34,927 nt of DNA from a virus. The position numbers were made by a program, and so were the translations under genes. Below, piece after piece: positions 1-34,927 of the stretch; the first letter of the stretch is position 1; each line of letters opens with the position of its first letter. Under the pieces are notes generated by a model. The model did not search any database. It saw only the letters and a list, made by a program, of their open reading frames with translations, and had not been told where the DNA came from. The stretch is from the IMG/VR virus record IMGVR_UViG_3300028031_000090, positions 1 to 34,927 of that record; one strand, 5' to 3'.

Positions 1-360
1 ATGCCCTTCAACCGATTACTCGCTTTGCTGTTATTTTCTTTTGCTTTGTCTGCCTGCGCTGGCGGACAAACTGCACAAATGGAGGTGGATGTCAGCGCGC
101 ACTCAGAGATCCCGCCCATCGATGGATCAAATAATGCCGTTACGTCGAAAAGTACCGTTAATAGCCGTGTGTCTCAAGATGTGTCTAAAAGTACCGGGTC
201 TAGCGTTTCCGGTGGCGTTAGAGCCATTGATAAAATTACAACAAATAATGGCATCGAGGTAAAATCACTGATCGTTATTATTGTTGTTTTTATTTTTGCA
301 ACTTTGTTTTTCTCGATGATTATACCCCGGCCTAAATTCATCACGGCAATTTTCCCGTGA
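1..360 (+). CDS. Candidate unimolecular spanin (lipoprotein with C-terminal membrane segment)
   Basis: 119 aa. The N-terminus is a lipoprotein signal: basic n-region, leucine-rich core and lipobox LSAC with C19 as the lipidated cysteine. A Ser/Thr-rich periplasmic stretch (about 20-88) follows, then one strong membrane span (about 89-108) and a short tail. An outer-membrane lipid anchor plus an inner-membrane C-terminal span is the layout of unimolecular spanins such as phage T1 gp11, which disrupt the outer membrane in the last step of lysis. The stop overlaps the GTG start of the amidase gene, so the pair is a lysis cassette. The function rests on topology and context, not on sequence similarity. 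No good ribosome site is visible upstream across the presumed circular join. A different membrane-tethered lipoprotein is the alternative. Confidence 0.62.
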   Translation: MPFNRLLALLLFSFALSACAGGQTAQMEVDVSAHSEIPPIDGSNNAVTSKSTVNSRVSQDVSKSTGSSVSGGVRAIDKITTNNGIEVKSLIVIIVVFIFATLFFSMIIPRPKFITAIFP

Positions 361-881
361 GGAAATTTATTTTTCTGCTGGTTTTTTTTGCTTCATTAGG
401 GTCATCCGCTATGGCTTCCGATCTCGATATCTCTTATCTTGGGTCAGATCATTACAGCAGCCGGAACGGCGGTAAAATACGGCGCATTGTGCTGCATACA
501 TGCGAGGGGGCCGGTGCAGGGTGTATTAGTTTTTTGCGGCATAATTCGCGCAAAGTGTCCGCGCATTATGTCATCACATCATTGGGTCAGGTTGTCCAAT
601 TGGTGAAGGAGCAAAATCAAGCTAACCACGTACGGTGTTGTAATGAGGATAGTGTTGGTATTGAGCATGCTGGTTATGCAGGCAAAAATGCGTGGACTGA
701 CGCACAGTTGGCGGCGTCTTTTGCGTTAATTTGCGATATTTTAAAACGCCATAATATTCCGCTTTCTGCCCACAGCGTACAATCTCACGCAACATTAGAT
801 CCCTCTCGTCGATCCGATCCTGGCCCCTATTATCCTTGGCTTAAAATGATGCGGACAGTCAGGGCATGTTTAAATCAATAA
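357..881 (+). CDS. N-acetylmuramoyl-L-alanine amidase endolysin with signal peptide
   Basis: 174 aa, GTG start overlapping the previous stop (GTGA). Residues 1-20 form a Sec signal ending in AMA, with SDLD following, so the enzyme is probably exported without a holin pore. The rest is an amidase_2/PGRP fold related to T7 lysozyme. Candidate zinc ligands are H47 in VLHTCEG, H144 in QSHATLDP and D154 in RRSDPGP; Y71 in SAHYVI is the likely catalytic tyrosine. It would cut the bond between MurNAc and L-Ala of peptidoglycan at lysis. It follows the spanin candidate and precedes the late promoter at 891, so this cassette must be driven from further upstream, unlike lambda, where lysis genes follow pR'. 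Family assignment is firm. Confidence 0.88.
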   Translation: MRKFIFLLVFFASLGSSAMASDLDISYLGSDHYSSRNGGKIRRIVLHTCEGAGAGCISFLRHNSRKVSAHYVITSLGQVVQLVKEQNQANHVRCCNEDSVGIEHAGYAGKNAWTDAQLAASFALICDILKRHNIPLSAHSVQSHATLDPSRRSDPGPYYPWLKMMRTVRACLNQ

Positions 882-890
882 ATAAATAGA

Positions 891-919
891 TTGACAGTAT
901 ACACTAATATAGTTATGAT
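891..919 (+). promoter_or_regulatory. Strong sigma70 promoter, candidate late promoter (pR'-like)
   Basis: The -35 TTGACA (891-896) and -10 TATGAT (914-919) are separated by exactly 17 bp; the predicted start is near 926. The intrinsic terminator at 937-972 follows immediately. A strong constitutive promoter running straight into a terminator ahead of the late genes is the lambda pR'-tR6S/tR' arrangement used by Q antiterminators, and a Q-like gene is present at 25029. A Q-binding element between or around the hexamers cannot be assigned by eye. Confidence 0.82.
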
Positions 920-936
920 CATGTCATCGTGAAATT

Positions 937-972
937 AAAGCCTACCGAACAAACATTCGGCGGGCTTTTTTT
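937..972 (+). terminator. Intrinsic terminator just after the late promoter
   Basis: Stem AAAGCC (937-942) with GGCTTT (963-968), a 2x2 internal loop, inner stem CCGAA (945-949) with TTCGG (956-960), a 6-nt loop, and a run of seven T (966-972). Transcripts from the 891 promoter would end about 46 nt after the start unless antiterminated. Confidence 0.85.
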
Positions 973-1008
973 ATGCCTATAAAAAAATAACTGACAATCC
1001 CACCAACA

Positions 1009-1072
1009 GGATTATGGCAATTTCGTCCATGCAATGTGGACTCAAAAAATCACTTCCAAATTGCCATAATCC
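1009..1072. repeat. Nested inverted repeat upstream of the late genes (cos or RNA-structure candidate)
   Basis: The outer arms GGATTATGGCAATTT (1009-1023) and AAATTGCCATAATCC (1058-1072) are perfect 15-bp inverted copies. Inside them, GTCCA (1025-1029) and TGGAC (1037-1041) form a second hairpin with a 7-nt loop. No T-run follows, so it is not an ordinary terminator. It lies between the tR'-like terminator and the first late gene, roughly where lambda keeps cos. It could be a cos or pac element, a structured late leader RNA, or a protein-binding cruciform. The sequence alone does not decide. Confidence 0.85.
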
Positions 1073-1092
1073 ATCCATTCAAGGAATACGAC

Positions 1093-1248
1093 ATGCTCCC
1101 TAATCAATACACGATTGACGGTTTTAATTATTGGAGTTGGGATGATCTCGTCAACTACGTGGACGGTGAATACACGATCAAAAAAGCATTTAGAATACAA
1201 AATAAAAATACTGCAAAACACTTTGTGTTATTGCTTGAGCCAGTGTGA
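1093..1248 (+). CDS. Small hypothetical late protein (51 aa)
   Basis: Start ATG at 1093, chosen because AAGGA sits 8 bases upstream; an earlier in-frame GTG at 1036 lies inside the inverted repeat and has no such site. The product is rich in Trp, Tyr and Asp (WSWDDL) with no family recognised. It is the first gene after the late promoter, terminator and inverted repeat, and its stop is directly followed by the ATG of the next gene, so the two are translationally coupled. No function is assigned. Confidence 0.6.
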   Translation: MLPNQYTIDGFNYWSWDDLVNYVDGEYTIKKAFRIQNKNTAKHFVLLLEPV

Positions 1249-1449
1249 ATGGTTAAATATAGACTCACGGGGACTAATCATTATCTATTTAGGGATCGTG
1301 ATTTTTACTTGTCGTGGGAGATGATTGTGGCGTTATTTTCCGGTCAATTTAAAATTCTTTCTGCGGTGCGGATTGTATCCGAACACAACCGCACTTTATA
1401 TGAGCTAAGTGTCGAAATATGCAAAGATCTCAATACCCCTCAAATTTGA
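1249..1449 (+). CDS. Small hypothetical late protein (66 aa)
   Basis: Begins at the base after the previous stop codon, which implies coupled translation. 66 aa, mixed basic and aromatic, with alternating hydrophobic residues but no clear membrane segment and no recognised motif. Possibly a paralogue-like companion of the preceding 51-aa gene, since both contain short Tyr/Trp-rich segments followed by a conserved-looking hydrophobic end; this is weak. No function is assigned. Confidence 0.5.
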   Translation: MVKYRLTGTNHYLFRDRDFYLSWEMIVALFSGQFKILSAVRIVSEHNRTLYELSVEICKDLNTPQI

Positions 1450-1469
1450 AAGCAATCATACCCAAAACA

Positions 1470-1604
1470 ATGGACAAAGATAAAATAAAATCCGATGCGT
1501 GGAAACAACAAAAAATATTGGTTGTGAACTTAGAAGAATCTCAGCTTGATTGGGCACACAAACAAATGGCTTTAGAGCTCGGTCACTTTATATATGGCGG
1601 ATGA
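1470..1604 (+). CDS. Small hypothetical protein (44 aa), doubtful
   Basis: ATG at 1470 gives 44 aa; the frame is open back to 1419, but that part overlaps the previous gene. The first half is Lys/Asp-rich and the second contains LEESQLDWAHKQMALELG, which faintly recalls the conserved Leu-Asp-Trp segment of small phage proteins in the DUF2591 group. No clear ribosome site is visible. Its 3' end overlaps the start of the small terminase gene by 11 bases, which mildly supports it being real. Confidence 0.35.
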   Translation: MDKDKIKSDAWKQQKILVVNLEESQLDWAHKQMALELGHFIYGG

Positions 1605-2085
1605 TGCATCGACCACAAAGTGGTCTATCTCCGCATTGTCAAGAGAATTACAACTGGATCGACGCACTGTTAGCAGCATCATACAAAGTAATGGCATTGT
1701 GCCGGTTGATACCGATAGGGGTAATCCGGTTTATCGGCTGTTAGATTGCGTGCAACTGTTGGTTGACAGTAAATTCAAGGGCGCGTTAGTCCAAACGATT
1801 GGGGATGTCGATCCCGAACAAATGACACCCGCCGACCGCGTGAAATATTGGGACTCTGAAACCAAAAAATTTAAGTACCTTGAGATGGTTGGGGAGGTTG
1901 TCCATGTATCTGCTTTGCGGTCTGCTTTGGCAGAGTCGTTTAAGTCTTTGGCACAATTGTTGGATACTTTACCCGACATTTTGGCGCGCAGCGCAAATTT
2001 GTCCACACATCAAATCATGGAAATCGAATTACTCATCGATGATAGACGCAAATCACTATATGAGTCACTTATTAATACCGATTAA
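1594..2085 (+). CDS. Terminase small subunit (Nu1-like / DUF1441 type)
   Basis: 163 aa. Residues 8-32 form a helix-turn-helix (WSISALSRELQLDRRTVSSI), the DNA-recognition part of Nu1-type small terminases. The middle (about 72-95, PADRVKYWDSETKKFKYLEM) is the charged helix typical of DUF1441/Nu1 proteins, and the C-terminus has the segment LDTLPDIL before a long helix. It would bind the packaging site and bring in the large subunit for DNA cutting and headful or cos packaging. In lambda the large subunit follows immediately; here it is 14 kb away at 16048. The start ATG lies inside the end of the small upstream frame, with no strong ribosome site. Confidence 0.8.
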   Translation: MADDASTTKWSISALSRELQLDRRTVSSIIQSNGIVPVDTDRGNPVYRLLDCVQLLVDSKFKGALVQTIGDVDPEQMTPADRVKYWDSETKKFKYLEMVGEVVHVSALRSALAESFKSLAQLLDTLPDILARSANLSTHQIMEIELLIDDRRKSLYESLINTD

Positions 2086-2091
2086 AAAACT

Positions 2092-2719
2092 ATGAAAACA
2101 ATTATATCCTTGTACGACACCCCATCCGTACTGCCAAAAAAACACCCCATGATCGACTTTTACCATCCACATTGGTGGGCATTTATTGCATTTCGGAAAA
2201 AAAACCAATGATTTAACCATTATCGCGAATGGCAAATACTGCAAAGTGGCCATTGATGCTGCAAAATCATTTGCCCAGGTTAATCAACTGATTTTGATTG
2301 ACCCCATCGGGTTACCCGTCGATGTGGCTATCCCATCTAACGTGATACACATTGATGTGTGGTACAGCTCTAATGTTGATATCTCGGATAATCCGCATTT
2401 AGGATCCTGTGGGCATACCTTGGGTACTCATGGATTGTACAAAGATTTCCGCATTCACAATCACGATAAAATGACACAGTTTAGTGTCACCAGTTCACCG
2501 GGGGATGTCTTCAATCACGATAAAATACAGTATTTTGGTGGCTTAATAGAGCGTTTTTGTCGCAATCATGATCGTAAAAATGAGTGGCGTTTGATGAACG
2601 AAGTGCCGAATCCATTTTTGAACTGCTTCGATGGCTCGGAAATGGTCAAAGCAATCACACGATTGTCTGAGTATGAGCGGTTTTGGGACTCTTTTGATGG
2701 GTATAAATTTAATGACTAA
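2092..2719 (+). CDS. Unknown protein gene interrupted by a frameshift at an A8 run
   Basis: ATG at 2092 opens a frame ending at a TGA at 2209-2211. A run of eight A (2197-2204) lies just before this stop. The +1 frame is then open to 2719 with no good start of its own (only a TTG at 2186). Joined at the A-run, the product is about 208 aa, beginning MKTIISLYDTPSVL and continuing smoothly through HWWAFIAFRKK into TNDLTIIANGKY. Seven A instead of eight would restore one frame. This may be a sequencing indel, slippage or phase variation, or a real knockout. The protein is not recognised; it is His/Asp-rich in the middle. It occupies the place between small terminase and gpW where lambda has gene A. 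Confidence 0.6.
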
Positions 2720-2740
2720 AACGCTTTTTTGGAGAAAAAC

Positions 2741-2941
2741 ATGCAGTGCAATATTCACCAGGCAACAAAAATACAAATCGAGCAAACGGTTTGGACGACT
2801 CAATCCGGCGTAAAACGGTCTACAACATGTATCAAAATTACACTCAATTCCTCCGAGCCCGATGAACATCAGATTATTTTGTATTCAGATGATCCATCGT
2901 TAGGCTTAAATATCCTGCCAGTATCGTTCAAACAAGAATAA
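2741..2941 (+). CDS. Small hypothetical protein (66 aa)
   Basis: ATG at 2741 has GGAG 7 bases upstream. The sequence is Ser/Thr-rich with likely beta strands (CIKITLNS, HQIILYSD) and no recognised family. Its last 16 codons and stop lie in the first unit of an 86-bp tandem triplication, so the C-terminus has been copied downstream twice as untranslated remnants. It sits between the frameshifted gene and the gpW homologue. No function is assigned. Confidence 0.55.
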   Translation: MQCNIHQATKIQIEQTVWTTQSGVKRSTTCIKITLNSSEPDEHQIILYSDDPSLGLNILPVSFKQE

Positions 2942-3148
2942 CCCACTTAAATATCCTTCATAAGACACATTCATGTGATCCATCGTTAGGCTTAAATATC
3001 CTGCCAGTATCGTTCAAACAAGAATAACCCACTTAAATATTCTTCATAAGACACATTCATGTGATCCATCGTTAGGCTTAAATATCCTGCCAGTATCGTT
3101 CAAACAAGAATAACTCACTTAAATATCCTTCATAAGACACATTCATGT
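2891..3148 (+). repeat. 86-bp unit in three tandem copies spanning a gene junction
   Basis: Copies at 2891-2976, 2977-3062 and 3063-3148 differ at only a few bases (for example ATATCC/ATATTC and ACCCAC/ACTCAC). Each begins GATCCATCGTTAGGC and ends CATTCATGT. Each carries the last 16 codons and stop of the upstream small gene plus the leader and ATG of the gpW gene, so the gene junction was triplicated. 86 is not a multiple of three, and only the first unit is read as coding. Confidence 0.95.
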
Positions 3149-3372
3149 ATACAAAAAAACATTTAGAAATCGTCGAAAATGCAATCATTGATATCACAAT
3201 GGGTGTCCAGGTTGTTAAGGTTAAAACCCCATCCGGCGTTGAAACCGAGTATAACGCGGCAAATCTGAAAGATCTTCATACACTCAGAAAGACGATACTG
3301 CTAGACATCCGCACACAAAATAACAAGGTAAAAAGAGGATCACGAAAAACGGTGATATGGGTGGATAGATGA
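3145..3372 (+). CDS. Head-tail joining protein, gpW-like
   Basis: 75 aa, the size of lambda gpW (68 aa). It has the family's pattern: an N-terminal helix (ENAIIDITMG), a beta hairpin (VQVVKVKTPSGVETEY) and a second helix (NAANLKDLHTLRKTILLDIRTQ) with a basic tail. gpW plugs the portal after DNA filling and prepares the tail-binding site. It lies directly before the portal, as in lambda, with an ATGA overlap. The ATG is inside the third 86-bp repeat unit; the other two units carry the same ATG followed by a different continuation. Confidence 0.78.
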   Translation: MYTKKHLEIVENAIIDITMGVQVVKVKTPSGVETEYNAANLKDLHTLRKTILLDIRTQNNKVKRGSRKTVIWVDR

Positions 3373-4823
3373 GCGCATGGAGCCATATTTTTGGTCTTTT
3401 CTCGGGCGGAAAATCCTCTTACAAAGCAGCAAATCGCACAAGAAAGCAAAATAAAGACTGGGGTAGTAATAATTTAGGGCCAAATTCAGCCATATTAGAC
3501 TCTAACCAAACAGCACGAAACCGAGCCAGAGAAGCGATACGAGATAACCCACATGCGCAAGCAGGGCTTGAAGCGTATGTCTCCAATCTGGTTGGTAGCG
3601 GCATTGTCCCCCGATGGAAAAATTCAGAGCTGCAAGACCTGTGGGATAAGTGGGTTATAGAATGTGATTTTGATGATTGTCTGGATTTTTGTGGATTGGA
3701 GACATTGGCGACCACAGCGTTAATTAGCGCCGGTGAATGTTTTGTTCGGGCGCGGTATATTGATGACCCGAAAGCTGTGGTACCGCTTCGCCTCCAATTG
3801 CTGGAGTCGGATATCTGTGAGGATGCCACCAGTCACACGCCTGATGGAAATCGCAAAACACTCGGCATCGAATTTGACCATAGCGGAAAGCGCCTCTCGT
3901 ACTGGATGTATCCAGACCACCCCGGTGAATTAAATCAAAATTCCCACCACTTAACGATACCCATCCCCGCCAGAGAAATCGCCCACTTGTACCGCCCAAC
4001 TCGGCCCGGACAAGTACGCGGCATGACTTGGTTGGCGACCATTATTGAAAAATTGTATGAGCTGGAACGGTATGAAGACGCCGAATTAAAGCGCAAAAAA
4101 TTTGCGGCTAGCATAACCGCCTTCATTACCACGCCAGTCGAAACAGGAGATGATCTATTTGGATCTGACGAAGGACAGGACGATGACGGCAACCAAATAA
4201 GAGGCATCACACCAGGAGGTGCCTATTATGGCGACCCTGGTGAAGAGTTTAATCTAAGTCAACCAGCCGAAGTGGGATCAACCACGATTGACTGGGTAAA
4301 ACAGCAACTCAGAGACATATCGATGGGCTATGGCGTCAGCTATGAAATGATGTCTGGCGACCTATCCGACGTCAATTACACCTCTCTGCGGTTTGGTTTG
4401 AGCCAATTTAGGCGCAAATGTGAGCAAATACAAAAAAACATCCTAATACACAAATTTTGCCGAAAAATCGGGCGTTGGTTTGTCGAGGCCGCCGTATTAT
4501 CCGGCAAAATCGATATACCCGATTTTTGGGATAACCCTGAAGAACATACGCCAGAAGAGTGGCGTGCCCCAGGATGGGAAGGTGTTGATCAGTTCAAGGA
4601 CGCGATGGCAGACATGTTAGAAGTGCGCGCCGGATTCGCAACATTGTCAGAAAAAATTGTGGAGCGCGGCGAAGACCCAAGGACAACCCTAGAGCGCATC
4701 AAGGCAGAACGAGAAACGTTGTTAGAGATGGAAATAACGCTAGATTCCAACCCGAACACCACACAGAAATCAGGCGAGTTACATGACTTACAAACAGCGG
4801 CAATTATCAACGATATTGCATAG
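3369..4823 (+). CDS. Portal protein, lambda gpB family
   Basis: 484 aa (lambda gpB is 533). The N-terminal segment carries NRTRKQNKDWG and an arginine-rich helix ending RDNPHAQAGLEAYVSNLVGSG, followed by the portal core with LQLLESDIC, the IPAREIAHLYRPTRPGQVRG segment and MTWLATIIEKLYELERYEDAEL, all familiar from lambda-type portals. A dodecameric portal forms the DNA channel at one capsid vertex and docks the terminase. The start overlaps the gpW stop by four bases, and the end overlaps the protease start by 41 bases, matching lambda's W-B-C spacing. Confidence 0.92.
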   Translation: MSAWSHIFGLFSGGKSSYKAANRTRKQNKDWGSNNLGPNSAILDSNQTARNRAREAIRDNPHAQAGLEAYVSNLVGSGIVPRWKNSELQDLWDKWVIECDFDDCLDFCGLETLATTALISAGECFVRARYIDDPKAVVPLRLQLLESDICEDATSHTPDGNRKTLGIEFDHSGKRLSYWMYPDHPGELNQNSHHLTIPIPAREIAHLYRPTRPGQVRGMTWLATIIEKLYELERYEDAELKRKKFAASITAFITTPVETGDDLFGSDEGQDDDGNQIRGITPGGAYYGDPGEEFNLSQPAEVGSTTIDWVKQQLRDISMGYGVSYEMMSGDLSDVNYTSLRFGLSQFRRKCEQIQKNILIHKFCRKIGRWFVEAAVLSGKIDIPDFWDNPEEHTPEEWRAPGWEGVDQFKDAMADMLEVRAGFATLSEKIVERGEDPRTTLERIKAERETLLEMEITLDSNPNTTQKSGELHDLQTAAIINDIA

Positions 4824-6063
4824 ACCCATGATGATGCATGAGCATCATTTCAATGCATACATCTCAACCGTTGCACAGCAAAATCACCTAGACCTTGGGC
4901 ATCAACAATGCTCAGTGGCCAAACCGTTAGCATTAACAATGAAAGCACCTGACGGCGTATCCATCATTGGGGTTGACGGCATGCTATTACACCATCCCGC
5001 AAATGGCATGCACTGCACAACGTATACCGATTTATCCAACGCGTTGGATACGGCCATGTTGGACGATGCAATACATACCCTGGTTTTTTTAATTTCTTCC
5101 GGCGGCGGAGAAGTCGAAAGAGTGTTCGACCTTGCTGAAAAGATTTACCAATCACGCAAGCAAAAACGCTTAATCGCCGTGGTTGACGAATCGGCCTACT
5201 CCGCCGCATATCTGATCGCCAGCGCATGCACTGAAATCATTTTGCCTCAAACAGGCGGAGTTGGTTCAATTGGCGTTATCGCAAAATATTACGATATGAC
5301 CCAGGCCAATGAATATCAAGGCGTCAAAGTGCACACCATCCGATCCGGTGAGCAAAAGGCATTTGGTGACCCTGACGTTAGCATGAGCCTGGAACAATTG
5401 GAGGCCGCCCAAGCGGATGTCGACGACATCCGACAAATGTTCGTGGCCGCCGTTGCCAAATATCGAAACCTATCACCACAAGATGTGATGGAAACTGAAG
5501 CCAAAGTCTACAAAAACCAACACGCGGTTGATATTGGTCTAGCAGACCAGGTTATCCCCGTCGAAAATTTCTTTACCTCATTAAGCTCCAAAACACAACA
5601 AACACAACAAACACAACAAACACAACAAACACAACAAACACAACAAACACAGGATGAAATAATGGCCGATAAAGATCGCGTCCTAGAGTTATTGAGCATT
5701 AGCTCAGACATGGCACAAGTCACAAAATGGATCGAAAACGACACGAGTGTCGAAGATGCCAAAAAGGAAATGGAAGCCGAAAATCCTGAACTGGATGAAC
5801 CCGCTGAAACGGAAACCGCTTTAAGCGCTGCTGAATACGCCAAAATCACGCAAATGTGCCACGAAGTTAGAGGTGCAAACGGAGCAGCAGAAGCCACCGC
5901 CTACATCAAAAAAGGCTTAACGGTCGCCCAAGTCAGACAGGACTTATGGTCACATATGGTCACATCATCCACGACAAGCCCAACACGATCAGCCGTACCC
6001 ACAGCATCCACGAACCCATTGCTCGATGCCGCATTATTGGCGGCCAAAGCCGCAAAGCAATAA
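4783..6063 (+). CDS. Capsid maturation protease (S49, lambda gpC-like) with C-terminal scaffold region
   Basis: 426 aa. The start at 4783, inside the portal gene, is supported by similarity of its first 30 residues to the lambda gpC N-terminus. The protease core has the SSGGGEVERVFDLAEKI loop and helix, nucleophile S140 in DESAYSAAYLIAS and the general-base K192 in SGEQKAFGDP, giving the Ser-Lys dyad of peptidase S49. A (TQQ)6 linker (about residues 271-288) then leads to a scaffold-like domain also made separately from an internal start (see 5662). It would process the portal and scaffold inside the prohead. Context (portal before, gpD and gpE after) confirms the role. Confidence 0.92.
   Translation: MTYKQRQLSTILHRPMMMHEHHFNAYISTVAQQNHLDLGHQQCSVAKPLALTMKAPDGVSIIGVDGMLLHHPANGMHCTTYTDLSNALDTAMLDDAIHTLVFLISSGGGEVERVFDLAEKIYQSRKQKRLIAVVDESAYSAAYLIASACTEIILPQTGGVGSIGVIAKYYDMTQANEYQGVKVHTIRSGEQKAFGDPDVSMSLEQLEAAQADVDDIRQMFVAAVAKYRNLSPQDVMETEAKVYKNQHAVDIGLADQVIPVENFFTSLSSKTQQTQQTQQTQQTQQTQQTQDEIMADKDRVLELLSISSDMAQVTKWIENDTSVEDAKKEMEAENPELDEPAETETALSAAEYAKITQMCHEVRGANGAAEATAYIKKGLTVAQVRQDLWSHMVTSSTTSPTRSAVPTASTNPLLDAALLAAKAAKQ
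5593..5646 (+). repeat. 9-bp tandem repeat, six copies (TQQ linker)
   Basis: ACACAACAA is repeated six times without change in frame, followed by ACACAG. It encodes (Thr-Gln-Gln)6 between the protease and scaffold parts of the gpC-like protein. Unit length keeps the frame, so copy number could vary without breaking the gene. Confidence 0.97.
5662..6063 (+). CDS. Nested scaffold protein, Nu3-like (internal in-frame start)
   Basis: ATG at 5662 is in frame with the protease gene and has its own ribosome site AGGATGAA just upstream. The 133-aa product (MADKDRVLELL...) is acidic and helical in its first half, then Ala-rich, ending in LLDAALLAAKAAKQ. Lambda makes its scaffold Nu3 in just this way, from a start inside gene C. 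A scaffold directs assembly of the major capsid protein and is removed or degraded by the protease. The Thr/Ser/Pro-rich part near the end may be the flexible link to the capsid-binding tip. Separate expression is inferred from the ribosome site and the family's habit. Confidence 0.75.
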   Translation: MADKDRVLELLSISSDMAQVTKWIENDTSVEDAKKEMEAENPELDEPAETETALSAAEYAKITQMCHEVRGANGAAEATAYIKKGLTVAQVRQDLWSHMVTSSTTSPTRSAVPTASTNPLLDAALLAAKAAKQ

Positions 6064-6081
6064 CAGCAATAAAGGAAATAT

Positions 6082-6525
6082 ATGAGCTTTATCCACCAAG
6101 ACCCTCAATTTACCGATCTAGTGCACCAAGAAGCCACCGAATTACAATTTTATTCTCGTGATTCTGCACCTATTGCAGTCGACACCGTGGTTCAATTTGG
6201 TCAAGTTTTGGGCAAAATCACTGCCAGCGGTGAATATGTGCCCGTTGACCCAGCGGCAACCGACGGATCTGACGTTGCCAAAGTCGTGGCGATTGTGCCA
6301 GTTGACACCACTGACCAAACGGATGCCATCGACATCCCTGTGATGGCGAGACAATGCTACTTGATTAACCAAGGCTTGGTGTTTGGCGACCTCACCGAGG
6401 CGCAAATTACAACCGCCACAGCAGAGCTGAAACAGGCTGGGATGCTGACCGTCAATGCTTCCGGACCGACATCCGATGTGGATCTGTTCGCATTGGGTTT
6501 TGAGCCAATCGGAAAGATTGTTTAG
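6082..6525 (+). CDS. Head decoration protein, lambda gpD family
   Basis: 147 aa, longer than lambda gpD (110). It starts after AAGGAAATAT. The middle and C-terminal part (GQVLGKITASGEYVPVDPAATDGS, AKVVAIVPVD, ALGFEPIGKIV) follow the gpD pattern of a beta-tulip trimer that caps three-fold sites and stabilises the expanded capsid. It lies between the protease/scaffold gene and the major capsid gene, the lambda order. Confidence 0.88.
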   Translation: MSFIHQDPQFTDLVHQEATELQFYSRDSAPIAVDTVVQFGQVLGKITASGEYVPVDPAATDGSDVAKVVAIVPVDTTDQTDAIDIPVMARQCYLINQGLVFGDLTEAQITTATAELKQAGMLTVNASGPTSDVDLFALGFEPIGKIV

Positions 6526-6593
6526 CTGTAATAACGTAATCACTCAACCCCACCTAAAAGCTACCTAGCTAGCTCCCCCATCCGGGAACCCCC

Positions 6594-6615
6594 GCTCACA
6601 TTCGTGGGCTTCAAA
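6594..6615 (+). terminator. Weak stem-loop with T-run between gpD and gpE genes
   Basis: GCTCAC (6594-6599) can pair with GTGGGC (6604-6609, one G-T pair) over a 4-nt loop, followed after five bases by a short T-run. It may be a leaky terminator or mRNA-stabilising hairpin adjusting gpD against gpE levels. The rest of the 108-bp gap holds nothing recognised. Confidence 0.25.
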
Positions 6616-6633
6616 TTTTTTCAAGGTAACACC

Positions 6634-7662
6634 ATGTCCCTAATACTCGACCCGTTCAAAGATTCCAATGCGTTTAACGCCTCAACCTTGACTAAGGCGA
6701 TAAATGTCTTGCCCAATATGTACGGACTGGTGAATGGAATGGATCTATTCCCCGTAGAATCTGTATCAACCACCAGCATCACAATAGAATACAACCAAGG
6801 GACGCTGCAACTTTTACAAACGGGCGAACGTGGCGCAGTAGGCACAGCCTTAACCAACGAAAAACGACGTGTTAAAAGCTTTGAAATCCCCCACATCCCG
6901 CACACGGGATCAATTTCCCCTCGTGATATCCAAAATTTGACCGCATTTGGTAGCACCTCGCTCGAAACGGTCAGTAATTTTATGGTCAAAAAATTGGCCA
7001 CGATGCGCAACAACCAAGCCATAACCCTCGAAAACCTGCGCGTTGGCGCACTCAAAGGTAAAATCAACGATGCTGACGGCACGCTTATTTATGACCTTTT
7101 TGACGAATTCAATGTGCAACAGCAAGTTTTCGACTTCAAACTTTCTGACCCTAATTTTGAAGTCCGAGAGCAATGCATGGCCATACAACTACATATCGAT
7201 GAAAACCTCTTAGGCGAAGTCATGAAGAACGTCTGCGTCATTGTCAGCCCGGAATTTTTCTCTGCCCTGGTTGGGCACAAAGAAGTGAAGGCCGCTTACG
7301 ACCGGTTCAACGATGGCCAAGCATTACGCGACAGTTTGCAATACGCGCCGTTTCAATATGGCGGTCTCAAGTTTATCCAGTACAACGCACGGGTGCCTTC
7401 TTTTGACGCACAGGGCAAATCAATCACGCGCCGATTTATCGATGAAAACGAAGGCCACGCGTTCCCAGAAGGCACTATGGATACGTTTAGAACCTACGCT
7501 GCACCTGCCGAGTTAATGCAAACCGTGAACAAACCCGGTGAACTATTCACCGCTTGGAACGTCGAGCGTGCAAACGGCACCGGCTGGGATTTGTATTGTG
7601 AGTCTAACCCATTGCCGATGTGCAGCCGACCCAACGTGCTGGTGAAAGTTGTGGCATCTTGA
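6634..7662 (+). CDS. Major capsid protein, lambda gpE family
   Basis: 342 aa from ATG at 6634, chosen over an in-frame GTG at 6604 because AAGG lies upstream and the length then matches lambda gpE (341). Family signs include the start SLILDPFKDSNAFNASTLTKAIN, the INVLPNMYGLVNGMDLFP segment, the basic LTNEKRRVKSFEIPHIPHTGSI stretch and a C-terminal block with AYDRFNDGQALRDSL and GKSITRRFIDENEGHAFPEGT. It builds the HK97-fold icosahedral shell. The stop overlaps the next start (TGATG). Confidence 0.95.
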   Translation: MSLILDPFKDSNAFNASTLTKAINVLPNMYGLVNGMDLFPVESVSTTSITIEYNQGTLQLLQTGERGAVGTALTNEKRRVKSFEIPHIPHTGSISPRDIQNLTAFGSTSLETVSNFMVKKLATMRNNQAITLENLRVGALKGKINDADGTLIYDLFDEFNVQQQVFDFKLSDPNFEVREQCMAIQLHIDENLLGEVMKNVCVIVSPEFFSALVGHKEVKAAYDRFNDGQALRDSLQYAPFQYGGLKFIQYNARVPSFDAQGKSITRRFIDENEGHAFPEGTMDTFRTYAAPAELMQTVNKPGELFTAWNVERANGTGWDLYCESNPLPMCSRPNVLVKVVAS

Positions 7663-7982
7663 TGTCACTGTCACCGGCGGCAAAAGCGGTTGCACATGCA
7701 ATCGCCAAAAGTGGCGATTATCATGCTACGTATCGATTTCAAAACGGCGACGAATTGGATACATTTGTGGATGTGTCCAGGAATACAGAAATTTATGGTG
7801 AAAATAATTTAGTTACAGATCATGGCACCATGATCTATATCGCCAAACACGCGTTATCATCCCCGCCAGAGAGTGGAGATGAAATCGAAATCGAAGATAA
7901 ATACAGCGGCGAACGCGAAATTTTTGAAGTTGACCAAATCATCAGTGATGATGGTTACCAAGTAAGCCTATTGGTTAGATGA
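7662..7982 (+). CDS. Head-tail connector, FII-like
   Basis: 106 aa from the ATG that overlaps the capsid stop. The beta-rich body (ATYRFQNGDELDTFVDV, DHGTMIYIAKHAL, GDEIEIEDKYSGEREIFEVDQIISDDGYQVSLLVR) matches the shape of lambda gpFII (117 aa), where an OB-like barrel with a 'parameter, then redefined value' pattern joins the filled head to the tail. Position between the capsid and gpZ-like genes agrees. Lambda's FI has no counterpart here. Confidence 0.68.
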   Translation: MSLSPAAKAVAHAIAKSGDYHATYRFQNGDELDTFVDVSRNTEIYGENNLVTDHGTMIYIAKHALSSPPESGDEIEIEDKYSGEREIFEVDQIISDDGYQVSLLVR

Positions 7983-7986
7983 TCGT

Positions 7987-8523
7987 ATGATTGAGTCAAA
8001 ATTGACCGTATCCGGCCTTAATGAGCTGGATCGGTTTTTAAAAAATTCGCCTGCGATGCTGAATAAAGCAACAAACCAAGCCCTGAACAAAGCCATCCAA
8101 AAAACTCGCACGTATACCAGCAGTTTAATTAGATCAGATCTTAATCTTAAGGCCAGGCTCTTACGGGATAATTTAAAGATCAGTCGATCAACCCGTAAAA
8201 CTTTACGGGCAAAAATCTCCGTTTCTGTGTCTTCCCCATCGCTGAATCAGTTTGCCGCCAAAAAAACCAAGCGGGGTATCACCCTGAAAATCACAAAAAG
8301 CGGCGGCAGGAAGCTGTATAAAAAAGCGTTTTTTATTCAGTCAAAAAATGGGCGGTTAGTGGCAAAGCGCACCGGCACAGGCAGGGATGATATACAGTTC
8401 CCCGTTGGGCCGTCTATTGATCAGTCATTTACGTTGTTGAAAGACAAAATTCGTACGTTCGCATCCGCCGAATTGAAACGATTGATCAACCAACAACTGA
8501 AATTTGTTTTAAAGGCCGTATGA
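7987..8523 (+). CDS. Minor tail protein, gpZ-like (tail completion)
   Basis: 178 aa (lambda gpZ 192). It shows the family's start SKLTVSGLNELDRFLKNSPAMLNKATNQALNKAIQKTRTYTSSLI followed by a basic body with many Arg and Lys, ending in ASAELKRLINQQLKFVLKAV. gpZ-type proteins finish the tail so that it can join the head. Four-base overlap with the next gene. The order FII-Z-U-V is that of lambda. Confidence 0.78.
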   Translation: MIESKLTVSGLNELDRFLKNSPAMLNKATNQALNKAIQKTRTYTSSLIRSDLNLKARLLRDNLKISRSTRKTLRAKISVSVSSPSLNQFAAKKTKRGITLKITKSGGRKLYKKAFFIQSKNGRLVAKRTGTGRDDIQFPVGPSIDQSFTLLKDKIRTFASAELKRLINQQLKFVLKAV

Positions 8524-8963
8524 AAAAAAGCCCCAGGTCATTATTAATTTTACAAGAGATACTGCGCCGTTTAAACGCGATACAGCAATCTAGCGGCTTT
8601 AATTTTTCGCTTGATGCGCATTTTAACAAGACAACCAGCACATCAGATGAGGCCTTAAATACCGTTACTCTGACCCCCAAAGACCAAAAACACCTCGATT
8701 TTTTACCCAAACATATACTTTGGGCGTGGGAAGTCGTGGTCGAAGCAACTTCCACCGCATCTGATCGACACAATGATTTGGATGCCGAATTACTGCGCAT
8801 TGACCTTGTGCAGGCCTTATTTATCTCCCCAGATGATCATCTCAACAGCCTATGCACCGTCTACGAACCCGAAACCACCAATGCATATTACCGCGAACCG
8901 GGATCTAACGTTATACGCGCAGAGGTTGTCATTCACATTCAATTCGCACAACCCATATTATAA
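8520..8963 (+). CDS. Tail terminator protein, gpU-like
   Basis: 147 aa, close to lambda gpU (131). An N-terminal helix (ILQEILRRLNAIQ) is followed by alternating strands and a central WAWEVVVEAT strand, then two more strands (NVIRAEVVIHIQF) at the C-terminus, the alpha/beta pattern of tail terminator proteins that cap the tail tube at its final length and present the head-binding surface. The assignment rests mainly on size, fold-like pattern and position between gpZ-like and tube genes. Start overlaps the preceding stop (ATGA). Confidence 0.62.
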   Translation: MKKSPRSLLILQEILRRLNAIQQSSGFNFSLDAHFNKTTSTSDEALNTVTLTPKDQKHLDFLPKHILWAWEVVVEATSTASDRHNDLDAELLRIDLVQALFISPDDHLNSLCTVYEPETTNAYYREPGSNVIRAEVVIHIQFAQPIL

Positions 8964-8972
8964 GGAGCCGCA

Positions 8973-9698
8973 ATGGCTGGATACAAAGCCGCAGGAACCC
9001 CATACATCAAACCCACGTTTATCCCCAATGCACCGTACAAGACCTTAGGCAATAGCGCCAAGTTCGAAATCGCTATCGATGAAAGCGTTTTGGATATCAA
9101 GAATTACCAGGGTGGCGGCGGTTTAGAAGAATCGTTTAGAGAGGTGAATAAGGCCACAATCAATATTGAGGCAAAAGACCTCAAAGCCGAAAACATTGCC
9201 TTGGCGGTTTTGGGGTCACTCAGTCAAGTGACCAGCAAAACCATTACAGACCAAGAGCATGCCATTGAACCTGGTGCCTATATCGACTTGGATGGTATCG
9301 GGCAAAAAAATATTGTGATCAAGAATAACGTATCGGGCGATCCGTTGTTGGAAGGTATCGATTACGAGATTAAACGCGGCGGCGTGGTCATCAGCGATAA
9401 TCCTGTGACCGAGTTGCAGACCCCTGCGTTGATTAGTTACGCAACATCCGACTCCCAAAAAGTCGAGGCGATTTTACGCGCCGGTGCGGAGTTTTCAATC
9501 ATTTTTGATGGCATCAATGAGATTACGCAAAAAGGCTTTAAGGCCAACATTTTTCGAGTGAAATTAGGCGCATCCTTAATCCCGTTTATCAACGGTGACG
9601 ACACCGGCACGCTGACGATTTCAGGCGATATTTTGCGGGATTCTAGCAAATCCGGGGTTGGTATTTCCAAGTTTTACAAAGTTGATTACGAAAAATAG
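8973..9698 (+). CDS. Major tail tube protein, gpV-like
   Basis: 241 aa (lambda gpV 246), with ribosome site AAGGAG upstream. The features are those of siphovirus tube proteins: an N-terminal segment followed by YQGGGGLEESFREVNKATINIEAKDLKAENIALAVLG (a strand with an inserted helix), Gly/Asp-rich turns, and a repeat of the strand-helix pattern in the second half (GFKANIFRVKLGASLIPFINGD). Hexameric rings stack into the tail tube. It precedes the chaperone and tape-measure genes, which is diagnostic. Confidence 0.82.
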   Translation: MAGYKAAGTPYIKPTFIPNAPYKTLGNSAKFEIAIDESVLDIKNYQGGGGLEESFREVNKATINIEAKDLKAENIALAVLGSLSQVTSKTITDQEHAIEPGAYIDLDGIGQKNIVIKNNVSGDPLLEGIDYEIKRGGVVISDNPVTELQTPALISYATSDSQKVEAILRAGAEFSIIFDGINEITQKGFKANIFRVKLGASLIPFINGDDTGTLTISGDILRDSSKSGVGISKFYKVDYEK

Positions 9699-9706
9699 GA
9701 GCTTGT

Positions 9707-10093
9707 ATGCCCGCAAATAATGTCGTGGTAATCGGTAGCACAGCCGTTACCATTCTTGAGCTGACGGTTGGCCAGATTCAATCGTTTTTTTCTTCCATGG
9801 CATCAGCGACACCCGTTGCTGATGCACAAAATTCTGATCCTGAACACTTCAGCCTGGTCAACGACATGTTGTTCCAGGACGTTTCATTGGACGAAATCGT
9901 TTTGATGACCACGTTATCTTACCAAGATCTGGTCTCAAATGACGATAATGGCTATCTACCATCCGATATTCAACGGGTGATCGATAAGATGAAAGCGATC
10001 AATCCGCATTTTTTTCAGATGCGGCAGAGAATGCTGGACATCACAGCCACGATGACAAACTTGACGACTTCAACGCCGCTCTCTGCCGCGTAA
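9707..10093 (+). CDS. Tail assembly chaperone (gpG-like)
   Basis: 128 aa, the unshifted product, starting after AGGAG. It lies between the tube and tape-measure genes, the fixed place of the tail assembly chaperone, which coats the tape measure during tail assembly. The sequence is helical and acidic with no strong motif. A slippery T7 run at 10009-10015 with an open -1 frame beyond it indicates a frameshifted longer form (see next entry), as in lambda G/GT. The shifted frame leaves this protein after F103. Confidence 0.78.
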   Translation: MPANNVVVIGSTAVTILELTVGQIQSFFSSMASATPVADAQNSDPEHFSLVNDMLFQDVSLDEIVLMTTLSYQDLVSNDDNGYLPSDIQRVIDKMKAINPHFFQMRQRMLDITATMTNLTTSTPLSAA

Positions 10094-10179
10094 TTTCAAA
10101 CGGACACCCCGCCGCCCTGACCTACCCTTGGTCTCTCTACCTTAGCGCCATCCAATGCCTTCAACCGATAACCATGTAA
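9707..10179 (+). CDS. Frameshifted chaperone form (gpGT-like), predicted -1 shift
   Basis: In frame the codons are CAT TTT TTT CAG, giving the heptamer T TTT TTT (10009-10015), which is slippery for -1 shifts. Past it the -1 frame stays open for 54 codons to a TAA at 10177-10179, overlapping the tape-measure start at 10155. The extension begins SDAAENAG and includes DDFNAALCRVISNG and LTYPWSLYLSAIQ, composition typical of a T domain. The product is 103 + 54 = 157 aa. In lambda the T domain recruits the tube protein. The shift itself is a prediction; no downstream stimulator was identified. Confidence 0.75.
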
Positions 10180-13100
10180 ACGTCGTTTTAACCGCACGTA
10201 CGTCCGAGTACCAACGTAACGTGCTGGCGGCCAAAAAAGCCAACGATCAATATCGACAATCGATAAAAGGCGTCATTGGGGATTTGTTGTCTTTGAGTGG
10301 TGCGGTTGGTATCGCAGGCGGCATCAAAGGATCTGTTAGCGCGTTTGCTGAGTTTGATTTCACCATACGCCGAGTCGGGGCGATTTCAAAAGCGACTAAA
10401 GCTGAGCTGTTGTTGCTCAATAACGTTGCCCGCACGACCGGCGCAACCACTGAGTTTAGCGCAACACAAAGCGCCGAGGCGTTGCTTTTTTTGAGCCAAG
10501 CCGGTTTGAGCGTGCAGGAGTCTATCTCTGCCCTGCCGGGTACATTACAACTGGCCTCAGCCGGAGCGGTGGATCTCGGTGTTGCTGCTGATATATCCAC
10601 CAATATTTTGGCCGGGTATGGCAAACACGTTGGCGAGTTGGCACGCGTCAACGATGTATTGGTTAATACGTTCACAAGCGCGAACACCAATCTTAACGAT
10701 TTGGGCGAGGCCTTTAAAACCGCAGGCCCAGTGGCCAAAGCCGCCGGACAAGATTTTGACGAAACGGCGGTATTATTGGGTGTTTTTGCGAATGCGGGCA
10801 TTAAGGGATCAATCGCCGGAACGGCACTTGCCGGTGGCATAGCCCGACTCGCCAAACCGACCAAAGAAGCCAACCAAGGCCTGAAAAACGTCGGCGTATC
10901 GGCCAAAGATTCCACCGGAAAAATACGGCCACTGCTGAAGATCATTGATGATTTGCGCAAAAAAAGCGTGAGCGTTGAAGATGCGCTGCGCATTTTTGGT
11001 CAGGAAGCGGGGCCAAAGTTTTTGGCCGCCATACAACAAACTCCCGCGTCCATTGCAAGGCTCAGAGCCGAGGTTAAAAAAACCGGCACTGCTGCTGCCA
11101 TCGCGACCGCACAGCAAGCCGGTATCAGCGGTGTATTGAAAAAATTGGGCTCGGCGATTGAATCAATTGCCATTAAAATGGGCGACACATTAGCACCTGC
11201 GGTCATCGCAATATCCAAATTCCTCGCGGCGTTTGCCGGTGAAATCACCGTTGCTGCGGTCACATTGGGTACTCTGTATACTGCGATTAAAATTGCCTCT
11301 TTGCTCGGGTTATCAACAGCATTACACGGGATTGGCGCGTCCGCGTTATTTGCTGCCATCGGTGCGAGTAAATTGACCGTCAATATGGGCCTACTGCGCA
11401 CTAGCATGGCCGCCCTGCCTGCCACTGCAATTGCCGCCCGGATAGCCATGGGCGGCTTGGCCACTTCTATTGGGGCTGCCACAGTTGCATCGTTAAAATT
11501 TATTGCGACCCCACTTGGGGCGATATTGGCGGCCATTGCCGCTGGTGTTTATGTCGCGGTGAGCGCATTTAATGCGCTCGAAGAGCAGCACCAGAGCACG
11601 TTGTCAAAAATCGAGGCGGGCACAAAAGCCGTCGAGGCATTTGTCAAACTCGAAGATAAAATCAAAGGACTCGGCCTGGAAGGCGTTGATAACGCCGTTA
11701 TCCAGATTAAGCGGCTACGAGCGGATGTGATACAAACCGGGCTGGATTTTGATACGGCGGCGAAAAAAGGCACGGAGTTTGTCGATAATCTGGTGACTGC
11801 TTCAAGCAACTTGAAAAATCTGCAAGTTGAGCAAGCCAAACTACAAATCCAGTTGGAAAAATTTGACCGAAAAGCGGCCGTCGACGCTGAAAAGGCGCTG
11901 ACAAAAACGGCAGCAGACGAAGCCAAAAAGCGTTTAGATGCGCTGAAATCCGAATTAGATAAATCGATTAAAGCCGAACAACAGGCGTTAAGAGACAAAA
12001 TACGCTTACAAAAAAATCTGCTTGAAACAAAAATTGATCTCGCGGAAAAAGCACGCGACAAACAAAAAGCCGCACTAGATAAAGCCTTAAACGATGAAAA
12101 AACGTTTGTTGCAGCGGCCAAACAGTTACGCGCCCAATTATCTGGCCAACAAGGCAGCCGAGAAAACCGTATACGCGATATTCAGCGCGGCCAACTGTCA
12201 TCAGGGGATCAGCAGAGAGATGTCCAAGATGAGGCGGCGAAAGCTTTATCCGAAGCGAAACGATTGCTCCGCTTAGGCCAAACCGAAAACGCCAAAAAAA
12301 TCGGCGAACGCATCTCTGAGTTGGTTAACCAAACTCAAGACGCGGATAAAAAAATTGCACTCATAGAGTCTCTTGGTGATATACAAGATCGTATCGTGCA
12401 ACGCGAGATACAAGGCCAGGTAGATTCGGCAAACGCTGCCAAAGAAAAATCAAACGTCCTGAAGGCCGCTAATCAAGCGTCAGAACAAAGTTTGGCACAA
12501 CTGAATAAGCGCTTAGCCGAGATTGCCACCAATCAAGCAAAATTAGAAAAAACAGAGAAACCACGAGACCCAGAAGATGTTCAATCGGACATCGTACAAG
12601 CGCAAACCGATGTTGATGCGTTGCAAGCTAAACTGGATGCGTTTAAACCCAACAAGCGCATCACTATCCAGAGCAATATTGATACGATTTCACAGCAAGT
12701 TGATGCGTTGAAATCTAATCTACAGACCCTGAAAAATCTTAAAATAGAGATTCCTTCACTGGGCCAACCTAGCCAACCGGGCCAACCAAACAAAACCACG
12801 AGCCAAGATGATGCCGGGCAACCGATCCGGCGTGCCAGCGGCGGTTTAGTGGATGGCGCCGGCACGGGGGTATCTGATTCAGTGCAGGCGTTATTGAGCC
12901 GTGGCGAGTTTGTTAACGATGCTCAAACCGTGGCGTTTCACGGCTCATCGACATTTTCGACGCTAAAATCCATGGCGCGTAATGGACAAAAATTAAACGC
13001 ATTTTCGCCAAGGCCGCAACGCGCGCTGCCTGCGATCCCGAGTGTGCCAACCGCACCGGCTACGCAAAACACGATGGCCAAAACGGTGATTAAATTTCCT

Positions 13101-13199
13101 GGGGTGCCTGAGTTTGAGGCCACGTTAAGCCCCGAAACACGTGATGATTTACAGCGTGTGTTGCGTAAACAAGCGATTAAACAAGGGCGCAAAAAATGA
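10155..13199 (+). CDS. Tape measure protein (TP901 type)
   Basis: 1014 aa. Residues about 55-240 match the TP901-type tape measure core: FDFTIRRVGAISKAT, LNNVARTTGATTEFSATQS, AADISTNILAGYG and AKAAGQDFDETAVLLGVFANAGIKGS. A long hydrophobic region with several membrane-like helices (about 345-475) may form a DNA channel in the host membrane. Coiled coil with repeated Lys/Ala/Gln helices covers about 540-880, and a Gly-rich segment ASGGLVDGAGTGVSDSVQALLSRGEFV lies near the C-terminus. At about 0.15 nm per residue it would set a tail of roughly 150 nm, a rule-of-thumb estimate. It starts inside the chaperone's shifted frame, and its stop overlaps the next start (ATGA). Confidence 0.93.
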   Translation: MPSTDNHVNVVLTARTSEYQRNVLAAKKANDQYRQSIKGVIGDLLSLSGAVGIAGGIKGSVSAFAEFDFTIRRVGAISKATKAELLLLNNVARTTGATTEFSATQSAEALLFLSQAGLSVQESISALPGTLQLASAGAVDLGVAADISTNILAGYGKHVGELARVNDVLVNTFTSANTNLNDLGEAFKTAGPVAKAAGQDFDETAVLLGVFANAGIKGSIAGTALAGGIARLAKPTKEANQGLKNVGVSAKDSTGKIRPLLKIIDDLRKKSVSVEDALRIFGQEAGPKFLAAIQQTPASIARLRAEVKKTGTAAAIATAQQAGISGVLKKLGSAIESIAIKMGDTLAPAVIAISKFLAAFAGEITVAAVTLGTLYTAIKIASLLGLSTALHGIGASALFAAIGASKLTVNMGLLRTSMAALPATAIAARIAMGGLATSIGAATVASLKFIATPLGAILAAIAAGVYVAVSAFNALEEQHQSTLSKIEAGTKAVEAFVKLEDKIKGLGLEGVDNAVIQIKRLRADVIQTGLDFDTAAKKGTEFVDNLVTASSNLKNLQVEQAKLQIQLEKFDRKAAVDAEKALTKTAADEAKKRLDALKSELDKSIKAEQQALRDKIRLQKNLLETKIDLAEKARDKQKAALDKALNDEKTFVAAAKQLRAQLSGQQGSRENRIRDIQRGQLSSGDQQRDVQDEAAKALSEAKRLLRLGQTENAKKIGERISELVNQTQDADKKIALIESLGDIQDRIVQREIQGQVDSANAAKEKSNVLKAANQASEQSLAQLNKRLAEIATNQAKLEKTEKPRDPEDVQSDIVQAQTDVDALQAKLDAFKPNKRITIQSNIDTISQQVDALKSNLQTLKNLKIEIPSLGQPSQPGQPNKTTSQDDAGQPIRRASGGLVDGAGTGVSDSVQALLSRGEFVNDAQTVAFHGSSTFSTLKSMARNGQKLNAFSPRPQRALPAIPSVPTAPATQNTMAKTVIKFPGVPEFEATLSPETRDDLQRVLRKQAIKQGRKK

Positions 13200-13705
13200 T
13201 CACACTGAAAATTAATGACGTTATCATACCGTTCCACGCCGCTGATGATTTGGCGCAAAGTCACACCCAAGAAAAAGGCGGTAGATTTCGGCGCATGATG
13301 TCCGGCCGTGGCACTCTGCAAACACATTGGTCTAAGTACGATATCCAGTTATCGGGCAGTGGCACCGTGCCTGCGGCATTATCATCAATCGATTTCAATG
13401 GCCCGGTATTACTGCATTGGGTCGCGCCACTTAGCTTATCTACCCAGACCACAACGGCAACCATACCAATGCCATTTAGGTTGGATTTTGCGCCGTGGTG
13501 TCTCGCCTTCAACGGCTTAGAAAAAAATGAAACCCCAGTCAATATGGTTGGCCAAACCGCCAACATCACCCCTGTACCCAACGCCCAATATTACGTTGTA
13601 AATTATTTACCGATTATGACCGTGATTTTGCCCGTCGGCGCAGAACAAAACAACGCAGTCTATCAAGCGGAGCATGGGTGGTCATTAAATCTTAAGGAAG
13701 TCTAA
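13196..13705 (+). CDS. Tail tip protein of unknown family (distal-tail position)
   Basis: 169 aa, beta-rich, beginning MITLKINDVIIPFHAADDLAQSH. It follows the tape measure directly, the place of distal tail (Dit) or lambda gpM-like proteins, and is coupled to both neighbours by overlapping start and stop codons. The GRGTLQTHWSKYDIQLSGSG segment, with strand-like alternation, suits a tail-tip ring protein. No family was recognised with confidence. Confidence 0.55.
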   Translation: MITLKINDVIIPFHAADDLAQSHTQEKGGRFRRMMSGRGTLQTHWSKYDIQLSGSGTVPAALSSIDFNGPVLLHWVAPLSLSTQTTTATIPMPFRLDFAPWCLAFNGLEKNETPVNMVGQTANITPVPNAQYYVVNYLPIMTVILPVGAEQNNAVYQAEHGWSLNLKEV

Positions 13706-15621
13706 TGCTGCTCAACCGTGACCGGCTCAATACTGCGACGCTTAACAGCAGCATAAACACGAAAAACCAACGCACGCTCATTGCGCAGGCAGCCTTTTCG
13801 CAAGGGGTTGACGTTTCAACGGTTGCGATTGGTCAGGCACAAACCGCAACCACAACCGATGTGGCGGCAGCGGTTGGCTACGCATCGTTAAGCGCCAATA
13901 CATCAACCGTTGATCATGCTGTTTACCGACAGCAGTCGATCACAACAACGTTTATCGATGTTAGCGGCCGCACTGAGCGGTATTGGTCAGCTCGCATCAC
14001 ATTAGACGGCGATGACATTAGCACATTTTTAACCGGCGTAATCGAAATTGAAGCCGAAGAAAACACCGCTCGAATTGCTGAGTTGTCTTTTGATCCGCCG
14101 AGACGCCCCAAAATCAACGAGTGGCTGGGTAAGCCGGTGACTATCGATTACCTGGAGTTGGATGCCAACGGCAATATAATATTGCAAAACCGTATTTTTA
14201 GCGGGTTGGTTGATACCCCAGAGTTTGACCCGACGAATCAGTTAGTGACATTAACATGCACCGACAATTATCAATCTGATCTCGATGCGATGAGCGATGC
14301 ACAAGTCAAAGCACTGATACCAGGCATTTTTAGCCCTGAAGTGTTGGATCCTGATGCCGTGGGGTTTGAGCTCGCACAAGCGTTGTTGACCACAACCCCT
14401 TCAAGCCTGGAAAAAAATCGGTTTGGGCAGTTTGTGTTATCGCCATGGGCTGTGACTAGCCCACGATTAACCTTTGATGATAACAATATTTATGATGAGT
14501 CCATACAAATCAGGATCACTGATTTGCGATCTATCACCAATCACGTCGATATCGATATTGCGTACCGATATCCGCAACAAAAAATCACCTCGGTATCGTA
14601 TCAGTATGGCGCGCCCGATCTCTGCGATATTGCGCGCGGCCAGCGTTTATTGCCACGCGATGCCGTCGTTAATGCTGCCAATGGGTTGTCCTTTGATGTC
14701 GATGGCATCGGGTTTGTTGATGCCCCTGCATCCACGACTGTGCAATGCCCTGATACCGTGCGATTTAACATTGATGAGGCCACCCGCAAGCAATTATGTG
14801 CGGGCTTTACGGTGCGCGCATCAAAACGATATACCCAAGATATGGTTGAGGTTGTACGCGTTAGCGTTACATCACCCTCGTCTATTGCATCGTTTGGACA
14901 AATAAAAACACAAGATAATCTGGCCATAGATACCGATGAAAAAGAAGCCGATAATCCGGTATCCGAATTTTCTGGTATTGCTGGATCGTCTATTGGCTCG
15001 TCTATTGGTTCATCCCGCTCCCCGCAGCCGCCAGGTATTGTTGATCAATATGATCAGGGCTTACGAGATAACGCGGCATTGTCCGTTATACAACAAGCCA
15101 AGACAAAAATTTTAGGCACGCATCGTAACAATCAAATCACGTTTGAAACGCCACTGAACAGCACAATAGAGCTGAGCGATCATGCTGCGTTGACCACTGC
15201 GTCAACAGAGGCGGTTGGTAAAGTGGGCCGCATGATACATACCTTAGACTTGGAGCAAGGCTTCGCACAAAGTAAATTGACCATTTTTGTGAGCCGAACT
15301 GAGAATAACGACATTACGCCATCCTCCGATTTTAACGCTCCACCGCCCAGGCCAAACACACCTGAGCTGGGGGTTAGTACCGAGGTGATCAGCGTTCGCA
15401 CGCTGGTTGGCGGCAAAAATGCCGATAAATTACCGAATACAGAGGGCGTCTCTGCGTATATGTTTGACCTCCAACCCAACCAGGGTGGCGCATCATTCGG
15501 CACTGCTTCATTACAATTAATCACCCCAGCTATACCAGAAATAGAGCTAAATGAAGCCACCTTCAGTGTGGATTCCAACTATTTCATCGCTATCCCCAAC
15601 GACCATCTCATCCTGTTCTAG
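13705..15621 (+). CDS. Probable tail hub / baseplate protein
   Basis: 638 aa. After a low-complexity N-terminus (Ala/Thr/Ser-rich, 1-70), residues about 95-200 read DDISTFLTGVIEIEAEEN, AELSFDPPRRP, WLGKPVTIDYLELD, RIFSGLVDTPEFDPTNQLVTLTC and DNYQSDLD. That is the barrel pattern of gp27/tail-hub proteins: 'structure, apply deformation, shift of axes', strands with loops. A linker near 430 has the repeat SSIGSSIGSS. It is likely the hub closing the tail tube, filling part of the role of lambda gpJ, which has no full-length counterpart here. Translation is coupled to the previous gene (TAATG). Confidence 0.62.
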   Translation: MLLNRDRLNTATLNSSINTKNQRTLIAQAAFSQGVDVSTVAIGQAQTATTTDVAAAVGYASLSANTSTVDHAVYRQQSITTTFIDVSGRTERYWSARITLDGDDISTFLTGVIEIEAEENTARIAELSFDPPRRPKINEWLGKPVTIDYLELDANGNIILQNRIFSGLVDTPEFDPTNQLVTLTCTDNYQSDLDAMSDAQVKALIPGIFSPEVLDPDAVGFELAQALLTTTPSSLEKNRFGQFVLSPWAVTSPRLTFDDNNIYDESIQIRITDLRSITNHVDIDIAYRYPQQKITSVSYQYGAPDLCDIARGQRLLPRDAVVNAANGLSFDVDGIGFVDAPASTTVQCPDTVRFNIDEATRKQLCAGFTVRASKRYTQDMVEVVRVSVTSPSSIASFGQIKTQDNLAIDTDEKEADNPVSEFSGIAGSSIGSSIGSSRSPQPPGIVDQYDQGLRDNAALSVIQQAKTKILGTHRNNQITFETPLNSTIELSDHAALTTASTEAVGKVGRMIHTLDLEQGFAQSKLTIFVSRTENNDITPSSDFNAPPPRPNTPELGVSTEVISVRTLVGGKNADKLPNTEGVSAYMFDLQPNQGGASFGTASLQLITPAIPEIELNEATFSVDSNYFIAIPNDHLILF

Positions 15622-15631
15622 GTAAAAATTT

Positions 15632-16048
15632 ATGCTGACCTATCAGTTATTTCTTGACGCGGGCTTAACAAACCCCGTCACTGGCCCCGTTTTGTTCCAA
15701 GCGGCATTAAACGGCCAAGACGTTGATCAAATTTTTTTCTTCGGCTCGTCAGAGCCTGATCGATTGGCACAGTCCGTCTCTAATCCTGGGGTTGATCAAT
15801 TAACCTTAGCACCGGTCGTTGCGACCACATTGGGTAACAGCGTATTGCCAACCGATTTTGTGTTGGCATTAACAGCAGAGGATCTTGCAGATACGCAGCC
15901 AGGTGCACCTATAAATTTAGGTTTGTCATTACCCAGCCAAACTCCGGTGCCGGTTCACGTGAGATTTTTAGTCAACCGATTTACCGAGGTTTTCCGCTCC
16001 ACTGAAATTCAATTGCAGACTAATTTAATCCGGGAGAGCGCATTATAA
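15632..16048 (+). CDS. Tail-associated protein of unknown family (138 aa)
   Basis: 138 aa, beginning MLTYQLFLDAGLTNPVTGPVLFQA, with AGGT upstream. Predicted mostly beta, with a hydrophobic, low-Lys composition and a Pro-rich segment (LSLPSQTPVPVHVRFLV), resembling small accessory proteins of tail tips. It lies between the hub and large terminase genes, and its stop overlaps the terminase ATG (TAATG). No function beyond a probable structural role is assigned. Confidence 0.45.
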   Translation: MLTYQLFLDAGLTNPVTGPVLFQAALNGQDVDQIFFFGSSEPDRLAQSVSNPGVDQLTLAPVVATTLGNSVLPTDFVLALTAEDLADTQPGAPINLGLSLPSQTPVPVHVRFLVNRFTEVFRSTEIQLQTNLIRESAL

Positions 16049-18033
16049 TGCCATCTAATGCGTATGCTGACCCTGCAAAAATCATCAAAGAAGTTGCCCA
16101 CATTGTCAAACCCCCGCGACGCATGAGTGTTACACAATGCGCCGAGGATTACCGCGTGTTAAACATACCAGGTGGCTACTCCGGGCCTTATCGCGTCAAC
16201 GTGACACCGTACATGCAAGACCCTCAAAACGATTTGGCATCCCGTGAATACACCGAGATGGTGTTGGTTGGGCCTGCGCAGTGCGGTAAAACCGCCGCAT
16301 TGTTGCTCAATTGGTTTTGCTACAACGTTGTCATTTCCCCATCGGATTATATGATCGTTCAAGCAACAGAAAATCGCGCTGAGGATTTTAGCCGCAAGGA
16401 CATATCAAGATTATTGCGTTTCAGTGCCGAAGTTAAGTCACAGCAAACCGGTTCTGCGAACGACGACAACATGTATGAGAAGGTGTTTAAAGCGGGCAAT
16501 ATTGTGTCCATCGCCTGGCCAACCGTTAGTCACTTGGCCGGTAAATCAATACCGCGTGTAGCCCTAACAGACTACGACCGTATGCCGTCCGACATTGGCG
16601 GGGACGGCGAGCCTTTTGACCTCGCCCGAAAACGAACAGAAACGTTTGACACGCTGGCCATGTGCCTGGCCGAGTCATCCCCATCCGGCACCGTTGACCC
16701 CGATTGGCATCCCAGTAGCCCGCACGAGGCACCACCTGTGCCAGGCATATTGTCTCTATACAATCGCGGTGATCGACGACGCTACTATGTCAAATGCCCA
16801 CACTGCGGCGACTATTTTATTCCAGACTTTAACACATTCCATTGGGTCAATCGTGACCCAAAAACAACGCACTTGCAATGCCCACACACGCATTGCCACG
16901 GGTTAATTGATCCGTCGCAAAAAACCGCCGTAACAGCCAGTGGGGTTTGGCTGGCTGAAGGCCAACAGATTGACAGCCACGGTGTCATCAGTGGTGAAAA
17001 AACCCGACCCGGAAACATTGCCTCGTTTTTGATTCCGTGCGGCGTTGCCGCATTCCAAACCTGGAAAAGCATTGTGAAAAAATATCTCGATGCCTACGAA
17101 CATTTTGAAAAAACGGGGAATCAAGACGCTTTAAAAACCACCACCAATGTTGACCAAGGCGATGCTTACAGGCCCAAACGATTAGGCGATGATTCCACGG
17201 CTGAAAGCCTGCAAAATCGCAAACAAAATAGCTTGATGCAGGGCATTGTGCCGCACGATTGCCGATTTTTAACCACATCCATCGATGTCCAAAAAAATTC
17301 TTTTGTCGTGCAAGTGCACGGGTGGGGGCCAAATTTAACCTCCTGGATTATTGATCGATACACCATTGACGGTATTGACCCTGCAACATATCAGCGCGAT
17401 TGGGAAAATTTGTATGATGTGTTTGATAAGACGTATCCAACGGCTGATAACAGCCGATTGATGGGCTCTATTATCACCACATGTGATGCTAACGGTCGCC
17501 CAGGGGTGACGGATCGTGCGTATAATTTTTGGCGATCCGCAGCACTACAGGGGTATAAACGGCGCTTTATACTGACCCAAGGGCACAGCAACCCCAATAA
17601 GCCAAACATCGAAATCATTTACCCGGACAATGGCAAACGCAAAAACAGATCCGGCAAAATAACAGCCGATGCACGGGGCCAAATACCCGTGCTACACATC
17701 AACACAACACTGGTTAAAAACACCGTGAGTGCCAATTTGCGCATCGAATCGATGGGGCCAGGGTACGTCAACATTCCCGGTTGGCTGCCCGAATCCTGGT
17801 TCAGCGAAATGACCGCTGAATACTACGACGATAACAAAGGGCGTTGGGTAAAATCGTCCCAAAAAGCCGCGAATGAGGCCTTTGATTTATGCGCCTACAA
17901 CTACGCATCCATATTGCACATCAAAGCGCATTTGATCGATTGGGATAATCCGCAGCCGTCTTGGGCGCAATCAGGTAATCCCACCAACATAGTTCGCAAA
18001 CGAAGGCGCAAGAAAAATACCATCCCCCACTAA
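16048..18033 (+). CDS. Terminase large subunit, lambda gpA family
   Basis: 661 aa (lambda gpA 641). ATPase: Walker A GPAQCGKT (75-82), Walker B VALTDYDRM (171-179) and coupling motif ESSPSG (209-214). A zinc ribbon follows (C250, C253, C278, C283). Nuclease: acidic residue D413 in TTSIDVQKN, equivalent to the gpA active-site Asp, and DANGRPGVTDRAYNFW further on. It packages DNA into proheads and cuts the concatemer. It is placed after the tail genes rather than next to the small subunit at 1594, a clear break from lambda order. It is intact, with no sign of decay. Confidence 0.95.
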   Translation: MPSNAYADPAKIIKEVAHIVKPPRRMSVTQCAEDYRVLNIPGGYSGPYRVNVTPYMQDPQNDLASREYTEMVLVGPAQCGKTAALLLNWFCYNVVISPSDYMIVQATENRAEDFSRKDISRLLRFSAEVKSQQTGSANDDNMYEKVFKAGNIVSIAWPTVSHLAGKSIPRVALTDYDRMPSDIGGDGEPFDLARKRTETFDTLAMCLAESSPSGTVDPDWHPSSPHEAPPVPGILSLYNRGDRRRYYVKCPHCGDYFIPDFNTFHWVNRDPKTTHLQCPHTHCHGLIDPSQKTAVTASGVWLAEGQQIDSHGVISGEKTRPGNIASFLIPCGVAAFQTWKSIVKKYLDAYEHFEKTGNQDALKTTTNVDQGDAYRPKRLGDDSTAESLQNRKQNSLMQGIVPHDCRFLTTSIDVQKNSFVVQVHGWGPNLTSWIIDRYTIDGIDPATYQRDWENLYDVFDKTYPTADNSRLMGSIITTCDANGRPGVTDRAYNFWRSAALQGYKRRFILTQGHSNPNKPNIEIIYPDNGKRKNRSGKITADARGQIPVLHINTTLVKNTVSANLRIESMGPGYVNIPGWLPESWFSEMTAEYYDDNKGRWVKSSQKAANEAFDLCAYNYASILHIKAHLIDWDNPQPSWAQSGNPTNIVRKRRRKKNTIPH

Positions 18034-18053
18034 CAACAAGCAAGAGGTAACAA

Positions 18054-18434
18054 ATGCAAGATTCATTTTATAGGTATATATGTATTTTTTTAATTTCAGT
18101 TTTTATTTTAATGTCTATTTTGACATTAAAATCATCTATCCATATTGCGGCAGTTTTAGGCGATATCACACAAAAATCACAAATATCGCAAATATCAGAC
18201 AAGGCCAACGCCTTGGTGAATGATATATCTGGCATGTCTAATAGCATGCAACAGATCGTCATTATCATGCAAAGTATGGCGACAAACACAAAAATGATGG
18301 ATAAAAGCACGCAGAACATGGCCCAACAAATGGCCTATTTATCTGCGTCCATTGCCGCTATCTCTCGGCGCATATCCACTCTGGATAGATCCGTGGGCAA
18401 AATGAGCAGACCCATGGCATGGTTCCCATTTTAA
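18054..18434 (+). CDS. Single-span membrane protein with coiled-coil tail (unknown)
   Basis: 126 aa with a strong ribosome site (AAGAGG). One membrane span (about 8-30) follows a short aromatic N-terminus. From about 35 to 115 the sequence is a Met/Gln/Ser-rich amphipathic coiled coil (ISQISDKANALVNDIS, TQNMAQQMAYLS). It is the last plus-strand late gene, 14 bp from the convergent fibre block. It could be a membrane-anchored late protein, an odd holin or holin partner (none else is seen), or a superinfection factor. None of these is shown by the sequence. Codon use is more AT-rich than in its neighbours, which suggests a later insertion. Confidence 0.5.
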   Translation: MQDSFYRYICIFLISVFILMSILTLKSSIHIAAVLGDITQKSQISQISDKANALVNDISGMSNSMQQIVIIMQSMATNTKMMDKSTQNMAQQMAYLSASIAAISRRISTLDRSVGKMSRPMAWFPF

Positions 18435-18448
18435 TCATCCTGATTGCT

Positions 18449-18784
18449 TTATACTTCTTCCGGCGGCGGCGGGTCATCTAGCACCCACGCTGCCGGTTGA
18501 CCGGATGCGTCAACCCCATTGATCGTTTTGACGTTACGTATAACGACCGTAAAAAATCCATCGCTTGTCCTGTATTCATGGAGGGTATCGTGATATTCAC
18601 GGCTGCCTGGCCTTTCGGTGATCGGCGATGCGATCCCCTGCCCATTGCCCAAGTCCGCTTTCACCGCCGATGCCGTCGATGGTATCCCTGATTTACGCGG
18701 CTTTGGCTTCAGTTTTTTGCGTTTTTTTTGGGTCTCTGGCACCAAGCTTTTAATGTCGTCAACCGTACCCTTATCAATCGACAT
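18449..18784 (-). CDS. Hypothetical protein, last gene of the inverted fibre block
   Basis: 111 aa. The N-terminal half is basic and low in order (KKRKKLKPKPRKSG); the C-terminal half (SDGFFTVVIRNVKTINGVDASGQPAAWVLDD) looks like a small beta domain ending in acidic Pro-rich PPPPEE. It lies 8 bp after the repeat-bearing gene and on the same strand. No family recognised; probably a small tail-appendage or fibre-assembly protein by context only. Confidence 0.45.
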   Translation of the reverse strand: MSIDKGTVDDIKSLVPETQKKRKKLKPKPRKSGIPSTASAVKADLGNGQGIASPITERPGSREYHDTLHEYRTSDGFFTVVIRNVKTINGVDASGQPAAWVLDDPPPPEEV

Positions 18785-18792
18785 AATGTTTT

Positions 18793-19455
18793 TTACACCA
18801 CAACATAGCCACCGCTGACCAAAACACGACCGCTAGCAGTCACTATCTGACTGAGTATTTCTGTTCCTTCCGATCCATCATGCAGCACATCCCCTCCGCT
18901 GACCAATACATCCCCTCCGCCGGTCAATATCGATTTGAGCATGCCGGTTCCTTCCGATCCGTCATGCACGACATCCCCGCCGCTGACCAACACCGACCCA
19001 CCGCCGGTCAATATCGACGCAAAGTCCAAAGATACTGGCGATACCAACGTATCAACTTGACTCTGTATACCAGATATAGCCTGTTCTAGCGCTAAAATCT
19101 TGTCGTTTGCTTGGTCTACTCTATGATTCAATGCCAAAATTTCACTTTTATGTGCAAAATTACTGACGGTTCCCGCTGTCAAAAATAACTCAAGCGATGA
19201 CCCAGAAGGCCATTCTATGGCAACAGTACCCTCTTGAGCGCGTTCCACGCCAATCAATTTTTGTCCAACCGAGATCAGTTTGATAATCTCGCTTTTAAGG
19301 CCAATGAACGAAATTGTGAGTATGGCAAAATCATCAGCGCCCAAAGCAGGCATAGACTCGCGTAAAAAATCAACCTCATCCTGGGTCAGAGATAAACCAT
19401 CAACAGCTTGGTTAAGCGACAAAACCAATCTCAAATCATTGGCGAATTTTTGCAT
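18793..19455 (-). CDS. Fibre-like protein with coiled coil and 28-residue Gly repeats
   Basis: 220 aa. A globular N-terminus (1-100) is followed by a coiled coil (about 105-137, LALNHRVDQANDKILALEQ) and then 2.6 copies of a 28-residue repeat at 148-175, 176-203 and 204-220, with consensus ILTGGG-VLVSGGDV-HDGSEGT. Coiled coil then a regular Gly/Val repeat is how trimeric tail fibres are built; the repeat could form a beta-solenoid or triple-beta shaft. It is coupled to the upstream gene (TAATG). Not matched to a named family. Confidence 0.5.
   Translation of the reverse strand: MQKFANDLRLVLSLNQAVDGLSLTQDEVDFLRESMPALGADDFAILTISFIGLKSEIIKLISVGQKLIGVERAQEGTVAIEWPSGSSLELFLTAGTVSNFAHKSEILALNHRVDQANDKILALEQAISGIQSQVDTLVSPVSLDFASILTGGGSVLVSGGDVVHDGSEGTGMLKSILTGGGDVLVSGGDVLHDGSEGTEILSQIVTASGRVLVSGGYVVV
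18796..19014 (-). repeat. 84-bp coding repeat, about 2.6 copies
   Basis: The block containing TTCCTTCCGATCC on the plus strand recurs at 18864 and 18948, exactly 84 bp (28 codons) apart, and a diverged third copy ends the gene. DNA identity is high between the first two units, which suggests recent duplication. Confidence 0.85.
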
Positions 19456-20003
19456 TAGTTATCAATCAATTGTATTGCGTGTATGCGATATAAACCCAGT
19501 TCATCAACAAAGTCTAACTGATCCTCTGGCCTTAATTCGTAAGACACTTCATAGATGACGGTTTGGCCGATAACCGTCTGGTTGTCCTTAACCCCCAACC
19601 ATTTAATGTCCGCAGAGTCGTTAAATTCAAAAAAATTGAATGTAAAAACATCGCCCGGACTTTCCACAACGACTTTGAAATGTTTGAGCACATCTGGCGC
19701 TTGCGTTACGTTGAATAAAATAATACCCAACACGGTGTCAGTTGCAGCACTGACGTCCAAAAATATTTCCTGGCCGCCTTGGACGTTTGCCATATCAATT
19801 TCGAAATCTGTGCCGTTTACCACGGCCAGTGTCGTCTGTGTGCGCAGTGGCGCACCACTACCACCGGCGTCCTCTTGCCATGAATTTGCCGTTAACCCAA
19901 AGGCGGTATACGATTTTTTTGCGGTGCCGTCAATCGCGTGTTGACCTAAAAAATCAGGCGCAACGCTTGGCAATCCCGTCGTTTGTATTGCATGCTCAGC
20001 CAC
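19455..20003 (-). CDS. Tail appendage protein, beta-rich (unknown)
   Basis: 182 aa. It opens with MAEHAIQTTGLPSVAPDFLGQ and continues as alternating strands (TTLAVVNGTDFEIDM, QEIFLDVSAATDTVLGIILFNV, VVVESPGDVFTFNFFEF), which looks like a jelly-roll or immunoglobulin-like domain. It is the third gene from the end of the minus-strand block. A carbohydrate-binding or fibre-tip role is plausible from fold impression and context, but no family was recognised. Confidence 0.45.
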   Translation of the reverse strand: MAEHAIQTTGLPSVAPDFLGQHAIDGTAKKSYTAFGLTANSWQEDAGGSGAPLRTQTTLAVVNGTDFEIDMANVQGGQEIFLDVSAATDTVLGIILFNVTQAPDVLKHFKVVVESPGDVFTFNFFEFNDSADIKWLGVKDNQTVIGQTVIYEVSYELRPEDQLDFVDELGLYRIHAIQLIDN

Positions 20004-20024
20004 TTTTTAACTCCTGCCGTTACA

Positions 20025-21695
20025 TTAAACCATCTGGATAAATCGTTTTTCGTCATTTGTGTCCGTCACGAAGTGCATTGTTTCGTTCTCTGGATCGGCT
20101 GCAAATTTAAAATTGGTGATGCCAATAAAAGCATTTCCGTTCGAGCGTTGAATGTCAAAACCACCCCCGCCGCCAGACACCACGACGGTTTTTTTTATGC
20201 CCGCGAAAATCGAATGACTCAACCGTATACTGGGATTTACAGCAACCACGGCATCAGCGCAGCCCACCACAGCCGCATGCGCTTGCAAATTGCTCGTATC
20301 ATCATTTTTTGGCATATCCATCGCAAACAGATACGACGTATCATTTTGAAAAATAATCGCCGCCCGTCGAAGGGTATTGATAAAAAATGTTTCGATGTCA
20401 TCGAAAATTGCGTTATCCACCACCTGTGTTTTAGAGCCACTAGATAGCGTCACGGTGAACAGCTCATGATTGATGTCCGCGCCTTTATCTGACTTGGACG
20501 TTACCCGGTCTATCACAATCGATAGTTTATCCGGCGTGATTTGATCCAGTTTGTCATATCGGTAGCAAAAAAACGCATCAAATCCATCGATAGAGGCAGA
20601 CGTTAAGATATCTGGTAGCGTTTTAAAGGGGTCGAAAAAAAACTGAAATTTGTTTTTCCCATCGAGGCCCAACGAAGAAGTAAGAGAAATCTTGAATGCG
20701 TGCGTCAAGTTACCTTGCGCACCGCCGGATCTGTGAGCAGGCGGGCTACCTTTGAGACTCCTGTAATCAATGGTCATCGGCGCATCAAACCCAAATAGTT
20801 TTAATACTCTATCGTCGCCTTGATCGACTTCAAGCGTGTAAACCCCATACACATTGACGATAAACTCTGTGCCTGATCGATTTGACGAGATGATAACGTT
20901 GTTTTGACGAAATTTAGCAAATCCCTGCGTGATACCATCAACCCCAACCACAAAACGATTGCGAGAGAACTGGTGCTCTGTGATCAGCATATTATTGATG
21001 CGATCAGGCACCGTTAACACCATTAACTCGTCGAACAATATCTCGTTTAATAGCTCTGTTTCACTGAGTTTTTTTATCACGCGGACGACAAATCGCCAAG
21101 TCAAAGATGGCTCAAATGTTGGCGGTATGTCGGGCGCATCAAATTGTTGACGATCATCAAACCCGGCCAACAATAGCTCGTCCTGAAATTCCGCTGTAAT
21201 GCTAATGATCCATGGCACGCCTTCATCGTCTATGTGAATGAAAAAATTTTCATCGGCCATATCCACCTGCGCACCATTGATGATCGCTTTGGTCACTATT
21301 GTAGGCAAGCCGGGCGGATACTTTAAGGGCTCGGCTGACCCACCGATGCGGTTATCATCCCCAGATATGACCAAATAATCCCGGTAATCTGCGCCCGTCG
21401 TCTGCTCAAATGCGATTAAATCGGCCGCTTTTTTGAAGGTATGCCCCGGTATTTTATTAATCCGAATATTACCGTCTAATACAGGCCGCTCAATGTGTTT
21501 GTCTCCAATCACGTCGCTACCGACATCGTATTTTATGGGGTTATCAACATCTAACGCCAATTCAGAGCTGATAACAGCCTCTAAAACACTCAAATCCTCC
21601 AATACGCGTTTACTGGCATGCACCTGCACCGGGCCGTGATACGGTAAGCCAGTTGCCACCGGCTGCATAAACAGCATGCCGTTAACCAGCCCCAC
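20025..21695 (-). CDS. Large tail appendage protein of unknown family (556 aa)
   Basis: 556 aa, the largest gene in the inverted block. Early segments read LPYHGPVQVHASKRVLEDLSVLEAVI, then several beta-rich domains with strands around EPSLTWRFVVRVIKKLSE, NRFVVGVDGITQGFAKF and GTEFIVNVYGVYTLEV, and a late Gly run (SGGGGGFDIQRSNGNAFIGI). The composition (Asp/Asn/Gly turns, alternating strands, no enzyme motif seen) suits a tail fibre, receptor-binding or baseplate protein. The start shares a base with the upstream stop. No homologue can be named. Confidence 0.48.
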   Translation of the reverse strand: MGLVNGMLFMQPVATGLPYHGPVQVHASKRVLEDLSVLEAVISSELALDVDNPIKYDVGSDVIGDKHIERPVLDGNIRINKIPGHTFKKAADLIAFEQTTGADYRDYLVISGDDNRIGGSAEPLKYPPGLPTIVTKAIINGAQVDMADENFFIHIDDEGVPWIISITAEFQDELLLAGFDDRQQFDAPDIPPTFEPSLTWRFVVRVIKKLSETELLNEILFDELMVLTVPDRINNMLITEHQFSRNRFVVGVDGITQGFAKFRQNNVIISSNRSGTEFIVNVYGVYTLEVDQGDDRVLKLFGFDAPMTIDYRSLKGSPPAHRSGGAQGNLTHAFKISLTSSLGLDGKNKFQFFFDPFKTLPDILTSASIDGFDAFFCYRYDKLDQITPDKLSIVIDRVTSKSDKGADINHELFTVTLSSGSKTQVVDNAIFDDIETFFINTLRRAAIIFQNDTSYLFAMDMPKNDDTSNLQAHAAVVGCADAVVAVNPSIRLSHSIFAGIKKTVVVSGGGGGFDIQRSNGNAFIGITNFKFAADPENETMHFVTDTNDEKRFIQMV

Positions 21696-22195
21696 TATTG
21701 GGCGACCTGGAAAAATAGCGAGACAACCAACACATCCAGCCGTAAGCCCACCACATTGCCGCCCCTTATGCGCACAATTTCTCCGGCAGGGACATCTAAA
21801 TCAATCACTTTGTTAATCTGCACTTCAGGCGTGTCGATTTTTTCAAAGGTTAAAATGGAACTTTGCACAGAGCCAATCACGATATCTAATGGGCCACGGC
21901 CTCTGACCCGACCTACCGACGCGCTGGCCCATATCAACGTGCAGTCAACCGGTAGCGTGTAAGCGGCCAAAGAATTGGCAACTGTGCCAATTTGCACGTA
22001 GTCATTACGCGTAGTGATGTTCTCGGAAAAAATAACGGATATAATTTGCGGCGCTTGAGTGATACCTAACACGTTTGCAAGGTCTGGGTAACTCTGGACG
22101 CCAGTCCCACCGTGCTCAACGCTGATAACATCACCGGGTGTAAATTCGCCGATGCCTCTTGGCGGCCCCGGAACGTGTTTAAGCGGTTTGATCAC
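21695..22195 (-). CDS. Tail fibre-like protein with GGTG motif
   Basis: 166 aa. Residues 25-46 (SVEHGGTGVQSYPDLANVLGI) match the short 'GGTG...A...NLG' element found in many tail fibres just before the C-terminal domain. The rest (DYVQIGTVANSLAAYTLPVDCTLIWASASVGR...) is a beta-sandwich-like domain. It overlaps the upstream gene by four bases. Probably a fibre segment split off into a separate protein. Confidence 0.52.
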   Translation of the reverse strand: MIKPLKHVPGPPRGIGEFTPGDVISVEHGGTGVQSYPDLANVLGITQAPQIISVIFSENITTRNDYVQIGTVANSLAAYTLPVDCTLIWASASVGRVRGRGPLDIVIGSVQSSILTFEKIDTPEVQINKVIDLDVPAGEIVRIRGGNVVGLRLDVLVVSLFFQVAQ

Positions 22196-22494
22196 AACAC
22201 AATATCCTTGCGTACCCCGGTTGATTGATAAAAGGGTAGCGCCCCCCCAGATAGGCCTATGCCACTCATCACACCATCCGCACCATAAAAAACCAATGTT
22301 TGCGGATTATCAACAACCCAATCAACACGCTGATTCGTGGCCGCAATAGATCGCCACGTCACCTTGCCCTGGTAAAACCGCGAGTCCACAGCATAATTTT
22401 TAACCGTATCCGCTGGATGATCCGGGCCAGCACCGAACGTGACACCATTTATGCGTAGTGTCTTAAAGTCGTTACCTCTAAATACGTCAAACAT
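22192..22494 (-). CDS. Small tail appendage protein (100 aa)
   Basis: 100 aa, beginning MFDVFRGNDFKTLRINGVTFGAGPDHP. Trp/Asp-rich centre (WRSIAATNQRVDWVVDNPQTLVFYG) and a Gly-rich end. Two bases separate it from the preceding fibre gene; its stop overlaps the next start. No family recognised. It probably works with its neighbours in the appendage. Confidence 0.42.
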   Translation of the reverse strand: MFDVFRGNDFKTLRINGVTFGAGPDHPADTVKNYAVDSRFYQGKVTWRSIAATNQRVDWVVDNPQTLVFYGADGVMSGIGLSGGALPFYQSTGVRKDIVL

Positions 22495-22496
22495 GG

Positions 22497-23555
22497 TTAT
22501 GCAGCAATATCTATCTGCATATTACCCTTGACCGTCACCGCCGTGTTGGACACAAACGTCACCACAACGGCTTGATCAGCCCCGGCACCTGAGAGGGCAA
22601 CGTTGAATTCAAGCCCATCGATAACCCCAAATTCCTCGGCATTCAATTCCTCGGCGGGCAAAAAATCAGCGACCGTTGCATCATCAACCCCAACCCGCCC
22701 ATTATGCTGCAACACTAATCTAACAGTCACTATCACAGGCGGATTTGTACCCACTTTGTCTATCGATAAATTCAAAGTCATTCGTCTAAATTGTGTACAC
22801 AGCAACGTTTGCAGAGTACCGCTTGTTGCACTTGATATTGTGCCTATATCTGGCTTTAAGCCCAATAAATTAACTTTGAGCTGATCAATGGCCACAGCCA
22901 AAAAACCAATGGCATTTTTGAGCGGGGTGCCATCGGTGATGGTCGTATTATCGGGATAGTCAGCCGGGCCAGTACCACGACCAACAAATGCATTAATCGC
23001 ATCAATCACGGCTTGATTAACGTGCCCTGTGGTTTCCCACGTCGACCCGTCGTAACGCAATTGAGCTCCGGCACCCGTGCCCTGCGTGATAAAAACCAAA
23101 TCGCCCTCAGTTGCAGCATTCGATTCTTCAACAAGCGTTGCAGGTAATGTACCGGTGACAACGTAAACGTTGGGTGTCGCTCCGATTATCCCGGTAAACA
23201 GCACGCGGCTGCCGTCAACCAATCCAACCCCTTGCAGATCACCGGCATTAACCACCACTTCAGCGGCGGCCAAATCTGCAAAATCATCCGTCACCAATAA
23301 CGCCACCACGCCACGATAACTGACATTTGCAGTAATCAGGCTTTTAACTTGATCCGCGTTTAACAGCTCGACCCAACTACCGTTTTTTTTGGTATAAACC
23401 TGACCTTCAACCGTCGTGCCGGGCTCACCGAACGCCACCGCGCCGTTAGGCACCAACAATGCATCCCCAGAGTTACCCGGCACCTCAGAGACAGGCAATA
23501 AGTGCGTATGACCTAGGCGTATACCGCGCCTAATGCGTACAAAGGATTGTGGCAT
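22497..23555 (-). CDS. Tail fibre protein (352 aa)
   Basis: 352 aa. Residues about 40-170 follow a pattern common in phage fibres: GQVYTKKNGSWVELLNADQVKSLI, VSYRGVVALLVTDD, GSRVLFTG, NVYVVTGTLPATLVEE and GDLVFITQGTGAGAQLRYDGSTWETTG, meaning strand-turn units with a 'Y-dG-s-W' end. About 175-230 is a helical segment (VNQAVIDAINAFVGRG, LKNAIGFLAVAIDQLKVNL), probably a trimer coiled coil. The C-terminal 120 residues form a separate beta domain (TLNLSIDKV, VIVTVRLVLQHNG), a likely tip. It follows the collagen-like gene by five bases. Confidence 0.6.
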   Translation of the reverse strand: MPQSFVRIRRGIRLGHTHLLPVSEVPGNSGDALLVPNGAVAFGEPGTTVEGQVYTKKNGSWVELLNADQVKSLITANVSYRGVVALLVTDDFADLAAAEVVVNAGDLQGVGLVDGSRVLFTGIIGATPNVYVVTGTLPATLVEESNAATEGDLVFITQGTGAGAQLRYDGSTWETTGHVNQAVIDAINAFVGRGTGPADYPDNTTITDGTPLKNAIGFLAVAIDQLKVNLLGLKPDIGTISSATSGTLQTLLCTQFRRMTLNLSIDKVGTNPPVIVTVRLVLQHNGRVGVDDATVADFLPAEELNAEEFGVIDGLEFNVALSGAGADQAVVVTFVSNTAVTVKGNMQIDIAA

Positions 23556-23560
23556 AATGA

Positions 23561-24076
23561 CTACCTCAGATGATGTGATTTTGTGATTGATATGTTAATG
23601 GGATTAATCCCTTTGTTAGCTACAATTAATTGTAGCTGACCTGCCTCTATTTTAACGCCAAATAAATTTCCGTAATCATGCCCATGCTCATTATACAAGT
23701 AAATAGACGGTTCAATACCTGACCCAACAAACAACGTTTGAACATTAACACGCATATAGCGCTGTTGATCATCGTCAACCTGTATAACATAATCAGCCCC
23801 GCTAAAATACGCGATTGGCACCGCATCCAAAACACTATCACCCGTTTTAACGAGCACTGATTCAGGCACCGGCACGGCGTCTTTACCGGCACGACCACGC
23901 GGCCCCTGAACCAAGCGCTCAACAATACGCGTGACGTTATGTTGCTTTAAAATAATCGTTGAATTGCCATCCACAACAATAGTCGGCGGCCGCACAGTCC
24001 TGTGAATAATGGTAGGCTGCACAATTTTGCGGACTAATGTGATGCCGTCCCTATTGCGTATAACTCGGCCAGTCAT
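23561..24076 (-). CDS. Fibre N-terminal protein with short collagen-like segment
   Basis: 171 aa. The N-terminal third has many Val/Ile/Arg strands (TIIHRTVRPPTIVVDG), followed by GPRGRAGKDAVPVPE, a few Gly-X-Y triplets of the sort that trimerise fibre stalks. The C-terminal part resembles the repeated strand units of fibres (DSVLDAVPIAYFSGADYVIQV, YMRVNVQTLFVG). Start overlaps the previous stop (ATGA). Likely the adaptor region joining fibre to tail. Confidence 0.52.
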   Translation of the reverse strand: MTGRVIRNRDGITLVRKIVQPTIIHRTVRPPTIVVDGNSTIILKQHNVTRIVERLVQGPRGRAGKDAVPVPESVLVKTGDSVLDAVPIAYFSGADYVIQVDDDQQRYMRVNVQTLFVGSGIEPSIYLYNEHGHDYGNLFGVKIEAGQLQLIVANKGINPINISITKSHHLR

Positions 24077-24432
24077 TGAGTAACGCCGAAGCTGATCTCA
24101 ATCGGCCCTTCAATCAGCCTAACCACATCATCTAAGTCAGTTTTATTTTTAATCAAAAAATCATACACACCTTTAGACCATTTAATTTTTTTTGTTTTTG
24201 TTGCTCCGTGGTAAAACTGTATATGTCCCTGACCATCTTTTTCAAAAAATATTCCACCGTTATCAATGGATAGCTCCAACAACACGTCATCTGATTCGCG
24301 ATCTTGCCTAACTTGCAGCTTGCCATCAAAGCCAGCCAGCGATACCGGCTTACCATCTGCATCTTGCCAGTAAAAATCCTCAATAAACGTGGCCCCTTTG
24401 TGAATGACTAATTTTTCTGTCGCCGTTGGCAT
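24073..24432 (-). CDS. Baseplate/fibre adaptor-like protein (119 aa)
   Basis: 119 aa. HKGATFIEDFYWQDADGKPVSLAGFDGKLQVRQDRESDDVLLELSID follows a pattern seen in small phage upper-baseplate or BppU N-terminal domains: 'G-t-f, D-d-G-p-v-d-L-t-g-y-t-g-r-m-q-v-R'. A C-terminal half (KIKWSKGVYDFLIKN, DVVRLIEGPIEISFGVT) completes the same single-domain unit. Such domains dock fibres to the tail. First fibre gene after the zinc-motif gene, 12 bp downstream. Confidence 0.55.
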   Translation of the reverse strand: MPTATEKLVIHKGATFIEDFYWQDADGKPVSLAGFDGKLQVRQDRESDDVLLELSIDNGGIFFEKDGQGHIQFYHGATKTKKIKWSKGVYDFLIKNKTDLDDVVRLIEGPIEISFGVTQ

Positions 24433-24444
24433 GTAAACTCCATT

Positions 24445-24849
24445 TTATAGCTCCTCACGCGAGATGTAACAAACAGTACAGGTCATTGATACACCCTCAC
24501 GCCCGACGATTTTTTGGACTTCATGAACCGTTTTCTTGCCACAATTGTCGCAAAAATTTGTATACTCTAAAAAATCCTGGCCTAAATCCCTTGTAATCGG
24601 CACAACCTGACACTTTTTTGTGTGCTTAGATTTTTTCGTTACAATGGACAATACCGCTTGTTTGAGGTGCGCATTTAAGCAAGCCTCAAGATCCGATAAA
24701 AATGTGCATTTTTCATCGGTGCCGTTGAACACATCACATACAACAAATACGTCTGCATTGACATCAATATACAGACCCAGACTATGCGCCAAAGCACACA
24801 ACTGAATAATATGCCCATATTTTCCGGCTGACTCATTTTTTTCGCCCAT
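24445..24849 (-). CDS. Zinc-motif protein heading the inverted block (unknown)
   Basis: 134 aa. N-terminal half is helical with several Cys (QLCALAHSLGLYI, FVVCDVFNG). The C-terminal 45 residues carry two CxxC pairs (CDNCGKKT and CTVC) about 20 residues apart, a zinc ribbon. Its role is unknown; it could be a regulator of the minus-strand fibre operon, whose first gene it is, or an unrelated early gene at the boundary. A conserved 27-bp motif lies 24-50 bp upstream of its ATG. Confidence 0.52.
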   Translation of the reverse strand: MGEKNESAGKYGHIIQLCALAHSLGLYIDVNADVFVVCDVFNGTDEKCTFLSDLEACLNAHLKQAVLSIVTKKSKHTKKCQVVPITRDLGQDFLEYTNFCDNCGKKTVHEVQKIVGREGVSMTCTVCYISREEL

Positions 24850-24872
24850 GAAATCAGTTTACACATTGCATC

Positions 24873-24899
24873 ATTAAAATCAAGATGGGTTTATGTTTT
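24873..24899 (-). promoter_or_regulatory. Shared 27-bp motif upstream of the fibre operon
   Basis: Read on the minus strand: AAAACATAAACCCATC then TTGATTTTAAT. The same block, one base different, lies upstream of parA (30536-30562), and a shorter version upstream of the primase (25913-25931), always in the same orientation to the downstream gene. It could be an operator for one of the ribbon-helix-helix proteins, or contain promoter elements. Confidence 0.7.
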
Positions 24900-24987
24900 T
24901 ACAAAAACACACAGATGCAGCCCGTCCGCATTTTTTGCGCGTTCATCGACTATGAATATCACGATTAGATATATTGCATTATGATTA

Positions 24988-24993
24988 TATAAT
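24988..24993 (+). promoter_or_regulatory. TATAAT -10 element upstream of the Q-like gene
   Basis: Perfect TATAAT in a very AT-rich stretch 35 bp before the Q-like ATG; no convincing -35 hexamer at 16-18 bp, so activation or extended contacts may be needed. GAGAG at 25019-25023 is a good ribosome site. Confidence 0.4.
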
Positions 24994-25028
24994 TACTCCC
25001 ATAAAAACACAGCATAAAGAGAGATCAT

Positions 25029-25418
25029 ATGCAATATGACTTGATAAGCGCAGACCTAGACAAGGCCGGTATTAACAATTATGCATTTGCTGACTTGATC
25101 AAAACCTGGGCACGTTGGTCGAGTAACAAAGTGCCGGGCGGATACGCCAGCAGCACAACAATTGGACGCGCAATGAAAAGCAAGGGAGACATGGAGCCAA
25201 CCCATTTCGAAGACAACCCCGAAATTTTGAAACTCGAACGCGTTATCGTTAAAATGCGGAAAATTTGCCCCGATCTCTTTCAAGTTTTTCAGATACATCA
25301 CTTGGGCCATGGGACATCCGATGAAAAAAGCAAACAGTTGAATTTTTCGCGGGCGAAATATATGAACCAAGTGAAAAATGCTTTTTACTTGGTGCTCGGC
25401 ATTTATGCCCAGGGCTAG
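25029..25418 (+). CDS. Q-like late antiterminator
   Basis: 129 aa. The pattern is that of phage antiterminator Q (PF06530-type): an N-terminal region with TWARWSSNKVPGGYASSTTIGRAM, the acidic linker, a helix LERVIVKMRKICPDLFQVFQIHHLGHG, then a C-terminal helix-turn-helix-like part (FSRAKYMNQVKNAFYLVLGIYAQ). Q proteins bind near a late promoter and let RNA polymerase read through the downstream terminator; that promoter and terminator exist at 891-972. GAGAG ribosome site. The stop overlaps that of the convergent gene at 25415. The match is by pattern, without an alignment. Confidence 0.62.
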   Translation: MQYDLISADLDKAGINNYAFADLIKTWARWSSNKVPGGYASSTTIGRAMKSKGDMEPTHFEDNPEILKLERVIVKMRKICPDLFQVFQIHHLGHGTSDEKSKQLNFSRAKYMNQVKNAFYLVLGIYAQG

Positions 25419-25627
25419 GGTCGATATTTAGCCGTCTGCTGCAAGTACCCATCTAACGCGATGGGATCATATAACCACACACCCGCCTTAATCTGCACGC
25501 CTGCATTTGCACGTATTTTAGGTTTTCGATACTGCCAATTCTGCCTCGTCCCCCCCGTCCGTTTTTGAGCCTCCTTTTCTGATATCAAACCGTCTAACCA
25601 GGCTTTGATTTGAGCCGGTATTATCAT
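25415..25627 (-). CDS. Small DNA-binding candidate (excisionase-like, 70 aa)
   Basis: ATG at 25627 has GGAG upstream, better than an earlier in-frame ATG at 25681. Reads MIIPAQIKAWLDGLISEKEAQKRTGG, then RQNWQYRKPKIRANAGVQIKAGVWLYDPIALDGYLQ, the layout of small winged-helix excisionase or MerR-type domains: 'I-t-e-k-e-A---g-----------a-v-k-l---w-l-y---al--yl'. It may control recombinase direction or act as a regulator. It lies downstream of the 21-residue peptide in the same operon. Confidence 0.45.
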   Translation of the reverse strand: MIIPAQIKAWLDGLISEKEAQKRTGGTRQNWQYRKPKIRANAGVQIKAGVWLYDPIALDGYLQQTAKYRP

Positions 25628-25691
25628 GGTGCTATACTCCAAAGTGATGGGGCATCCGTGCCCCGTTATCCTTACGTCCATGTCTTACTGG

Positions 25692-25757
25692 TTAGTGTGC
25701 TACCACTGGCCAGATAAGCAGTAAGATCATAATGAGATAGATTATGATGGTTCTCAT
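25692..25757 (-). CDS. 21-residue hydrophobic peptide, type I toxin-like candidate
   Basis: MRTIIIYLIMILLLIWPVVAH, one membrane-spanning helix. A strong ribosome site (AAGGGGA) is 6-8 bases before the ATG, a promoter with -35 TTTACA and -10 TAAAAT lies about 100 bp upstream, and the leader carries a GC-rich hairpin (25779-25797). Length and composition resemble Ibs-type toxins (18-19 aa), and a structured leader is usual for type I toxin mRNAs. No antisense RNA gene was identified. A small membrane regulator or phage accessory peptide is the alternative. Too short for standard gene finders. Confidence 0.5.
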   Translation of the reverse strand: MRTIIIYLIMILLLIWPVVAH

Positions 25758-25778
25758 TTTGATTCCCCTTGTAAGGTC

Positions 25779-25797
25779 GGCGGCCCTCGTGGCCGCC
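25779..25797 (-). other. GC-rich hairpin in the leader of the 21-residue peptide gene
   Basis: GGCGGCC (25779-25785) and GGCCGCC (25791-25797) are perfect 7-bp inverted arms around a 5-base loop, in an otherwise AT-rich region. In the minus-strand transcript it lies 12 bases before the ribosome site and has no T-run, so it is not a terminator. Confidence 0.8.
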
Positions 25798-25852
25798 ACC
25801 GCTTTCAGCCTCATGCCGAAATAGTTAAGTTGCCATCTCAACTGATGAACTT

Positions 25853-25881
25853 ATTTTACCCCATCCCTTTACATTGTAAAG
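25853..25881 (-). promoter_or_regulatory. Promoter overlapped by a perfect palindrome
   Basis: Minus strand: -35 TTTACA (25880-25875), 16-bp spacer, -10 TAAAAT (25858-25853). The plus-strand palindrome CTTTACA-T-TGTAAAG (25867-25881) covers the -35, so a dimeric repressor could sit on it. It lies in the gap between the divergent tiny-peptide and primase genes and may control both. Confidence 0.6.
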
Positions 25882-25912
25882 TGACGGGGATCTCATTATG
25901 CATAAAACTGTT

Positions 25913-25931
25913 AAAACATAAATACATCCTG
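25913..25931 (+). promoter_or_regulatory. Copy of the shared AAAACATAAA motif upstream of the primase
   Basis: AAAACATAAATACATCCTG, two changes from the parA and fibre-operon copies and lacking their TTGATTTTAAT extension. It ends 17 bp before the primase ATG and points toward it. Confidence 0.55.
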
Positions 25932-25947
25932 TGCTACTATCCAAAAG

Positions 25948-26832
25948 ATGAACGATAAAACCAAAGATGCCATCCATCATCAGCTTGATTGCATGCAGGT
26001 TAAGCTGCTTGACATCGGTATAAAAAAGCCTGGAGGCCATTTTTTGTGCAAAAAATGGACGCATAACCAACTACTGGATGATAAATGCCTAAGGTATTTG
26101 AAGTGGAAAAATTTTGACGGCTACGATATCTATGCCAGACCCGATTACGATAAAAACCAAGGCCTGATACTGGTTGACGATGTTGACACCGCGAAAATCG
26201 AACAGATGCAATCAAGAGGCATGCAACCCTGCTGCATGATTGAATCGTCGCCCGGTAATTACCAAGTATTGGTGCGGGTCAGCGATGCGCCAATTGATAA
26301 TCCCATTGCAACCCTCATCGCACAATTGCTCGCCAAAGAATTTGGCGGCGATCAGGCCGCCGATTGGCGTCACTATTTTCGGTTGGCCGGATTCACGAAC
26401 CGAAAGCCAGAGCACAAAACAGGCCACTATGCGCCGTGGGTGTTAATCCATGATTGCATGGGGTTACCCGCACAAAAAGGGCCAGACCTAATTGCATGGG
26501 CAAAGCGCCGGCACGCAAAAATAAAAGTGATGGACCGTAACATGCCAAACCGCATCAAAATACTGCGCAATAAAGTCTCACCGAACGATTTTTTTATCTC
26601 CGAAGCCAAACGATTGGTTGCAACATACGGGTTTAATACCAATTATTCTCAGCTCGATTGGATGATCGCAACCGATATGCTGAGCAGGGGTTACACACGA
26701 TCACAAGTGCAGGATGCTATGATACGGCACAGCCCAAGATTAAACGACCGCAAACCATCACATCAAATAGATTACGTCAAACGCACGGTGAATAAAGCGT
26801 TCGTGAAATTTTTTGGCGCAGGAAACAGCTAA
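25948..26832 (+). CDS. RepB-type DNA primase
   Basis: 294 aa. The catalytic part matches the RepB_primase family: GYDIYARP (58-65), LILVDDVD with D77, D78 and D80 for metal binding, GMQPCCMIESSPGNYQVLVRV (91-111), and DWRHYFRLAGFTNRKP (139-154) with H142. The C-terminal domain is helical and basic (PSHQIDYVKRTVNKAFVKFF). Such primases, first known from RSF1010 RepB', make primers at plasmid or phage origins. Here it would prime replication with the RPA-type initiator. Only weak Shine-Dalgarno (AAAAG). Confidence 0.82.
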   Translation: MNDKTKDAIHHQLDCMQVKLLDIGIKKPGGHFLCKKWTHNQLLDDKCLRYLKWKNFDGYDIYARPDYDKNQGLILVDDVDTAKIEQMQSRGMQPCCMIESSPGNYQVLVRVSDAPIDNPIATLIAQLLAKEFGGDQAADWRHYFRLAGFTNRKPEHKTGHYAPWVLIHDCMGLPAQKGPDLIAWAKRRHAKIKVMDRNMPNRIKILRNKVSPNDFFISEAKRLVATYGFNTNYSQLDWMIATDMLSRGYTRSQVQDAMIRHSPRLNDRKPSHQIDYVKRTVNKAFVKFFGAGNS

Positions 26833-26845
26833 ACTCCCACCTAAA

Positions 26846-28288
26846 TCATAGATACTCCGCCCACCCACGCTTAATTTCTTTTTCCTTAAAGTCATTTAAA
26901 ATTAGATTGATTGTATCTAAGTCATTCGACACTCTAACAACTCTAACCAAAGGTTTTTTTCTGTTTGGTGAAAAATTTATATATATAAAAACATATTTAT
27001 GATACCCCATATCATACGTTTTGTTTGTTTCCCAAACCAAAAACTTACGAACACTGGTAACCCCCTTGGTGATGCGTGAAAAAACCTGCCTGACCAAAAC
27101 CTGTCCAGGAGATAAATTGGCAGCACGAGCGCCGCATTCAAGGTTTTTCAACTCGCAAAAATCGGCTAATTGCGTCAATCTCAAATCGGTTGGGTTAACC
27201 CCTTTATCGTCGCGTATGCGGGTAAAATTGCAGCCCAAAATATCACCAAATGGCTCTAGCCGGTTGGCCATGTATCCGCGTTCATCGCTAAAGCTCAGAC
27301 AGGCTTTCAGGCGAGGCTGATTATTCCGATCTGTCACAAATTCTTGGTATTCGACTTCGACGACCACTAATGGATTTACCATCGTATACAAGGTTTTATT
27401 GCCGTCTGTCGCCTTATACTCGGAGGGCACTGTTGTGGTATGGAGTCGGCTAAAAAAATCTTTTCGTTCCTGAATGGAAAATCCAACCCCGACAGAGCCG
27501 ATTAACTGTAGGCTGCCATCCGGTCGCATCAGCGCAACCAACAACACCCGGATGGACTCAGGATGCTCTGGCACTACCGTGTATCCAACCACTACAAGGT
27601 CAAGGGTCTGAGTGGGTTTTATTTTGTAAACCTCATGCGTATCATCAGATAAACAGACAACCCCCTCTTCCCCCTCCTCGATCCAGGCGTTGTATCGTTT
27701 CATCAGCTCTTTTTTATCCACTAGCCACTGCTGAATGGGATGATAAAGACAGGAATCTGGATTGCAGCATAATGCTTTTATAACTTGGTTTTTATCCTCG
27801 TGATTTTTGGGTACAAATTTTTGATCGTCCAATGCCAAAACATCAAACGCGCCAAACACTAACCTTTGGGTATCGCCATTGGTTAATACACCATCAATTG
27901 TATTGGCCCTTGGCCGCACCAGGTGATTATCATCATATAGCTCTCCAACCAGTAAAACACTCTGATACCCGCTTAACACAAATGCGCTCTTGGCATCATC
28001 CAATGCAGGCAAATCAACAATCACTTGACCGTTTAAATCAAACAAAAAGCAATCGGTTTCGTCGATCCACAAAAATTTCATATGGCCATCCAATTTAATG
28101 GATACCCAGTATAATTGGGACTTTAATTGTCCAAAATCCTGATTTTTTAGCATTTTATAATGTGAAATAACGTCTTTCCGGTAGGCTTTCGCCTGACCCC
28201 AAAGTGACTGATCATCCAAGCCGCGACCAATCAAAGCCCCCGATTTTGTCCTCGTCAATTTGGTCAGATCTATTTTTGATGTAGTCAT
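26846..28288 (-). CDS. ATP-dependent DNA ligase
   Basis: 480 aa. Nucleotidyltransferase motifs: I, KLDG with K65 as the adenylated lysine; Ia/III in LVGELYDDNHL and RLVFGAFDVLAL; IV, EEGEEGVVCL; V, EVYKIKPTQTLDLVVVGYT. An OB-fold-like region follows (VLLVALMRPDGSLQLIGSVGVGFS), and the last ~130 residues are not typical of a minimal ligase. It seals nicks with ATP and could close cohesive ends or finish replication. Last gene of the parA operon, overlapping the gene before it by four bases. Replicative plasmids seldom carry a ligase in the partition operon, which is unusual. Confidence 0.85.
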   Translation of the reverse strand: MTTSKIDLTKLTRTKSGALIGRGLDDQSLWGQAKAYRKDVISHYKMLKNQDFGQLKSQLYWVSIKLDGHMKFLWIDETDCFLFDLNGQVIVDLPALDDAKSAFVLSGYQSVLLVGELYDDNHLVRPRANTIDGVLTNGDTQRLVFGAFDVLALDDQKFVPKNHEDKNQVIKALCCNPDSCLYHPIQQWLVDKKELMKRYNAWIEEGEEGVVCLSDDTHEVYKIKPTQTLDLVVVGYTVVPEHPESIRVLLVALMRPDGSLQLIGSVGVGFSIQERKDFFSRLHTTTVPSEYKATDGNKTLYTMVNPLVVVEVEYQEFVTDRNNQPRLKACLSFSDERGYMANRLEPFGDILGCNFTRIRDDKGVNPTDLRLTQLADFCELKNLECGARAANLSPGQVLVRQVFSRITKGVTSVRKFLVWETNKTYDMGYHKYVFIYINFSPNRKKPLVRVVRVSNDLDTINLILNDFKEKEIKRGWAEYL

Positions 28289-28962
28289 GAGATACGTTTC
28301 AATTCTAAGTTAGTGAGGTGCATCAACAACATATATTGCTCACCCTTGATGCGGCCCTCTAGCAAGCCGCGATACGGCGTGCCATTGTAGTGCAGTATCA
28401 TCGGATTTTTTGCGCCGAAGAGCATCACCGACCGATTATCCTGCAAATGTCCAGCTAGTGAATATAGATAGTCATAGCTGATACCATCGGTATGAGATAA
28501 CTGGTAACAGCTACCAAATGCAAATTTGGTCAACATAGACCGATCAACTAACCGGCCATTAACCGGTGATTCGAGGTTGATGTTTGATTCGGCTGGCTTA
28601 AAATCACGCGTTACACGTAATGACCCATCCAGCGCATACACATACTCTTTAATGACGACATTATGCGCAGGCTGGTCACCAATCAAATAAATTGGGTGCG
28701 TTTTATCGATCCGTTTTCCGACCAAAGAAATGTCAACCTCAGGATCTGAGTCCATGATTTTTTGCGATAGATCCTGGTACGTAATACCCATAGACTCAAT
28801 CATAGCTGGCACAGACGTAGCCTCTGTGCCTCTAATAAATTGTGTTTTACGCACACCTTTTGGCACCCGATCCGGGGCTTTTACTATTTTCTCATCGGCC
28901 AAAAGACCAACACGGGCATTACGGTTGTTGTGATCGATTATATGGATAGGCCTCATACCCAA
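28285..28962 (-). CDS. Unknown protein linked to the ligase (225 aa)
   Basis: 225 aa with no named family recognised. Parts: MRPIHIIDHNNRNARVGLLADEKI, SLVGKRIDKTHPIYLIGDQP (strand-rich), YVYALDGSLRVTRDFKP, and the end GTPYRGLLEGRIKGEQYMLLMHLTNLELKRI, which looks like a conserved folding unit. It overlaps the ligase start by four bases (ATGA), so the two proteins are made in fixed ratio, and follows the acidic-tailed gene by three bases. A ligase partner or DNA-end-binding protein is a reasonable guess from linkage only. Confidence 0.5.
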   Translation of the reverse strand: MGMRPIHIIDHNNRNARVGLLADEKIVKAPDRVPKGVRKTQFIRGTEATSVPAMIESMGITYQDLSQKIMDSDPEVDISLVGKRIDKTHPIYLIGDQPAHNVVIKEYVYALDGSLRVTRDFKPAESNINLESPVNGRLVDRSMLTKFAFGSCYQLSHTDGISYDYLYSLAGHLQDNRSVMLFGAKNPMILHYNGTPYRGLLEGRIKGEQYMLLMHLTNLELKRIS

Positions 28963-28965
28963 AAC

Positions 28966-29562
28966 CTACATTGCAAAATCAATATCATCTTCATCATCAT
29001 CATCTTCTTCGTCATCCAAGACAGTGGATGCAACATCTGTTAAGCCAATAAAATTAAACGCCAACCGCTCACCGACCACCAGGAAAATAACGCCGTTATT
29101 ATTGATCAAAAAGGCGTCATCTTGGTCGATGGATGCACTGTAGTTGTATTTAAAGGTATAAATACCACGACATTTTGCGATTACATCGATAAAATCGGCT
29201 GACGCCACTATGTGGTAAACGGACTTGGCAACATACATCAGATAATCGTCCATACTGACGACATCAGACAGCACAACCACACCATCATGTGACGATGGCG
29301 TTTTTACGAGCGCTTTACTCTTAGCCGCCAACGTGACTTTAGGTTCCATCCATTCACCATCATCATCATCTAAATATGCATCCTGCAAGGTATCTTTGCC
29401 CAATAGGTGCAAGCCATCATCTGACAACCTGCCCAAGTAACAACGTTTGCCCGATGATTCAGGTATTCGTTGGGTACGGCCGTAAAGTTTTGTACGGTCA
29501 ACCTTGTCGCATGTGGCGTCAAAGTTTTGCCCAGAGACCTCAAATTCAATCGCTCTAGCCAT
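28966..29562 (-). CDS. Unknown protein with acidic C-terminal tail (198 aa)
   Basis: 198 aa. N-terminal domain opens with ARAIEFEVSGQNFDATCDKVDRTKLYG and contains GKRCYLGRLSDDGLHLLGKDT and a short acidic loop (DDDDGEWMEP). The end, DDEEDDDDEDDIDF plus AM, resembles the acidic, Phe-ended tails of single-stranded-DNA-binding proteins that recruit replication enzymes, but no OB fold was recognised. It starts at the base where the parB gene ends (coupled) and lies before the 225-aa gene and the ligase. Function unknown. Confidence 0.5.
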   Translation of the reverse strand: MARAIEFEVSGQNFDATCDKVDRTKLYGRTQRIPESSGKRCYLGRLSDDGLHLLGKDTLQDAYLDDDDGEWMEPKVTLAAKSKALVKTPSSHDGVVVLSDVVSMDDYLMYVAKSVYHIVASADFIDVIAKCRGIYTFKYNYSASIDQDDAFLINNNGVIFLVVGERLAFNFIGLTDVASTVLDDEEDDDDEDDIDFAM

Positions 29563-29816
29563 TACGCGCCAGCCTTAGACTTGTATTTGTTTTTTTTAAA
29601 AAATAAATCAATCTTATCTATCGTATCGGGAAATCCTTTTAATCGTCCATTATTTACCCCATCAATAACAGCATCACATAACACTTGGCTCATGATGTCC
29701 TTAATGCTTTGATCTGTCTCAGATGACAGATTTTTTATCGATTTATACAGCCAACGAGGAACCTGAAAACTAACTCGCACCTGCTGATTACCCGTGTCAT
29801 CCGATGGCCTAACCAT
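29562..29816 (-). CDS. parB: Ribbon-helix-helix partition protein (ParB/ParG-like)
   Basis: 84 aa from the ATG at 29816, overlapping the parA stop by eight bases (ATGGTTAG); earlier in-frame starts lie inside parA. Residues about 11-50, QQVRVSFQVPRWLYKSIKNL and SIKDIMSQVLCDAV, form strand-helix-helix, the DNA-binding fold of ParG/Omega-type centromere-binding proteins. The C-terminus is basic. It would bind a centromere, probably upstream of parA, and work with ParA in segregation. The gene order parA-parB with a short RHH partner is the type Ib pattern. The symbol marks the role, not orthology. Confidence 0.7.
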   Translation of the reverse strand: MVRPSDDTGNQQVRVSFQVPRWLYKSIKNLSSETDQSIKDIMSQVLCDAVIDGVNNGRLKGFPDTIDKIDLFFKKNKYKSKAGA

Positions 29817-30486
29817 AATGCGCCCCTTCAATCGATTCCATGACCTTAAATGCCTCTTTACAAAATATTTCAATGTCTTTTCTGGCGGATCCATTTCGAA
29901 ATAAAATAGGCGTTTCGCCATAGATGATAGATCGCGAGTAGTTGACACTTTGATATAACATCGCATTCATCAATACTAGATTTGGCTCGTTGAGCCTGGC
30001 CAACTCAGCTTGAATCAAATCCGTATCCATCGAATGCCGAATTGCACGATTAACAACCACCAGTTTACGGACGCCCTTCGTTTCATCGAGTATTTTATCC
30101 ATGGCCCACAGATCATATGACGACGGCGTAACCGGTATGATTGCAATACTACACAAGCCAATCGTATGCCGCGTAATACCCTTCAGGTTTGATGCCCCAT
30201 CGATGATGACGTAATCAGTCTGTAGTGCCAAAACATCATCGACAAATGATTTAGGCTGACACAAACCAACCACCCGTATCGGAGATTTTTTATACTGAAC
30301 AAGTGCGTGCTCTGATCTACCCGTTTTTGCCCGCAAAGCCCCCCAATCAACAGATGACTCCTGGGGATCAGAATCAACAATAACAACGCTATGACCACGT
30401 TGTGACAAATAATCCGCCAAACAAGCAGACACCGTGGTTTTACCAACGCCGCCTTTTTGATTGACGACTGCAATCACTACCGGCAT
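29809..30486 (-). CDS. parA: ParA-type partition ATPase
   Basis: 225 aa from ATG at 30486, preferred over a GTG at 30501 because GAGAGG lies 7 bases upstream. Deviant Walker A KGGVGKTT (11-18), Walker A' VDSDPQ (38-43), Walker B YVIIDGAS, and the motif IPVTPSSYDLWAMDK, all of the MinD/ParA family. There is no N-terminal helix-turn-helix, so it is the small type Ib (ParF-like) form. It moves plasmid copies along the nucleoid with an RHH partner. First gene of a five-gene operon that includes the DNA ligase. Confidence 0.92.
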   Translation of the reverse strand: MPVVIAVVNQKGGVGKTTVSACLADYLSQRGHSVVIVDSDPQESSVDWGALRAKTGRSEHALVQYKKSPIRVVGLCQPKSFVDDVLALQTDYVIIDGASNLKGITRHTIGLCSIAIIPVTPSSYDLWAMDKILDETKGVRKLVVVNRAIRHSMDTDLIQAELARLNEPNLVLMNAMLYQSVNYSRSIIYGETPILFRNGSARKDIEIFCKEAFKVMESIEGAHYG

Positions 30487-30535
30487 AAAGGAACCTCTCA
30501 CAGGGATATATAAAAACAGTTTTGCGTATTAGATT

Positions 30536-30562
30536 ATTAAAATCAAGATGTGTTTATGTTTT
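30536..30562 (-). promoter_or_regulatory. Shared 27-bp motif upstream of parA
   Basis: Minus strand AAAACATAAACACATC then TTGATTTTAAT, ending 50 bp before the parA ATG and overlapping the 3' end of the small upstream gene. It is the best candidate for a centromere or operator bound by the RHH protein. Confidence 0.7.
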
Positions 30563-30742
30563 CACAGATTTTCCACCTAGTAAATATTGTTTAGCAGCAT
30601 TGAATAACCCTTGATAATCGCATGACTTGAGAGACCTCGGTATAAGTCCGGGACTATTTTCAAGTGCGCCGGACACCCTATGTACCACCACCAGCTGGCC
30701 ATGGCTGATATAAAACCTATATTCGCGTGTTTGATAGATCAT
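30554..30742 (-). CDS. Small hypothetical protein (62 aa)
   Basis: ATG at 30742 with an excellent ribosome site (GGAGGG, 5 bases upstream); a longer frame upstream is low-complexity Cys/Met and rejected. Product MIYQTREYRFYISHGQLVVVHRVSG..., basic, beta-then-helix, with no family recognised. It precedes parA by 67 bp and may share its operon, the shared 27-bp motif lying across its stop. Function unknown. Confidence 0.55.
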   Translation of the reverse strand: MIYQTREYRFYISHGQLVVVHRVSGALENSPGLIPRSLKSCDYQGLFNAAKQYLLGGKSVKT

Positions 30743-31042
30743 GAATCCCTCCAAAGTATATGCAAATGATGTTAACACACATTTGTGTAAAAACATATAA
30801 ACAGAAATACACATACACATGCACAATACAAATTATTATTTATGTAAAAAAATTTTTATGCATACCCTGATAAATTAAAAACCACAACATATACTTTATG
30901 TAGTAAAAAATGTAAAAGCGGACTAGGACACAACAGACACATAAAAACAAATAAACATATACACAGATGTATGTATTTATAAAAATGTGCATTAAATTAT
31001 AACCATATTATTGTTTTTATGTTAATATGCTAATGAATAAAT
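30743..31042. other. Gene-free AT-rich region between the small gene and the recombinase
   Basis: About 300 bp of very AT-rich DNA with many ACATA/TATAC runs (for example ACATATAAACAG and ATAAACATATACACA) and no open frame. It must hold promoters for the divergent genes at 30742 and 31043. It could also hold recombinase arm sites or the attachment core, but no clear inverted-arm site was found. Confidence 0.5.
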
Positions 31043-31951
31043 ATGGGTATTATTATGACTACAATGACGATATCGGATTTAATGGTTGAATATCGCAAGC
31101 ACTATGTAAGGGCAGATGAAACGTATGCCACATACACAAACGTAATTTGCGTATTTCAGCGGGATAATAAACAGCAAATCGTATCAAAAATCACTGTAGA
31201 TGAAGTCCTATCCTGGCGCAGGCTCGTACTGGATAGAGCGCGAGAAACAACGTGGAACAACTACATGCGGCACATGCGATGCCTGTGGAATTTAGCAATA
31301 AAGCTCAAAAAAACAACCGAAAACCCATTCAAAATAGTTGGCAGCGTACGTGAAGACACCCAACTGCCAAAATTGGTATCAGATGACTCAATACACAAAG
31401 CACTGATATACATCGACAGCAGATCAGATGGGTGGCTATGGCGAACAATCGTTGAAACATTATGGTATACGGGCATGCGGAGGAGGCAACTAGTCGGGCT
31501 AAAATGGCAGGATCTTGATTTTGCGCGCAAGGAAATCATATTGAGATCAGGGACATCTAAAAACCGATTAGAATGGGTTATACCGATGTCTACAAAATTG
31601 GCTGGCCCATTACGCGCCTTACGGAAAGCCACGCAGTGGGCGGTTGGCAACAACATTGATGATAGCCAGGTCTTCAACATCACCTTGTTCAACCCAAACT
31701 ATTGCGGAGACGAATTGAGCGCACAACAACTAACCGCATTTTTTGCGCGAGTATCAAAACGGATTGGGCAAAACGTGGGCGCACACAGATTCAGACACAA
31801 AATCGCAACAAAAATCATGGCAGAATCCGGCAACTCAAAAACTGTGCAGCACCTGTTGGGACATCGAAACCCTGATACAACCTATCAATACATACACCCG
31901 GATTTATCTATCATGAGGTCACTGCTGAATGATCTACCGGCACTTCGTTAA
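31043..31951 (+). CDS. Tyrosine recombinase
   Basis: 302 aa. An N-terminal SAM-like domain (about 10-100) binds DNA, and the catalytic domain has R146 (TGMRRRQL), K173 (GTSKNR), H248-x-x-R251 (AHRFRHKIATKIM), H274 (LLGHRNPDTT) and nucleophile Y283 (YQYIH). All six positions are intact. It may resolve plasmid dimers, like Cre in P1, or integrate the element. A perfect inverted repeat starts 10 bp after its stop. No strong ribosome site is visible; ATGs at 31043, 31055 and 31064 are all possible starts. Confidence 0.9.
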   Translation: MGIIMTTMTISDLMVEYRKHYVRADETYATYTNVICVFQRDNKQQIVSKITVDEVLSWRRLVLDRARETTWNNYMRHMRCLWNLAIKLKKTTENPFKIVGSVREDTQLPKLVSDDSIHKALIYIDSRSDGWLWRTIVETLWYTGMRRRQLVGLKWQDLDFARKEIILRSGTSKNRLEWVIPMSTKLAGPLRALRKATQWAVGNNIDDSQVFNITLFNPNYCGDELSAQQLTAFFARVSKRIGQNVGAHRFRHKIATKIMAESGNSKTVQHLLGHRNPDTTYQYIHPDLSIMRSLLNDLPALR

Positions 31952-31960
31952 AATCTGCGC

Positions 31961-31987
31961 ATTTATCCACACCATCTGTGGATAAAT
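31961..31987. repeat. Perfect palindrome of two DnaA boxes after the recombinase
   Basis: ATTTATCCACA (31961-31971) and TGTGGATAAAT (31977-31987) are perfect 11-bp inverted arms with 5 bases between. Each arm holds TTATCCACA, the consensus DnaA box. Arm length and spacing also fit a tyrosine-recombinase core (10-bp arms, 7-bp spacer), and it directly follows the recombinase gene. There is no T-run, so it is not a terminator. Confidence 0.85.
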
Positions 31988-32013
31988 CAGTGCGTTAACA
32001 AATCAACTATCTG

Positions 32014-32391
32014 TTATTCAACAGCTTTTTTCGATTGCTTGTTTTTTGTACAATCCGACGGCGTAGGCTGATGGTATCCCTTCAGCTTCAGGTACTCCGT
32101 TATCACAAAAAACAACAGTTGCTTCATGCTGACATCCTCATTAACACAAATCAGCTTACAACGTTTAAAGTAATCACTCGGTATCATCACGTTTAAGTGC
32201 TTGTTTTTTCCTGTATTATCCGGCCAAACAGCAGGGGGGATCTCCTCATATATCGATAAAAATTGCTTGACTGCATCAGTCGTTATTTCATACATTTTTT
32301 GGTCATTATCTGCTGCGCACAACTTAACAGCCTTGAACAACTCATCGGGCAAAACGCAATTTACGCGCTTAGTATCAGTTACATCTTCCAT
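32014..32391 (-). CDS. Tandem ribbon-helix-helix protein
   Basis: 125 aa from ATG at 32391; a longer frame upstream is Arg-rich and crosses the promoter region, so it is rejected. Two similar units: residues 6-46 (TKRVNCVLPDELFKAVKLCA, TTDAVKQFL) and 64-104 (NKHLNVMIPSDYFKRCKLIC, MKQLLFFVITEYLKLKG). Each is strand-helix-helix, so one chain can form a pseudo-dimer. A Lys-rich tail follows. It may be an autorepressor or copy-control protein; a direct repeat (ATCTCGT at 32407 and 32418) lies just upstream. A regulator function is inferred from fold only. Confidence 0.6.
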   Translation of the reverse strand: MEDVTDTKRVNCVLPDELFKAVKLCAADNDQKMYEITTDAVKQFLSIYEEIPPAVWPDNTGKNKHLNVMIPSDYFKRCKLICVNEDVSMKQLLFFVITEYLKLKGYHQPTPSDCTKNKQSKKAVE

Positions 32392-32406
32392 GTTGTCTAT
32401 ACATCC

Positions 32407-32424
32407 ATCTCGTGATAATCTCGT
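32407..32424. promoter_or_regulatory. Direct repeat, candidate operator of the RHH gene
   Basis: ATCTCGT at 32407-32413 and 32418-32424, 11 bp apart (one helical turn), 16-33 bp upstream of the RHH start, the spacing with which RHH dimers bind side by side. Confidence 0.4.
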
Positions 32425-32492
32425 CAAGCGGAACAGGCGGAAGCGCCGATGGCCGTGGGATGATCTACGCGGTGGTCGTTCAGCGTCCACCG

Positions 32493-33158
32493 CTATCTTT
32501 TAGTTGCGGTATAGTAGTTTCCGCTTCTATCGCTCCAAAATTCTAAATTTCCATCTGCATTTATAACAAAATATTCAGACACCTCACCTGGAGTCTGGAT
32601 CTTACGGCCTTTGGGCGTGTCCCGCTCGACCACTTGTGACACACCCCCACTGCCATCTACAAAGTAATATGTCTCTATGTACAACGATCCACCTGCATAA
32701 AACAGCTCAATGTTTGCCTCGGCATATGACCTGCTTGAATACCACTTACCAACAAATCGCCTTTTCTCCGTTATCACTGGCGCATCGGTAGGATGCTCGA
32801 CAACAGAATCCACCGTTTCATTAGACATTGAACACTGCCACCCATCAGTAAACAAAAGCGATAACACCACCGCAATAACAATTCCCGCAATAACCCAATC
32901 AAAGAACGGCGTTATCGCTTTTTTGCAATGCGGACACACTGTGTCCTTCTTGTCAAAAAATTTTCTGCATCCAGGACATTTCCGAAGACCCTTCTCTACC
33001 GCGTCGGCTTGAGCCTGATCTGCAAGGCTGTTTTTCCTGGCCAAGTCCTCGGCCTTATCATAGATAACCCCGCATTCTGGGCACTCGGAATCCGGGCAAG
33101 CCTCACCCACCGATCTGACATGGCCGCACTTTGCGCAAACTCTCCCAGCAGTCAACAA
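32493..33158 (-). CDS. Zinc-ribbon membrane protein (221 aa)
   Basis: TTG start at 33158 with GAGG upstream; no ATG is available. First zinc ribbon with C8, C11, C26 and C29, a linker, then a second with C61, C64, C75 and C78, followed by one membrane span (about 86-103). The remaining 110 residues outside are beta-rich (FVGKWYSSRSYAEANIELFYAGGSLYIETYYFVDG), resembling a lipocalin- or copper-resistance-like barrel only in outline. It lies between the RHH gene and the origin. Function unknown; it might be a host-interaction or stress-sensing accessory gene. Confidence 0.55.
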   Translation of the reverse strand: MLTAGRVCAKCGHVRSVGEACPDSECPECGVIYDKAEDLARKNSLADQAQADAVEKGLRKCPGCRKFFDKKDTVCPHCKKAITPFFDWVIAGIVIAVVLSLLFTDGWQCSMSNETVDSVVEHPTDAPVITEKRRFVGKWYSSRSYAEANIELFYAGGSLYIETYYFVDGSGGVSQVVERDTPKGRKIQTPGEVSEYFVINADGNLEFWSDRSGNYYTATKR

Positions 33159-33363
33159 TAATCCTCAAAAGTTAAATCGGTAGTTGATATTATCCCGGCA
33201 AATACTTTGTGTCGTAAGCGATCACCTGCATTAAAGCCGTGATGATTAAACCGGCAAAGGCAAGGCACAACCGACATGTAAGAGCCATCAACCGGCATGC
33301 GGTTAAATTACAAAATCATTCGATTTTCTCATCTAATCAAACCCCGAAGGGTTCCGGTTTGTC

Positions 33364-33389
33364 TTTTTTCCCCGAAGGGCCGTGTGTCA
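33364..33389 (+). repeat. 26-bp direct repeat, copy 1
   Basis: Six T, then CCCCGAAGGGCCGTGTGTCA, identical to 33586-33611. Upstream of both copies is a related CCGAAGG-TTCC element, so the duplicated block is nearer 50 bp. Confidence 0.92.
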
Positions 33390-33585
33390 AATAACGGACG
33401 ATTCAGCAGCGAAAAAGGTATATAATAAAAAACTAAATTATCAAAAACACATATACAACGGATACGGTGTGTACTGCGCTTTTTTCAACACCCCCAGAGG
33501 CACATCAAAACAAGCAATATAACGCCTGAAATGCCCGCTTAAACGATTTCTCTTCTAAAAAAATGCCGAAGGCTTCCTTTTTTCT

Positions 33586-33611
33586 TTTTTTCCCCGAAGG
33601 GCCGTGTGTCA
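33586..33611 (+). repeat. 26-bp direct repeat, copy 2
   Basis: Same sequence as 33364-33389, 222 bp further on. It lies between the first copy and the AT-rich iteron region. Confidence 0.92.
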
Positions 33612-33654
33612 GCCACCCCGCCGAAAAAAAAATTTTGAAAAATCTGCCCACGCG

Positions 33655-33697
33655 ATCTTTAAATCTTCTTTAACCTCCTTTAAACCTTCTTTAGGTT
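33655..33697 (+). repeat. AT-rich direct repeats, candidate DNA-unwinding element
   Basis: Four units of the type TCTTTAA(A/C)CT at 10-11 bp spacing, then a run of A, 50 bp before the iterons. AT-rich repeats next to iterons are where plasmid initiators open the duplex. Confidence 0.6.
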
Positions 33698-33750
33698 AAA
33701 AAAAAATCTCGTAAGTTATTGATTTAACTAAATTTATCATATTATTATTG

Positions 33751-33962
33751 TCCAGTACGGCACCCTCAGATATCCAGTATGGCACCTTCAGGTATCCAGT
33801 ATGGCACCCTCAGGTATCCAGTATGGCACCCTCAGGTATCCAGTATGGCACCCTCAGATATCCAGTATGGCACCCTCAGGTATCCAGTATGGCACCCTCA
33901 GGTATCCAGTATGGCACCCTCAGATATCCAGTATGGCACCCTCAGGTATCCTGTATGGCACC
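33751..33962 (+). repeat. Ten 22-bp iterons (replication origin)
   Basis: Unit TCCAGTATGGCACCCTCAGR followed by TA, at exact 22-bp spacing from 33751 to 33949. Copies 2 to 9 are almost identical (one C/T change and A/G at position 20); copy 1 has TACGG, and copy 10 is degenerate (TCCTGTATGGCACC). Two helical turns per unit, so the binding sites face the same side. They end three bases from the rep stop. Such arrays bind the initiator and control copy number. Confidence 0.95.
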
Positions 33963-33964
33963 AC

Positions 33965-34927
33965 CTACCCCCTACGCTCGAAAGTGATTTTTTCCCCTCT
34001 CCCACAGGTCATAAAAGAAAAATTAGATATCCACGGAAGAGGATTAGTTGAATTGTTACTTGTGTATTTTTTAACTTGAGTCTTAAACGATGTTAAAGAC
34101 CCCGTATGGGGGCATATCGCTTGTAATTCGAGCAAAGAAATATCCCAAATTTTGGACTTACCCATGCGAACCTTAACCAATTCAAGTAATCGCTTTTTTA
34201 TACCCGATTTTTGATGATAACTAGCAGGTACTTCCAACATTGTGTTATTAAATCGGATAGAATTTTTTATCGCGTGGCTGAAGTGCATGCGGATTTTTGT
34301 CATGTTGTTACACCGATCAGGCACATACTCAAATGTCATCAACGTAAATGCATCACCTTTACCTTTACTGGACAATATGTTGCCGTTGTAAAATGTTGAC
34401 GCCAACCTTAGCATCGACGTTTTAAACCATTCTTGGTTGGAACCGCTATGGGTATTTTTGCCAAGCCCTTTGAGCAACTCATAGCAAGTAAAGTCAACAA
34501 AATCTGGAAAATCACACTCAGCCATCCAGGCAATTTCACCAGCTTTAGAGAGAGCCCATCGCAAGACATCAAAATCCCAAATATTTACCATGCCATGCTC
34601 TTGGCTCGGGATAATATCGAGCCACCTAGATCCATCTGGTGATCGGTATTTTATTGGTTCAATGACTTTTTTATCACTTACGGTGCAAAACGGGTACAGG
34701 ATTAGGTTACGCTCTGACCTAAACGCTGTTAATGAAAGTACATTTCCTGCCATCAAATTAGCTCGCTCGATACTAGGCTGCATATCCAAAACCCGCTTAT
34801 CGGATTTTGCCTGCTTTGCACTGAGTAATTTAGTTGCTTCTACGTCCGACACCATTGCAGCCATTTTTTGGTTATGCTGTTCAAGCGTCGTATGATTCGA
34901 TTTTTGATTATCGGATTTTGTTGGCAT
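33965..34927 (-). CDS. Plasmid replication initiator, RPA family
   Basis: 320 aa. After a charged N-terminus (1-60), the core follows the replication initiator protein A family: NLILYPFCTVSDKKVIEPIKYRSPDG, EHGMVNIWDFDVLRWALSKAG, VDFTCYELLKGLGKNTHSG and SMLRLASTFYNG, then a winged-helix-like C-terminal half (KKRLLELVKVRMGKSKIWDISLLELQAICP). It would bind the iterons just past its stop and open the origin. The ATG is the last base of the window; across the presumed join an in-frame stop occurs at bases 16-18, and GAAGGG precedes the ATG, so the gene is probably complete. Confidence 0.85.
   Translation of the reverse strand: MPTKSDNQKSNHTTLEQHNQKMAAMVSDVEATKLLSAKQAKSDKRVLDMQPSIERANLMAGNVLSLTAFRSERNLILYPFCTVSDKKVIEPIKYRSPDGSRWLDIIPSQEHGMVNIWDFDVLRWALSKAGEIAWMAECDFPDFVDFTCYELLKGLGKNTHSGSNQEWFKTSMLRLASTFYNGNILSSKGKGDAFTLMTFEYVPDRCNNMTKIRMHFSHAIKNSIRFNNTMLEVPASYHQKSGIKKRLLELVKVRMGKSKIWDISLLELQAICPHTGSLTSFKTQVKKYTSNNSTNPLPWISNFSFMTCGRGEKITFERRG

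Follow-up and report, generated by a model that had tools for sequence, protein, structure and literature searches.

A candidate Q-dependent late promoter and terminator with a distant Q-like gene in a divergent phage-plasmid

Genes and features of the record

The window analysed here is the entire IMG/VR virus record IMGVR_UViG_3300028031_000090, which is 34,927 nt in length and of the phage-plasmid type. Its plus strand carries lambda-type terminase, portal, protease, capsid and tail genes in the region 1–18434, followed by a minus-strand block (18449–24849) of genes that resemble tail-fibre genes by appearance. Beyond this block lie the Q-like gene at 25029 and genes for a RepB-type primase, a DNA ligase, ParA, an integrase and RepA. 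The RepA gene is adjoined by 9.6 copies of a 22-bp repeat (33751–33962), which are probably the iterons of a plasmid origin. No close relatives were obtained from scans with the amidase, terminase, Q-like, capsid and portal proteins, the best terminase match reaching about 42–43%, and a DNA search against phage records yielded no match for the window.

Table 1 Features of the window relevant to the candidate late switch
Feature	Position	Strand	Basis or remark
orf1, lipoprotein with lipobox and C-terminal membrane segment	1–360	+	u-spanin-like by inspection
Endolysin, Amidase_2, with N-terminal signal-like segment	357–881	+	PF01510, E 1.5e-26
Sigma-70 promoter TTGACA-17-TATGAT, candidate pR'	−35 box 891–896, −10 box 914–919	+	11/12, 17-nt spacer
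CATCGT, possible −10-like pause element	925–930 (about −1 to +5)	+	sequence
Intrinsic terminator, candidate tR'	939–972	+	stem-loop of −15.2 kcal/mol, then T7
First small ORF past the terminator, with AAGGAA resembling a ribosome-binding site	1093–1248	+	sequence
Terminase small subunit (DUF1441)	1594–2085	+	phrog_141, E 4e-32; PF07278, E 6e-25
Remainder of presumed late operon: portal, protease, capsid and tail genes, tape measure	3369–18434	+	some roles by position
Terminase large subunit, displaced	16048–18033	+	
Membrane protein, uncertain	18054–18434	+	
Q-type antiterminator, distant, 129 aa	25029–25418	+	hhalign; phrog_79, E 0.06; phmmer

The window opens with a gene for a spanin-like lipoprotein, for which profile searches against phrog and Pfam gave no significant family match, and an endolysin gene whose stop codon lies 9–10 nt 5' of the −35 box of the candidate promoter (Table 1). 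Both lysis genes are located upstream of the promoter, not downstream of it, a position that was overlooked in the original prediction for this locus. The genes that follow the promoter and terminator on the same strand are packaging and virion genes, of which the terminase small subunit gene is the first recognisable one of the presumed late operon. No family was found for the small ORF that directly follows the terminator.

Several repeats and one unusual arrangement were observed along this strand. A perfect 15-bp inverted repeat (GGATTATGGCAATTT / AAATTGCCATAATCC) at 1009–1072, with an RNA hairpin z-score of −4.85, lies between the terminator and the first small ORF, which is the position of cos in lambda-like phages. 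The genes for the small and large terminase subunits are 14 kb apart, whereas they are adjacent in the annotated relatives inspected. Between the small subunit gene and the portal gene, an 86-bp unit occurs three times in tandem with 97% identity (2883–3148), roughly at the position of the large subunit in relatives. Within the protease gene, a nine-base repeat of 6.8 copies (5591–5651) encodes a QTQ-type tract.

Terminal repeats are absent from the record. It opens with the A of the orf1 ATG on the plus strand and closes with the RepA start codon on the minus strand, so that on joining the ends the two start codons would abut without space for ribosome-binding sites. Trimming at gene boundaries is therefore the most likely origin of these ends. 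For this reason, circularity and the distance of about 10.8 kb between the Q-like gene and the promoter, which had been calculated through the join, were rejected as unsupported.

The promoter-terminator pair and the Q-like gene

Both strands of the window were scanned for promoters scoring at least 9/12 with a terminator within 110 nt. The pair at 891–972 is the only one in the window, and its promoter is one of only two that reach 11/12. The stem of the terminator begins about 19 nt past the −10 box. The stem-loop (approximately 939–965) has the form AGCCTACCGAA-CAAACA-TTCGGCGGGCT and is followed by the T7 run at 966–972. If transcription starts at 926, the terminated RNA is predicted to be 45–47 nt long. 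Among 600 dinucleotide shuffles, seven pairs had a promoter scoring 10/12 or more together with a terminator of −12 kcal or better, while none had a promoter of 11/12. In view of the promoter score, the stability of the stem-loop, the T7 run and the rarity of such pairs in shuffles, the original description of TTGACA-17-TATGAT followed by a terminator, with a predicted transcript of about 46 nt, is borne out. The same scan detected no second pair ahead of the minus-strand operon (24850–25028) or past the Q-like gene.

Direct repeats of the Q-binding type at the promoter amount to just 5/6 matches with spacings of 7 and 10, and 53% of the shuffles were equal in this respect. Measured against shuffles, a tandem Q-binding repeat of the phage 21 type above chance level was thus not found in the promoter. 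The hexamer CATCGT shares A at +1 and T at +5 with the alpB promoter (PMC9371919), a match so short that it is common by chance.

The product of the gene at 25029 was compared by hhalign with an alignment of 27 Q proteins from which it had been left out. This comparison yielded a probability of 89, an E value of 2.4e-6 and a score of 39.3 over 105 columns of the 129 residues. In some 595 controls, the highest scores were 24.5 for the other ORFs of the window (196 in all) and 21.7 for 399 random ORFs. By this measure, the gene proposed as Q-like is present at 25029 and clearly outscores every other ORF of the record in Q likeness. A phmmer search of 37,897 ORFs from 172 terminase-related loci returned as its top two matches (E values of 0.03 and 0.04) genes of the loci L067 and L110, both of which lie upstream of late genes and are themselves members of phrog_79 (3e-10 and 1e-15). 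The E value of 0.06 of the 25029 product against this family ('anti-termination protein Q-like') falls short of the family cut-off. The product gave no match to PF06530 (Phage_antitermQ), the family against which its alignment had been suggested as a check, and a direct six-frame search likewise misses the gene. On the basis of its sequence we take the product to be a distant Q, though one that is outside PF06530 by the family's own cut-off.

When the product was modelled with a Q alignment, the resulting structure (pLDDT 78.9) was similar to sigma region 4 and to the Q21 structures. The Foldseek list places the Q21 entries first by whole-model TM-score, with TMq values of 0.48–0.56 and all E values above 0.2. 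This fold match is partly circular, because the alignment used for the model consists of Q relatives. The single-sequence AlphaFold model (pLDDT 43.5) is unreliable.

Comparison with known systems

Loci around related terminases (3.35 Mb) were scanned for promoters that score 10/12 or better and have a terminator no more than 110 nt away. Of 31 pairs obtained, 19 sit 0–53 nt downstream of Q-like genes. The Q genes of six representatives were assigned by PHROGs (types phrog_79, phrog_943 and phrog_753) and the others via the Q profile or sequence similarity. Since many of the loci are close to each other, the number of independent cases is lower, at about four promoter families. Prophages of Pasteurellaceae, Providencia and Edwardsiella (L067, L058, L134, L007, L014 and L053) feature TTGACA or TTGACT promoters with a terminator 60–76 nt further on, and it is the Q protein of L067 that the 25029 protein matches best in sequence. 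Unlike in the window, Q directly abuts the promoter in these prophages and the leaders are longer. Their promoters are located at least 1.5 kb upstream of the terminase genes, which leaves room for a downstream lysis cassette.

Phage N15 is also a phage-plasmid with a late promoter (41162–41190, −35 at 41162 and −10 at 41185) that is immediately followed by a terminator (stem-loop at 41229–41250). Its Q gene (gene 40, 35001–35747) is detached from the annotated late promoter by 5.4 kb, with about ten genes between. The N15 leader is slightly longer than that of the window when the same measure is applied (48 versus 41). Hence, neither the separation of Q from its promoter nor the shortness of the leader is new, although both had been put forward as novel features of the locus. 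N15 differs from the window in that its lysis genes are downstream of the late promoter, its Q protein has 248 aa and is encoded after cro, and it replicates as a linear telomere plasmid. In telomere phages, Q is found in an operon with cro (PMC4488713).

Phage 21 shares with the window a small Q protein and a terminator close behind the promoter (PMC6606751). Its Q has a sigma-region-4-like helix-turn-helix, which the 25029 product may have as well, but sequence identity between the two proteins is very low. Its tandem 8-bp Q-binding element (PMC8022706), which overlaps the end of its own Q gene and differs from the window in this respect too, has no counterpart found at the window promoter. 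A comparable principle is known from the alpB promoter of Pseudomonas aeruginosa, where the DNA-binding antiterminator AlpA is loaded onto a promoter that is followed by a terminator and where a −10-like element spans −1 to +5 (PMC9371919), about the same place as the candidate CATCGT in the window. In contrast to the window, this system belongs to a chromosomal programmed-death operon and AlpA is a member of another protein family.

Interpretation of the locus

A Q-dependent late switch is the best reading of the locus, because the pair is unique in the window, a distant Q is encoded and the majority of the pairs in relatives are located behind Q genes. We assign a probability of roughly 0.64 to the conclusion that 891–972 is the pR'-tR' late switch of this phage-plasmid and is opened by the Q-like protein encoded at 25029. 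Host RNA polymerase would start at about 926 and, without Q, would halt at the terminator after some 46 nt. Going by the biology of the Q family, the 129-aa protein would bind to the spacer of the promoter during a pause of RNA polymerase shortly after initiation, and would then join the polymerase and permit read-through of 939–972 and of later terminators. Read-through would turn on the genes for terminase, head and tail between about 1093 and 18434, and transcription of the lysis genes (1–881) would come from elsewhere. If so, the locus adds to a well understood class a divergent phage-plasmid whose Q homologue is very distant and whose late promoter has a short leader.

The lambda-type Q target originally predicted is retained as the best-supported reading on the strength of the hhalign result and the pairs in relatives; a direct match to PF06530 is not. 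Lambda itself has its lysis genes downstream of the late promoter, an order which is usual in lambdoids but not strictly defining, and its absence here counts against a Q switch. So does the leader of 41 nt, compared to 60–80 nt behind the Q genes of relatives by the same measure (which gives a value different from the estimate for a start at 926), though it is close to the 48 nt of N15. Given that the lysis genes lie upstream, the window does not contain a lambda-like lysis-first late operon, and the genes driven by a Q switch would be those for packaging and structure rather than those for lysis. A tentative extension, which we regard as rather doubtful, is that the switch serves packaging and virion genes only, with the lysis genes outside it, separately controlled, and the timing of lysis uncoupled from Q. 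Should this be correct, the upstream lysis cassette would be a natural case for how lysis timing is set outside the Q operon.

That a promoter-terminator pair always indicates Q was considered and rejected. The exact pattern was found in 77 viral contigs at large, mostly without a nearby Q gene, and only one of these has a Q-profile gene upstream. Among viral contigs there are also two large and well conserved families of tiny promoter-terminator units, 118–225 bp past endolysin genes (called by sequence inspection) and without a Q gene. As the unit of the window also follows an endolysin gene, with 10 nt between the stop codon and the unit, the strongest alternative is a very small gene for a non-coding RNA of about 46 nt, transcribed from its own promoter to its own terminator without antitermination. 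We nevertheless consider it unlikely and keep the Q switch ahead of it, since the contigs with endolysin-linked units are unrelated to the window and the window carries a Q-like gene for which it offers no alternative pair. The pairs of terminase relatives mostly follow Q genes, and no Rfam family matched the unit.

The two elements might also be unrelated, the terminator closing the lysis operon and the promoter serving the terminase operon by leakage through that terminator. A position 60 nt past the last lysis gene would suit the end of an operon, but the terminator would then be expected to come first, and with a strong terminator directly in its path the promoter would lose most of its transcripts. 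As the order of promoter and then terminator marks Q switches in relatives, this explanation appears less probable still. Least probable of all, with only a slim chance, is a real switch that is opened by another phage or host antiterminator. The distant nature of the 25029 protein and the location of its gene far from the site speak for this option, as do the Q genes of relatives, which usually touch their target. On the other hand, no ORF of the record comes near that at 25029 in Q likeness, and N15 demonstrates that adjacency is unnecessary.

The tiny units behind endolysin genes are highly conserved, with examples at 11324–11395 in L199, at 8991–9082 in L205 and in about two dozen similar cases among L198–L274, and are possibly small RNA genes. 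A further conserved promoter-terminator unit (TTGACAAATACAA...TATAATTGA...GCGGGCTTTTTT) was observed in L226, L227, L241 and L245.
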